Shown here: positions 1 through 52,120 of the stretch, piece after piece
Numbering within the stretch: the first letter of the stretch is position 1
Layout: each line of letters starts with the position of its first letter
Assembly (NCBI GenBank): GCA_002897735.1
Contig: BDTW01000016.1
Location: 1-52,120, forward strand
Length of the DNA stretch: 52,120 nucleotides
From: a bacterium BMS3Bbin13
GTDB lineage: Bacteria; Pseudomonadota; Gammaproteobacteria; 21-64-14
Direction of reading: 5' to 3'
Position numbers and translations under genes: made by a program
The notes under the pieces: generated by a model
What the model saw: only the letters and a program-made list of their open reading frames with translations
The model's database searches: none
Told to the model about the DNA's origin: nothing

Positions 1-116
1 GGCGTTACTGTGTCCGCACGCGCCGGCGGCACCGTCAGGATCAGCAGTCCCGCGGCGGTGAACGCCGCCAGCATCGCGCGAACGCCGCGCAGGGAAGTTC
101 CTGTTGCTACCCGCAT
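1..116 (-). CDS. Secreted protein, N-terminal fragment (runs off left edge)
   Basis: Only the first 38 codons lie in the window. Reading leftward, the ATG at 114-116 follows a strong ribosome binding site (GAGGAGGT, about 125-132). The peptide begins MRVATGTSLRGVRAMLAAF, with a basic start, a hydrophobic core and a likely signal peptidase I site after PPARA. This shows export across the inner membrane. The mature protein is outside the window, so no function can be given. Its neighbour on the same strand is a VPLPA-CTERM protein, so a related surface or exported role is possible, but that is inference only. Confidence 0.7.
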   Translation of the reverse strand, partial: MRVATGTSLRGVRAMLAAFTAAGLLILTVPPARADTVT

Positions 117-279
117 GTCTATTACCTCCTCTTGGCACCCCGGTGCGCCGGTCGCCGCCTGCGCCCATCGCCTTGTCGTGGTTGACCGGGCCGGTACCTC
201 CGCCCGGAAGTGCTCGGAATCGCCCTCATGTCCGCCGGCGAACGCGTCCCCTCACTCCGGCCTGTACCAGCGGCCCCTT

Positions 280-359
280 GTAGCCCGGATGCATGCCGAA
301 ATCCGGGAAACACGCCCGACCTGTTTCCCCGGATTTCGCTTCGCTGTATCCGGGCTACG
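280..359. repeat. REP-like inverted repeat downstream of the VPLPA-CTERM gene
   Basis: Two arms, TAGCCCGGATGCATGCCGAA at 281-300 and its near-reverse-complement at about 328-358 (CGGATTTCGC...TATCCGGGCTAC), flank a short centre. The long imperfect stem sits six bases past the stop of the gene ending at 365, reading on the minus strand. It resembles the widespread gammaproteobacterial palindromes built on GTAGCCCGGAT...ATCCGGGCTAC. It may also stabilise the upstream transcript's 3' end, but it has no T-run. The rest of 117-364 shows no gene. Confidence 0.65.
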
Positions 360-364
360 GGTGG

Positions 365-985
365 TCAGGCGGGCGCCGTGCGGCGACGCGCAATGCCGAC
401 GAGCGTCGCCAGCCCTCCGATCATCAGCCACAGCGCCGCCGGCAGGGGCACCGGGGCCACCGGCACGCCGCCGCCGAAGTAGGCGCTCCTGATGCCCGAG
501 CTATCGAAGCCGGCCACCTGTGCGGCGAAGTACGGCCGGATATCGCTCAGTTTGAGTCCGTTGACGGTAAAGCTCAGCGGATCCTGGCGAGAGTCGCCGG
601 TGCCGCGCAGACCGAACTCGAAGTGCCCGAAGCGGCGCATCTTGATCTTCCAGATACCCGTCACCCACCAAGAGTCGGGCAAGCTGCTGATCTTCACGCC
701 CGTCGCGGACACGCCGGGTTCGAGGTCGAAGGCGAATTTCTGGATACCAAACCTGGTACCCGCAATGTTCGACAGCGGCGTCAGCGGATCCACCCGGACG
801 TCTACCGTATTCGACGTAGTAGCGTCGGCGAGCGTCACCTCGAGGTAATCGGTACCGTTCGCAAGCTCGTTCGACTGATTCAGGTAGTACGAGACCGACG
901 CCGCACCGGCGATCCCCGGCAACGCCGACAACGCGAGCAACAAACACTCGCACCCCGTTCTTATCGTGGCTCTTATCATGGCCAT
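365..985 (-). CDS. Exported protein with VPLPA-type PEP-CTERM sorting tail
   Basis: The start is taken at the ATG at 985, preceded by GAGGAG; an in-frame start further upstream would add an unlikely proline/glycine-rich leader. A signal peptide covers roughly residues 1-28 (hydrophobic LLLALSALPGIAGAA). The middle region is a beta-rich, low-cysteine domain of unknown type. The last 30 residues carry the three-part sorting signal: VPLPAALW, a hydrophobic stretch, then the basic cluster ARRR. Proteins of this class are cleaved and anchored by an exosortase and are usually surface or extracellular-matrix proteins. No exosortase gene is in the window. The specific role is unknown. The tail is clear; the body is not recognisable. 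Confidence 0.85.
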   Translation of the reverse strand: MAMIRATIRTGCECLLLALSALPGIAGAASVSYYLNQSNELANGTDYLEVTLADATTSNTVDVRVDPLTPLSNIAGTRFGIQKFAFDLEPGVSATGVKISSLPDSWWVTGIWKIKMRRFGHFEFGLRGTGDSRQDPLSFTVNGLKLSDIRPYFAAQVAGFDSSGIRSAYFGGGVPVAPVPLPAALWLMIGGLATLVGIARRRTAPA

Positions 986-1057
986 CGGATTGTGACTCCT
1001 CTCGGTCCACCCCCCCGGCGCGTGGCATCCCGCCTTTGCCGGGCGACCCATGCACCC

Positions 1058-1243
1058 CTACCCCGATCCCGCTATCTTCCGCGTAACCGAGATCTCGGCG
1101 CCCCTCCCCTCCAACAGGCGGACCAACTCACTGACGTTGTGAAACGTCCGCCTGTCACCGCTCTCGGCGTCCTCCACCCGGCCCACGATCTGCTGCGGGT
1201 CGCGCGCATCGCGCCGGTAGATCCGAACGATGTACGTATCCAT
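1058..1243 (-). CDS. Small conserved protein of unknown function (61 aa)
   Basis: This short reading frame starts at the ATG at 1243, five bases after AGAGGGG, giving MDTYIVRIYRRDARDPQQIV and so on. It is charged, has no signal peptide or membrane segment, and alternates hydrophobic strands with a helix (FHNVSELVRLLEGRG). This looks like a small alpha/beta fold in which a modified 'IVGRVEDAESG' strand pair leads to a helix. It lies 72 bases upstream of the VPLPA-CTERM gene on the same strand and may share its transcript. I do not recognise a named family. The codon pattern and ribosome site make it likely to be real. Confidence 0.6.
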   Translation of the reverse strand: MDTYIVRIYRRDARDPQQIVGRVEDAESGDRRTFHNVSELVRLLEGRGAEISVTRKIAGSG

Positions 1244-1508
1244 TGCGCCCCTCTTCCCCGGGTGATACGCCATTCCGCCCCCGGGCTGTTGTAGGCCCAG
1301 CGTACGAGGCGGAGACTCACGGATGACTCACGGATCGCGCGCGCGGTCGATCCGCCGGAATCGGCAGTCGCCGGGGTGCTCAGGGCGGCCTGAACCCTCC
1401 GGGAGCGGCGGGATCGGACGTCGAAGGGTGTAATCGGACAGGCTGCGGGGGGCCGAGAGGATGGCGGGGGTCGCGGCCGGGATCGCAGTATCGCCTCAGC
1501 GATGTCGG

Positions 1509-1580
1509 CAGGGCGAGCCCGGCCCTACCGGAAGAGGAGCGCTCCGGGGTTCCCGTAGGGCGGGCCTCGGCCCGCCGGCG
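1509..1580. repeat. Dispersed palindromic repeat, copy A
   Basis: Two GC-rich imperfect palindromes lie in the 384-base gap 1244-1627: GGGCGAGCCCGGCCCTACCG (1511-1530) and GTAGGGCGGGCCTCGGCCCG (about 1555-1574). The same two modules occur in opposite order and orientation at 20596-20695. They resemble the GTAGGGCGGG...CCCGCC REP elements found between genes in many gammaproteobacteria. Nothing else recognisable lies in this gap. Confidence 0.65.
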
Positions 1581-1627
1581 GCGCCATACGCAGCTTGGCG
1601 GGGGAGCTGCCGGCCGCCTTCGTGGAT

Positions 1628-3622
1628 TCAGGGGGTGATGCGGATCTCGAGCAACCGCCGGACCAGCTCTTCGGTCTCGCGGGAGGGATGCACGCCGAGC
1701 ACGAGGGACAAGGTGCGCCGGCAGCGGCGATAGTAGATCAGGGCCTCGGCCTTGCGCCCGAGCGCGGCGTGACAGGCGATCAGGCGTTGATAGAACGTCT
1801 CCACCAGGTCATCGACATCCAGCCCCTTTTGGTAGCAGGCGATGGCCTGATCCCACTCGCGCATCCGTTCCCAACGCGCACCGACGGCGGTGAGCCGGCG
1901 GACGAACTTGCTGCGCAGGCGTTCGCGCAGGCGGATGGTCCACGGTTCGTTCTCCTCCTGACCGAGGAAGTCTCCGTGGTACAGCGCCAGGGCTTGGTCC
2001 ATGATGTGCCCGAGGCGCTCGCGCCGGCGTGACGTGTCGTCTGCCCGGATCATGCGGTCGACCTTGGACAGGATGCGCTCGAAGGCCCAGGCGTCGACCC
2101 AGCAATACCGGTTGTCCAGCGAGATGTGGCCGCTCTCCACTACCAGGGCCTGGTCGACGCCGATCAGCCGCCGCAGGCGGTAGAGGGCGGTCTCGAAGGC
2201 GTGGTGGGCGGCGTCGCCCTCGGCGTCGGGCCACAGGATCGCGCAGAGTTTCTCCACCGGCACGTCACGCCCGCCGAGCGCCACCAGCACCTTGAGCAGG
2301 TCCAGGGGCCGGCGTTGCGGCTTGCGGTCGAAGCGCACCGGTACCTCGTCGCGCACCACCGAGAAGCGACCCAGCGTGTAGACGCGCAACCGGTAGGGCC
2401 AGTCGTCCAGATCGGTACTGCACGGAACCAGGTGGTGCTGATCGATGAGGCGGCGCACGTAGGTGCGCTCGACGCCGGCCCGCAATGCCGTCTCGCACAC
2501 GAAGGTCAGCGAGCGTTCGCTCCACCAGGGCAACCCAGTCGCGCCATAGCGGCGCACCAAGTGCAGTGCCCGACGCACCTGTGCGGTCGCGCGCCGCCGC
2601 CGGCCCGCCTCGAGGTTGTGCTGAGCGTCGAGCAGCAGGGTGAGGTGCTCCAGCAACCGGTTGTGCATACGCCCGGCCTGCCCCGCGAGTCCGCGCAAGA
2701 CCTCGCCCACCACCGGCTCGCCGCGTTCCACGGCGATGCGGCACAGGCCCAGGCGCGCGAAGGCATCGATGAGCGGCGCGCCGAGTTGCCGCGCCAGGAC
2801 CATCGCGATCCCGGCGTGCTCCGCGGCCTCCGCGTAGTCGCGCTCGGTGAGTGCGCCCAATGAGGCCAGCAGGTGGTAGTGACAGGCCTCCAGCGTGCCG
2901 CCCTCGACGACCAGGGCGTGCAGCGCCTCGAGGTGCACATGCAGGGCTTCCTCGTCGCGCCGGCACAGCGCTGCATATACGCCATGCGCATGCAGTTGGA
3001 AGGACCACTCGGGCGCGCCGCGCGCGTCCTCCAACCCCGCTGCGACCGCCGCCGCGGCGCTCGCCGCATCCCCCGAAGCCCAGCCGTAGAGCGCCTCGCT
3101 CGCGTGCAGGCAGGCCGCCTCCGGACCGCGCGGCGCGGTGGTGGCGAGGGCGTGGCGGACCCAGGCGGACAACCCGGCCGCCGGGGCCAGGTCGCCGCTC
3201 CACGCGTAATAGGCCATGAGCCGGTTGGCGAGCACCGCCCCGGACAGACCGATCCAGCCCTGCTCCGCCCGGTAGAGATCGTCGGCGATCGCACGCGCCA
3301 GCGCGGACAGGCGCGGGTCGTCCGGCCGGCGCAGGTGCAGCGCCTGGAAAAGACCGGCGCGCACCGGCCGGCACATCTGCGGCGGACACTCGTCGAGGTC
3401 CGCGGCGGTCTCCATCTGCTCCAGCCACGGATCGAGGTCGCGGTAGTCGCGCCCGGCATAGAGCCGTTCCTCGACCGCCGCGCTCCAGCCCCGGTACCAG
3501 GCGGCGTCGCGGCGGCCCGCGCACAGCGCGACCGGGGTCCGATATCCGCGGCGTGGGGCGTCCCCCGCGGCGGATCCGGCACCGGCGTTCGTCTCCACGA
3601 CTGTCAGAATCGACCGAAACAT
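1628..3622 (-). CDS. BTAD-domain transcriptional regulator with TPR-like N-terminal region
   Basis: The 664-residue protein has its DNA-binding part at the C-terminal end. Residues about 412-512 form an OmpR/SARP-type winged helix (LRVYTLGRFSVVRD..., then RRPLDLLKVLVALGG and KLCAILWPDAEGDAA). Residues about 520-655 form the bacterial transcriptional activation domain made of TPR-like helices (QALALYHGDFLG, CYQKGL, ACHAALGR). The first 400 residues are alanine-rich helical hairpins like those of LuxR/MalT-type regulators, but no NTPase P-loop is visible. Proteins of this build activate target promoters in response to an unknown ligand or partner. The gene stands alone, so its target is unknown. 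The ATG at 3622 abuts GGAG with no spacing, so the true start may lie slightly inside. Confidence 0.85.
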   Translation of the reverse strand: MFRSILTVVETNAGAGSAAGDAPRRGYRTPVALCAGRRDAAWYRGWSAAVEERLYAGRDYRDLDPWLEQMETAADLDECPPQMCRPVRAGLFQALHLRRPDDPRLSALARAIADDLYRAEQGWIGLSGAVLANRLMAYYAWSGDLAPAAGLSAWVRHALATTAPRGPEAACLHASEALYGWASGDAASAAAAVAAGLEDARGAPEWSFQLHAHGVYAALCRRDEEALHVHLEALHALVVEGGTLEACHYHLLASLGALTERDYAEAAEHAGIAMVLARQLGAPLIDAFARLGLCRIAVERGEPVVGEVLRGLAGQAGRMHNRLLEHLTLLLDAQHNLEAGRRRRATAQVRRALHLVRRYGATGLPWWSERSLTFVCETALRAGVERTYVRRLIDQHHLVPCSTDLDDWPYRLRVYTLGRFSVVRDEVPVRFDRKPQRRPLDLLKVLVALGGRDVPVEKLCAILWPDAEGDAAHHAFETALYRLRRLIGVDQALVVESGHISLDNRYCWVDAWAFERILSKVDRMIRADDTSRRRERLGHIMDQALALYHGDFLGQEENEPWTIRLRERLRSKFVRRLTAVGARWERMREWDQAIACYQKGLDVDDLVETFYQRLIACHAALGRKAEALIYYRRCRRTLSLVLGVHPSRETEELVRRLLEIRITP

Positions 3623-3768
3623 CTCCGATCACCCGAGTTCGTTACTTTGAAATCCACTCCGACCTATACGCCCTCGTAACGGCGACTCCACGCCTCCCGT
3701 CAGCCGCGGGTGGCGCGGTCCCCGTCCGGGTGTCGCCTCTCCTTGGCCTCTCCTTGGGATCTATGCCG

Positions 3769-3794
3769 GATCATCGGCCATGCAGCCGATGATC
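3769..3794. repeat. Perfect hairpin, 10-bp stem
   Basis: GATCATCGGC at 3769-3778 is followed by the loop CATGCA and then GCCGATGATC at 3785-3794, a perfect inverted repeat. There is no T-run on either side, so it is not a typical intrinsic terminator. It could be a protein-binding dyad or part of a degraded mobile element. Confidence 0.6.
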
Positions 3795-3874
3795 GTCCCC
3801 CCGCCCTCGGGAGAAGGAACCCCCTTCTTCAGAGGTCGCAGCAAAGATTGGGTAACCACCCTGAAGGATACCGA

Positions 3875-3900
3875 TCCTCCATCGCCTAAAGGCGGGGGTT
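3875..3900 (+). repeat. Terminal-hairpin-like sequence resembling IS200/IS605 ends
   Basis: The stretch CCTCCATCGCCTAAAGGCGG (3877-3896), followed by GGGTTCTACGG, forms a short stem with a TAAA loop. Sequences of the form CCTCC-(stem)-TAAA-(stem)-GGG are typical of the ends of IS200/IS605-family transposons and of the 3' end of their TnpB guide RNAs. No transposase or tnpB is nearby, so this would be a solo remnant. The assignment rests on resemblance only. Confidence 0.35.
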
Positions 3901-4313
3901 CTACGGATCTCCTATCGGAGATCAAAATTAGTAGATTAGTCAATGGATTGTTAGCAAATTTCGTACCAATCCAAAAAAAATCAATAAGCGTCAGTTAGTT
4001 GGCGGAATGTAGGGTTTACTTCATGTCCGCTCATCTTGGTTTTGTAAAGAATTCCGACGGCAAACGGCCCGGAATTTCCCCGGCCGATTTTCGGAGTATA
4101 AAGATTTATCATTTCAAATCAATGAGATCTGGACCAATACCGGTTTTTTTGCCCCTTATAAACTGTAAGATTTTCCGACACTTTCGTCATCGACCGTATT
4201 CAAGGTTATGATTTTCCGATCGTTAGAAACGAAATTGAAAATCGTCGCCGGGGCTGGTTCAAGGCGCCGGGCATTCCGGCCCGGGAGCCGGAAATCCACA
4301 GGGAGATCACCGG

Positions 4314-5066
4314 ATGCCGGTCATGCCCAACCCCGAGGTGATCGCCCACCGCGGTTACGCCGCCCGCTACCCGGAGAACACCCTGGTCGCCCTGGAAGCG
4401 GCACTGCGTGCCGGCGCGCGCCATGTGGAGTTCGACGTCCAACTCACGCGCGACGGCGTGCCGGTGTTGCAGCACGACGCGGAGCTGGCACGCACCACCG
4501 GGCACGCGGGCCGCGTGATGGATCTCGATCTCGATACCGTACGCACGCTGGATGCCGGCGAGACGCCGCGTTTCGGCACGCGTTTTACCGACGAGCGCAT
4601 CCCGACACTCGCGCAAGTGGTCGACCTGCTGGCGAACCGGCCGCAGGCGACGGCGTTCGTCGAGATCAAGGAGGAGAGTCTGGCGCACTTCGGAACCGTG
4701 CGCACGGTGCGCAGCGTACTCGCCGTGCTCGAACCGCTGCTCGCGCGTTGCGTGCCGATCTCGTTCTCGGCGGACGCGGTGCGCTGCGCCCGCGACCTCG
4801 ATGCCCCGGCGGTGGGCTGGGTGCTGAGATCCCTCGATGCGGCACACTGCGCGCAGGCACGCCGCCTGGCGCCCGCGTACCTGTTCTGCGATCATCGCGC
4901 GGCGCTCGCCCGGCCCGGCCGGCTCTGGCCCGGACCGTGGCGCTGGGCGCTCTACGAGGTGATTGGCGCCGGCCTGGCGCGCGAACTCGCCGCGCGCGGC
5001 GCCGATCTCGTCGAGACCATGGCGGTCGGCGAACTGCTCGCGGGACTCGCATCGGACGAGTCATGA
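4314..5066 (+). CDS. Glycerophosphodiester phosphodiesterase
   Basis: This 250-residue cytoplasmic enzyme hydrolyses glycerophosphodiesters to sn-glycerol-3-phosphate and an alcohol. The family's catalytic signatures are in place: HRG (His12-Arg13), PENT (20-23), E39 and D41 in VEFDVQLTRDG, and the catalytic His54-Asp55 in LQHDAEL. No signal peptide is present, which points to the UgpQ-like cytoplasmic type rather than periplasmic GlpQ. The ATG follows AGGGAGAT at the right distance; an ATG three codons later is an alternative. The stop overlaps, by ATGA, the start of a truncated glycerol-3-phosphate dehydrogenase remnant. The gene pair therefore once coupled release of glycerol-3-phosphate to its oxidation. 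Confidence 0.92.
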   Translation: MPVMPNPEVIAHRGYAARYPENTLVALEAALRAGARHVEFDVQLTRDGVPVLQHDAELARTTGHAGRVMDLDLDTVRTLDAGETPRFGTRFTDERIPTLAQVVDLLANRPQATAFVEIKEESLAHFGTVRTVRSVLAVLEPLLARCVPISFSADAVRCARDLDAPAVGWVLRSLDAAHCAQARRLAPAYLFCDHRAALARPGRLWPGPWRWALYEVIGAGLARELAARGADLVETMAVGELLAGLASDES

Positions 5067-5245
5067 GCGGGGGCCGCCATGACCTCGTGATCGTGGGCGG
5101 CGGAATCCACGGCGCCGGCGCGGAAATCCGCCGAGGGGGGGCGATGCTCGCCAACCCGCTTACCCATCGTTTCCCGCCGCGGTCACCGATGCACCCGCCG
5201 GAACGAGGCGTACGCCCTCCAGTCTTCCGGGCGCCGATCCCCTGA
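5063..5245 (+). pseudogene. glpD: Truncated glpD (FAD-dependent glycerol-3-phosphate dehydrogenase) remnant
   Basis: The frame begins MSGGRHDLVIVGGGIHGAGA, which is the N-terminal FAD-binding Rossmann motif (GxGxxG) characteristic of GlpD. After about 20 residues the similarity stops and unrelated sequence (EIRRGGAMLANPL...) runs to a stop at 5245. Full-length GlpD is around 500 residues. The ATG overlaps the GDPD stop in an ATGA junction, so the pair was translationally coupled before the deletion. This looks like a clean 3' deletion joining the first 60 bases of glpD to the region upstream of the arsenosugar operon. A functional 60-residue peptide is unlikely. Confidence 0.7.
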
Positions 5246-5252
5246 ATTTCGG

Positions 5253-5258
5253 TATAAT
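5253..5258 (+). promoter_or_regulatory. Probable -10 element for the arsenosugar operon
   Basis: A perfect TATAAT lies 85 bases before arsS, directly after the glpD remnant. The matching -35 around 5230-5235 is poor, so an activator or an extended -10 would be needed. A second CGGTATAAAG motif lies at about 5272-5281. Confidence 0.4.
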
Positions 5259-5342
5259 CCGATCAGTAGGCCGGTATAAAGAATGGGCGGCGAGCCCGAC
5301 CAATTTTAAAATGCATCCCGGCCACGTCAACGGAGTCACCCT

Positions 5343-6305
5343 ATGCATGCCACCCTGCCGCTGCTCGAGACCCCGGACTTCCCTCCCCTCACCCGCGGAC
5401 GCCTGGAGACCCTGCAGGTCAACATCGGCTACCGCTGCAACCAATCCTGCCTGCACTGCCACGTCAACGCGGGGCCGAACCGCACGGAGGAGATGGACCG
5501 GGAGAGCATCGACGACGTGCTGGCCTATCTCGACGCCTCCGACGTATCCCGGCTCGACATCACCGGCGGGGCACCGGAACTGAATCCCCACTTCCGCCGG
5601 CTCGTGGAACAGGCCCGCACGCGCGGCCTGCACGTGCTCGACCGCTGCAACCTCACCGTGCTGGAGGAGCCCGGGCAGGAGGACCTGGCCGCGTTCCTGG
5701 CGCACCACCGCGTCGAGGTCATCGCCTCGCTGCCCTGTTATCTGGAGGACAACGTCGACCGGCAACGCGGCAAGGGCGTGTACGCGAAGAGCATCCGCGC
5801 GCTGCAGCGGCTCAACCGGGAGGGCTACGGCCGGCCCGACGGCGGCCTGACGCTCAACCTGGTCTACAACCCCCAGGGGATCGATCTCCCGCCGCCGCAG
5901 TGCACCCTGGAATGCGACTACAAGCGCGTCCTGCTCGAACGCCACGGCGTGGTCTTCGACCGGCTCTATACCCTCGCCAACATGCCGATCCACCGCTTCG
6001 GCAGCACGCTGATCTCCAAGGGGCTGTTCCGGGAATACATGGAACGGCTGCACGGGGCCCACGAGGAACGCAATCTGGAGGGCGTGATGTGCCGCTCGCT
6101 GCTCAGCGTGGACTGGCGGGGCTGCGTCTACGACTGCGACTTCAACCAGATGCTGGGCCTGCCACTGCGCGTGGCGGGCCGGGGCCGTGTGCATCTGCGC
6201 GACCTCGTCGGACGCGACCTCGCGGGGAATCCCATCGTCGTGCGCGATCACTGCTTCGGCTGCACGGCGGGCCAGGGGTCCGGTTGCGGCGGGGCCCTGG
6301 GCTGA
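5343..6305 (+). CDS. arsS: Radical SAM protein of arsenosugar biosynthesis (ArsS, DUF3641)
   Basis: The 320-residue protein carries the radical-SAM cluster motif CxxxCxxC at Cys32, Cys36 and Cys39 (CNQSCLHC), then a TGGAPE-type SAM-binding strand (ITGGAPELN). The C-terminal third is cysteine-rich (MCRSLLSVDWRGCVYDCDFN and DHCFGCTAGQGSGCGG), matching the DUF3641 domain of ArsS. In arsenosugar producers the enzyme is thought to join a 5'-deoxyadenosyl or sugar-derived radical to methylated arsenic made by ArsM. It is the first gene of a tight four-gene operon with arsM and two glycosyltransferases, which supports the assignment. The biochemistry here is inferred from family and context. Confidence 0.9.
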   Translation: MHATLPLLETPDFPPLTRGRLETLQVNIGYRCNQSCLHCHVNAGPNRTEEMDRESIDDVLAYLDASDVSRLDITGGAPELNPHFRRLVEQARTRGLHVLDRCNLTVLEEPGQEDLAAFLAHHRVEVIASLPCYLEDNVDRQRGKGVYAKSIRALQRLNREGYGRPDGGLTLNLVYNPQGIDLPPPQCTLECDYKRVLLERHGVVFDRLYTLANMPIHRFGSTLISKGLFREYMERLHGAHEERNLEGVMCRSLLSVDWRGCVYDCDFNQMLGLPLRVAGRGRVHLRDLVGRDLAGNPIVVRDHCFGCTAGQGSGCGGALG

Positions 6306-6351
6306 GCGGGATTCATAAGCGCCCCATCCGGCGATTCGGAGGAAACGGTAT

Positions 6352-7476
6352 ATGGATGTCGAGACCGGCGTGCGTGAGCGCTACTCACTAGCGGCCCGGG
6401 AGAAGGAAGCGGCGCTGTGCTGCCCCGCGCCCGGCTACGATCCCGGACAACTGGCGCTGCTGCCGGAAGAGATCGTGGAAAAAGATTACGGTTGCGGGGA
6501 TCCCTCACGCCACGTGCGCGAGGGCGACGTGGTCGTGGATCTGGGCAGCGGCGCGGGCAAGATCTGCTACCTCGCCGCACAGTCCGTGGGCGAGGCCGGA
6601 CGCGTGATCGGCGTCGATATGAACGACGACATGCTCACGCTCGCCCGCAAATACCAGCCGGAGATGGCGCGCAAACTCGGCGGCGACCGCCTGCGTTTCG
6701 TAAAGGCGCAGATCCAGGACCTGGCCCTGGACCTGGAGGCGGTGGATTCCTATCTCGCCGGGCACCCCGTACGCAGCGCCGCCGATCACGCGCGGCTGCT
6801 CGCCTGGCAGGAGACCCGGCGGCACACGGCGCCGGCGATCGCCGACGCCTCCGTGGACCTGGTGGTATCCAACTGTGTCCTCAACCTGGTGCGGGACCGG
6901 GACAAGGAGCGACTGGTGCGCGAAATCCACCGCGTGCTTCGCCCCGGCGGGCGGGTGGCGATCTCCGACATCGTCAGCGACGAGCCGATCCCGGAAGAAC
7001 TCAAACGGGACCCCGAATTGTGGAGCGGCTGTATCTCCGGGGCGTTCACGGAAGAGGACTTCCTGCGTGCATTCGCCGAGGCGGGCTTCCTGGCCGTTCG
7101 CTACGACCAGTGGGGCGCGGAACCGTGGAAGGTGGTAGAAGGCATCGAGTTCCGTTCCGTGACCCTCACCGCGGTCAAGGCCGACGAGGCGCCGTGCCTG
7201 GATCGGGGACACGCGGTCATCTACCGCGGCCCCTACGCCTGCGTCACCGACGATGAGGGACACGTCTATCCCCGTGGGGTACGCATGGCGGTGTGCGAGC
7301 GTACCTGCCGGTTCCTGACCACCGGTCCGCTGCGCGCGGACTTCATCGGCATCGCGCCCGCGGTGCCGCACGAGCCCGTGCCCTGGTGCGCACCGGCGGG
7401 CACCAAGCGCCCGGCCTCGGAAACCAAGGGTGCCGCCCACCAGGGCACCGGCACCGGCGGCACCTGCTGCGGTTGA
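6352..7476 (+). CDS. arsM: Arsenite S-adenosylmethionine methyltransferase-like protein
   Basis: The 374-residue protein is a class I SAM-dependent methyltransferase. It has motif I VVVDLGSGAG (about 59-68), the acidic strand GVDMNDDML, and VVSNCVLNLV downstream. Paired cysteines near the start (Cys23-Cys24 in LCCPAPGYD), a Cys in SNCVLNL and a C-terminal GGTCCG cluster are consistent with trivalent-arsenic binding. It follows arsS by 46 bases with a good ribosome site (GGAGGAAACGGTAT before ATG). It should methylate arsenite stepwise to supply dimethylarsenic to ArsS. It is longer than minimal ArsM because of a C-terminal domain after about residue 270 (VIYRGPYACVTDDEGH), which is common in this operon type. 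Confidence 0.88.
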   Translation: MDVETGVRERYSLAAREKEAALCCPAPGYDPGQLALLPEEIVEKDYGCGDPSRHVREGDVVVDLGSGAGKICYLAAQSVGEAGRVIGVDMNDDMLTLARKYQPEMARKLGGDRLRFVKAQIQDLALDLEAVDSYLAGHPVRSAADHARLLAWQETRRHTAPAIADASVDLVVSNCVLNLVRDRDKERLVREIHRVLRPGGRVAISDIVSDEPIPEELKRDPELWSGCISGAFTEEDFLRAFAEAGFLAVRYDQWGAEPWKVVEGIEFRSVTLTAVKADEAPCLDRGHAVIYRGPYACVTDDEGHVYPRGVRMAVCERTCRFLTTGPLRADFIGIAPAVPHEPVPWCAPAGTKRPASETKGAAHQGTGTGGTCCG

Positions 7477-7479
7477 TCC

Positions 7480-8166
7480 ATGCCGCGGCTGTCCGTCATC
7501 GTCCCCACGCTCAACGAGGCGCCACGCATCACGGGAGCACTCGACGCCCTGCAGGACCTGCGCGGCGCCGGCCATGAACTCATCGTCGTCGACGGCGGCA
7601 GTAGCGACGCCACCGCCGAGCGAGCGGCGCCGCTCGCCGACCGGGTGCTGTGCGGGCCGCGCGGGCGCGGGCCGCAGATGAACGCCGGGGCGCGCGTCGC
7701 ACGCGCGGCGGTGCTGCTGTTCCTGCATGCCGACACGCGGCTGCCGCCGGGCGCCGCAGACACGATCCTGCGGGGGCTGCAGCGTAGCGGATGCGACTGG
7801 GGCCGCTTCGACGTACGCCTGTCCGGGGAGCGCCCGGCGTTCCGCCTCATCGCCTCGCTGATGAACCTGCGCTCGCGGATCACCGGAATCGCCACCGGTG
7901 ATCAGGCGCTGTTCGTGCGCCGTGAATGGTTCCGGGCCGCCGGCGGCTATGCGGAACAACCGCTGATGGAGGACGTGGACCTCTCACGCCGACTCAAGCG
8001 CCGCGGACCCCCGCTGTGTCTGCACGAGCGGGTCGTGACCTCGAGCCGGCGGTGGGAGCGCGACGGCGTCGCGCGCACCGTCCTGCTGATGTGGCGGCTG
8101 CGCCTCGCCTACGCCCTGGGCGGCGACCCGCACCGCCTGGCGCGACGCTACCACCCCGGCCGTTGA
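7480..8166 (+). CDS. Arsenosugar-type glycosyltransferase, TIGR04283 family
   Basis: This 228-residue GT-A fold family 2 glycosyltransferase begins PRLSVIVPTLNEAPRI and contains IVVDGGSSD, the acidic FLHADTRLP and MEDVDLSRRL. These match the TIGR04283 family that travels with arsS and arsM. It starts four bases after the arsM stop, so it is co-translated. It is cytoplasmic or peripheral, with no membrane segments. The likely role is transfer of a sugar to, or modification of, the arsenic-containing ribose product; the substrate is not proven for any bacterium I know of. Confidence 0.88.
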   Translation: MPRLSVIVPTLNEAPRITGALDALQDLRGAGHELIVVDGGSSDATAERAAPLADRVLCGPRGRGPQMNAGARVARAAVLLFLHADTRLPPGAADTILRGLQRSGCDWGRFDVRLSGERPAFRLIASLMNLRSRITGIATGDQALFVRREWFRAAGGYAEQPLMEDVDLSRRLKRRGPPLCLHERVVTSSRRWERDGVARTVLLMWRLRLAYALGGDPHRLARRYHPGR

Positions 8167-8891
8167 CCGCCGCCCCCGTGCCGGACCCCCGCCGCGACGC
8201 GTGCGACTGTGCCGTTCAGGTGTTCGCCAAGGCGCCGGTCGCCGGCACCGTCAAGACCCGGCTGATCCCGGTCCTCGGCGCGCGCGGCGCGGCGCGGTTG
8301 CAGGCGCGCCTGACGCGGTTCACCTTGGAGCGGGTCGTCGCCGCGACATCGGGCCCTATCGAGCTGTGGTGCGCACCGGATGCGCATCACCCGTTCTTCG
8401 CGCGCTGTCGGCGCGAGTACCCGCTGACGCTGCGCACCCAACCGAACGGCGATCTCGGGGTGCGCATGCACCACGCGCTGGCGTGCGCCCTGCGCGCGGG
8501 GGCCGGGCGAACCCTGCTGGTCGGGACCGACTGCCCCGCGCGCGGGCCGGGTGACCTGTACGCGGCGTGCGCCGCCCTGCGCGCGGGCGCGCAGGTGGTC
8601 CTCGGTCCGGTATACGACGGCGGTTACACACTGATCGGAGTCCGGCAGGACGTACCGGAGGTGTTCGCGGGGATCCCATGGGGAACGGAGGAGGTGCTCG
8701 CATGCACGCGCCGCCGCCTTGCCGAAAGGGGCTTGCGCGCCGTCGAACTCCCGCTCACCTGGGACGTGGACCGAGCGGCGGATCTGGAACGCCTCGCCAC
8801 GCAACCGCAACTGTGCGGCCTGCTGGAGGGACTCGGCGGCCGCGCGCCGCACCCCGAGGCACCACGCGGGCAAACACGCCGCAAGCCGTGA
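8163..8891 (+). CDS. Arsenosugar-type glycosyltransferase/nucleotidyltransferase-like protein, TIGR04282 family
   Basis: This protein of about 242 residues shows VQVFAKAPVAGTVKTRLIP near its start, then LLVGTDCPARGPGDL and VLGPVYDGGYTLIGV. These are the hallmarks of the DUF2064/TIGR04282 family, a GT-A-like fold related to CofC nucleotidyltransferases. The start chosen is the TTG at 8163, which overlaps the previous stop as TTGA; a GTG at 8178 is equally possible. It closes the four-gene arsenosugar operon. A basic tail (HAGKHAA-type residues in another frame should be ignored) ends at the stop at 8891. The sugar donor is unknown. Confidence 0.85.
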   Translation: MTAAPVPDPRRDACDCAVQVFAKAPVAGTVKTRLIPVLGARGAARLQARLTRFTLERVVAATSGPIELWCAPDAHHPFFARCRREYPLTLRTQPNGDLGVRMHHALACALRAGAGRTLLVGTDCPARGPGDLYAACAALRAGAQVVLGPVYDGGYTLIGVRQDVPEVFAGIPWGTEEVLACTRRRLAERGLRAVELPLTWDVDRAADLERLATQPQLCGLLEGLGGRAPHPEAPRGQTRRKP

Positions 8892-8969
8892 GTGCGGCCT
8901 CGCGGCACGGGCACGACGGCGCTCCGCTTCCAGACCGCTACCCGGTCGAATACCAAGCAGAGCGGGGAT

Positions 8970-9428
8970 TCAGGCCGCCGAACGCCGGCCCAGATCGCGG
9001 GCGCGCCGCAACCGCGCCCGCGCGATTCGTTCGCGGACCTCGGGTTGCTCCAGGAAATCGGCGAGTGTGATTGCGTCGAGGAAGTCGTAGATCCGTTGAC
9101 TGAGCACGGTCCACAGCTCCCGGGTGGCGGGCTGCTCGTCCGCGCCCGGCGTCGCGGTCCGCGCGGCGCCCGGCCCGTCCACGGCGGCGACGATCCGCGC
9201 CATGCTGATTTCCTGCGGCGGTCGTGCGAGCCGATAACCGCCGCCCGGCCCGCGTACGCCCTCCACCAGACCCCGGCGCCGCAAGTGCGCGAACAACTGC
9301 TCCAGGTAGGACAAGGAGATGCCCTGAGACTGGGAGATGTCCGCCAATGCGACGGGCCCGTGGCGTGCGTTGAGGGCCAGATCGAGCATCGCGGTCACGG
9401 CGTGCTGCCCTTTCGTGGATAGTCTCAT
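8970..9428 (-). CDS. Rrf2/IscR-family repressor lacking the cluster cysteines
   Basis: The start is the ATG at 9428 (MRLSTKGQHAVTAMLDLALN), the classic Rrf2 opening. The winged helix follows with ISLSYLEQLFAHLRRRGLVE and the wing GVRGPGGGYRLARP. In IscR three cysteines around residues 92-104 ligate a [2Fe-2S] cluster. Here the equivalent stretch (AARTATPGADEQPATRELW) contains no cysteine, and the protein seems to have none elsewhere. It must therefore act cluster-free or sense something else. It is a lone gene, convergent with the arsenosugar operon and divergent from the solenoid-protein gene. A dyad over its own promoter suggests autoregulation. Confidence 0.88.
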   Translation of the reverse strand: MRLSTKGQHAVTAMLDLALNARHGPVALADISQSQGISLSYLEQLFAHLRRRGLVEGVRGPGGGYRLARPPQEISMARIVAAVDGPGAARTATPGADEQPATRELWTVLSQRIYDFLDAITLADFLEQPEVRERIARARLRRARDLGRRSAA

Positions 9429-9495
9429 CGCTTGCGCCTTCTCGTTTCGGATGCAGCGGCGAAAAGCCGCTGTTCCCACGTTTGCATTCCGTAGG

Positions 9496-9525
9496 AGCGT
9501 ATCATTTGTTGAGTAATTAGGTCAA
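9496..9525 (-). promoter_or_regulatory. Promoter of the Rrf2-like gene with overlapping dyad
   Basis: Reading on the minus strand, TTGACC (9525-9520) and TACGCT (9501-9496) are separated by 18 bases, a good housekeeping promoter. The dyad TTGA-N9-TCAA (9509-9525) covers the -35 and the start of the spacer. This position is typical of an autorepressor site for Rrf2 proteins. The rest of the 9429-9827 gap shows no gene. Confidence 0.5.
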
Positions 9526-9827
9526 GTTTAGAGTCTCTGATATGGGAATCCGAAAACTCCTCGTTTTCAGGGCCGTGAGGTTCAATATGGCGTATTGGCG
9601 ATATCGCGCGGGGTCGAACGGAGGACTCTTTTACCGCGGATAAATTACCCTGATGCCCGCATGCGGGACGGGACGGAATCCACGCCCCCGGTATGGTAAA
9701 CTCCAGCCGGTCGCGGCGGCACCCGATACGGGCGGCGCGGCACATATCGGGGTCACGGCGGATCAGTATCGACGTATCCGGACGGTGGCGGTCGACGGGA
9801 CAAATATCGGATACAGCGGAGCGAGGA

Positions 9828-12161
9828 ATGGCAAGCAAAGAATCCCTGGAGGCACGGGCCGCACAGTGCAACGGCGTGGACGACCTCGTGGCGTTGGCGC
9901 GCGAGGCCCTCGCGGACCCGGCGGATCCCGACTATGCGCGGGAACTGCTCAATCAGGCGGAGATGCAGTGCCAGTTCCCGGCCGACTACGCGAAGGTGGC
10001 CGAAGTGCACGCCGGCCCGCTCGACGAGCGCGACTACGCGCGCGACCTCTACCAGCAGGCCGAGGATGCCTGCTTCGAGGGCAAGGAATTCGCGCTGCTC
10101 GGCCACAGCATCGCAACGCACCTCGGCGATCGCGACAAGGGGCGCGAGCTGCTCACCAAGGCGGCCGAGGAGTCCAAGGAACTCGCCGAATTCCTGACCC
10201 TGGCCCGCTATGCCAAGGAAGACCTGGAAGACGACGCGCTGGCCAAGGAACTGCTGGGCAAGGTCGAGGGCGCCTGCAAGGGTCTCGAGGACTTCCGCAC
10301 TCTCGCGGAGACCGTGCTTCGCGAACAGAACGACCCGGAAACCGCGCGCGAACTTTACAAGAAGGCGGCGCGCTTCTGCGCCGACGTTCCGGTCACCGTG
10401 GCCTACGCCCAAGGTATCGTGGAACTGTTCGACGACCGCGACTGGGCGCGCAAGATTCTCGACGATGCGCAGAGCGAGTGCCAGTTCACCAAGGAGTTCG
10501 TGGAACTGGCGTCCGGCTACCAACGACTGTTCGGCGATACCGACAAGGTCAAGGAGCTGCTCGAACAGGCCCGGGAATTCGCCATGACCGGCGAAGAGAA
10601 CATGGACCTCGCGCGCGGATTCTGGACGCTGCTGCAGGACAAGGAAGCCGCATCCGCGGCCTATGAGAAGGCGCTCGCCGAGATTGCGACCGGCTCCGAA
10701 TTGCTCGAACTCGCCAAGACCGTGGCCGTAGAACTCGGCGACAAGGCCCTTGCCTCCAAGGTCTACGAGAAGGCCGAAGGCAAGCTGACGGGCACCGCGG
10801 ATCTGCTCAAGCTCGCCCGTTCGGTATGCGAAGACCTCGGGGACCGGGCGCTGGCCGCGCAGATCCACACCCGCCTGGAGGAACGCCTGGTCTCTTCCGC
10901 GGACCTCAGCGCCCTGGCCGGCGAGGTGATCGCCACACTGGATGACAAGACCCGTGCCGCGGCGATCTACGAGAAGGCCTTGAAGCAGGTCGGCGACTTC
11001 CAGGGCTACATGAAGCTGCTCGACCAGGTATGCGAACGACTGGACGACGAGGCGCTCGCGCGCCGGATCCTGGAGCGGGCCGAACAAGGCGCCGCATCCA
11101 GCACCGACCTGCTGGAACTCGCCGCGCGGGCGCAGGATCTGCTCCGGGAAGAGGCGTTCACGCGGCGCCTGGTGGAGACCGCCGAAGAGAAGGTCACCAC
11201 GCTTCAGGAATTGCGCGCCGTCGCCGAGGCGGTAAAGAAATACTTCAACGACGACGCGGCGTGGGCCACGCGCGTGGCCGAGAAGCTCGAGAAGCGCGAG
11301 GCCAACCAGTCCGTCTACGAGGCGTTCCAGAAACGCGAGGCGGGGGCGGACACGCTGAAGAAGTACCTGATCCTGGCCCACGAGGTGATGGAACGCCTGG
11401 AGGATCCCTACTATGCACGCAAACTCCTCGCAGCGGCCGAGGCCCTGCTGGCCGGGCGGCCCTTCGTCTTCAACCGCTATCACGACCTGATCCTCGCCGT
11501 CGACCGCCACCTGCACGATCACGACTGGACCCGCCGGTTGCTGGACGCGAGCGCCGATCGCTGCACCACCTTCTCCTGCCTGCACGAAGTGGGACATTGC
11601 GCGGCCCGCGAGCTGTCCGACGGCGCGGGCGGGCGCGAACTGGCGCAGCGCTACTACCAGGCCTGTGAAGGGAAGATCGACGACGACGGCGCCAAGTCAC
11701 CCTACGATTACAGCAAGCTCGCGAGCATCGTCCTCGAGGATCTGGCGGACCGCGATTGGGCCGGCGGGCTGCTGGAGAAGGCCGAGGGAGTCGCGCGGAA
11801 TCACTTCGCGCTTTCCCATCTGGGGCTGCTCGCGGCGCGCATGGGCGATGCCGGACTCGCCCAGCGCCTCTATGGGGCGGCCGCCGCCGCCTGCGACACC
11901 GCGGTCGCCTTCGTGCAACTCGCCACGCGCCTGCTCGCGCACGGCGTCCCGGAGGATATCGTGCACTCGATCTACGAGGTCGGCGGCCACCGGCTGCAGG
12001 ACCCGGTCGAGCACCTGCATTGGGTGGAGGGGATCCTCGAGGTGTTCCGCGACGACGACTGGGCGCGCACGGAATATGACGCCATCGCCGGGCGGTTCAC
12101 CACGTCCAATCAGACCTTGTACCGGGCGAGCCGCAAGTACCGTCTTGAACGCACCCTGTAA
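9828..12161 (+). CDS. Large helical solenoid protein built of 34-residue repeats
   Basis: The 777-residue protein starts at the ATG at 9828 after GCGAGG. From residue 34 the same unit recurs every 34 residues without a gap for about 13 copies (starts 34, 68, 102, 136, 170, 204 and so on). Each copy has the form xDxARxLLxxAExxxxxxxDFxxLAxxxxxxLxD. After about residue 475 the period loosens, but the [RD]DWARxLL signature returns (HDWTRRLLD, DRDWAGGLLEKAE, DDDWARTEYD). The 34-residue period equals that of TPRs, but the consensus positions differ. It is acidic, has no signal peptide or membrane segment, and is probably a cytoplasmic scaffold. No function can be assigned. It is a single gene with no clear operon partner. 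Confidence 0.85.
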   Translation: MASKESLEARAAQCNGVDDLVALAREALADPADPDYARELLNQAEMQCQFPADYAKVAEVHAGPLDERDYARDLYQQAEDACFEGKEFALLGHSIATHLGDRDKGRELLTKAAEESKELAEFLTLARYAKEDLEDDALAKELLGKVEGACKGLEDFRTLAETVLREQNDPETARELYKKAARFCADVPVTVAYAQGIVELFDDRDWARKILDDAQSECQFTKEFVELASGYQRLFGDTDKVKELLEQAREFAMTGEENMDLARGFWTLLQDKEAASAAYEKALAEIATGSELLELAKTVAVELGDKALASKVYEKAEGKLTGTADLLKLARSVCEDLGDRALAAQIHTRLEERLVSSADLSALAGEVIATLDDKTRAAAIYEKALKQVGDFQGYMKLLDQVCERLDDEALARRILERAEQGAASSTDLLELAARAQDLLREEAFTRRLVETAEEKVTTLQELRAVAEAVKKYFNDDAAWATRVAEKLEKREANQSVYEAFQKREAGADTLKKYLILAHEVMERLEDPYYARKLLAAAEALLAGRPFVFNRYHDLILAVDRHLHDHDWTRRLLDASADRCTTFSCLHEVGHCAARELSDGAGGRELAQRYYQACEGKIDDDGAKSPYDYSKLASIVLEDLADRDWAGGLLEKAEGVARNHFALSHLGLLAARMGDAGLAQRLYGAAAAACDTAVAFVQLATRLLAHGVPEDIVHSIYEVGGHRLQDPVEHLHWVEGILEVFRDDDWARTEYDAIAGRFTTSNQTLYRASRKYRLERTL

Positions 12162-12162
12162 G

Positions 12163-12184
12163 GGACCGACGACCGGTTCGGTCC
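12163..12184. terminator. Stem-loop between convergent genes
   Basis: GGACCGA (12163-12169) and TCGGTCC (12178-12184) form a 7-bp stem with an 8-base loop, directly after the solenoid-protein stop and 15 bases before the stop of the convergent DUF1249 gene. There is no T-run, so it is at best a weak bidirectional terminator. Confidence 0.4.
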
Positions 12185-12199
12185 GGTGTCGTTGCGGAT

Positions 12200-12691
12200 T
12201 CAGGCGTCGGACAGGATACGGGCGGGTGCCGCCGTGTGGACCGACGGGCGGAAACGATGACCCTGACACAAACAGTAGTTCAGCCACTTCTCCAGGAACA
12301 GGTTGGCCTGCCAGCGATGCATCAGGCCCGACCGGGCACCGGAGCGCGGCGCCCGACCGTCCCGGCAGGACAGCACCTCGACGAGTCGGGCGTCGTGGTA
12401 GACGCGCAGCCGTGCGTCGGGATCGGCCACCGGATCCCCGCCGTTCCGGTGCCGGAAATAATAGGTCAGCAGCAAAATCGTAGTATAGCGGGTACGTTCC
12501 AGCACCGTGAGGTGCAGATCCGGCGATCCATCGACTTGCGGGGCGACTTGCGGAGCCCCGCTCGCGGGGATGATATGCAAGTGGGGAACGAGCGCCAACA
12601 GTCGCGCGTAGTTGGTTTCGTACAGGGCCATCAACCCCGCGAAGGTGCGTCGCGGATAACCGCCCGCGAGGTATTGCCAGTGCTGTTCCAT
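12200..12691 (-). CDS. DUF1249 (YqiB-like) protein
   Basis: The 163-residue protein matches the DUF1249 family by the block TVLERTRYTTILLLTYYF, the strand LRVYHDARLVEVLSC, and the end LFLEKWLNYCLCQGHRF. Compared with E. coli YqiB it has a longer N-terminus (HWQYLAGGYPRRTFAGLMAL) and a proline-rich insert. The family is widespread in Gammaproteobacteria, often near the cyclic-nucleotide phosphodiesterase CpdA, but its function is unknown. Here it sits convergent with the solenoid gene and divergent from pgm. It appears cytoplasmic. Confidence 0.85.
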   Translation of the reverse strand: MEQHWQYLAGGYPRRTFAGLMALYETNYARLLALVPHLHIIPASGAPQVAPQVDGSPDLHLTVLERTRYTTILLLTYYFRHRNGGDPVADPDARLRVYHDARLVEVLSCRDGRAPRSGARSGLMHRWQANLFLEKWLNYCLCQGHRFRPSVHTAAPARILSDA

Positions 12692-12693
12692 GA

Positions 12694-14445
<1,752 letters not shown>

Positions 14446-14459
14446 CATTGACTTCCTCC

Positions 14460-14475
14460 CCGGCCTGAAGGCCGG
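14460..14475 (+). repeat. Hairpin resembling an IS200/IS605 end
   Basis: CCGGCC-TGAA-GGCCGG forms a perfect 6-bp stem, preceded by TTGACTTCCTCC. TTGACTTCCTCC-stem-TGAA-stem is a common form of the terminal sequence of IS200/IS605-family elements. It lies between the pgm stop and the duplicated gpmA segment. No transposase remains. It could alternatively serve as the pgm terminator. Confidence 0.4.
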
Positions 14476-14479
14476 AGAT

Positions 14480-14664
14480 GACTGGTGACACCGCTCCGCG
14501 GTGTCACCCATCCGCGGGCAGGGCTAACCGTGCGCCGGGGCGTGCCCCTCGGGCTGGCTGCCGGGCACCAGGTAGTAATGGGCGACCGGGTGCAGGTCGG
14601 CGTCGAACTCGTAGACCAGAGGTACACCGGTCGGAATCTCGACGCCGGCGATCTCCTCATCCGG
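14480..14664 (-). repeat. Duplicated 3' end of gpmA (copy 1, outside the gene)
   Basis: This 185-base segment repeats 14685-14869 with about three mismatches (for example CACCAGGTAG against TACCAGATAG). It contains the last 47 codons of gpmA, including the stop, plus 44 bases of downstream sequence with the hairpin GGTGACACCGC-TCC-GCGGTGTCACC (14484-14508). It has no start of its own and is a non-coding scar. The two copies are offset by 205 bases and separated by a 20-base unique stretch (14665-14684). Confidence 0.9.
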
Positions 14665-14684
14665 GACGGCTGCCGACACCGCCC

Positions 14685-14869
14685 GACTGGTGACACCGCT
14701 CCGCGGTGTCACCCATCCGCGGGCAGGGCTAACCGTGCGCCGGGGCGCGCCCCTCGGGCTGGCTGCCGGGTACCAGATAGTAATGGGCGACCGGGTGCAG
14801 GTCGGCGTCGAACTCGTAGACCAGAGGTACACCGGTCGGAATCTCGACGCCGGCGATCTCCTCATCCGG
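14685..14869 (-). repeat. Duplicated 3' end of gpmA (copy 2, inside the gene)
   Basis: This is the copy within the functional gpmA, including its downstream hairpin at 14689-14713, which may terminate or protect the mRNA. High identity with copy 1 implies a recent event. Confidence 0.85.
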
Positions 14870-15460
14870 AATGTCGTTGAGGTGCTTGACGAGCGCCCGC
14901 AGGGAATTGCCGTGCGCGGAGATCAGCACGTTGCGCCCGGAACGCAGCACCGGGGCGATGGTCTCTTCCCAGTAGGGCAGCAGGCGATCGAGGGTATCCT
15001 TGAGTGATTCCGTAGCGGGGAGCAAGGCCGGGTCGACGTCCGCGTAGCGGCGGTCGAAGCGTGGGTGACGCGGGTCGGACGGCTCCAACGCCGGCGGGCG
15101 GCTCGCGTAACCACGGCGCAGATCGTGCACCGCCTCGGCACCCAGCTTGCGCGCCATCTCCTGCTTGTCCAGTCCCTGCAACGCCCCGTAGTGGCGTTCG
15201 TTCAGCCGCCATGTCAGGTGTGTCGGCACCCACATGAGATCCATGGCGTCCTGGACGATCCACAGGGTGCGGATGGCGCGCTTGAGCACCGACGTGAAGG
15301 CGACCTCGAACCGATGCCCATAGACCCGCAACAGCCGCCCCGCCTCACGTGCCTCGGCGATCCCTTTCTCGGTCAGGTCCACGTCGGTCCACCCGGTGAA
15401 GCGGGCCTCGAGGTTCCACTGGCTCTGGCCGTGGCGCAGCAGTATCAGCTTGATCGACAA
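14729..15460 (-). CDS. gpmA: 2,3-bisphosphoglycerate-dependent phosphoglycerate mutase
   Basis: The 243-residue enzyme interconverts 3- and 2-phosphoglycerate. The start is a TTG at 15460, preceded by GAGGAGGAGCT, giving (M)[15 protein letters not shown] with the catalytic His10 in RHG. Further family motifs are [25 protein letters not shown] and the second catalytic histidine in [14 protein letters not shown]. The length fits the family (about 250). The reading frame is open further upstream, but that sequence is arginine-rich and not conserved. It is cytoplasmic and converges with pgm. Enolase, the next glycolytic step, lies at 31839-33134. Confidence 0.95.
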
Positions 15461-15676
15461 AGCTCCTCCTCTACGATATCGGTGATGAATCCTTGCGCGC
15501 GGACTCCGCCCCGCCCCGGCGCGCGCGGCGGGAGTATATCGAATCCCGGCGCCGACAGCGCCCTCAATCCATAATTGACCCCGCAGTGCACCTTGCGTTC
15601 CCCCGACGACGCCGTAGCGCCGCCGGTACGCCCCGCACGCGGACGGGGCCGCCGGAGGGCGCATCGCGCCGGGATC

Positions 15677-16132
15677 TCAGCCGTCCCCGGCCTCTTCGGG
15701 GATCCGCACCGCCAAAACGTCGCAGGGCGCATGGTGCAACACGCCGTTGGCGGTGGCGCCGAGCAGTAGCGACAGGCCGTGACGGCCGTGCGTCCCGACG
15801 ACGATCAGGTCGACCTCGTGCTCCCGCGCGAAGCGCACGATCTCGCGTTTCGGCGAACCGGCCTCCACGTGCGTCTGCGTGCCCTCGACTCCCACCCAGG
15901 CCAGGCGTTTCTCCAATTCGGCCCGGGCCCGGTCCATGAGTTGGTTCTCGATATCCACCCCCATCGGCACTACCGGGTCGTAGGCCAGATCCAGGGGTGG
16001 CACGTACTCCACCACGTGCAACAACGACAGCCGCGCGCCGTATTGGCGGGCCAACGCCGCGGCGCGGCCGGTCACGGGGTCCTCGCCCGGGGCTAGATCC
16101 ACCGCCGCCAGGATGTGCCGGTAGTTCTCCAT
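15677..16132 (-). CDS. Universal stress protein (UspA family)
   Basis: This 151-residue single-domain protein begins MENYRHILAAVDLAPGED and ends with the ligand-binding strand-loop VDLIVVGTHGRHGLSLLLG followed by VLHHAPCDVLAVR. These are the usual UspA landmarks for a dimeric cytoplasmic fold that can bind ATP. The acidic Asp in AAVDLA is present. The start is chosen at the ATG after GGGGGAGGAATGCGCG. It sits between gpmA and a lipoprotein gene on the same strand with its own spacing. The inducing stress is not evident. Confidence 0.92.
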   Translation of the reverse strand: MENYRHILAAVDLAPGEDPVTGRAAALARQYGARLSLLHVVEYVPPLDLAYDPVVPMGVDIENQLMDRARAELEKRLAWVGVEGTQTHVEAGSPKREIVRFAREHEVDLIVVGTHGRHGLSLLLGATANGVLHHAPCDVLAVRIPEEAGDG

Positions 16133-16230
16133 CGCGCATTCCTCCCCCTGCCGGACACAATGATCGCGCCGGCGGATTGCCGGACTCGTGTCACTCCAGA
16201 ATAAAGGATACAGGATTCCGGGGCCGGCAC

Positions 16231-16302
16231 GCGCCTCGCCCTTTCCGGGAGGGCGCCGTCCGGAGTGTCGCCGTGCTCCGTATGCGAAACGGGACATCCA
16301 AG
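16231..16302 (-). repeat. Dispersed intergenic repeat, copy A
   Basis: On the minus strand this reads CTTGGATGTCCCGTTTCGCA, continuing TACGGAGCACGGCGACAC and into a GC-rich stem. Nearly the same 38 bases, followed by a similar GGC/GCCC/CCCGGA segment, occur on the plus strand at 31706-31775. Both copies lie in gaps just upstream of, or between, minus-strand genes. Confidence 0.65.
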
Positions 16303-16349
16303 TCGCCGTTTCGCCTTCGCGGCTTCGCCACTACGCCGGAACGCGCGGG

Positions 16350-16565
16350 TCAGCGACTCTCGCGCCCGATCGCGCGGCGCTCGCGCCGATCCGCCGCATC
16401 CAGGGTCTGCTGGACTCCGCGCGCCCGACCGAGGTCACGGATCGGCTGCTGGAACAGGGTGTGGGTCGCGGGGGCCTGCGGCGGCGGCTCCGGCTCCGAC
16501 TTCGAGCACCCGACCGCCATGGTCAGGAGCACCAAGAGCATCGCGAGCCCGATCGTACGTTGCAT
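16350..16565 (-). CDS. Small lipoprotein (71 aa)
   Basis: The frame MQRTIGLAMLLVLLTMAVGC has a short signal peptide ending in a lipobox (AVGC, Cys20), so the mature protein should be lipid-anchored. The rest is a proline-rich spacer (SEPEPPPQ) and a charged helix (LGRARGVQQTLDAADRRERR). Small lipoproteins with this ARGVxQTLDxA helix occur in many gammaproteobacteria without known function. It follows the metallophosphoesterase gene by 47 bases on the same strand and is probably cotranscribed. Confidence 0.75.
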   Translation of the reverse strand: MQRTIGLAMLLVLLTMAVGCSKSEPEPPPQAPATHTLFQQPIRDLGRARGVQQTLDAADRRERRAIGRESR

Positions 16566-16612
16566 GACACCGCCCTCCCGCACCGGGACTCCGTGGGTCG
16601 CCGTCGGCGACC

Positions 16613-17830
16613 TCACGCGCCCGGGTCGTCGATCGGTGATCGGCCCGACGATGGACCTCCTTGAGCCCCCGCTCCACCGGGCGCGGTCTGCACGGCGCAG
16701 GGCGTACCGTGCGTCGTTGCGGCCGGCACCAACTCGATCACGGCGATCTCGGGCGGCGCCAGAAATCGAATCGGCGGCCCCCAGGACCCGGTCCCGGCGC
16801 TCAGGTAGAGCCGCGAACCCGCCCCCGGCTCGGAGAGCCCGTGGCGTACCGGATAGACGCGCCGCACCACCCACCCGAACGGGAAGATCTGGCCGCCGTG
16901 GGTATGACCCGAGAGTTGCAGGTCGAAGCGGCCCAGGCTCGCAGCGCTCACCATCGGGCGGTGTTTGAGGAGGAGCGTGCAGCGGCCCCCGGGCAGCGTG
17001 TCGAACACCCGCGCCTCGGCGTCGGCCCCGCCCGCGGCGGGGTCGTCGACCCCGGCCACCACGAGCGCGTCCCCGACCGCCCGCGCGGCGTTGCGCAGCA
17101 CCGTGAAGCCCGCCCGGCGCGTGAACGCCACGGCCCGATCGAGCCCCGCGTAGCACTCGTGGTTACCGATGACGGCGAACTTGCCGAGCCGCGCCGGCAC
17201 CGCCGCCAGCACGCGCGCCGCCGGGCCGACGCGGGCGATGTCCCCGTCGACCAGGTCGCCGGTCGAGACCAGGAGGTCGGGTCGCAACGCCGTGAGCCGC
17301 GCGGCGAGTCGACACACCGATCCGACGCCGGTCATCGCGCCGAGGTGCAGGTCCGAGATGTGCACCACCCGGACCGGTTCGTGGCCCGCGGGGAGGCCGG
17401 TGCAGGCCAGCGTCAACCGCCGCACCCGCACCCGGCGCGCCTCGACGGCCCCGTAGAGCGCCGAGGCGACAGCCAACGACGCGGCGGCCGAAAACAGGCC
17501 GCGTGCCGAGGGATCCGGCAGCGATACTATTCCCCAACGCCGCGCAAGATCCACGGCGAGCGCCGCGGCCTCGACCGCAAGGTGCCAGCCCACGAACAAG
17601 ATGAGCAGGCCCATCCAGAGGTAGCCGACCCGCGCCAGCGCACGGCCCGCAGTCGCGGCCCCGCGCCGGTCGAGGACGTGGGCCAGCACGGGGGCGAACG
17701 CCGAAAACACCAGGGCCGCGGCGAGTGCCGCGGAAGCCGGAACGGCGAGCGCGAATGCCGCCCGCGCCGCAAGGAAGGCGTAGGCGTGCATTGCGCAGTA
17801 GACCAGGAAGGCCGCAAAGAGGAAGGCCAT
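16613..17830 (-). CDS. Membrane-anchored metallophosphoesterase
   Basis: The 405-residue protein has four or so N-terminal membrane segments (residues 1-145) and then a calcineurin-like phosphoesterase domain. Metal-binding motifs are HISDLHLG (about 156-163), TGDLVDGD, GNHECYAG, and the C-terminal LSGHTHGGQIFP. This domain order is that of YkuE/YaeI-type phosphodiesterases, some of which cleave UDP-diacylglucosamine-like or other lipid-linked phosphoesters. The active site may face either side of the membrane. A proline/glycine-rich tail follows the domain. It is upstream of the small lipoprotein gene. Confidence 0.88.
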   Translation of the reverse strand: MAFLFAAFLVYCAMHAYAFLAARAAFALAVPASAALAAALVFSAFAPVLAHVLDRRGAATAGRALARVGYLWMGLLILFVGWHLAVEAAALAVDLARRWGIVSLPDPSARGLFSAAASLAVASALYGAVEARRVRVRRLTLACTGLPAGHEPVRVVHISDLHLGAMTGVGSVCRLAARLTALRPDLLVSTGDLVDGDIARVGPAARVLAAVPARLGKFAVIGNHECYAGLDRAVAFTRRAGFTVLRNAARAVGDALVVAGVDDPAAGGADAEARVFDTLPGGRCTLLLKHRPMVSAASLGRFDLQLSGHTHGGQIFPFGWVVRRVYPVRHGLSEPGAGSRLYLSAGTGSWGPPIRFLAPPEIAVIELVPAATTHGTPCAVQTAPGGAGAQGGPSSGRSPIDDPGA

Positions 17831-17900
17831 GGCGGCCCCGATTCTGCGCCGCCGCGCACGGCAAGTCGACGATCCGGGAACGCGGGCCGTCCGACCGGAA

Positions 17901-18773
17901 TCAGGCCGCCCGCCGCCGCCCCGCGGCTGCGCGCACGCCGAGTGCGACGATACCCGAGACCATCAGCACCAAGCCGCCGGGCAGCGGGACCGGGACGGGA
18001 TTCAGATCGACCGTACGGTAACCCGCGAGCTGCGCCACCCCGAGGATGTCCACCCCGGTGAGGAGCTTGCGCTCCGAAGGGGGGAGCGAGTAATACAATT
18101 CGGCCGTTTCGATATCGATGTGCCCGCCGGTCGTCGTGCGGATGGATGTGCCGACGTCCGGGAGCGGACCCGCTACGACCACGTTGGTACCGGACGACGG
18201 CGTGAACCCCAGGGCGTGCCCGATCTCATGCAGTGCCACGCTCAGCAGGTCGTAATTGCCGGCGGCGGCCCCGTTCGCGCCCGTGAACACCCGGCCGGTA
18301 TTCACGATCCCGCCGCCGAGATCGGCGCTGCTCGACGTGAAGGTCGAGTATTCCGAATTGCCGGTAGGTGTGGGGTCGAGGAACCAGGACCAGTTGGCTG
18401 AGTTGGAGTTGTTGAACTCAATGTTTACGTAATTCGGCGGATAATGGTAATAAGAGCTCTTGTGCGAGAAGGTGAAGGTGGAGGCAAGCACGTTGGGTCC
18501 CAGCGTCCCCCACCCGGTCAAGATCCGGACCGAACCGGACGAGGGGATCGCCTTCTCCCAGTAGTCTATCGCGGTGTCGAAGATGTCGGTCAGGTTGCCG
18601 CCGCCCTTGGCGCTCGACGGCGTGGTGAAGGACGGGAACTTGGAGGACAGGAACTGGGCGGTGATGGTAACGGCACCCGCCGGCGCGGCACTCAACGCGA
18701 ACAGCCCCAGCGCCAACAACGCCGCGCGGTACCGGCCGCCGCTCGGGAAACCCGCCTGCCTCTTCTGCGTCAC
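17901..18773 (-). CDS. Secreted zinc metalloprotease with VPLPG-type PEP-CTERM tail
   Basis: The protein has a signal peptide (ALLALGLFALSAAPAGA), then an extracellular domain rich in Ser, Thr, Tyr and Asn. The zinc-protease site is HEIGHALGF (HExxHxxGF). The C-terminal three-part sorting tail is VPLPGG, a hydrophobic stretch and GRRRAA. The start is taken as the GTG at 18773, eight bases after GAGGAG; an ATG at 18812 is an alternative. The protease is probably anchored through an exosortase. It shares its tail type with the protein at 365-985. A sigma-54-like promoter lies about 165 bases upstream, with a minisatellite between the promoter and the gene. Confidence 0.85.
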   Translation of the reverse strand: MTQKRQAGFPSGGRYRAALLALGLFALSAAPAGAVTITAQFLSSKFPSFTTPSSAKGGGNLTDIFDTAIDYWEKAIPSSGSVRILTGWGTLGPNVLASTFTFSHKSSYYHYPPNYVNIEFNNSNSANWSWFLDPTPTGNSEYSTFTSSSADLGGGIVNTGRVFTGANGAAAGNYDLLSVALHEIGHALGFTPSSGTNVVVAGPLPDVGTSIRTTTGGHIDIETAELYYSLPPSERKLLTGVDILGVAQLAGYRTVDLNPVPVPLPGGLVLMVSGIVALGVRAAAGRRRAA

Positions 18774-18870
18774 TTTTCCGTCTCCTCGGTCGCGATCGAT
18801 GTCCCCCGGCACCTTCCCCGCCGGGGCCGTGCGTCGCAGCCGCGCCGCCTATGCCGGTCGCGGGTGAACC

Positions 18871-18936
18871 GGGTCAGTGGGCAATGGGCAATGAGCAATG
18901 AGCAATGGTCAGTGGGCAATGGTCAGTGGGCAATGA
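18871..18936. repeat. Minisatellite of GGTCAGTGGGCAAT-like units
   Basis: The units GGTCAGTGGGCAAT, GGGCAATGAGCAAT and AGCAATGGTCAGT alternate over about 65 bases, with period 7 or 14. It lies in the putative 5' leader of the metalloprotease gene, between its start and the sigma-54-like site. Copy-number change by slippage could alter leader length. Confidence 0.75.
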
Positions 18937-18937
18937 G

Positions 18938-18956
18938 CAAGCAGCATTCGTGCCAA
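18938..18956 (-). promoter_or_regulatory. Sigma-54 (RpoN)-type promoter upstream of the metalloprotease
   Basis: On the minus strand the sequence is TTGGCACGAATGCTGCTTG. GG and GC lie exactly 10 bases apart, and the site matches the consensus YTGGCACGRNNNTTGCW at all but one defined base. It points toward the VPLPG-CTERM metalloprotease. In other bacteria PEP-CTERM genes are often RpoN-dependent through the PrsK/PrsR system, which fits. The upstream part of the gap, to 19227, has a weak 69-codon frame (18974-19183) that I do not call. Confidence 0.6.
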
Positions 18957-19227
18957 GTGCAAGCAGCGGACCTTTATCGGTTGTAACGTCCACCGGCAGG
19001 ATTGGATCGATCGGACCCCCCCGACAAGCCGGCCGGAACACATCGGTCACGGCGCCGACGCCGAGCGGCAAGGATCCGGGCCCGGTCGATACGCAACGCC
19101 GATACTAAATCGACCGCCTCGATCACGTCGAGTTCGGTCTCGGGACAAGCATGATCCGGGGCACTGGATTTCCCCGGCGGCATGGGCGAACATAAGCGGC
19201 TTCTAATGCGTCGAATGGAGACCCGCC

Positions 19228-19476
19228 ATGCCTACCTACGATTACCGTTGCGAGGCGAACGGCCGGATCGTCGAGGTCCGGCATGGGATGAACGAGATCG
19301 TCCGCGATTGGGCGGATCTGTGCGCGCGCGCCGGCATCGAGCCCGGCGATACACCCGGCGACGCCGAGGTGGTCCGATTGATCACGGGCGGGCACGTCAT
19401 CACGCATACCGGCAGCGGTGACGCGATGCCGTGCGGTAACGGGCCCTGCGGCAGCGGGCTGTGTGGACTGGAGTAG
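19228..19476 (+). CDS. FmdB-like small protein with degenerate zinc ribbon
   Basis: The 82-residue protein opens MPTYDYRCEANGRIVEV, the signature of FmdB-family zinc ribbons. The canonical CxxC after YDYRC is broken here because the second Cys is Asn11. The only other N-terminal cysteine is Cys32, so the normal ribbon cannot form. The C-terminus is instead cysteine/glycine-rich (PCGNGPCGSGLCG), which might bind metal. GGAG precedes the ATG. It is 49 bases before ccdA on the same strand. Function is unknown. Confidence 0.75.
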   Translation: MPTYDYRCEANGRIVEVRHGMNEIVRDWADLCARAGIEPGDTPGDAEVVRLITGGHVITHTGSGDAMPCGNGPCGSGLCGLE

Positions 19477-19525
19477 ATGCGCCGGGCCATGTGTCCCAAT
19501 GGTCGGCAGGGTGATCCCGTAAGCG

Positions 19526-20257
19526 ATGTTTGAGATCTCCGGCATCGGAATCGCCGCGGCGTTCGCCGCGGGTATCGTCTCCTTCCTGTCACCGTGCGTC
19601 CTGCCGTTGGTGCCGGGCTACGTCTCCTATGTCGCGGGCCGCGACTTCGACGAGATGCGCACCCGCCCGGGAGCGCGTGCCCAAGCCCTGGGGATGAGCC
19701 TGATCTTCGTTCTCGGATTCTCGACCGTCTTCATCCTGCTCGGCGCAGGCGCCCAGTTCCTCGGTCACACCCTGCTCGAATACCGTACCCAGACCAACCT
19801 GATCGGCGGGGCGATCATCGTGCTGTTCGGCCTCTCGATGCTCGGCGTGCTGCGCATTCCGCTGTTGCAGCGCGACCTGCGCCTGCATCTGGACATACCG
19901 GGCGGACGGGCGTTGTCGGCGTATCTGCTCGGCATCGCCTTCGCCTTCGGCTGGACACCCTGCATCGGTCCGGTGCTCGGCAGCATCCTGATGGTCGGCG
20001 CGACCGGCGCCACCGGCAGCACCATGGCGTTGCTGAGCGTGTACTCGCTGGGCTTGGCGATCCCCTTCCTGCTCGTGGCGCTGTTCACGGATCGCATCAT
20101 GAGCCGCGTGCGCTCCGTAGGCCGGGTCGGGCGGCGCCTGTATCAGGCGGCGGGCGTGATACTCGTCGTGATGGGGGTGCTGATCCTCACCAACCAGTTC
20201 ACCTGGATCGCCCAGTGGATCGCGCGCATGTTCCCGGCACTGGCACGCATCGGCTGA
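19526..20257 (+). CDS. ccdA: Thiol-disulfide membrane transporter CcdA
   Basis: The 243-residue protein has six membrane segments and the two conserved membrane cysteines of the CcdA/DsbD family (SFLSPCVLPLVPGY and FGWTPCIGP). It passes electrons from cytoplasmic thioredoxin to periplasmic thioredoxin-like proteins, for example for apocytochrome c reduction. This window also holds ResB, ResC and a TlpA-like lipoprotein (47.6-51.6 kb), which together with CcdA would make a complete system II cytochrome c maturation set. It converges with the glutaredoxin gene. Confidence 0.92.
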   Translation: MFEISGIGIAAAFAAGIVSFLSPCVLPLVPGYVSYVAGRDFDEMRTRPGARAQALGMSLIFVLGFSTVFILLGAGAQFLGHTLLEYRTQTNLIGGAIIVLFGLSMLGVLRIPLLQRDLRLHLDIPGGRALSAYLLGIAFAFGWTPCIGPVLGSILMVGATGATGSTMALLSVYSLGLAIPFLLVALFTDRIMSRVRSVGRVGRRLYQAAGVILVVMGVLILTNQFTWIAQWIARMFPALARIG

Positions 20258-20297
20258 GGTATTTGCCGGGCGACCCACCGCGCCGGTACGTACGCCT

Positions 20298-20561
20298 TTA
20301 CGCGGTGGACCGAGGCGCCCGGGCATTGCCCAACGCGGCCTCGATCTTCGGACGCTGGTCGGTAAACGTACCGTAGAAGACCCGGCCGTCGATCACCGTG
20401 ATCGGCGCCACGCGCACTCCATGACGGCGCTTGGCCTCGTCCGCCACCCCGGGACGACTGAGATCGTATTCCGTGCAGGCAACGCCGTTCTGCGCGAACC
20501 ACCGTTTCAGGGCCGCACAGTCGGGGCATCCGGGGCTTGTATACAAGAGGATCTCGGGCAT
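20298..20561 (-). CDS. Glutaredoxin-like protein
   Basis: The 87-residue thioredoxin-fold protein starts MPEILLYTSPGCPDC, with a CPDC redox motif, and has the cis-proline turn VAPITVIDG. The start is the ATG at 20561, nine bases after GGAG; one five codons upstream is possible. It resembles the small NrdH/YfcG-like or UXX-star glutaredoxins. It is last in the copper-resistance direction of transcription (cueR, copA, copZ, then this gene), though a REP-like repeat separates it from copZ. It could reduce copper-stressed thiols; this is inference. Confidence 0.85.
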   Translation of the reverse strand: MPEILLYTSPGCPDCAALKRWFAQNGVACTEYDLSRPGVADEAKRRHGVRVAPITVIDGRVFYGTFTDQRPKIEAALGNARAPRSTA

Positions 20562-20595
20562 CTGCACCGGCTCCATTTGGACACGGTCTCGCCTA

Positions 20596-20695
20596 TTCCG
20601 GTAGGGCCGGGCTTGCCCGGCCGGCGACGCGGATCCGTGGTAATCGCGGCGGGTTTCCGTGAGGTTGTCGGCGGGCCGAGGCGCCCTACCGGGAG
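20596..20695. repeat. Dispersed palindromic repeat, copy B
   Basis: The modules TTCCGGTAGGGCCGGGCTTG (20596-20615) and GGGCCGAGGCGCCCTACCGG (20673-20692) correspond to those at 1509-1580 but in the opposite order, and together form a long inverted repeat. It lies between the glutaredoxin and copZ genes. Confidence 0.65.
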
Positions 20696-20749
20696 GCACA
20701 AAGGACCGTTGCGGGAGATACGGGCGGCATCTCCCGCAACGATTTCGCG

Positions 20750-20956
20750 TCAGGACTTCACGTCGGCCTCGTAGCCCTCGCTCTTGACGGCCTGGACCAG
20801 CGCCTGGGGGTCGGGGTCGCCCATCACCACCGCCTGCTTGTTCTCCAGACTCACCTCGGCGGACTCCACACCCGTCACGCCCTGCAGCGCCTTGGTCACT
20901 GCGGACACGCAGTGCTGACAGGTCATTCCGGTCACGTTCAGTATCATTTCCGACAT
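20750..20956 (-). CDS. copZ: Copper chaperone
   Basis: The 68-residue protein is a single heavy-metal-associated domain with the binding loop GMTCQHC (residues 10-16) and the usual beta-alpha-beta-beta-alpha-beta layout. It delivers Cu(I) to CopA and lowers free cytosolic copper. It is 77 bases downstream of copA on the same strand. The CxxC and its context exclude the periplasmic MerP type because no signal peptide is present. Confidence 0.93.
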   Translation of the reverse strand: MSEMILNVTGMTCQHCVSAVTKALQGVTGVESAEVSLENKQAVVMGDPDPQALVQAVKSEGYEADVKS

Positions 20957-21033
20957 AGCACTACTCCTCTTTCATCGATTGCCGTTGACTTCACGGCCCC
21001 AAAATCCGTATCACCGCACTCGCCGGCCGCCGC

Positions 21034-23550
21034 TCAGTGCGCGATCGCGGCACGCGAGGTGGCGCGCGGCGCATCCGCCGGCGCTCCCACCGTGTCGATA
21101 CGCGCGCCCTGCAGCCGTCGCAGGCGCAGGCTGTTGGTCACCACGAACACGCTGGAGAAACCCATTGCAAGCCCCGCCACCATCGGGTTGAGATGGATCC
21201 CGAAGCTCGGATAGAACACGCCGGCGGCGAGCGGAATCAGCAGGATATTGTAGAAGAACGCCCAGAACAGGTTGCCGCGGATGGTGCTCATGGTGCGCCG
21301 CGCCACGTTGTAAGCGGTCACCACCCCCGCCAGATCGTCGCGCGTGAGAGTGATGTCGGCGGCCTCGATGGCGATGTCGGTCCCGGTACCCACGGCGATG
21401 CCGACCTCCGCCTGGGCGAGCGCCGGTGCGTCGTTGATGCCGTCGCCGATAAACGCCACCTTGCGCCCCTCGCCCTGCAGCTTGCGGACCGCGGCCGCCT
21501 TGCCGTCGGGCAGCATCTCCGCCTCGAAGCGTCCGATCCCGACTTGGCGTGCCACCGCCGCGGCGGTGCGTTGCGCGTCACCCGTGATCATCACCACCTG
21601 CAGTCCGCGCGCCTCGAGTGCGGCGATCACCGGCGCGGCACCGGCCTTCAGCGGATCCGCCACCGCCATCGAGGCCGCCGGCACACCGTCGACGGCCAGA
21701 TAGATCGGTGTCTTGCCCTGCTCGGCCCAATCGCCCGCGCGCCCCGCGAACCGCGTGACGTCGATGCCCTCGCGCGTCATCAGGCGCTCGGCGCCGAGCA
21801 GTACCGTGCGGGTGCCGACCTGCGCGCGCACACCGTAGCCCGGGATCGCCTGGAAGTCCTTCACGCCCGGCACCTCGATACCCGACTCGCGCGCCGCGGC
21901 GACGATCGCCACCGCCAACGGGTGCTCGCTGCCCGCCTCGACCGCGGCGGCGAGACCGATGACGTCCTCGCGCGTCATCCCTTCGGGTTCGAGGTCGGTG
22001 AGCCGCGGGTGCCCCTCGGTGATCGTTCCGGTCTTGTCGAAGACCACGGTGTCGACGTGGCTGAGGGCCTCGAGCGCCTCGCCCTTGCGATAGAGCACAC
22101 CCAGTTCCGCGGCGCGTCCGCTGCCCACCATGATCGCGGCCGGCGTTGCGAGACCCATCGCGCAGGGGCAGGCCACCACCAGCACCGCTACGGCGCTGAC
22201 CAGCGCCAGCGTGATCGCCGGCGACGGGCCGAATGCCAGCCACACCAGAAAGGTGATCGTCGCCAGGGCGAGGACCATCGGGGTGAACACGCGCACTACG
22301 CGATCGGCGAGCCCCTGGATCGGAAGCTTCGAGCCCTGCGCGCGCTCCACCAGGCGAATGATCTGTGCGAGCACGGTCTGCTTGCCGACCTGCGTGGCCT
22401 CCACCTGCAGCATGCCGCGCTGGTTGACCGCGCCGCCGACCACCTCGTCGCCGGCGCGCTTGGCCACCGGCGTGGGCTCCCCGGTGAGCATCGATTCGTC
22501 GACGTAACTCTCGCCCTCGCGCACCACGCCGTCGACCGGCAGGCGCTCGCCGGGGCGCACCACAACGCGGTCGCCGGGCCGCACGCTGCGAATCGGGACC
22601 TCCTCCTCGTGCCCGTCGCGCAGCACGCGTGCGGTCTTCGCCTGCAACCCGATCAACTTCTTGATCGCGGCGCTGGTGCGACCCTTGGCGATCTCCTCCA
22701 GGTACTTCCCGTAGAGGATCACGGTGACGATCACCGCGGCCGAATCGAAGTAGAGACCGCGCGCCTGTTCCGGGAACAGCCAGGGCAGGACCAGCACCAC
22801 CAGACTGTAGAGCCACGCCGCGCCGGTACCGGTCATGACCAGCGAGTTCATATCCGGCGCAAGGTGGCGGTAGGCGATCCAGCCGGGCCGGAAGAAGCGC
22901 CGCCCGGGTCCGAACAGCACCACCGTGGCGAACAGTGCTTCGGTCCAGTCCCAGAATCCGGTCACAGGCACCAGCGTGCGCAGGACGTGTTCGAACCCCG
23001 GAGCGAAGTTCTCGCCGAAGGAGAGCACCAGCACCGGGATGGTAAGCACGGTCGCGATCCAGATGTCGCGGCGCATGGCGCGCCGTGAGGCGGCGCGTGC
23101 GGCCTCCTCGACCGCATCCGAGTCCTCGTCCCCGCCGAGGAGGCGCGGCTCGTAGCCGATCTCCTCGATCGCCCCTGCGATCTCCTCCGCCTCCAACGTG
23201 GCCGGGAAGTAGCGCACGCTCGCACGCTCCGTGGCCAGATTCACGGTGGCCTCCAACACACCGGGCAGCCGTGCCAACGCCCGCTCCACGCGCCCGACAC
23301 AGGAGGCGCAGGTCATGCCGCCGACGCCGATCTCGATCTCCGCGGTTATCGGCGTATAGCCCGTCTCGCGAACGGCCGCCGCGATCCGCGCGGCGTCGAG
23401 CCGCTGTTCCTCGTACCGAACGCTCGCACGCTCGGTGGCGAGGTTCACGGAGGCCTCTTCCACCCCGGGCAACCCCTTGAGCGCACGCTCCACCCGTCCC
23501 ACGCAGGAGGCACAGGTCATGCCTTCGATCCCGAGTTCAAGCGTCTGCAT
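21034..23550 (-). CDS. copA: Copper-exporting P1B-type ATPase
   Basis: The 838-residue pump has two N-terminal metal-binding domains, each with GMTCASC (residues 10-16 and 78-84), and eight expected membrane segments. It has the intramembrane CPC site ([13 protein letters not shown]), the phosphorylation motif [11 protein letters not shown], the HP-locus SEHPLA, and the hinge [11 protein letters not shown]. This is the Cu(I) class 1B-1 arrangement. It exports Cu(I) to the periplasm. It follows cueR by 31 bases and is followed by copZ, so the three form a copper-responsive operon driven by MerR-type promoters at 24012-24112. Confidence 0.96.
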
Positions 23551-23581
23551 CGGCTTCTCCTTAACGGTCTGCGGGCGGACG

Positions 23582-23986
23582 TCAGTCGTTCTCGTTCAAC
23601 GCCGCCAGGATCGGACACTCCGCCGTGGAGCCCTTGCCGTTGCAATGGACGGCCAATTCCTCCAATGCCTGCTTCATCCGCTGCAGGTCGTGCAGGCGCG
23701 CCTCGATGTCGCGGATCTTCTCCAAGCTGAGGCGCTTCACGTCGCGTGCATGACCCTGCGGGTTGTCGTTCAGTGCAAGCAGGGTCGCGATCTCCTCGAG
23801 CGAGAAACCCAGCGCCTGGGCGCGGCGGATAAAGCGCAGCCGCCGTGCGGCGTCGCTGCGGTAGATCCGATAGCCGGCGGCGGTGCGCTCCTCGGGCGCG
23901 AGCAGGCCGAGGCGCTCGTAGTAACGCAACGTCCCCGCGCCCACACCGACCTGCTTGGCGAGCGTCCCGATAGTCATGGTCTGCAT
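23582..23986 (-). CDS. cueR: MerR-family copper-responsive regulator, CueR-like
   Basis: The 134-residue protein has the MerR winged helix ([25 protein letters not shown]), a dimerisation helix, and a C-terminal metal loop ([17 protein letters not shown]) with two cysteines spaced nine residues apart, like the CueR/HmrR group. It activates promoters with an over-long spacer when Cu(I) binds. The ATG at 23986 follows GGGAGGATCAG. It leads the copA-copZ operon and is presumably autoregulated, because both MerR-type promoters upstream point into it. Confidence 0.92.
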
Positions 23987-24011
23987 GGTCTGATCCTCCC
24001 GGTTGCGGCGT

Positions 24012-24043
24012 ATCTTAAAGCTTGAAGTGCGCTTCGAAGTCAA
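24012..24043 (-). promoter_or_regulatory. MerR-type promoter proximal to cueR (P2)
   Basis: On the minus strand TTGACT (24043-24038) and TAAGAT (24017-24012) are separated by exactly 20 bases, the over-long spacing that MerR proteins correct. The spacer holds the dyad-like CTTCGAAG-CGCA-CTTCAAG. It lies 25 bases from the cueR start. Confidence 0.65.
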
Positions 24044-24080
24044 GGCCGATCCGACGGCGAGGCGAAAGCCTTCGCGATCA

Positions 24081-24112
24081 AGCCTACACCTTAGAGTGTA
24101 CTGCAAGGTCAA
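24081..24112 (-). promoter_or_regulatory. MerR-type promoter distal to cueR (P1), classical CueR operator
   Basis: On the minus strand TTGACC (24112-24107) and TAGGCT (24086-24081) are separated by 20 bases. The dyad ACCTT-N12-AAGGT (24088-24109) fills the spacer, matching the known copper operators of CueR (ACCTTCC...GGAAGGT). It should drive cueR-copA-copZ. Confidence 0.75.
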
Positions 24113-24233
24113 GGCCGGCACGGCCCGCCCGTACCGGGGACGAAATCCCGGCGTCGGAATCGCCGATAAAGCGCGCCCGTCTGTCATAATCCGATCCCTC
24201 CGAACACTCAATGATCCAAGGAGGAGCCCTGCC

Positions 24234-24698
24234 ATGCGCTACCTGCTGATCGCGACCCTCGCCCTCTTCGGCTCCCTGTCGATCCCGCCGGCGCACGCCG
24301 GCGGAAACGGGCTGATCACCCTGCGCAGCGCCCATAGCATGACGCGCACCATTCAGCGTCTGAGGAGTGCGCTACGCGCCAAGGGCATGAGCGTCTTTGC
24401 ACAGATCGACCACGCCCGGGGCGCCGGTCGCGTCGGACTCGAACTCCGTCCCACGACCTTGCTGATCTTCGGCAATCCCAAAATGGGTACGTTGCTGATG
24501 GAGTGCAAGCAGGGCGTCGGCATCGACCTGCCGCAGAAGATGCTGGCTTGGCGCGACGCCCGCGGCCGTGTATGGCTCACGTACAATGACCCGCGCTATC
24601 TCGCCGGGCGTCATCACCTCGGTCGTTGCGGGGCGGCAACGATACGCAAGATGAGCGTGATCCTGCGGCGTTTCGCAAAGGCGGCGGTCGCCCCGTGA
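24234..24698 (+). CDS. Exported DUF302 protein
   Basis: The 154-residue protein has a signal peptide (MRYLLIATLALFGSLSIPPAHA) and a DUF302 domain, seen in SMTRTIQRLRSALRAKGMSV, IFGNPKMGTLLME and WLTYNDPRYLAGRH. DUF302 proteins are small periplasmic alpha/beta proteins of unclear role, often near metal or sulfur genes. AAGGAGG precedes the ATG. Its stop overlaps the merR start (GTGA), so merR is translated from the same mRNA. This is an unusual partner for merR. A weak -10 (CATAAT, 24185-24190) is the only promoter element seen in this direction. Confidence 0.85.
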   Translation: MRYLLIATLALFGSLSIPPAHAGGNGLITLRSAHSMTRTIQRLRSALRAKGMSVFAQIDHARGAGRVGLELRPTTLLIFGNPKMGTLLMECKQGVGIDLPQKMLAWRDARGRVWLTYNDPRYLAGRHHLGRCGAATIRKMSVILRRFAKAAVAP

Positions 24699-25168
24699 GC
24701 CGCTCACCGCGCGACGACCGGCGACGGGGGCACGATGCCGACGGGGCGGACGCTCCCTACACCATCGGCACCCTGGCCCGCGCGGCGGGCGTGCATGTGG
24801 AGACCGTCCGTTACTACCAACGGATCGGGCTGATCGCCGAGCCGCCGCGCCCGCCGGGCGGCGTGCGTCACTATGCGCCGGAGATCGCCGAGCGGATCCG
24901 TTTCATCAAACGGGCGCAACGCCTCGGCTTCACGCTGCACGAGATCGCCGAACTCCTGGATCTCGGGGACGGGCGCTGTGCCGACGTGCGCCGCCGCGCC
25001 GAGGCGCGCCGCGACCAGATCACCGCACAGATCGGGGATCTCCGGTCCATGCGCGACGCACTGGAGGGATTGATCCGCGCCTGCCGCACCGGCCGTCGAC
25101 GCCACTGCCCGATCGTGCAGAACCTCGCGCGCGGAAGACCTCCCTCCAAGGACCCGCGTCCGTCCTGA
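24695..25168 (+). CDS. merR: Mercury-responsive regulator MerR
   Basis: The 157-residue MerR protein starts at a GTG that overlaps the preceding stop. After a charged 20-residue leader it has the winged helix (YTIGTLARAAGVHVETVRYY). The three mercury-binding cysteines of MerR are all in their expected contexts: GRCADVRRRAE, IRACRTG and RHCPIVQNLA. It represses, and with Hg(II) activates, the mer promoter at 25259-25290. It is oriented with merT rather than divergent as in Tn21, and shares a transcript with the DUF302 gene. Confidence 0.93.
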   Translation: MSRSPRDDRRRGHDADGADAPYTIGTLARAAGVHVETVRYYQRIGLIAEPPRPPGGVRHYAPEIAERIRFIKRAQRLGFTLHEIAELLDLGDGRCADVRRRAEARRDQITAQIGDLRSMRDALEGLIRACRTGRRRHCPIVQNLARGRPPSKDPRPS

Positions 25169-25258
25169 CCCGGTGTGCGTCGGGGAGAACCTCGTGTGCC
25201 GGCGGCGCATTTCCGAATCCGCGGCCGGGGTCCGGCAAACCGCCCACACTTGAAAGGG

Positions 25259-25290
25259 TTGACTCCGTACCCGCATACGGCATGTAGGCT
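25259..25290 (+). promoter_or_regulatory. mer promoter/operator
   Basis: TTGACT (25259-25264) and TAGGCT (25285-25290) are separated by 20 bases. The spacer contains CCGTA-N6-TACGG (25265-25280), the same core as the classical mer operator. It drives merT and merP. Confidence 0.85.
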
Positions 25291-25324
25291 TTCCCCCGAA
25301 ACGAGGGCCGGGACGGAGACGACG

Positions 25325-25690
25325 ATGGCTGCTACTCCCGGTACCAATCCCGGCGCGAATCGCACTCTCGCGGCGGGGGTGGTCACCGCGGTGCTCGGCT
25401 CCCTGTGCTGCGTCGGCCCCCTGGTGCTGCTGGGATTGGGTGTGAGCGGGGCGTGGATCGGCCACCTCACCGCGCTCGAGCCCTACCGCCCGATCTTCAT
25501 CGCCATCACCGTGCTGTTCCTCGCCCTGGCCTTTCGCCGGCTCTACCGGGTGCCGCGCGTGTGCACGCCGGGCACCCCGTGCGCCGACCCGCGCACGCTG
25601 CGCACCCAGCGCGTGATCTTCTGGGTCGTCAGCCTGGCGCTCATCGCGCTGCTGGCCGCCCCGTGGGTCGCGCAGTGGTTTCTCGACTGA
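25325..25690 (+). CDS. merT: Mercuric ion transporter MerT
   Basis: The 121-residue inner-membrane protein has three hydrophobic segments. The first carries the vicinal cysteine pair (GSLCCVGPLVLLGLG) that accepts Hg(II) from MerP. The second pair is in the cytoplasmic loop (CTPGTPCADP). MerT moves Hg(II) into the cytoplasm for reduction by MerA. The ATG follows GGAGACGACG. It is first in the mer transcript, with merP 25 bases behind. No merA is in the window. Confidence 0.93.
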   Translation: MAATPGTNPGANRTLAAGVVTAVLGSLCCVGPLVLLGLGVSGAWIGHLTALEPYRPIFIAITVLFLALAFRRLYRVPRVCTPGTPCADPRTLRTQRVIFWVVSLALIALLAAPWVAQWFLD

Positions 25691-25715
25691 CCCGTACGCA
25701 ACGGAGGATTCGACC

Positions 25716-26039
25716 ATGCGCCCCGCACTTCTGCTCGCCGCCGCCCTGGCCCTCGCCGGCCTGGGTATCGCCCCGCTGTCCGCGGCCCCCGCCACCCAAC
25801 CGCCCGCCCAGGGGGCCCTGCATCTGAAGACCGTGACCCTGGCGGTATCCGGCATGACCTGCGGGCTGTGCCCGATCACCGTGCGTGCCGCCCTCAAGCA
25901 CGTGCCGGGCGTCAAGTCGGCCCGGGCCGACTTCGCCACCCGCACCGCGACCGTGACCTACGACCCGCGCCGAACCGACGTGAGTGCCCTGACCCGTGCC
26001 ACCGCCGACGCGGGCTATCCCTCCCACCTCAAGAAGTGA
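25716..26039 (+). CDS. merP: Periplasmic mercury-binding protein MerP
   Basis: The 107-residue protein has a signal peptide (PALLLAAALALAGLGIAPLSA) and one heavy-metal-associated domain with the loop GMTCGLCPITV, the typical MerP form. It binds Hg(II) in the periplasm and hands it to MerT. It is the last gene of the plus-strand mer transcript, which ends without merA, merD or merE. Confidence 0.93.
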   Translation: MRPALLLAAALALAGLGIAPLSAAPATQPPAQGALHLKTVTLAVSGMTCGLCPITVRAALKHVPGVKSARADFATRTATVTYDPRRTDVSALTRATADAGYPSHLKK

Positions 26040-26139
26040 CGGCGCGCCCGGCACCGCGCGGACAAGGTAAGAGGTGGGCAAGAGGTCGTTCGATGCGGGT
26101 ACGCCACGCCGGAAGCGTGCAATCGCAAAGGCGCGCCTC

Positions 26140-26829
26140 TCAAGGACCCGCCGGCGCGAGTGCATCCGGATAGCGGGCCTCGTTGACGGCGCGGCCGAGG
26201 GCGAAGGCCTCGTCCAGCGTAAGCAGCCACGCGCCCGGGTTCCGGACGATCCAACCGCGCGCCGCCTCGGGCGAGGCGAAGAAGTGCACGAAACGGCAGA
26301 AGCTCGCCGTCGTGTGCCGGCGCAGTTCCGCCTCGTCCGGCAACAGGAAGGAGACCACGGCGCCCGCAGGGTGCGCGGAGAGCACGCCGTGCGGGGCGAT
26401 CGTCAGGTGCACCGGCGTGCCGGTGGCGGGACACGCGGAGACGACGCGCGCGGTGGCGTTCAGCAGCCGCGGCAGGAACAGTGCGTCCCACGCGCACCAC
26501 GTGTAGAGTGCGACGCCGCCGACCTCGAAGCGGTGTGCGGTCTCGCCGACCGACAGCCCGAGAAACCCGGTCACCGCCCCGCTCTCGTCCCGGAACAGGC
26601 CCGGCCATCCCGCCAGCGTGTGTTCCACCTCCGGTGTCGCGCGACCCATGACATCGGCGAGCCGGGCGGAGGACACCGCGCGCCCGAGCGCGAGCGACCG
26701 GTAGAGGGTCAATGCAAGTTCCTGATCGGCCGACGCCAGCGAAGGGAAGGCATCTGCAAAGCGTGTTGCGAGTCCACGCTCCGCGCCGTCGGAACCAACC
26801 GGTGTTCCGGCACCTCCCGATCCATCCAT
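26140..26829 (-). CDS. merB: Alkylmercury lyase
   Basis: The 229-residue enzyme cleaves the carbon-mercury bond of organomercurials. The catalytic residues are recognisable: the first Cys and the Asp in LYTWCAWDALFLP (Cys96 and Asp99 of the plasmid R831b enzyme) and the second Cys in TASFCRFVHFF (Cys159). The N-terminal winged-helix-like domain is present. The ATG at 26829 follows GGAGG by eight bases. It is on the opposite strand to merRTP and lies downstream of an ArsR-family gene, so it is probably not controlled by MerR. It is somewhat longer at the N-terminus than the classical 212-residue protein. Confidence 0.93.
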   Translation of the reverse strand: MDGSGGAGTPVGSDGAERGLATRFADAFPSLASADQELALTLYRSLALGRAVSSARLADVMGRATPEVEHTLAGWPGLFRDESGAVTGFLGLSVGETAHRFEVGGVALYTWCAWDALFLPRLLNATARVVSACPATGTPVHLTIAPHGVLSAHPAGAVVSFLLPDEAELRRHTTASFCRFVHFFASPEAARGWIVRNPGAWLLTLDEAFALGRAVNEARYPDALAPAGP

Positions 26830-26935
26830 CTTCGTTCGCCTCCGTAGGGGACAGACCACGATTTTCCCGGCGCCGGAGCGACCGGGGAAACGGCCCATGG
26901 CGATCCCCCTCCCCGACAGGGACGGGGAAAACGCC

Positions 26936-27283
26936 TCACGCGCAGCGCGGCGCGCCGGGGCGATTCGGCATGCGCGCGAGGCGCGCGCGGTCGCGTGCGA
27001 ACGGCTCCCGCCGCGTCACCCCCGCGAGGGTGATCTGCAGAACCTGCTGCGCCCATTCGGGGAGGTCTTCCCGGATCCGGTAGTGGACCCAGAGACCCGC
27101 GCGACGATCGCGGACCACCCCGGCCTCGCGCAGCAGGGCCAGATGGCGCGAAACCTTGGGCTGGGTGACGGCGAGCGCGCAGGTCAATTCGCACACGCAT
27201 AATTCCCCCGCGGCCGCTAGCAGCAGGAGGCAACGCAACCGGGTGCCGTCACCGAGCGCACGGAAAAATGTGTTCGCGTCCAT
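26936..27283 (-). CDS. ArsR-family metalloid/metal-responsive repressor
   Basis: The 115-residue winged-helix protein (MDANTFFRALGDGTRLRCLL) carries cysteines at 29, 31 and 35 in GELCVCELTCAL, on the recognition-helix side, as in E. coli-type ArsR (CVCDLC). The third Cys is shifted by one. DNA recognition helix: TQPKVSRHLALLREAG. It should repress until As(III), Sb(III) or another thiophilic metal binds. It lies 106 bases upstream of merB on the same strand, so merB is its most likely target. An organomercurial or Hg(II) response is therefore possible but not shown. Confidence 0.88.
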   Translation of the reverse strand: MDANTFFRALGDGTRLRCLLLLAAAGELCVCELTCALAVTQPKVSRHLALLREAGVVRDRRAGLWVHYRIREDLPEWAQQVLQITLAGVTRREPFARDRARLARMPNRPGAPRCA

Positions 27284-27305
27284 GGACGTTATATTGCTCA
27301 ATTCG

Positions 27306-27334
27306 TATATATGTGTAAATAAACATTTTACCAA
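27306..27334 (-). promoter_or_regulatory. Promoter of the ArsR-family gene
   Basis: On the minus strand TTGGTA (27334-27329) and TATATA (27311-27306) are 17 bases apart in an AT-rich patch within very GC-rich DNA. The imperfect dyad ATTCGTATATATGTGTAAAT (27301-27320) overlaps the -10 and is the candidate operator. Confidence 0.5.
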
Positions 27335-27388
27335 ACCCCTCTCCGCCACGGAAACCCGGAAACAGGTACACCGAATGAGCGCCGGCGC

Positions 27389-27417
27389 TTGAGTGGAATC
27401 ACACCCCAGTATATATT
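27389..27417 (+). promoter_or_regulatory. Promoter of the NRAMP-like gene
   Basis: TTGAGT (27389-27394) and TATATT (27412-27417) are 17 bases apart, a good sigma-70 match. A Fur box follows immediately, over the expected transcription start. Confidence 0.6.
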
Positions 27418-27421
27418 AGAG

Positions 27422-27442
27422 CGAATGCGAATCGTTCTCATC
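27422..27442 (+). promoter_or_regulatory. Fur box
   Basis: CGAATGCGAATCGTTCTCATC matches the Fur consensus (GATAATGATAATCATTATC) in its repeated AATxxxAATxxTTxTCAT pattern. Its position just downstream of the -10 would block transcription of the NRAMP-like gene when iron is plentiful. Confidence 0.7.
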
Positions 27443-27463
27443 CGCTATTAAGGAACCGTCAAA

Positions 27464-28714
27464 GTGGACCTTTCTTCGCGCACTCCGCCAGGCACCCTCC
27501 CTCGTTGGCGAATGTTCATGCTGGTCATCGGCCCCGGCCTAGTGGTCATGCTCGCCGATACCGACGCGGGCAGCGTGATCACGGCCGCACAGAGCGGTGC
27601 CCGTTGGGGCTACAAGCTCCTGCTGCTCCAGGCGCTGTTGATCCCGATCCTCTATATGGTGCAGGAACTCACCGTGCGGCTTGGGCTCGTCACCGGGCGA
27701 GGCCACGGGGAACTGATCCGGGAACGCTTCGGGCGCGGCTGGGCGTGGCTGTCGGTCTCGACCCTGGTGGTGGCCTGCCTGGGGGCACTGGTCTCGGAAC
27801 TGAGCGGCATGGCCGGGGTGGGCCTGCTCTACGGGGTACCGACTTGGCTCACCATGCTGCTGACGATCGCCCTTATTCTTACCGTGGTGTGGACCGGCTC
27901 CTATCGCTCGGTGGAGCGCATCGCGATCCTGCTCGGCATCTTCGAACTGGCGTTTCTGTGGGTCGCCTGGCGCGCGCACCCCGATCCCGCCCGACTGATG
28001 GACGAACTTACCCACATCCCGTTGGGCGATCCGCAGTATCTCTATCTCGCGGCCGCCAATGTCGGCGCGGTGATCATGCCCTGGATGGTCTTCTATCAGC
28101 AGTCGGCCGTCGTGGACAAGGGGCTCGGTCGCGAACACTTACACGCCGCGCGCCTCGACACCGCCATCGGCGCCGTCATCACCCAGGTGATCATGGCGGC
28201 GGTCCTGATCGCCGCGGCGGCGACGATCGGTCGGACGCGACCCGATACCCCGCTCGATACCGTGCAGCAGATCGCGGCGGCGCTCACCCCGTTCCTGGGG
28301 GTCAACGTCGGTCGTGCGGTGTTCGCCGTGGGAATGAGCGGCGCGGCGTTGGTCGCGACCCTGGTGGTTACGCTCGCCGCCGCGTGGGGCCTTGGCGAGG
28401 TCACCGGGTACCGCCGTTCCCTGGAGAACCACCCACGCGAGGCGCCGTGGTTCTACGGCACCTTCAGCGCCGCTCTGGTCGCCGCCGCGCTCGTAGTCAC
28501 CTCGGGGGTCAATCTCGTGGACTTGAGCGTCGCCGTCGAAGTCATGAACGCCCTGCTCCTGCCGGTGGTGCTCGGCTTCCTGTTCCTGCTCGCCTGCAAG
28601 GCACTCCCCGATCCCTATCGCCTGCGCGGCGCCTATGCCTGGATCACCGGCACGGTCATCCTCGCCACCGCGGGCTTCGGCGTATACGCCGGCTTGAGCG
28701 GCGCCCTCGGCTGA
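27464..28714 (+). CDS. NRAMP-family divalent metal transporter, non-canonical
   Basis: The 416-residue protein has about 11 membrane segments and aligns with NRAMP transporters (opening RWRMFMLVIGPGLVVMLAD). The canonical metal-binding DPGN of segment 1 is replaced by D34-A-G-S (ADTDAGSVITA), and the segment 6 MxH motif reads IMPWMVFYQQS. Such variants occur in NRAMP-related proteins with altered metal choice, including the Mg- or broad-range types. The start is a GTG after AAGGA. The Fur box points to iron or manganese uptake. It ends 26 bases before a convergent cardiolipin synthase gene. Confidence 0.85.
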   Translation: MDLSSRTPPGTLPRWRMFMLVIGPGLVVMLADTDAGSVITAAQSGARWGYKLLLLQALLIPILYMVQELTVRLGLVTGRGHGELIRERFGRGWAWLSVSTLVVACLGALVSELSGMAGVGLLYGVPTWLTMLLTIALILTVVWTGSYRSVERIAILLGIFELAFLWVAWRAHPDPARLMDELTHIPLGDPQYLYLAAANVGAVIMPWMVFYQQSAVVDKGLGREHLHAARLDTAIGAVITQVIMAAVLIAAAATIGRTRPDTPLDTVQQIAAALTPFLGVNVGRAVFAVGMSGAALVATLVVTLAAAWGLGEVTGYRRSLENHPREAPWFYGTFSAALVAAALVVTSGVNLVDLSVAVEVMNALLLPVVLGFLFLLACKALPDPYRLRGAYAWITGTVILATAGFGVYAGLSGALG

Positions 28715-28740
28715 CCGGCTCGGGCGGCGCCCCCGGCGTG

Positions 28741-29895
28741 CTACAGCCAGCGCCGGGCCGCCCAGCCGACCCACTCCGCAGGCCGGCGGTTCCAGGCGCG
28801 GTGCCGCCAGTGCGACAGTGTGACCTCGCGGGCGGCGCCGAGGTTCTCCTCGAACTGCCGGTACAGTGCGGCGCACAGCCCCGTGTCGCGCGTCAGCACG
28901 GTCAGTTCATGGTTGAGCAGCAGACTGCGGTAATCGAGATTGGCGGTACCCACCGCGACCCAGGATTCGTCCGCCTGCAGAATCTTGGCGTGCAGCATGC
29001 GCGGCTGGTACTCGAAGATACGCACGCCGTCGGCGAGCAGCCCGGCATAGCTCGCGCGCGCCGCCCACGCGGCGAGCGCGACGTCGCCCTTCGCAGGCAC
29101 CAGCACGTACACCTCCACGCCGCGCGCCGCCGCCGCGACCAGCGCCCGCTGCATGGGATGATCGGGCACGAAATAGGGTGTGGTCACGCGGATCACGCGC
29201 TGCGCGTCGCCGATCAGCTTGACGTACACTCGCCGCATCCGATTGCGGCAGCCCCGGGAAGGCGTGGGGATGAGTGCGGTGCTCGACGTCGCGGGGTACT
29301 CCGGGCTCCAGCGACTGCGCCCCGCCCAGAAGGCGTCGAACAGGTGCTGCGCCTGAAGCGCCGGCGCGCCCTGCATCCGCACGTGGCTGTCGCGCCAGCG
29401 CTGCTCCCCGAATGCCTCGGCCGAGGACTCCCGGTGGATGTTGAATCCCCCGACGTAGGCGCACGCGCCGTCGGCCACCAGCAGCTTCCGATGATTGCGC
29501 CGGTTGTAGCGTAACGGCTCGCGCCACGACCAGCGATGGAACCAGCGCACGCGGATCGGGCTCGCGCGCAGGAACCGCGCGAGCCGCGTCGAACCCCATA
29601 CCAGCCAGCCGGCCGCATCCAGATGCAGCCGCACCTCCACGCCCTCGCGCGCGCGTCGGGCGAGCGCCTCGGCGAAGCGCCAGCCGATCTCGTCGTCCGC
29701 GAAGATATAGCTCTCCAGGGACAGCCGCCTGCGTGCGCCCGCGATGCTGGCCAGCATCGCCGCATACAGCAGGTCCCCTTCGGAGAACGCCTCCAGGGCG
29801 TCGTGCCCCCGCGTAAGCCGGGGGACACAGCGGTGACGGTCCGGGTGGCGCAAGTCAAGCACCCGCCGGTCCCGGAGGAAGGACGAAGAACGCAC
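28741..29895 (-). CDS. clsB: Cardiolipin synthase/phospholipase D-family protein (ClsB-like)
   Basis: The 384-residue protein has two HKD motifs: H135-K137-D142 (HRKLLVADGACAYVGG) and H302-K304-D309 (HAKILQADESWVAVG). It lacks the N-terminal membrane helices of ClsA, so it matches the ClsB class. It makes cardiolipin from phosphatidylglycerol and another phospholipid at the inner membrane. The start is a GTG at 29895 after GGGGGATCC. It is 98 bases downstream of the BrkB-family gene on the same strand, a common pairing of envelope genes. Confidence 0.9.
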   Translation of the reverse strand: MRSSSFLRDRRVLDLRHPDRHRCVPRLTRGHDALEAFSEGDLLYAAMLASIAGARRRLSLESYIFADDEIGWRFAEALARRAREGVEVRLHLDAAGWLVWGSTRLARFLRASPIRVRWFHRWSWREPLRYNRRNHRKLLVADGACAYVGGFNIHRESSAEAFGEQRWRDSHVRMQGAPALQAQHLFDAFWAGRSRWSPEYPATSSTALIPTPSRGCRNRMRRVYVKLIGDAQRVIRVTTPYFVPDHPMQRALVAAAARGVEVYVLVPAKGDVALAAWAARASYAGLLADGVRIFEYQPRMLHAKILQADESWVAVGTANLDYRSLLLNHELTVLTRDTGLCAALYRQFEENLGAAREVTLSHWRHRAWNRRPAEWVGWAARRWL

Positions 29896-29993
29896 GGATC
29901 CCCCGCGCCATTCGGCGCTCGAGGCACCGCAGGCCCTTCCCGCGGGTCGAATGCTCGAGGAGACGGGCGGCGGTCATGGGCGGTGCGGCGGGG

Positions 29994-31382
29994 CTACCGG
30001 GAGTCGGCCGCACCGCGCTTCGCGGACGCCGGCGGCGGCCGGACCCCGGCGGCGCGGGCGGATGAATCGACCGGGGCCTCATCCTGAAGCAGCGATGCAA
30101 GCGGCGTGTGCAAGTGCTCGGCGAGCCCTTGATCCGCGGCCGCCAGGGTCGCCGCCAGCATACGGTCCCAACGGTCGGCGACGACCACGCCCGGCGAATC
30201 CGCGTGCAGCGCGAGGCGCGCGCCGGTGTAGAGGTCGTACAGGCTGAAGCGGTCCAGGTCCCGGCCGAGCAACCACTTGTTCCCACCCGCCACCGGTGCG
30301 ACCAGGCGCAACGCTTCCAGACGCGCGAGCATGTCCTGGATCGCCGCGGTCGAGTACTGGCGCTCCAGGCGCAGCAGTTGCTCCAGGCGCAGGCCCTTGC
30401 CCTGTGTGTGCGCCGCCGACAGATGCCCGAGCAGCCGGAAGGCGAGGCGCACCGAGCGACCCGCCTCCTCGTCGCTCACGCCGGTACGGTGGCAGCGCGC
30501 CCCCAGGCAATAGGTGACCTCGGCGCCCAACAGGACGATCACCCACGTGATGTAGACCCAGAGCATGAACAACGGGATGACCGCCAGTCCGCCGTAGAGC
30601 AGCTCGTAGTTGTGCACCTGGGCCACGTAGGCCGCGAAGACACGCTTGGAAAGTTCGAACAGGGCCGTCGTGAACAACCCACCGACGGCGGCGTGCACGA
30701 CCCGGACGTAGGCGCGCGGCGCCACCAGAAACAGCAGGGCGAAACCCGCGGTCTCCACCGACAGCGGCACCAGCCACATCCCGATCCAGCCAAGCCACTG
30801 CGAGAAGCTCACCAGGGCCTGATACTTGGCGAGCAGGAAATTCGTGGTGGTGAAGCTGACGCTCAGAAACAACGGTCCCAGGGTCACGAGCGCCCAGTAC
30901 CCGACCAGCGTCGAGAGGATGGAGCGACGACGGTGGCTGCGCCAGATCCGGTTGAGCACCGAGTCGATCTCCCACAGGATCAGGGTGACCAGACCCACGA
31001 CCCAGACCAGCCCGAACGCGCTCAGGCGCGCGGCATGGGTGCCGAACTCGGTGAGGTATCGGAGAACGGCCTCCCGCGAGACCGGGATCAGGTGGCGGAT
31101 GATGCTGGTGCTGAGCGCGTTGAGCTGCTCGTGGAAGCCGGGAAACGAACTGAGGACACCGAATGCCACGATCCCGATGGGCACCAGCGCCAGGAGCGTG
31201 GTGAAGGTCAGGCTCGCCGCCCGCGTGGGGATCTCGTCGCGCCAGGAACGCGACCATACCGCGGCGAAAAACCCCCACAGCCGGTTGCGCCGCAACCGCA
31301 GCCACCCGAACAGCAAGGCCACGCGCGGACCGGCGACGATCCGCCGCGAACCGCCGTGCTCCCTGTGCGGCGCCGCCACCAT
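29994..31382 (-). CDS. YihY/BrkB-family inner-membrane protein
   Basis: The 462-residue protein has six membrane segments typical of the YihY/virulence-factor BrkB family (RAASLTFTTLLALVPIG, LLYGGLAVIPLFMLWVYITW, LGAEVTYCLGA). A C-terminal cytoplasmic domain of about 150 residues follows, with a winged-helix-like stretch (LEQLLRLERQYSTAAIQDML) and an alanine-rich tail. The family's function is unsettled; it was once wrongly called ribonuclease BN. The ATG at 31382 is chosen because upstream codons are arginine/proline-rich. It is upstream of clsB. Confidence 0.9.
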   Translation of the reverse strand: MVAAPHREHGGSRRIVAGPRVALLFGWLRLRRNRLWGFFAAVWSRSWRDEIPTRAASLTFTTLLALVPIGIVAFGVLSSFPGFHEQLNALSTSIIRHLIPVSREAVLRYLTEFGTHAARLSAFGLVWVVGLVTLILWEIDSVLNRIWRSHRRRSILSTLVGYWALVTLGPLFLSVSFTTTNFLLAKYQALVSFSQWLGWIGMWLVPLSVETAGFALLFLVAPRAYVRVVHAAVGGLFTTALFELSKRVFAAYVAQVHNYELLYGGLAVIPLFMLWVYITWVIVLLGAEVTYCLGARCHRTGVSDEEAGRSVRLAFRLLGHLSAAHTQGKGLRLEQLLRLERQYSTAAIQDMLARLEALRLVAPVAGGNKWLLGRDLDRFSLYDLYTGARLALHADSPGVVVADRWDRMLAATLAAADQGLAEHLHTPLASLLQDEAPVDSSARAAGVRPPPASAKRGAADSR

Positions 31383-31838
31383 CGACCATCTCCGTGCGTC
31401 ACGCAACCGTCTGAAGCCCGCCCGGTGATCCGTGCCCCGGGCGTGCCCTCGGGATCCCGGGCACGCCGCACCGAAGGGGAGGACCGACGGAACCCCTGCT
31501 CCGGGCCGGACCCTGCGTGCCGAACGGCGGAGCCGGGCGGCGGCACGGCACACCCCGTCCGACTGTAACCCGCCCGGCCCGGGGGCTGTCAACCGACGCC
31601 GGCCCGGCCGTTCGGTGATTATTCCCCGCGCCGGAGGTCACCGCCGACCACATACTTTAATGGCGCACCCACGCTGCGAGCGCACGGCGAGACCCCGATT
31701 ACGAGCTTGGATGCCCCGTTTCGCATACGAGGCACGGCGACACACCAGATGGCCGCCCCCCCGAAGGAGGGGGAAAACCCTCCATTCAGACCCGCCCGAC
31801 AGAGTCGGCGAAGGGCGGAATCGGGTACGTCGCCGCGC
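31383..31838. other. Gene-free region between enolase and the BrkB-family gene
   Basis: This 456-base gap holds a dispersed repeat (31706-31775). It also holds a GGAGGG-N6-CCCTCC stem at about 31765-31784, which may act as the enolase terminator. Nothing else is recognisable. Confidence 0.5.
31706..31775 (+). repeat. Dispersed intergenic repeat, copy B
   Basis: CTTGGATGCCCCGTTTCGCA, continuing TACGAGGCACGGCGACACAC, matches the minus strand of 16231-16302 with only about three differences in 38 bases; a similar GC-rich stem follows. It is probably a REP- or MITE-like element. Confidence 0.65.
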
Positions 31839-33302
<1,464 letters not shown>

Positions 33303-33378
33303 TCAGACAAGAACACGCCCCCGTTCCGGGCCCGACTGCGGGGCGGGAGAACCGGGTCATGACGGAAAGCCCGGGCGC

Positions 33379-35136
33379 TCAAACCCCGCTCTCCAACACC
33401 ACCATGGGACGCAGCTCGTCGGCGAGTTGCGTCAGGCGCTCCAGTTCCGCGGCGAGCTCACGGCTATGTGCGTCGGCCTGCGCCGCGTTCTCCTCGTTGC
33501 GCTCCATGCCCTTTCTGATGGCCCCCTCGATGCCCGTCCGGGCCGTATCGACGCGCTCCAGCATGGCCACCTTGAAATCACGCATGCTCTTATCCAGGCG
33601 CTGGGCGAAATCATAGCGCACCCGCCCGGCCTGGGTCTCGGCGAGTTCCCGGGCATAGCGCAGCGCCTGCTTGAAAATCAGGTTATCGCCCAGAATCTTC
33701 GGCAGGGCCAACACCAGCGATGAAGTGATGATCTTGAGGGCGGGCGGCTCGTTCCAGTACTTGTAATAGAAACGGGATTTCTCGCTCCAATCCGCCTGCG
33801 CGCCGACGACCTCGAACTCCACCGAGAACAGCTCGGAGGAAAACCGGAAGAGTTCGTCCACCATACCATCGATTTTCCCGCCAAAGCGGGAACACAAGTC
33901 CTGGAACAAGCCCGCGACGCGTTCCTCTTCCTCGCGCCGGAAGCCGTCCCAGGCCATGAGCACCTCCTGCCTCACGTACTGTTCCAGATCCACACGCAGT
34001 TCGCGCGAGTGCAGACGGCGGTTCGCCTCGAAACGGGCCTTCACCTTGTCTTCCAGTTCCCCGATCAATCGGCCCTTGAACGCATCCGCATCGTCGGTCA
34101 GTTCCTGGTCCGCCAGCCGCTTGGCCTCGGCTTCCAGCAAAATGGTGAAGGCCCGCTTTTCCCGCTCCATTTCGCCGAGCTTCCCCTCGAAGGCCGCCAA
34201 CTTGGATTGCAGCTCCTCGGCGGATATGCGCAGCGAAGCGATGGCCAACTGCGTCTTCGCCCGACTCTGGGAGACGATGCGCAGCATTCTCTTGGCCAGG
34301 GCCGAAACGAGGGCATAGTCCTTGCCCTCCACGAGGAATCGCTCCAGGACCGTGGTGAAGTCGGGGAAGCGGCTTTTATCCAGCAACGCCTGATCGCCGC
34401 TTTGAATCGCCTCCAGGGCCATACGGGCGGAGACCGGATAAACCGGGACCGCCCGCCCGAGGACCCCTTCGAGGGTGCGGCGGGCGAAATCCAGCGATTC
34501 GGTGAGTTCGGTCTCACAAAGCAGATCGGCCTTGTTGAGCAGGAAAAAAATACGGCCGGCGTAGGCCTGGGCGTCCGCCAGGAAATCCATCTCCGCCTGT
34601 CCCAACGGCTGATCCGCGGAGAGGATGAACAGCACCGCATCGGCCTTCGAGAGGTAGCGGTAGGCCATGTCGGTGTTGTGTCGATACACCGATCCGATGC
34701 CCGGCGTGTCGATGATCCGCACGCCGGCGGCAAGCCAGGGCGACGGCCAGGTGATCCGCACTTCGTGCACACGCTTCTCGTTGTGTGGATTTCCCTTCTC
34801 GGTGACGTAATCGGCCAGCGCCTGCGGCATAATCTCGCGATGCTCGTCGTTTTCGAAGATCACTTCCACGCTCGCCTGTTCGCCATGCTCGAGCACGGTG
34901 GCGATGGCGGTGAGCGGAATCACTCCGACCGGCAACAGACGCGCGCCGATCAACGCATTGATGAGGGTGCTCTTTCCGCGCTTGAATTCACCCACCGTCA
35001 CCAAGCTGAATTGCCTCGAATCCGCCCGCTCCCGCAACGCATCGAGTTCTGCGCCGGACATGGCCGGCAAATCGAGCGCCTCACCCAGGCAAGCGCGGAA
35101 TTGCTTCATGGGACCGTCATAACTCACGCTGTGCAT
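33379..35136 (-). CDS. Bacterial dynamin-like GTPase
   Basis: The 585-residue protein has a dynamin-type G domain: P-loop GEFKRGKS (49-56), switch threonine near T76 (PLTAIAT), DTPGIGS (143-149) and NKAD (201-204). Long helical stalk segments follow (QSKLAAFEGKLGEMEREKRA and later coils). A hydrophobic stretch near residue 490 (PPALKIITSSLVLALP) could be the membrane paddle. Such proteins remodel or protect membranes in a GTP-dependent way. The ATG follows CGGAGG. It is preceded 49 bases upstream by a zinc-ribbon/HEAT protein, probably the same transcript. Confidence 0.9.
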   Translation of the reverse strand: MHSVSYDGPMKQFRACLGEALDLPAMSGAELDALRERADSRQFSLVTVGEFKRGKSTLINALIGARLLPVGVIPLTAIATVLEHGEQASVEVIFENDEHREIMPQALADYVTEKGNPHNEKRVHEVRITWPSPWLAAGVRIIDTPGIGSVYRHNTDMAYRYLSKADAVLFILSADQPLGQAEMDFLADAQAYAGRIFFLLNKADLLCETELTESLDFARRTLEGVLGRAVPVYPVSARMALEAIQSGDQALLDKSRFPDFTTVLERFLVEGKDYALVSALAKRMLRIVSQSRAKTQLAIASLRISAEELQSKLAAFEGKLGEMEREKRAFTILLEAEAKRLADQELTDDADAFKGRLIGELEDKVKARFEANRRLHSRELRVDLEQYVRQEVLMAWDGFRREEEERVAGLFQDLCSRFGGKIDGMVDELFRFSSELFSVEFEVVGAQADWSEKSRFYYKYWNEPPALKIITSSLVLALPKILGDNLIFKQALRYARELAETQAGRVRYDFAQRLDKSMRDFKVAMLERVDTARTGIEGAIRKGMERNEENAAQADAHSRELAAELERLTQLADELRPMVVLESGV

Positions 35137-35185
35137 ACGATGCCTCCGTCGGGCTTGGCGTTGGATACTGCATGCGAAACCGTAT

Positions 35186-35587
35186 TCACCGGCGTTCTGC
35201 GGGCCTGCCGCGCGAGTGGTCGATACATCGCGAGCGATCGCGGATGGGGCGCGAGGGATGGTTCTGCAGCATAGCGAGTGCGGCGTCGAGTTCCGTCCCG
35301 CGCGGGAGCTTCCGGAGGCTGCGCAGGATCTCAAGGTTTTGCACGATATCGATCGGGTGGCGCAAAGCACATTGTGCCAACGGCAGCGCCGCTCGATCGT
35401 CACGCTGATTGCCCAGGGTAATGATCGCCCCCATCCTGACCTCCGAGATGGGATGCCAGAGCGCACGGAGCATCCGTTCGGAATACGGCGTCCGGAGTTC
35501 CCATTCGGGGATGTCGGACCGGCATTGGGGGCATATCGTGTGCGTTCGGTCGATCGGCTCGAAACACACCGGGCAGAAGTACTCCAT
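35186..35587 (-). CDS. Zinc-ribbon and HEAT-repeat protein
   Basis: The 133-residue protein begins MEYFCPVCFEPIDRTH with a four-cysteine ribbon (Cys5, 8, 19, 22). Helical HEAT-like repeats follow (ALWHPISEVRMGAIITLGN, LAQCALRHP, LDAALAMLQNHP). The ribbon plus HEAT architecture suggests an adaptor that binds another protein. Its likely partner is the dynamin-like GTPase directly downstream. The exact start is uncertain because no clear ribosome site precedes the ATG. A longer frame from 35629 would add 14 poorly conserved residues. Confidence 0.75.
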   Translation of the reverse strand: MEYFCPVCFEPIDRTHTICPQCRSDIPEWELRTPYSERMLRALWHPISEVRMGAIITLGNQRDDRAALPLAQCALRHPIDIVQNLEILRSLRKLPRGTELDAALAMLQNHPSRPIRDRSRCIDHSRGRPAERR

Positions 35588-36011
35588 CACGGACGTCCCA
35601 AATACGCCTCCGGTGCCGTCTCCGGTCACACATACCGCGCACCGAGCACGAATCGGCGACCGATACGAACGCCCGGCTCAAGGCCATACCAACGAGCTAT
35701 CTTATCACACGGCGATGCGTGTGGGTCACGCCGCGATCGGCGTTGGACCGGTCTCGCCATTGCACCCTCAAAACCGGGGCGCTCGTCAAAATCGAGGGGG
35801 CTTGACGCGGCGCAACCGATCCCATGGGGATGTGTGCGAAAATCGGCTGTGGCGTATTGTCGTCAGCAGCGTCGGCAGCGTCGGCAGCGTCGGCAGCGTC
35901 GGCAGCAGCGGCGGCAGCGGCGGCAGCGGCGGCTGTGGTGCGCGGGCGGCCGGTGAGGCGGCCCCGCGGACTATATGCGGAATGCGTCGGTCGAATGCGG
36001 GTACCCGGGCA
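35588..36011. other. Divergent intergenic region with a microsatellite
   Basis: This 424-base gap separates the zinc-ribbon/HEAT gene (minus) from the prenyltransferase-repeat gene (plus). It contains the microsatellite at 35859-35934. TTGACG (35802-35807) is a possible -35 for the plus gene, but no good -10 is seen. Confidence 0.5.
35859..35934. repeat. GTCGGCAGC / GGCGGCAGC microsatellite
   Basis: About four units of CAGCGTCGG are followed by three units of CAGCGGCGG, all with a 9-base period. Because the unit is a multiple of three, copy changes keep any reading frame. If translation began upstream, it would encode a Ser-Val-Gly/Ser-Gly-Gly linker. It sits about 80 bases before the prenyltransferase-repeat start. 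Confidence 0.85.
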
Positions 36012-36845
36012 ATGCATATCGATATCCAGGCGTGTATGCGATATATCGCAAGTCGTCAGGACCCCGATGGAGGTTTTTGTTTTTACCGCGATTTCGGTGT
36101 TGATGAGTCCAACGCCCCGGATACGCTGGCGGCGGTGGCCGGCCTGGACCTGCTCGAGGAGCCCGTACCGCGCCGCCCCGACGTGGTGGCTTGGCTGCGT
36201 GGGCAGCAGCGGGACAAGGGCGACTTCGCCACCCTCACCATCGCCTGGGCCTGCGTGAAGGCGCTCCGGCTGCTGGGAACGGAGCCGGAGCATGACGTGC
36301 GCCCCTATGTCCTCGGGTGGGCGCAACGCCTGTTGCGCCCGGGTAAAGCATACGGCGCCGGCACCCTGCGGGCGCTTGTCCGGGTCACCGATCTGGCGGA
36401 CATCCTGGGCATCGTGCCGGAACGGGAGGTCTCCGAGGCCGGCCTTCGGCTCCTGAAGGAGCTTCAGGGACCGGAGGGGGGATACGGGGTCCCCGGAGCG
36501 AACCTTGTCGATACGTGGCACGCCCTCCAGGTGGCGGGGCGCCTCGATAGCGACTTGAAAACCGAGGCGCTGGATTACGCGCGATGCTGCGAGCATCCTG
36601 CGTACGGCTTCAATATCGCGCCGCGGGCCGTGACCACCGCCGTGGAGGTGCAGGTGGCGGGTCTGGAGATACTTGCCCGGTGCGGCGCATCGCCGCGATA
36701 CGCCGGGGCCACCCGGCGCTTCGTAGCCGCGTGCCAGACACCCCACGGGGGATTCGCACGGGTACCCGGGGCGCTGACCCGTCTGGAGGACACTTGGCTC
36801 GGACTGCGGGCACTGGATTGCCTGAGCCGGTTGGCGGGGGGCTGA
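36012..36845 (+). CDS. Prenyltransferase/squalene-oxidase-repeat protein
   Basis: The 277-residue protein is built of alpha/alpha-barrel repeats of the prenyltransferase-beta type (DPDGGFCFYRD, PEGGYGVPGANLVDTWHAL, HGGFARVPGALTRLEDTW). Repeats are about 45-50 residues. The zinc-binding Asp/Cys/His triad of true protein prenyltransferases is not evident, so catalytic activity is doubtful. Bacterial homologues of unknown function exist. The ATG at 36012 lacks a strong ribosome site, and the frame is open for 600 bases upstream through the microsatellite. It ends before a hairpin with a T-run at 36853-36870. Confidence 0.8.
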   Translation: MHIDIQACMRYIASRQDPDGGFCFYRDFGVDESNAPDTLAAVAGLDLLEEPVPRRPDVVAWLRGQQRDKGDFATLTIAWACVKALRLLGTEPEHDVRPYVLGWAQRLLRPGKAYGAGTLRALVRVTDLADILGIVPEREVSEAGLRLLKELQGPEGGYGVPGANLVDTWHALQVAGRLDSDLKTEALDYARCCEHPAYGFNIAPRAVTTAVEVQVAGLEILARCGASPRYAGATRRFVAACQTPHGGFARVPGALTRLEDTWLGLRALDCLSRLAGG

Positions 36846-36852
36846 ACCGAGC

Positions 36853-36870
36853 GGCGGCGTGCCGCCTTTT
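36853..36870 (+). terminator. Intrinsic terminator after the prenyltransferase-repeat gene
   Basis: GGCGGC-GT-GCCGCC followed by TTTT lies eight bases after the stop. The stem is compact and GC-rich, with a short T-run. Confidence 0.6.
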
Positions 36871-36873
36871 GTA

Positions 36874-36910
36874 TCCCCTCACCCCAACCCTCTTCCGGAG
36901 AGAGAGGGGA
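36874..36910. repeat. CCCCTCACCCCAACCCTCT-type palindromic element
   Basis: TCCCCT...AGGGGA arms enclose CACCCCAACCCTCTTCCGGAGAG. This is the widespread 'CCCTCACCCCAACCCTCTCCC' intergenic palindrome of proteobacteria. It lies between the convergent prenyltransferase-repeat gene and fdsA. Confidence 0.6.
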
Positions 36911-36987
36911 CGCACGACTCGACGGTACCGCTATCCTTCAGGCCGAGACGGACATAGCCGCCCGCCGACTTGCCCATGACCGTACCG

Positions 36988-39729
36988 TCATCGAGTACAC
37001 ACCCGCGATGCCTTGGTGATGGAAACCGCCACCACCTTGAATTCCGGCGTCATACTGTCCTGGTCCAGCACACCACTGGTCAGATGGTTGATCGCCGCTT
37101 CGGGAAAATGGAAGGTGGTGAACAAGACCCCGGGCCGGACCTCGTCACTGAGACGCACCTGCAGGTGCGTCCGGCCCTTCCGCGAACGCAGCAATACCTC
37201 ATCGCCGTCGACAATATCGCAGCGCCCTGCGTCCGACGGATTGATCAACAATTCATCGTGATCGACGAGGTCCAGCAACGGTGTGCGACGGGTCATGGAA
37301 CCGCAATTGTAATGCTGCAACCGGCGACCGGTGGTGAGAATAAAGGGATATTCATCCACGTCGTCGCCCTGCAGTTCCGGGGTTTCGATGAAGTCGGTGA
37401 ACACGAAACGTCCCTTGCCGATCTTGAACCGCTCCGTGTGCAGGATTTTGGTATCACCGCCGTCCTCGTTCACCGGCCATTGTTTACCATCGGGCCCGAG
37501 GCCGTCCCGGCTCACCCCGGCAAAAAACGGAACCACCCGAGAGATCTCTTCGAGCAGAACCGCCGGATCATACCCCGCCTGCGGATAACCCATGCGGTTC
37601 ATGATATCCACCATGATCCGCCCGTCCGCCCGGGTGCCTTCCAGCGGCGCAATCACCCGATTGACGCGTTGCACACGACGTTCGCCATTGGTGAAGGTGC
37701 CGCTCTTTTCCAGATGGGAGGCGGCGGGCAGCACCACCTCGGCAAGGCCGGCCGTCTCGGTCATAAACAGCTCCTGCACCACCAGGAAATCCAGCCTCAT
37801 GAGCGATTGTCTGACGTGGGTCGTATCGGGATCGGTCTGCAGAATGTCCTCACCCATGATCCACAGCGCCTTGAGCCTTCCTTCACCCGCGGCGCGAAGC
37901 ATCTCGGGCGTCGTCAGCCCCTTTTCTGCGGGAACGGGCCGCCCGTAATGGCGCTCATAATGAGCGCGCACCTCGGGGTTGGAGACATCCAGATAACCGG
38001 CGCCCAGTCCCGGCTGCACACCCATGTCGGCCGCGCCCTGAACGTTGTTCTGCCCGCGCAATGGATTGACGCCGACACCCGGACGCCCGATGTTGCCGGT
38101 CATCATGGCCAGCGCGGAGAGAAGCATCACCCCGCGGCTGCCCTGATAATGCTCCGTGAGCCCGAGACCGTGAAAGGACATGGCGTTTTTCGCCCGTCCG
38201 TAAATCAGTGCCGCCTCGTGCACCGTTTCGCGGCCGACACCGGTGATCCTTTCCAGCCGCCCAAGATCGACATTCAATGCGGCGCTCCGGAAATCCTCGA
38301 AGCCCTCGGTACGCCGACGGACAAAATCCTCATCGACCAGACCTTCGCTGATGATGTAGTAGGACAGCATCCCCAACAACGCCACATTGGTGCCCGGACG
38401 CAACTGCAAATGGACCGTCGCATGGCGGGCCAGCTCGATACGCCGCGGATCGATGACGATCAGCGGGATGCCCTTCATGGCACGCTGCCGTAATTTTACG
38501 CCGGTGACGGGATGGGCCTCGGTGCAATTCGCGCCCACCACCAGCAGGCAATCGGCCGCCCCGATCTCAGCGATGGAATTGGTGGCCGCACCGGTTCCGA
38601 AGGTCTTGCGCATGCCGAAAGCCGTCGGCGCATGGCACACCCGGGCGCAGCCGTCGATGTTGTTGCTGCCGATGACCGCGCGCATGAATTTCTGCATCAG
38701 GTAGTTTTCCTCGTTGGTGCAACGCGAGGAGGAAATGCCGGCGATGGCCCGAGGCCCATGCTGTGTTTTTATGCGATCGAGCCGTCGGGCGATGTGGTCC
38801 AGGGCCTCGTCCCAACCGACGGGCCGAAGCTCTCCGTCCTTGCGAAGCAACGGCGTGCGCAGGCGATCGGGATGACGATAATAGGCGAAGGCATAGCGCC
38901 CCTTGAGACAGGCGTGCCCCCGGTTCACTTCCGCATCACTCACCGCATCGACGGCGCGTATTTCCCCTCCCTTCAACAGCACCTCCAGGTTGCAACCCAC
39001 GCCGCAATAGGTGCAGACCGTGCGCACCCGCCGGTCCGCGATCAGGGTCTTGGCCCGGTAACGGTCGGTCAATGCATTGGTGGGACAGGTCTGTACGCAA
39101 CGGCCGCAGGCCACGCACCCGGATTCCAGGAAGGGCCGATCCAGGGAGGCAATGACCCGGGAACGATAACCCCGTCCGTGCATGGCCAGCACCATCTCAC
39201 CCTGAATCTCGTCACAGGCGCGGATACAACGATAGCAATGAATGCACTGGGCCGGGTCGAAATGGATGTAAGGGTGCCCGGCATCGACCCGGATCGCCGC
39301 GATGTTTCGAGGAAACCGGCTTGTCGAAGACGGGGGTTGCGCAGTATTCATGCCTGCCTGCCGCAGGAGTCTCTGAAAATGCGTAGGCCTTTCACCGGGA
39401 GCCGGCGACAATGCCTGCTCGGGATAATCGCTCAACAACAATTCCAGGATCGTCCGGCGGAGTCTTTCGATACGCCGTGAATTCGGGTAGATGTACCGGC
39501 CGGCCTCCACCCGGGTATGACATGCCGCCCGGACACGCCGTCCCCCCTCTTGCGTCGGCGCCACATCGACACTGCACAGTCGGCAACTCCCGAAAGGTGC
39601 CAGGGCCTCGTCGTGGCACAACACCGGTATCGCGTCCGGCCCCAGATGGCGGCTGACAAAATGATAAATCGTCTCATCGTGCTCGAAAGGGTGGGCGACA
39701 CCGTCGATGTAGGCGATATTTTCACTCAT
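36988..39729 (-). CDS. fdsA: Formate dehydrogenase catalytic subunit (NAD-type)
   Basis: The 913-residue molybdenum or tungsten enzyme oxidises formate to CO2. The N-terminus has a [2Fe-2S] domain (Cys38, 49, 52, 70). Two [4Fe-4S] ferredoxin motifs follow (Cys162, 165, 168, 172 and Cys205, 208, 211, 215). The cofactor domain opens with its own cluster (Cys239, 242, 246, 274). The active-site residue is Cys365 in CARVCHAPT; it is Cys, not selenocysteine. The His/Cys cluster motif that FdsA and NuoG normally carry near residue 100 (HPxDCxxC) is replaced by SDYPEQALSPAP, so that cluster is missing. It overlaps fdsB by eight bases. fdhD is not in the window. Confidence 0.93.
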   Translation of the reverse strand: MSENIAYIDGVAHPFEHDETIYHFVSRHLGPDAIPVLCHDEALAPFGSCRLCSVDVAPTQEGGRRVRAACHTRVEAGRYIYPNSRRIERLRRTILELLLSDYPEQALSPAPGERPTHFQRLLRQAGMNTAQPPSSTSRFPRNIAAIRVDAGHPYIHFDPAQCIHCYRCIRACDEIQGEMVLAMHGRGYRSRVIASLDRPFLESGCVACGRCVQTCPTNALTDRYRAKTLIADRRVRTVCTYCGVGCNLEVLLKGGEIRAVDAVSDAEVNRGHACLKGRYAFAYYRHPDRLRTPLLRKDGELRPVGWDEALDHIARRLDRIKTQHGPRAIAGISSSRCTNEENYLMQKFMRAVIGSNNIDGCARVCHAPTAFGMRKTFGTGAATNSIAEIGAADCLLVVGANCTEAHPVTGVKLRQRAMKGIPLIVIDPRRIELARHATVHLQLRPGTNVALLGMLSYYIISEGLVDEDFVRRRTEGFEDFRSAALNVDLGRLERITGVGRETVHEAALIYGRAKNAMSFHGLGLTEHYQGSRGVMLLSALAMMTGNIGRPGVGVNPLRGQNNVQGAADMGVQPGLGAGYLDVSNPEVRAHYERHYGRPVPAEKGLTTPEMLRAAGEGRLKALWIMGEDILQTDPDTTHVRQSLMRLDFLVVQELFMTETAGLAEVVLPAASHLEKSGTFTNGERRVQRVNRVIAPLEGTRADGRIMVDIMNRMGYPQAGYDPAVLLEEISRVVPFFAGVSRDGLGPDGKQWPVNEDGGDTKILHTERFKIGKGRFVFTDFIETPELQGDDVDEYPFILTTGRRLQHYNCGSMTRRTPLLDLVDHDELLINPSDAGRCDIVDGDEVLLRSRKGRTHLQVRLSDEVRPGVLFTTFHFPEAAINHLTSGVLDQDSMTPEFKVVAVSITKASRVCTR

Positions 39730-41347
39730 GGCCCGCCCCCGACCTGAAATAGTCCGCCAACTCGGGCCGGAAGCGGCTCAGGATGTTGCGCACCGGCAGC
39801 GGAAGGCCGCCGCCCAGGCCGCACAGGGAACCAAGCTCCAGCGTTTCCAGCAGGTCATCGAAGGCAGCGCCGTCGACGGGACTGTCCGGCGTCGCCTCCA
39901 TCAACATGCGTCGCCCCTTCTCGGTTCCCAACCGGCAGGGCAGACACTTGCCACAGGATTCATCGGCCGTGAAGGTAAAGAGATGGCGCAGAAACCCGAT
40001 CATGGGAAAGTCCTGCGGAATGCCGACGATGCCGGCATGGCCCAGCAGGAAACCCTCGCCTGCAAACGACTCGAAATCCAGCGACAATGCGGCGATTTTC
40101 TCCACCGGCACCACGCCGCCCAGCGGGCCTCCCACCTGCACGGCCTTCATCGCCGTCCGGAACCCGCCGCCATAACCATAGATCACCCGCTCCAGCGCGG
40201 TGCCCATCGCCACTTCGTGCACGCCGGGATTGTTGAACCCCCGATCCAGCGACACCAGTTTGGTGCCGGTACTCGCCTCCGTACCCAGCGCGGCAAAGGC
40301 CGCGCCGCCGTGGTCCAGTATCCAGGGCAGCGCGGCGAAGGTCTCCACGTTACTCACCAGGGTGGGCCGCCCGAACAGCCCCGCCTGCGCGGGATAGGGG
40401 GGCCGGGTGCGCACCTCGGGCCGCAGGCCCTCGATGGAATTGAGCAGCGCGGTCTCTTCGCCGCAGATGTAGGAGCCCGCACCCCGCACCAGGCGGAATT
40501 GAAATCCACCTTGCGCGAAGACGGGCGTCCGTTCGAACGCCTCGATGGCCTCCGCCACGCGTTTTTGCGCCAGGGGGTATTCCGCCCGGACATAGAGAAA
40601 ACCGGTGTCCGAACCCATCGTCAGTCCGGCCGCCAGCATGCCCGCCAGCACCCGCTGGGGACGCTCTTCCAGCAACCAGCGATCCGAAAAGGCGCCGGGG
40701 TCGCCTTCATCGCCATTGCAGACCACGTACTTCCGTCCCACCGGCGCACTGCGGCAGGCGTCGAGCTTGCCGGCAAAAGGGAAACCGGCGCCACCGCGGC
40801 CCCGCAGACCGGATATTGACAATTCGTCCGGAAATGAAACCGGGAGTTGGGATGCCGTACCGAATATCCGTCGATAAAGCACCTCGGCCTCGTCCCCGCC
40901 GCCGCCGAACACCGAGTGCGCCGTATGGCAGTGGAAGGTGGGCCCTGCTCCCTCCTCGGAATCCGGGTCGACCCCGGTATCGAAACAGCGATCCCCTATC
41001 CGATAGGCACCGCCGCGATAACAGCGGCCCAGGCAGGCGGCCTCACCGATCTGTTCATTCGGAAACTGCGCCGTCAACCGGGCGCGAACCGTTTCTTGCC
41101 CGCCCGCCAGCAGGCAGGCCGTTCCATTGCAGACATAGGCTTGTTTGTCGCGGTTGTCTTCCGAGAGAAAATCGTAAAAGGATGCGGCGCCCAGTAACGC
41201 CGCCGGTGAAATCAGGCTCTCTTCAGCCAGCGCGCAGAGTTGGTCATGGGAAGGTGCGCCTGTCGCCCGCCCCACCTCCAGCAGCGCCTCAAACAGCGTC
41301 CGGTTCCGGCAACAACGTGCACTCAGGGCGCGAATATTCTGCGACAT
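39722..41347 (-). CDS. fdsB: Formate dehydrogenase NAD-binding subunit, fused FdsG-FdsB
   Basis: The 541-residue protein fuses two parts that are often separate. Residues 1-135 are a NuoE-like [2Fe-2S] domain (Cys73, 78, 105, 109). The rest is NuoF-like, with the FMN/NAD site (SGLRGRGGAGFPFAGK), CNGDEGDPG, EETALLNSIEG, and the [4Fe-4S] motif ESCGKCLPCRLG. It passes electrons from FdsA to NAD+. GAGGATGAGG precedes the ATG. It is downstream of a small cytochrome c and directly upstream of fdsA. Confidence 0.93.
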   Translation of the reverse strand: MSQNIRALSARCCRNRTLFEALLEVGRATGAPSHDQLCALAEESLISPAALLGAASFYDFLSEDNRDKQAYVCNGTACLLAGGQETVRARLTAQFPNEQIGEAACLGRCYRGGAYRIGDRCFDTGVDPDSEEGAGPTFHCHTAHSVFGGGGDEAEVLYRRIFGTASQLPVSFPDELSISGLRGRGGAGFPFAGKLDACRSAPVGRKYVVCNGDEGDPGAFSDRWLLEERPQRVLAGMLAAGLTMGSDTGFLYVRAEYPLAQKRVAEAIEAFERTPVFAQGGFQFRLVRGAGSYICGEETALLNSIEGLRPEVRTRPPYPAQAGLFGRPTLVSNVETFAALPWILDHGGAAFAALGTEASTGTKLVSLDRGFNNPGVHEVAMGTALERVIYGYGGGFRTAMKAVQVGGPLGGVVPVEKIAALSLDFESFAGEGFLLGHAGIVGIPQDFPMIGFLRHLFTFTADESCGKCLPCRLGTEKGRRMLMEATPDSPVDGAAFDDLLETLELGSLCGLGGGLPLPVRNILSRFRPELADYFRSGAGHE

Positions 41348-41482
41348 GGCCTCATCCTCGCCGGCGGCTCAAGCACCATGAATGGATATCGGCGACCCTC
41401 CAGGTGTGCCGCCCCGCCGTAACCGCCCCCCCCATGAGAAAGAAGACGGGCGGAACACCCGCGGCCGACTTCCCGGCTCACA

Positions 41483-41809
41483 TCAACGAAGAGACCTCAA
41501 GAAGGCTATAATGTCAAGAATCTCACGATCGGTAAGTATCCCGTAGTATGCGGGCATCGCGCCTTTCCCCACCTTTATTCCGTTCAGCAAAACATTGTCG
41601 GGTCGCAACAGCACATCACCCCGCGTGAAGTTCGGAGTACCGGGCATTACACCGTGACCCGATTTCCCGTGACACATCGCGCAGTGCGTCGTGTAGAGTT
41701 CCCGGCCCTTGACCGGATCCGCGGCATGCGCCTCAACGCCGCTGATACACATCAAGGCCGCGGCTACCAACACGGCACCCGTCTTTATTCTCCTTTCATC
41801 TCGTTTCAT
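41483..41809 (-). CDS. Small monohaem cytochrome c
   Basis: The 108-residue protein has a signal peptide (AVLVAAALMCISGVEAHA) and one haem site, CAMCH (Cys43, Cys46, His47). The probable distal methionine is in GKGAMPAYYG. This is a class I periplasmic cytochrome c. It lies between the response-regulator gene and the formate dehydrogenase genes on the same strand. It could carry electrons for respiration linked to this cluster, but NAD-type formate dehydrogenase itself does not need it. The ATG follows AGGTG by nine bases. Confidence 0.9.
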   Translation of the reverse strand: MKRDERRIKTGAVLVAAALMCISGVEAHAADPVKGRELYTTHCAMCHGKSGHGVMPGTPNFTRGDVLLRPDNVLLNGIKVGKGAMPAYYGILTDREILDIIAFLRSLR

Positions 41810-42087
41810 TTATCAAGCACCTGTGCTTTCGACAACCGGCTGCGGTCGTCCCGGGGCTCCTCGTCGATTCGATCCTCTGTCGTCGACGGCAACTCCGACA
41901 CGGGACAAGAGAGATTCCCCGGGCAAACCGGAACGCCCTTGCCTCGTCGGCGTCGTCCTTCCGTCCGGTAACAACGGACCTTCGCGCCCCGGTTTTCTCC
42001 CGGGACGGCGGCCTGTGCGCCATGTCGGGCACACGCGAGCTCCCCGGCGGAACCGGGGCTTGCCTCCACTGAAGTTGTACCCGCCGT

Positions 42088-43461
42088 TTACGCCGGCGGC
42101 CCGAATTCCTCCAATTTGCGATACAGCGTAGACAGACCGATGCCAAGCGCCTGGGCGGCCGCACGACGATCACCCCCGGCATCTTCGATTGCCATCTGGA
42201 TCAGGTTGTATTCGTGCGTACGAACCAATTCACGCAGACTCGTCCCGGTGGGCAGTGCGGAAGATCCGTTCCCGGCGGATCCCAAGCGGGTGATATGCGA
42301 CGGCAGATCGGCGACGGCGATCCGTTCACCGTCGGCAAGGATCAGTGCGCGAGCGATTATATTTTCGATTTCCCGCACGTTTCCCCGCCAGTCATGAGCG
42401 ATGAGCAAATTCTCCGCTTCCGGTTCGATTGAAATCTTCCGCCCCTGCGAAAAGCGCCCTCCGCCGCGTTCCAGGAAGAACCGTACCAATTTCGCGATAT
42501 CACCGCGACGCTCGCGCAGCGGTGGTATATGGATGTGGAAAACATCGATTCGGAAATACAGATCCTCCCTGAATTCACCCCGCGCGACCATCTCGCCCAG
42601 ATTCCGATTGGTCGCCGCAACGATACGAATGTCTACGCGCTTGACCTGACTGCTGCCGACGGGCCGGAATTCCTTTTCCTCGATCACATGCAACAGCTTG
42701 ACCTGAAGATGAAGCGGCAGTTCGCCGATCTCATCCAGAAAGATGGTGCCCTTGTCGGCTTCCAGGAACAAGCCCTTCTTTACCCTGTCCGCGCTGGTAA
42801 ATGCCCCCTTGGTATGCCCGAAAAACTCGCTCTCGATCAAGTTCTCCGGTATCGATCCGCAATTGACGGGGATAAACGGTGCACCGGCACGCGGACTTTG
42901 TTTATGAATGCTGCGTGCGATCACACCTTTTCCGGTTCCGCTCTCACCGGTTATGAGAACGGTGCTGTCGGTCGTCGCAACCTTGGAAACGATGCGTTCG
43001 ATCTCCTGCATTGCGGGCGAGGTCATTTCGCAAAGATTTTCGTTGTCGCCCAAAACAATTCTACGAAGCAGGCGGTTCTCGTTACGCAGCCCCCTGATAT
43101 TCTCGATCTGCTTGATCTGGTGCAGCACCTCTTCGATACGCACGGGCTTGAGCATATAATCGAATGCACCCGCCTTCATGGCCTCCACTGCGGTATCGAC
43201 CGACGCATAGGCCGTCATGAGCAGGAAAGTGGTATCGATACCCGATTCGGCGGCCTTGCGCATGACGTCGATGCCGCTCAAGCCGGGCATCTTCATGTCA
43301 CAAATAGCGATATCCACATCTCCTTTACCCAACCTGTCCAAGGCCTCCTCTCCGCTGCCAACGTCTTCCACAACGTAGTTTTCCTTATGCAGATTTGCGG
43401 CCAACACCTGGCGGATCGCCAATTCATCGTCGACAACGAGGATCTGTACCGCAGACATCAT
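42088..43461 (-). CDS. NtrC-family sigma-54-dependent response regulator
   Basis: The 457-residue protein has a receiver domain with phosphoacceptor Asp55 (AICDMKMPG), an AAA+ domain with Walker A GESGTGKG (172-179) and Walker B FLDEIGELP, and a C-terminal Fis-type helix-turn-helix (AAQALGIGLSTLYRKLEEFG). The sigma-54 contact loop reads GAFTSA (219-224) rather than GAFTGA, a known but less common form. The start overlaps the kinase stop (ATGA). It probably activates RpoN-dependent genes, perhaps the cytochrome and formate dehydrogenase genes downstream, but no convincing -24/-12 site was found there. Confidence 0.93.
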   Translation of the reverse strand: MMSAVQILVVDDELAIRQVLAANLHKENYVVEDVGSGEEALDRLGKGDVDIAICDMKMPGLSGIDVMRKAAESGIDTTFLLMTAYASVDTAVEAMKAGAFDYMLKPVRIEEVLHQIKQIENIRGLRNENRLLRRIVLGDNENLCEMTSPAMQEIERIVSKVATTDSTVLITGESGTGKGVIARSIHKQSPRAGAPFIPVNCGSIPENLIESEFFGHTKGAFTSADRVKKGLFLEADKGTIFLDEIGELPLHLQVKLLHVIEEKEFRPVGSSQVKRVDIRIVAATNRNLGEMVARGEFREDLYFRIDVFHIHIPPLRERRGDIAKLVRFFLERGGGRFSQGRKISIEPEAENLLIAHDWRGNVREIENIIARALILADGERIAVADLPSHITRLGSAGNGSSALPTGTSLRELVRTHEYNLIQMAIEDAGGDRRAAAQALGIGLSTLYRKLEEFGPPA

Positions 43462-44975
43462 CCGGTTCCTTGATTGTCGTGCCTGCCATCCAGCGGCAGG
43501 AAAACCTTTGCGATCGTTCCTACGCCAAGCGTGGACTCTATCTCGAGCCAACCGTGATGCGCCTTCACAATCGATTGACAGAGGGAGAGACCCAGCCCTG
43601 TCCCTTTCTCGGTTGTCTTGGTCGTGTAGAAGGTATCGATGGCATGGGTCAATGTTTTCTTGTCCATGCCGCAGCCGTTATCCCGGACCGCCATACAGAT
43701 CCCCTGTTGCGTCACGGTTGTCGAAACGTCGATCGTCGGTGCGCGCCCCTCCAGCCCTTCCAATGCGTCCACGCCGTTGACCAGCAGGTTCATGGTGACC
43801 TGGGTAAGTTGATCGCCGATAGCGCTGAGCGCGGGCAGGTCATTGTCGAGATCCAACACTAATTCGACGCCTTTCCAGCGGCTGTCGTAGCGCATCAGCC
43901 GACAGGTGCTGCGAATCATGGCATTGAGATCAAGCAACTGATATTCGTCCGATTCGGCCCTGGACAACCCGGAGATCTCCTGGGTGATCCCCCTGAGCCG
44001 CTCGGCGTGCCGCAGGACCATTTCCAAATTGCACATGTCGGTCTCGTCGATATAGGGGCACCCCCCGGTGAGTTTTGTCCGCTTGATCTCCTCGACCAGC
44101 GCGCAAATCGCCGCAATGGGATTTCCGACCTCGTGTGCAATACCCGCCGCCAACGTGCCGATGGCGGCCATCTTTTCCTGGTGAAATTGCTTGCGACGCT
44201 CGATCTCCAACGCCTCTTCATGTTTCTCGAGTTCACTCGCCATGTGGTTGATCGATTGGATCAACTGCCCCAGCTCGTCGTTGCGTGCAACCGGGATAGG
44301 AACTCCGCGTCGCCCTTCCAGAATCTCGTCGGTGCGCCGCCTCAGCGCCTGTACATCGCCCGTGAGGCGCCTGAAGAAGAGGACGTTAATGGTCCCGAAC
44401 AACGCCAATCCGAGCAGGCCCAGCAGCAGAGCGGTCGTTGCCACCGTATCGCTGCGCACCCGGAAGTCCTCCACCAAGGCGTTCCGGCGTTTACTGCTTC
44501 TGGCGAGACGGGCCTCCGTGTCCGAACTGAGACGGCCCAGTTTGCGCTGCAGCGCTCCCAGATTTTGTTGGGTCGGCTCCGCGTAGGCGGTCGCCATGGC
44601 GGCGCGCAACCCCGCCAGTTCGGGTCGAACGGAAATGCGCCCGGCGAGCATCTCTTCAAAGATATCCTGGAGCAGCCTGATGTGGTCGCGCGCATGGGCC
44701 ACCCCGCGCCCCGGGAAGACGCGGTTGAGTGCGGCCACTTGCGCCTCGAGGGCGTATCGAATGCTCAGATCCACCTCTCTGAGCCTCGCTTCCGTATCGT
44801 ATGCGCTCTGCACCTTATTGAACTGTTCGAACAGCACCTGCTTTTCGTAGAGAATGAAGGCGGAGAGAAAGATTGCGTAGGCGATCAGTGCGGCATAGGC
44901 GATATAGCTTTTCTGGCGCAACGACTTGTAAGGACGGCGATTCCGCGAAGACAGACCGGTCGCGTTGTCGCTCAT
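43458..44975 (-). CDS. Membrane histidine kinase
   Basis: The 505-residue kinase has a membrane segment at about 25-42, a periplasmic helical sensor, a second segment at about 175-195, and a HAMP-like linker. The HisKA motif is GIAHEVGNPIAAICALV, with an intact His. The ATPase domain has N-box LLVNGVDAL, D-box RDNGCGMD and G2 GTGLGLSL, so it is active by motif. It is translationally coupled to the NtrC-type regulator, its cognate partner. The extracytoplasmic signal is unknown. The next gene upstream encodes a related but degenerate kinase. Confidence 0.93.
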   Translation of the reverse strand: MSDNATGLSSRNRRPYKSLRQKSYIAYAALIAYAIFLSAFILYEKQVLFEQFNKVQSAYDTEARLREVDLSIRYALEAQVAALNRVFPGRGVAHARDHIRLLQDIFEEMLAGRISVRPELAGLRAAMATAYAEPTQQNLGALQRKLGRLSSDTEARLARSSKRRNALVEDFRVRSDTVATTALLLGLLGLALFGTINVLFFRRLTGDVQALRRRTDEILEGRRGVPIPVARNDELGQLIQSINHMASELEKHEEALEIERRKQFHQEKMAAIGTLAAGIAHEVGNPIAAICALVEEIKRTKLTGGCPYIDETDMCNLEMVLRHAERLRGITQEISGLSRAESDEYQLLDLNAMIRSTCRLMRYDSRWKGVELVLDLDNDLPALSAIGDQLTQVTMNLLVNGVDALEGLEGRAPTIDVSTTVTQQGICMAVRDNGCGMDKKTLTHAIDTFYTTKTTEKGTGLGLSLCQSIVKAHHGWLEIESTLGVGTIAKVFLPLDGRHDNQGTG

Positions 44976-45231
44976 TTGATGTCGACCTCTTTGATTACAC
45001 CGATATTTTTCTATTTTATCACCCTTATGAACCACATCGCCAACCGTGCCCGCCGGGTGCCGGCGCACACCCCCCGGACACCCGGGCTGTTTCGCCCGGT
45101 TTTCGGAACGCCGCCCCCGTTTCGGCCGAACGGGGCGCCCGGCGGACCCGGGAAGCCGTGCCGCGACACGCGGGGAACCCGCCCTTGCCCTTCGGGGGCA
45201 ACGGCCGACGGCGTCCAAATCCGATACCCGG
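44976..45231. other. Gap between the two kinase genes
   Basis: This 256-base, GC-rich stretch has several short inverted repeats (CGTTTCGGCCGAACG at about 45117-45131). It has no gene and no obvious promoter. It may hold the start of a separate transcript for the active kinase. Confidence 0.4.
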
Positions 45232-46731
45232 CTAACCGACATTTCTTCCGCGCTTTGGGAAATCCACACGAATGCCGCAAGTCTCACCCGGCGTGCAAAG
45301 TACCGTGAACATTCCCCCATGTGATTCGATGAAAGATCTGACCATCGAGAACTCGATCTTCATTCGCTTTGTCGAGCCCTTACCCGGGCAGAACGGCAAC
45401 ATGCATGCGCCGGAACGACACAGGTCCGCATCTGCGAACAAGCATTGGATCCGGACCGTGACGACGCGCTCATCATGGCCGCTGGAGACCCATACCCCTC
45501 CACCGGTGATCAGCGCGGCATCGACCGCCTTTTCGACCAGGTACAGGAAACCCAGCGCGCATGCGGGACGATCCAGGACGAGCGCCGGCACACTTGCATC
45601 CAGCTCTGTGTCGATCCTCACATCGTTCATGCGTTTGTCCAATAACACCAACATCACAACCGCCTGAATAACTTCGTTGATCCCGGAGAGTTCTCGCTGC
45701 GACGCGGAGAACAGGTTGAAATTCCCGGTCTGCCGAAGCACCAATCCGATGCGCGCCGTCTGTTCGTGCAAAATGGCGAAATACTTTCCCACCTGATCCC
45801 GGCTTACCCGCTCCCGCTCGCTTTTCGGCGGGTTCTCCTGCCAACATCGGCGCAACAAATCGATTGCGCCATCGATCGCGGTCAGAGGATTCCCCACCTC
45901 ATCCGCTATTCCCAACGCCATGTTGACGAGCGCGCGCAGGCGCTTCCTCTCCGCGGCCAGGTAACTGTCGACGGCCTGTTCCATCTGGCGGGTGCTCAGT
46001 GCGTCCGCCATCTCTTCCAGCGCCGCTGAAATATAGGCGGCTTTGCTTCCCGATCCGCAGACCGACAGGGGCGTCGGGTTTTTCCCCGACCCGATCAGCC
46101 GGATATTGCGCTCGACGGTTCTCAAACACGTACGCCACCCATGCTCCAAACGCCACAGCATAAGGAAGAGAACCGCGCCGAGAGCGAGCGCACCCAACCA
46201 CACGCTATAGCGCAGACGCCCCGCGATAACCTGTTGCCGGTGGAACAATGCACGCGTTTCGGCGTCAATGCCCGCCAACAACCCGACAAACCGTTTCTCG
46301 GCCGCCGCGAGATCCCCGAGGAAAGGTGAACGACCGGACGAAGCGACATATGCCATTTGCACAATCTGCCGCTCTTCGGTATTGAGCACTCCATTATGCA
46401 GCCTCAACCCTTCCTCCAAGCGGTGGTGCAATAACCGGCGGGACTGATATGCCGCCCCGTCGCCACCCGGACTTGCAGCCATGAGGCTGGCTTCTGCAAG
46501 ACCCAGCAGGTCGCGCCGGGCCTGCAAGGCACTGAGACCAGTGGTGATCCGTCCCACGTCGCGCACGAAGTAGAGCAACACCCCCGCATTGAAAACCAGC
46601 ATGCACAGGATAACCACTGCGTCGATCAGGAACCGGCGCTCCAGAGCCGGCCGGACCGGCGCGGCTATCCCTCGACGAGACTCCTCCGGCATCATGGCCG
46701 CCCTTGACTCATACCCTGCTTCCTGTACCAT
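45232..46731 (-). CDS. Pseudo-histidine kinase (degenerate membrane sensor)
   Basis: The 499-residue protein has the same plan as the kinase next to it: a membrane segment at 34-56, a periplasmic helical region, a second segment at 174-194, and a HisKA-like helix. The phosphoacceptor His is Asp277 (GIADEVGNP). The N-box Asn is Lys (LVEKAVDAA), the D-box is lost (VRIQCLFAD), and the G2 box is RMKIEFS in place of GTGLGLS. It can neither bind ATP normally nor autophosphorylate. The frame is intact over 500 codons, so it looks maintained as a sensor or a regulator of the active kinase. The start at 46731 lacks a clear ribosome site; 46695 is an alternative. Confidence 0.85.
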   Translation of the reverse strand: MVQEAGYESRAAMMPEESRRGIAAPVRPALERRFLIDAVVILCMLVFNAGVLLYFVRDVGRITTGLSALQARRDLLGLAEASLMAASPGGDGAAYQSRRLLHHRLEEGLRLHNGVLNTEERQIVQMAYVASSGRSPFLGDLAAAEKRFVGLLAGIDAETRALFHRQQVIAGRLRYSVWLGALALGAVLFLMLWRLEHGWRTCLRTVERNIRLIGSGKNPTPLSVCGSGSKAAYISAALEEMADALSTRQMEQAVDSYLAAERKRLRALVNMALGIADEVGNPLTAIDGAIDLLRRCWQENPPKSERERVSRDQVGKYFAILHEQTARIGLVLRQTGNFNLFSASQRELSGINEVIQAVVMLVLLDKRMNDVRIDTELDASVPALVLDRPACALGFLYLVEKAVDAALITGGGVWVSSGHDERVVTVRIQCLFADADLCRSGACMLPFCPGKGSTKRMKIEFSMVRSFIESHGGMFTVLCTPGETCGIRVDFPKRGRNVG

Positions 46732-46942
46732 ATTGTGGGCGAGGAGTGCGCAGCCGGGTCACAATACAGAGTTCGGCTGTTCACCATAGGCAAAGATCCC
46801 CACCGCGATACGCCGGAATGTCGGGCGTCGATTCCCACTACGATTATCTCGCGCGGTCCGATATGCATTGGCCCACGCGCAATCCGCTGTCAATTACAAC
46901 ATTTTCCCATTCCCAGGAAATTTGGTCCGGCATAAATTCCTG

Positions 46943-47635
46943 TTACCGGGAATCTTTCGAGCCTTTTTTTGCGCCGGACGCAGTCATCGGTCCGGATATC
47001 GAGCACTGTTTCCATATTCGGATCAACAATCTCGCCTTCTCCGCATAGCGATCATCGGGATCGGTGTATCTCAGATAATCACGCATGGCGCGTATGGCCC
47101 CCTTGGTGTCATGCAATTGATTCAGGGCGAGCGCCAAGCCATAATGGGCATTGGCTTGATCTGCACGTAACATGATGGCGGAATTGAAGAAAACGCGGGC
47201 ATCCTCAGGTCGTCCCAGACTCAGCAACGTAAAGCCCATGTTTACGTGCGCCTCAGGCAACTTCGGTGCGAGCTTCAGCACCTTGCGCCAGGCGATCAAT
47301 GCTTCCTTGTTTTTCCCTCCATGCAACAAACGTACCGCCTGATCGAACGCCCGCGCCAACCGTTGGGCAACGGCGTCACGCGCCTTGTCGGAGACCTCGC
47401 CGCGTGTGGCGGAATCTTGTACTGCGGGGACAGGGGCGGCATCGGGCCGGGCCGATGCCGTACTCGCTTTGGGCGGGGGTCCGCCACCCTCCGTGCCGGG
47501 TCTGGGGCCGGGAATCAACTTGATCGCCACACCGATCCCGAGGATCAGCGCAAGTGCCAGGACAAGGCCCGCGAGCCTCCTGTCTTTACTCGCACCGGTG
47601 GATTTTCGTGCTGGACTATTCACGCGGCTCGACAA
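46943..47635 (-). CDS. Membrane-anchored TPR protein
   Basis: The 230-residue protein has one N-terminal membrane helix (LAGLVLALALILGIGVAIKL), a Pro/Ala-rich linker and about three TPRs (AVRLLHGGKNKEALIAWRK, AHVNMGFTLLSLGRPEDARV, AHYGLALALNQLHDTKGA). It resembles CcmH/NrfG-like periplasmic TPR subunits that hold apocytochrome c for haem attachment. That fits its position behind resB, resC and the TlpA-like gene. The start may be the TTG at 47635 or the GTG at 47623. Confidence 0.8.
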   Translation of the reverse strand: MSSRVNSPARKSTGASKDRRLAGLVLALALILGIGVAIKLIPGPRPGTEGGGPPPKASTASARPDAAPVPAVQDSATRGEVSDKARDAVAQRLARAFDQAVRLLHGGKNKEALIAWRKVLKLAPKLPEAHVNMGFTLLSLGRPEDARVFFNSAIMLRADQANAHYGLALALNQLHDTKGAIRAMRDYLRYTDPDDRYAEKARLLIRIWKQCSISGPMTASGAKKGSKDSR

Positions 47636-47646
47636 GGATTGGGGAC

Positions 47647-48240
47647 TTATCCGGATTGCATCGACGGGTTCAAGACACGCTGCGCCTGCCCGGGGCCGAG
47701 GTGACCATCACGATACAACCGAGCCAACAGGGCACGCACCGCCGGCCGGTCCCAGGCGCGAGCGCCTATGATCCTGGCCTGTAGCGTCCCGTCCGCGGCC
47801 ACCAGCAGGGTTTCGGGAAAAACCTTCACGCCCAACTGCGTTGCGACGCGCCGGTCGGGATCCAGGTAAATCGGGAAACGGATATGGTAACGGCGTAGAA
47901 ACTCGTCCACCAAATAACGGTCCCGATCCACGGACAGCCCGACCACCGCGAAGTGATCGGGGTCGAGCTGCGCGCTCAGACGCTCCAAGCTTGGCATTTC
48001 CTCACGGCACGGCCGACACCAGACGGCCCAGACGTTGAATACGATGACCTTTCCGCGGAATCTATCCAGATCCACCGTGGCACCGTCCAGGGACCGGACC
48101 TGCAACGCCGGAAAGGGGGCCCCGATCCTGACCGCCGCCGGCGGGGGGCGATCGCAACCGCCCAGCACCGTCAGGAAGATCAGTGTTACCCCCGCCAGTC
48201 GGCGGACACCGCGCCACCGCTGTTCATGAGCGCGGCGCAT
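47647..48240 (-). CDS. TlpA/ResA-like thiol-disulfide lipoprotein
   Basis: The 197-residue protein has a lipobox (TVLGGC, Cys29) and a thioredoxin domain with the redox motif WCRPC (Cys75, Cys78). It is an AhpC/TSA-TlpA-type fold, seen in VIVFNVWAVWC, VGLSVDRDRYLVDEF and VKVFPETLLVAADG. It likely keeps the CxxCH cysteines of apocytochromes reduced in the periplasm, taking electrons from CcdA. Its start overlaps the end of the preceding gene by 17 bases, showing tight coupling. Confidence 0.9.
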   Translation of the reverse strand: MRRAHEQRWRGVRRLAGVTLIFLTVLGGCDRPPPAAVRIGAPFPALQVRSLDGATVDLDRFRGKVIVFNVWAVWCRPCREEMPSLERLSAQLDPDHFAVVGLSVDRDRYLVDEFLRRYHIRFPIYLDPDRRVATQLGVKVFPETLLVAADGTLQARIIGARAWDRPAVRALLARLYRDGHLGPGQAQRVLNPSMQSG

Positions 48241-49624
48241 GTCCTGTCCGCGGCACGGCGCGGTGCCGGGCGAGTGACGGGAACAACGCCGGGAGGACCA
48301 GCGCCAAAAAATACCAAGTTGCCACCAAAGCCACTACCGCTCCCGCGGCCATCAACAGCATGCCCGCAAATTCCTGAACATTGGTAAACACCTGCAGCGA
48401 ACCCGCCTCCTTGCGCTCTACCCCATACAAACCCGACCATGCAAGACCCGCGACCAGCGTCAGCATCCCGCCGCCATACAGCCGGGCCTGCAGTCGGATC
48501 GCCCGTTCCGGGACGGTGGCGAAACCCAGGCGACCGAGCAGATGATACGTCAATCCCATAAATGCCAGGGTCACGGCCCCGTCCGTTCCGTGGTAATGGG
48601 CGGGCACCATGACGTCGTTGGTGCGAATCAGTGCACCCAACACCAAGCCCACGCAGAACAGCAGGATGGAGAAACGCAGCAGGGTCGCACCGGCCGGGCG
48701 CGGCCCGGCCCCACGCTCGGTGCGGTACAAGGCGTACAGCACAAATATCATGAAGATGACGGCCACCGGCCAGATCCCCCACCGCATCAGTTGCGTGAAG
48801 GCGAACCGATAGTGGTCCGAATTCACGTCGGCCAGTGCGGGCACCAGCACGACCAGAAATACAGGCGCTACCTCGAGCCCGAATAGAGAGATCAGAACGG
48901 AGCGGCGCACGCGCACCCGTGCCCCGATATCGCCGACCAGTACCAGCCAAGTGACCAGCATGAGCAGCGTGTTCGCGAACTGGAACAGGTGTCCACCGCC
49001 CCAGAACAGGCGTCCGAAGTACTCGCGTCCCATTTTCACGTCCGGCAGGCCGTGGTAGTCGCGGATCAGGGTAAACATCGCCATTGCAATGGCGATGGCG
49101 GCACAATAGGCGCCGAAACGCAACACACCGCCACGGTGCGCCGGTGTCGTCAGGCCGGGACCGAGCACCAGGGTACGCAACACCATGAGTGCACAGCCCG
49201 CGGCGAGCAATCCCAGCCCGGTGAGAAACACCGGCCCGTCCAGCACGGGGATGTAGTTGCTCATGAGCGGGTGGCCGACACCCAGCAACAACGCCGCCAC
49301 CATGCCCAGCGCCCCCACCACGGCAAAACCCAGTGCGGTCCAACCGAGGCGCGGCAGGCGGGCATCGCCCAGCAGGCTCCACAGCACCCCTGCCAGAGAC
49401 AAGAACCAGACCAGCACGGCGAGATCCACATGCAGCACCAAGGTCGCGGGAAACAGCTCCCGGCGATGAAACAGATCCCGCAGGTAGGGCGTGCGCAACA
49501 TCACCAGCAACACCGCGAACAGACTGGAGATCCCCAGCGCGCAAAGGCCGAGCGACAGCCAGCCGATGGCGAGGCGGCGCGGCAGACCATCGACCACGGG
49601 GAGACTGGTGTCCGGGCTCGCCAT
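48224..49624 (-). CDS. Haem-copper oxidase subunit I-like membrane protein
   Basis: The protein of about 466 residues has roughly 12 membrane segments and motifs of the cbb3/nitric-oxide-reductase branch of subunit I. Numbering is from an upstream GTG at 49639. A histidine at 70 (LVLHVDLAVLVWF) would be a low-spin haem ligand, His217 (WGGGHLFQF) a CuB ligand, and His348/His350 (PAHYHGTDG) the haem ligands. The second CuB pair (His-His) appears only as Asp-His (NSDHYRF), so the binuclear centre may be altered. No CcoO, CcoP or NorC partner is adjacent. The ATG at 49624 lies four bases after the resC stop. Confidence 0.75.
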   Translation of the reverse strand: MASPDTSLPVVDGLPRRLAIGWLSLGLCALGISSLFAVLLVMLRTPYLRDLFHRRELFPATLVLHVDLAVLVWFLSLAGVLWSLLGDARLPRLGWTALGFAVVGALGMVAALLLGVGHPLMSNYIPVLDGPVFLTGLGLLAAGCALMVLRTLVLGPGLTTPAHRGGVLRFGAYCAAIAIAMAMFTLIRDYHGLPDVKMGREYFGRLFWGGGHLFQFANTLLMLVTWLVLVGDIGARVRVRRSVLISLFGLEVAPVFLVVLVPALADVNSDHYRFAFTQLMRWGIWPVAVIFMIFVLYALYRTERGAGPRPAGATLLRFSILLFCVGLVLGALIRTNDVMVPAHYHGTDGAVTLAFMGLTYHLLGRLGFATVPERAIRLQARLYGGGMLTLVAGLAWSGLYGVERKEAGSLQVFTNVQEFAGMLLMAAGAVVALVATWYFLALVLPALFPSLARHRAVPRTGHAPRS

Positions 49625-49628
49625 GGCG

Positions 49629-50441
49629 TCAGATCGCACCCTGATGTGGAACCTTGGAGATGAAGGGCACGCCGAAGAAGGTCAGGAAGGCCAGCACGAA
49701 TACCGTCAGGATCAGGACCGCGCCGCGTCGCGGTGCGGGTTTCAGAGTGGCCCGCAGATGCAGGGCGAAGGCCAACACCACCCACGTGATGAAGGACCAA
49801 GTCTCAAGCGGATCCCAGGACCAGTAGCGTCCCCAGGCATTCTGCGCCCAGATGGCGCCCGCAATCAACATGAGAGTCTCGAAGATAAAACCCAAGGCCA
49901 TGAACCGGTAGGCCAAGTCGTCGAGGCGGCGGTCGTCCGGAAGCCGGCTCAGCTTCTGCACACCGACGCCGGCCCGGCGCAGCAGGATCACCCCGGCCAT
50001 GCCCACGGCCACCAACACCGTGCCGAGGAACACCTTGCCGAACAGGATATGGATCGCCAGCCAGATCGTATTGTAGGTGGCTGGAAGATGCCCGGGCCCG
50101 CGGTTCAAGAGCAGCATCCAGCCCATCATGATAAACACCAGCGGCACCACCACGGCGGCAATCGGGCGGATCGGCCGGAAGCGCCAATACGCCAGCGAGA
50201 ATATGAACAACAAACTCCAGATATTGCTGGACAGGATCTCGAACATGGTCAGGTAGGGACCGTGGCCGAGACGCTCCCAGCGCAGGCCGATGGAGAGGCC
50301 GTGCAACGCCAGCCCGAGGACCAGCAACCCGAGCACCGTGCGCTCCGGGCGCTTGCCCATGACCACACCGACGATCGCCAGGGATCCGGCAGCGACATAA
50401 ACCCCGACGGCGAGCCACAACAACAGGGCCTCTCGTTCCAT
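49629..50441 (-). CDS. resC: Cytochrome c maturation haem handling protein ResC/CcsA
   Basis: The protein of about 270 residues has eight membrane segments and the tryptophan-rich WWD haem-handling motif (WAQNAWGRYWSWDPLETW). Conserved membrane histidines flank it (IHILFGKVF, FALHLRATL). It moves haem to the periplasmic face and, with ResB, attaches it to CxxCH motifs. The start is the ATG at 50441, just after the resB stop; a TTG at 50465 is possible. Confidence 0.92.
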   Translation of the reverse strand: MEREALLLWLAVGVYVAAGSLAIVGVVMGKRPERTVLGLLVLGLALHGLSIGLRWERLGHGPYLTMFEILSSNIWSLLFIFSLAYWRFRPIRPIAAVVVPLVFIMMGWMLLLNRGPGHLPATYNTIWLAIHILFGKVFLGTVLVAVGMAGVILLRRAGVGVQKLSRLPDDRRLDDLAYRFMALGFIFETLMLIAGAIWAQNAWGRYWSWDPLETWSFITWVVLAFALHLRATLKPAPRRGAVLILTVFVLAFLTFFGVPFISKVPHQGAI

Positions 50442-50451
50442 GGTCCGGAAT

Positions 50452-51552
50452 TTACCTGAATCCAAGCCGCGTGCAAATGCTAAAGATCAATCGACTCGGG
50501 AATTTCCGGGGGTGGGAAGACGGCGCCTTGATCCCGGTTTCATCCGATTTTGGTCTTATATCCTCCGAATCATCGCCATCCGCCAGCCAGGGGCGGGCGG
50601 CGAACCTGCCACCGTAATGCCAGGCCAAGCTCAGCATCGCCACCAGACAGGCGGCCAGCAACCAGGGCGTGGTCCAATCGTAGAACACTTGGTAACCCAT
50701 CCAGGTGCGCAGCCCATCATAGACCAGCCGGCCTCCCGGGAGGTCGATGTGATCGCCCGGCTGCAGCACGTAGCGCGCCCCCTTGAGGCGAACGATCAGA
50801 CGGTAGTGTGTGGGCACCCGGAACTGGGACGGCCGTTTCGGATTCAGGATACGCTCGTCGATCTGAAGCTCGGTCCAGAGGGCGACATGGGTCCCCGGCA
50901 GGGTCCACTGCAAAGCCTGCCGGTACTCGTTCTCCGGGTAACTGGGCAGATGGATGGAACCGCGCCGCGGCGGCCCCCCGCTTACGGGATACCAAGTGAA
51001 CGTGGGCGCGAAACCCTTGTTGTACGTCGTATAGAAGCGGTATCCCCCAAGCACCAGCGGATGTTGATCTCCGATCACCCCGACGTGCCGGCGTCCCCGG
51101 GAGTCGAGCCACTCCACCCGGCTTCGGGTTCGGTCGCGTTGAATGCCCGGATCGTAATTGATCGTGAAACCCTCTTGGGTGAACACCTCTCGGTCCAGGT
51201 GCCAGGGGTGCAGCGGCCCGCTCTCGACGCCGCTGATCCGGCCTCTGAAAGTCTCCCCGTCGGTTAGTTCGACATGGCCCCTGAGGTAGGTCAGGCGGCT
51301 CACCGCCACCAGCACGATCAGCGCGAGCAGGGCCAGATGGAAGACCAGCAGCGGGATGCGCCGTCGGAAAACCGGGTTGACGACGATCGCCGCCAGCAGA
51401 TTGAGAGCAAACAGCAACAGCGGAACGGCCAACGTCCAGGTCGGGGACAGCTTGCTGAAATGGGCCCCCAACACGCCGGCGCCGAACAGCACGAACAGCA
51501 CCAGCGTCAACCTGGGCGACGCCAGCTTCCGGAGCGGGGTGTCGATCGTCAT
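50452..51552 (-). CDS. resB: Cytochrome c maturation protein ResB/Ccs1
   Basis: The 366-residue protein has three N-terminal membrane segments, a large periplasmic domain (about 105-310) and a fourth membrane segment (WLLAACLVAMLSLAWHYGG). This is the ResB/Ccs1 layout. Family landmarks are the start LASPRLTLVLFVL and the end GGRLVYDGLRTWMGYQVFYD. It forms the haem-ligation complex with ResC. The gene lies directly upstream of resC, and together with CcdA (19526-20257) and the TlpA-like protein it completes a system II pathway. Confidence 0.92.
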   Translation of the reverse strand: MTIDTPLRKLASPRLTLVLFVLFGAGVLGAHFSKLSPTWTLAVPLLLFALNLLAAIVVNPVFRRRIPLLVFHLALLALIVLVAVSRLTYLRGHVELTDGETFRGRISGVESGPLHPWHLDREVFTQEGFTINYDPGIQRDRTRSRVEWLDSRGRRHVGVIGDQHPLVLGGYRFYTTYNKGFAPTFTWYPVSGGPPRRGSIHLPSYPENEYRQALQWTLPGTHVALWTELQIDERILNPKRPSQFRVPTHYRLIVRLKGARYVLQPGDHIDLPGGRLVYDGLRTWMGYQVFYDWTTPWLLAACLVAMLSLAWHYGGRFAARPWLADGDDSEDIRPKSDETGIKAPSSHPRKFPSRLIFSICTRLGFR

Positions 51553-51601
51553 GGCGGGGTCTCTTTACGACAATGGACCTGCGTTCAGACAAGCACGGCG
51601 C

Positions 51602-52120
51602 TTACGGCGGTGGATTCCGGCAAGAGCGCATCATCCAAAAGAAACCGCCACAATCGCCGGCGTTCCAGTTGCCGCTGGATGCCCAATTGACCGGACCGCC
51701 GCCGCCCAGCATGGCATTCAGGTAGTAGGGACCCTTGGTGTAGGGGGCGGAGGCCCCCTCCTGGCTGATATCCACCAGCAGCGCCTTGTTCTTCCAGCCG
51801 TGGGGCACCGCCGTGTGACACCAAGTACACATCAAGCGACCGATCACCCTGGCATGATAGATGTGCAGGTTGGCGTCGGACCTACCGCGGAAGCCGCTGG
51901 ACAAGGGATTGGTGTTGTTGGGATTGGCGTACTGGTTGTAGCTGTGACACTTGAAGCAGATCCCGCTCTGCTGGCCGGTGCCCGTCGCGCTGTTCCAGGT
52001 CCCCTTGAGGATGAAATCATTGACCGAACCGTGCGGTCCCCACGGCGTGCCGCTGGCCGGGGTGGAAGTGCCGTCCGCAGTCGACGGGCCATGGCAATCA
52101 CTGCAATACATGGTCTCGTG
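51602..52120 (-). CDS. Multihaem cytochrome c, C-terminal part (runs off right edge)
   Basis: The last 172 codons are in the window, open at the right edge (HETMYCSDCHG at the boundary). There are three CxxCH haem sites: CSDCH, CFKCH and CTWCH. Extra histidines (HIYHAR, PHGWK) could serve as distal ligands. The protein is rich in Gly, Asn and Ser, as in exported multihaem cytochromes. It is upstream of resB, resC and the maturation genes on the same strand. Its full haem number and role (extracellular or periplasmic electron transfer) cannot be told from this fragment. Confidence 0.85.
   Translation of the reverse strand, partial: HETMYCSDCHGPSTADGTSTPASGTPWGPHGSVNDFILKGTWNSATGTGQQSGICFKCHSYNQYANPNNTNPLSSGFRGRSDANLHIYHARVIGRLMCTWCHTAVPHGWKNKALLVDISQEGASAPYTKGPYYLNAMLGGGGPVNWASSGNWNAGDCGGFFWMMRSCRNPPP

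Follow-up and report, generated by a model that had tools for sequence, protein, structure and literature searches.

The window, a 52,120-nt stretch of a gammaproteobacterial genome (bacterium BMS3Bbin13, contig BDTW01000016.1), encodes a protein resembling a histidine kinase without catalytic residues, next to an intact kinase and an AtoC/NtrC-type response regulator. To our knowledge, few pseudo-histidine kinases have been described. Is this gene a decaying duplicate or a maintained part of the signaling system and, if maintained, what does its product act on?

A histidine kinase framework devoid of catalytic motifs

The gene is an uninterrupted frame of 499 codons (Table 1). In the initial annotation, its product was described as carrying two membrane segments, a periplasmic region, and a HisKA helix, with Asp277 (codon GAT) in place of the phospho-acceptor His, Lys at the N-box, and the D-box and G2 box lost. 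Hydropathy analysis, AlphaFold2 (AF2) modeling, and a sub-threshold Pfam match to HisKA (19.7 bits against a cut-off of 26.9) support the domain layout, and the sequence together with its alignment to a profile of intact kinases confirms the substitutions. In this alignment, the N-box Asn is replaced by Lys401, the D-box Asp by Cys, the two G1 glycines by Phe and Asp, and the three G2 glycines by Arg, Lys, and Glu; the DHp motif reads GIADEVGNPL vs GIAHEVGNPI in the adjoining kinase. A HATPase_c domain was not detected by Pfam. The region between the membrane segments is mostly helical, and the linker resembles a degenerate HAMP domain. Profile alignment to ThkA, ZraS, FixL, KinB, and NtrB places the DHp framework as homologous to that of kinases, and the HMM family match is far under the family cut-off (41 bits vs 646 for AtoS). 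The protein lacks the phospho-acceptor His, the N-box Asn, the DxGxG motif of the D-box, and the GxGxG motif of G2, all expected of an active HisKA kinase. Because the phospho-acceptor and the ATP-binding motifs are both missing, autophosphorylation should not occur, judging from the sequence.

AF2 modeling from an alignment that combined 55 kinases with the pseudokinases of the window and L082 (see below), L174 being left out, yielded a long DHp hairpin and a CA-type alpha/beta order (mean pLDDT 80.6), with most of the CA core at 87-97 and the lid at 55-74, the lowest values in the domain. With the two pseudokinases as the only input, the order of secondary structure elements was similar and the model was not confident (pLDDT 41), so the higher value was aided by the active-kinase rows. 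As this mixed alignment still gives a CA-like fold, the CA domain itself is probably retained although its ATP motifs are gone. Foldseek matched the model to DHp-CA structures of ZraS, LOV-FixL chimeras, GacS, CckA, DivL (4q20), and RetS, and to the RetS-GacS co-complex (7n0e).

Table 1. Features of the window and of the two orthologous loci
Feature	Coordinates	Strand	Description and evidence
Pseudo-histidine kinase	45232..46731	-	499 aa; helical periplasmic region between 2 membrane segments, followed by a degenerate HAMP-like linker, a DHp domain bearing Asp277, and a CA remnant that lacks the ATP motifs (ORF, Pfam, profile, hydropathy, AF2)
First membrane segment	46564-46644	-	Residues about 30-56 (hydropathy; AF2 helices)
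Second membrane segment	46147..46203	-	Residues about 177-195 (hydropathy; AF2 helices)
Asp277 codon (GAT)	45901-45903	-	Position of the phospho-acceptor His (sequence and alignments)
Cys296	45844..45846	-	In GAIDxLxxCWQ of DHp alpha1; invariant in 3/3
Cys-bearing CA remnant	45277..45444	-	Cys430, Cys438, Cys443, Cys448, Cys479, Cys485 (alignments)
Spacer, pseudokinase to kinase	44976..45231	-	256 bp, G+C-rich, imperfect inverted repeats
Intact partner kinase	43458..44975	-	2 TM, HAMP, HisKA (His281), HATPase_c with N-, D-, and G-boxes (Pfam, profile)
AtoC/NtrC-type response regulator	42088..43461	-	Receiver, sigma-54 AAA+, Fis-type HTH (Pfam)
Upstream conserved module	46943..51552	-	TPR protein, TlpA-like thioredoxin, COX1-like membrane protein, CcsB-type and ResB cytochrome c assembly proteins
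L082 ortholog	7408-8334	+	308 aa, between TPR gene and kinase; Asp for His, ATP motifs gone
L174 ortholog	2293-3054	-	About 253 aa; kinase and regulator genes follow immediately

Orthologs in two other genomes

The window genome (G000; 2.7 Mb in 62 contigs) has a single companion from its order in the genome set, G001 of the same genus, in which no ortholog of either kinase was found. A search for related loci with the pseudokinase alone as the query gave no match. A scan for the partner kinase across 84,980 species genomes yielded 69 loci, and a degenerate kinase was found in one of these, L082 (genome G369, the metagenome-assembled Chromatiales bacterium A3_maxbin2_scaf2bin.437). A search among relatives of this genome recovered a second ortholog, L174 (genome G381), on a short, 4.7-kb contig. 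No further match at the pseudokinase level was detected in the class sample or in the phylum sample, and the family as known comprises three members, from metagenome-derived genomes. Both ortholog genomes are gammaproteobacterial and share the gene order TlpA-[TPR]-pseudokinase-kinase-regulator. The linkage noted for the window, in which an intact pseudokinase adjoins an active kinase with its NtrC-type regulator, is found in three genomes.

The orthologs are 35-37% identical to the window pseudokinase and about 22% identical to real kinases; for L082, identity is 37% over 231 ungapped residues and that to its own neighboring kinase 22%. The partner kinases of the orthologs are 46-48% identical to the window kinase (48% for L082). 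In the phylogenetic tree, the three pseudokinases form one clade (support 1.0) on a long branch, and their partner kinases group with the kinases of L063, L076, L097, and L107, four loci in which no pseudokinase was seen. Beyond the three pseudokinase loci, about 65 copies of the cytochrome c assembly module described below lack such a protein. A single gain followed by losses, or transfer, would explain this patchy distribution. Between the N-termini of the pseudokinase and the partner kinase, no relationship was detectable (E = 0.085).

In Pfam, the HisKA match of all three pseudokinases stays sub-threshold, and none of them matches HATPase_c; the N-box position is occupied by Lys, Ala, and Ser, the position of the D-box Asp by Cys, Ala, and Cys, and G2 is lost. 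Asp277 and the motif losses are not due to chance, given that the orthologs occupy the same place and show the same losses. An artifact of sequencing or a frameshift was considered and rejected because identical substitutions are present in two independent genomes, and homologs with intact motifs at these positions, combined with frameshifts in the window gene, were not encountered. With a HisKA/DHp framework and catalytic residues consistently lost in genomes of three genera, two features expected of a functional pseudo-histidine kinase of the DivL or RocA kind, the product of this gene is, by its sequence, a conserved pseudo-histidine kinase; the third, control of a kinase or regulator without kinase activity of its own, is predicted.

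Purifying selection and the distribution of conserved residues

In pairwise comparisons of the DHp-CA region between the window gene and each ortholog, identity was 51-63% at codon positions 1 and 2 and 34% at position 3, which implies purifying selection on the protein. Together with the retention of the frame, Asp277, and a specific motif at the level of identity given above, this pattern agrees with the original view that the gene is not in the process of decay. The proposal that a periplasmic signal serves as the input fared differently: both orthologs lack the periplasmic domain and HAMP, with one membrane segment remaining in L082 and none in L174, and periplasmic sensing was rejected as the conserved function.

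We followed what became of alignment positions with a conservation of at least 90% across 77 kinases. Beginning at the N-box, there are 22 such positions, and 14 of them are lost in all three pseudokinases. The residues lost in each of the three include the His, the N-box Asn, the D-box Asp, Asn, and Gly, and the first and third G2 glycines; those kept in each are E278, N281, P282, R327, N352, P382, and A383. The retained E278 and N281 form an E-x-x-N motif that matches the E/DxxT/N sequence pattern of HisKA phosphatases. This is no proof of phosphatase activity because the H-box of ordinary kinases contains the same motif.

In DHp domains, the half of the helix that follows the phosphorylation site docks on the regulator and the half that precedes it mainly makes dimer contacts. 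In the pseudokinases, 17 of 22 residues in the docking half of alpha1 (residues 277-298) are invariant, including the pseudokinase-specific motif GAIDxLxxCWQ (present in all three), and in the dimer-forming half, 6 of 18. The respective values for the three partner kinases are 14/22 and 14/18. Most of the conserved kinase residues of the dimer half (at positions 263, 264, 265, 266, 269, 271, and 273 of the window protein) are replaced in all three pseudokinases. The DHp hairpin is also about nine residues longer than that of the partner kinase, which could alter docking.

A putative cysteine site in place of the ATP pocket

The CA remnant contains a set of shared cysteines. Cys443, Cys479, and Cys485 are present in all three pseudokinases, as is Cys438 within one residue, and Cys430 and Cys448 are each present in two. 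None of 20,000 trials that placed equal numbers of cysteines at random reproduced the three shared Cys columns of the remnant. Cys430 occupies the position of the D-box Asp; Cys479 takes the place of a Ser that 97% of the kinases share, and Cys485 is aligned to the Thr in the hairpin of the partner kinase. The adenine end of the pocket for ATP is lined, in GHKL proteins, by this Asp and by a Thr of the same hairpin. The former pocket could, therefore, now be a cysteine site that may sense the redox state or bind a metal, gating the interaction with the regulator. A metal or Fe-S sensor would need invariant Cys ligands that lie near one another; the cysteines are conserved in sequence, and the lid of the AF2 model has low pLDDT. 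There is a precedent for such regulation in SrrB of Staphylococcus aureus, where redox-active Cys in the CA domain can regulate the kinase (PMC8534201).

Genomic context

The pseudokinase gene lies upstream of the partner kinase gene, the end of which overlaps the beginning of the regulator gene by 4 nt. The spacer between the pseudokinase and kinase genes measures 256 bp in the window and is shorter in both relatives, at 66 and 92 bp; repeat and terminator scans of this spacer were unremarkable, with no clear terminator or promoter. Across the window, predicted sigma-54 promoter sites showed no excess (20 vs 20.1 expected). The sigma-54 contact loop of the window regulator reads GAFTSA rather than GAFTGA, as it also does in at least two other module copies (L099 and L106).

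The kinase-regulator pair belongs to a module conserved across Gamma- and Betaproteobacteria (as named in the records) that includes a multiheme cytochrome, ResB, CcsB, a COX1-like protein, a TPR protein, a TlpA-like protein, one or more kinases, an AtoC/NtrC-type regulator, and cytochrome c, with beta-propeller proteins in some copies. In the window, the regulator gene is followed by a cytochrome c gene and then, immediately downstream, by genes for a formate-dehydrogenase-like large subunit and a NuoF-like subunit, named from sequence (36988-41347, minus strand).

Module copies with two intact tandem kinases are found in G062, G155, and Motiliproteus (L102 and L108). Two intact kinases that precede one regulator, the second with a different N-terminus, are encoded at L061:8765-11833, L062:8792-11535, L102:8386-12062, and L108:8431-11990. 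It is the degenerate kinase, rather than the tandem arrangement, that is unusual in the module. In one further copy, from Ideonella sp. A 288, the sole kinase seen (L124:8317-9936, plus strand) carries GVLNDIGNP, that is, Asn-Asp for His-Glu; with its ATP motifs kept, this could possibly be an independent loss of the phospho-acceptor.

Candidate roles of the pseudokinase

Taken together, the sequence comparisons suggest that the pseudokinase acts on the adjacent kinase/NtrC-type regulator pair. We judge it close to an even prospect that its DHp domain docks on the neighboring regulator and dephosphorylates or reads it. The concentration of constraint in the docking half and the retention of E-x-x-N favor contact with the regulator: the DHp helix, through E278, N281, and the conserved surface from residue 277 on, would dock on the receiver domain and either dephosphorylate the regulator or hold its phosphorylated form. 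A reader function of this kind is known for the DHp domain of DivL, which binds DivK~P (PMC4211667). Docking might be gated by redox or metal through Cys479, Cys485, Cys443, and their neighbors, and the regulated genes would be those of the adjacent cytochrome c assembly and multiheme cytochrome module; docking, the phosphatase or reader activity, the cysteine function, and the target genes are all what we infer. Many HisKA phosphatases need their CA domain or nucleotide. The complete scheme, in which the His became fixed as Asp and the ATP pocket became a cysteine sensor (metal, Fe-S, or disulfide), such that the ex-catalytic domain is the input of a linked, regulator-docking pseudokinase tuning cytochrome c respiration, is more doubtful than its docking component.

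A possible, if tentative, alternative is that contacts between DHp domains join the pseudokinase to the active kinase, whose activity it would increase or decrease, with the periplasmic domain or, in the relatives, a cytoplasmic cysteine site as the input; a redox or metal role of the cysteines is compatible with this heterodimer as well as with regulator docking. The genes are linked in the same order in three genomes, the DHp framework is common to both proteins, and there are precedents in RetS-GacS, in ChrS/HrrS, which form native heterodimers (PMC9491836), and in RocA-CovS, where RocA associates with CovS in the membrane and depends on the kinase and phosphatase activities of CovS (PMC7028121). 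However, it is in the dimer half of alpha1 that conservation is poor, with most of its kinase residues replaced, the hairpin length differs from that of the presumptive partner, and L174 has no membrane anchor. Alternatively, the protein could be a stand-alone cysteine or metal sensor, or a scaffold, whose target lies outside the adjacent two-component pair. Conservation of the Cys set where the relatives have lost the sensor domain, in a module rich in redox proteins, is consistent with this option, but the DHp helix, a surface for two-component interactions, is under the strongest constraint, and each of the three pseudokinase genes directly adjoins a kinase gene, making this option unlikely. 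Least probable is a functionless, inactivated duplicate on its way out. Absence from the close module relatives L076/L175, L097, and L107 and from the same-genus genome G001, the variable N-terminus, and the high divergence would fit such decay; nevertheless, the frames are open in three genera even though the partner kinases have diverged to less than half identity, the codon pattern is that of purifying selection, and specific motifs, the Asp, and the cysteines are held in common. The gene thus looks like a repurposed signaling part rather than a dying one.

Comparison with known systems

The pseudokinase is encoded beside its probable partners and is conserved with a specific Cys set where ATP formerly bound. 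This is a compact system for studying how a kinase core is reused as a sensor or a regulator-docking protein, and the L174 protein, at about 250 aa, without a membrane part and predicted to be soluble, is small enough to purify. Pseudo-histidine kinases as such are already known. In a non-exhaustive search of the literature, we found no member that combines Asp in place of His, the disappearance of every ATP motif, and conserved cysteines in the CA domain; it is this combination that appears to be new, insofar as such a search can indicate.

The nearest profiles and structures to both the pseudokinase and its partner are those of AtoS/ZraS/NtrB-type HisKA kinases that work with AtoC/NtrC-type regulators, from which the pseudokinase differs in lacking the catalytic residues. 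SrrB likewise has redox-sensitive cysteines within the CA domain (PMC8534201) but is an active kinase, whereas in the window protein, the cysteines accompany the loss of the ATP motifs. The RetS-GacS pair shows that one histidine kinase can modulate another by direct contact; RetS, however, is a hybrid kinase, and a heterodimer of the window protein is a candidate only. RocA of group A Streptococcus resembles the window protein as a pseudokinase whose CA domain is degenerate and which modulates CovS, a genuine kinase that acts on a regulator (PMC7028121); it differs in having six putative TM segments and a dispensable His246 that is still present, belongs to another phylum, and is not known to have a conserved Cys set. 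A functional parallel to regulator docking is DivL of Caulobacter crescentus, a kinase-independent DHp-CA protein in which the phospho-acceptor is replaced by Tyr and which reads a phosphorylated regulator (PMC4211667). DivL keeps its N, G1, F, and G2 boxes and PAS domains (PMC4211667), whereas the window protein has lost the ATP motifs, has no PAS domain in Pfam, and falls outside the DivL ortholog group also by its context, which is cytochrome assembly and not the CtrA pathway; compared with DivL, it is distinguished by the Asp substitute, the conserved cysteines, and a gene located beside a probable partner pair.
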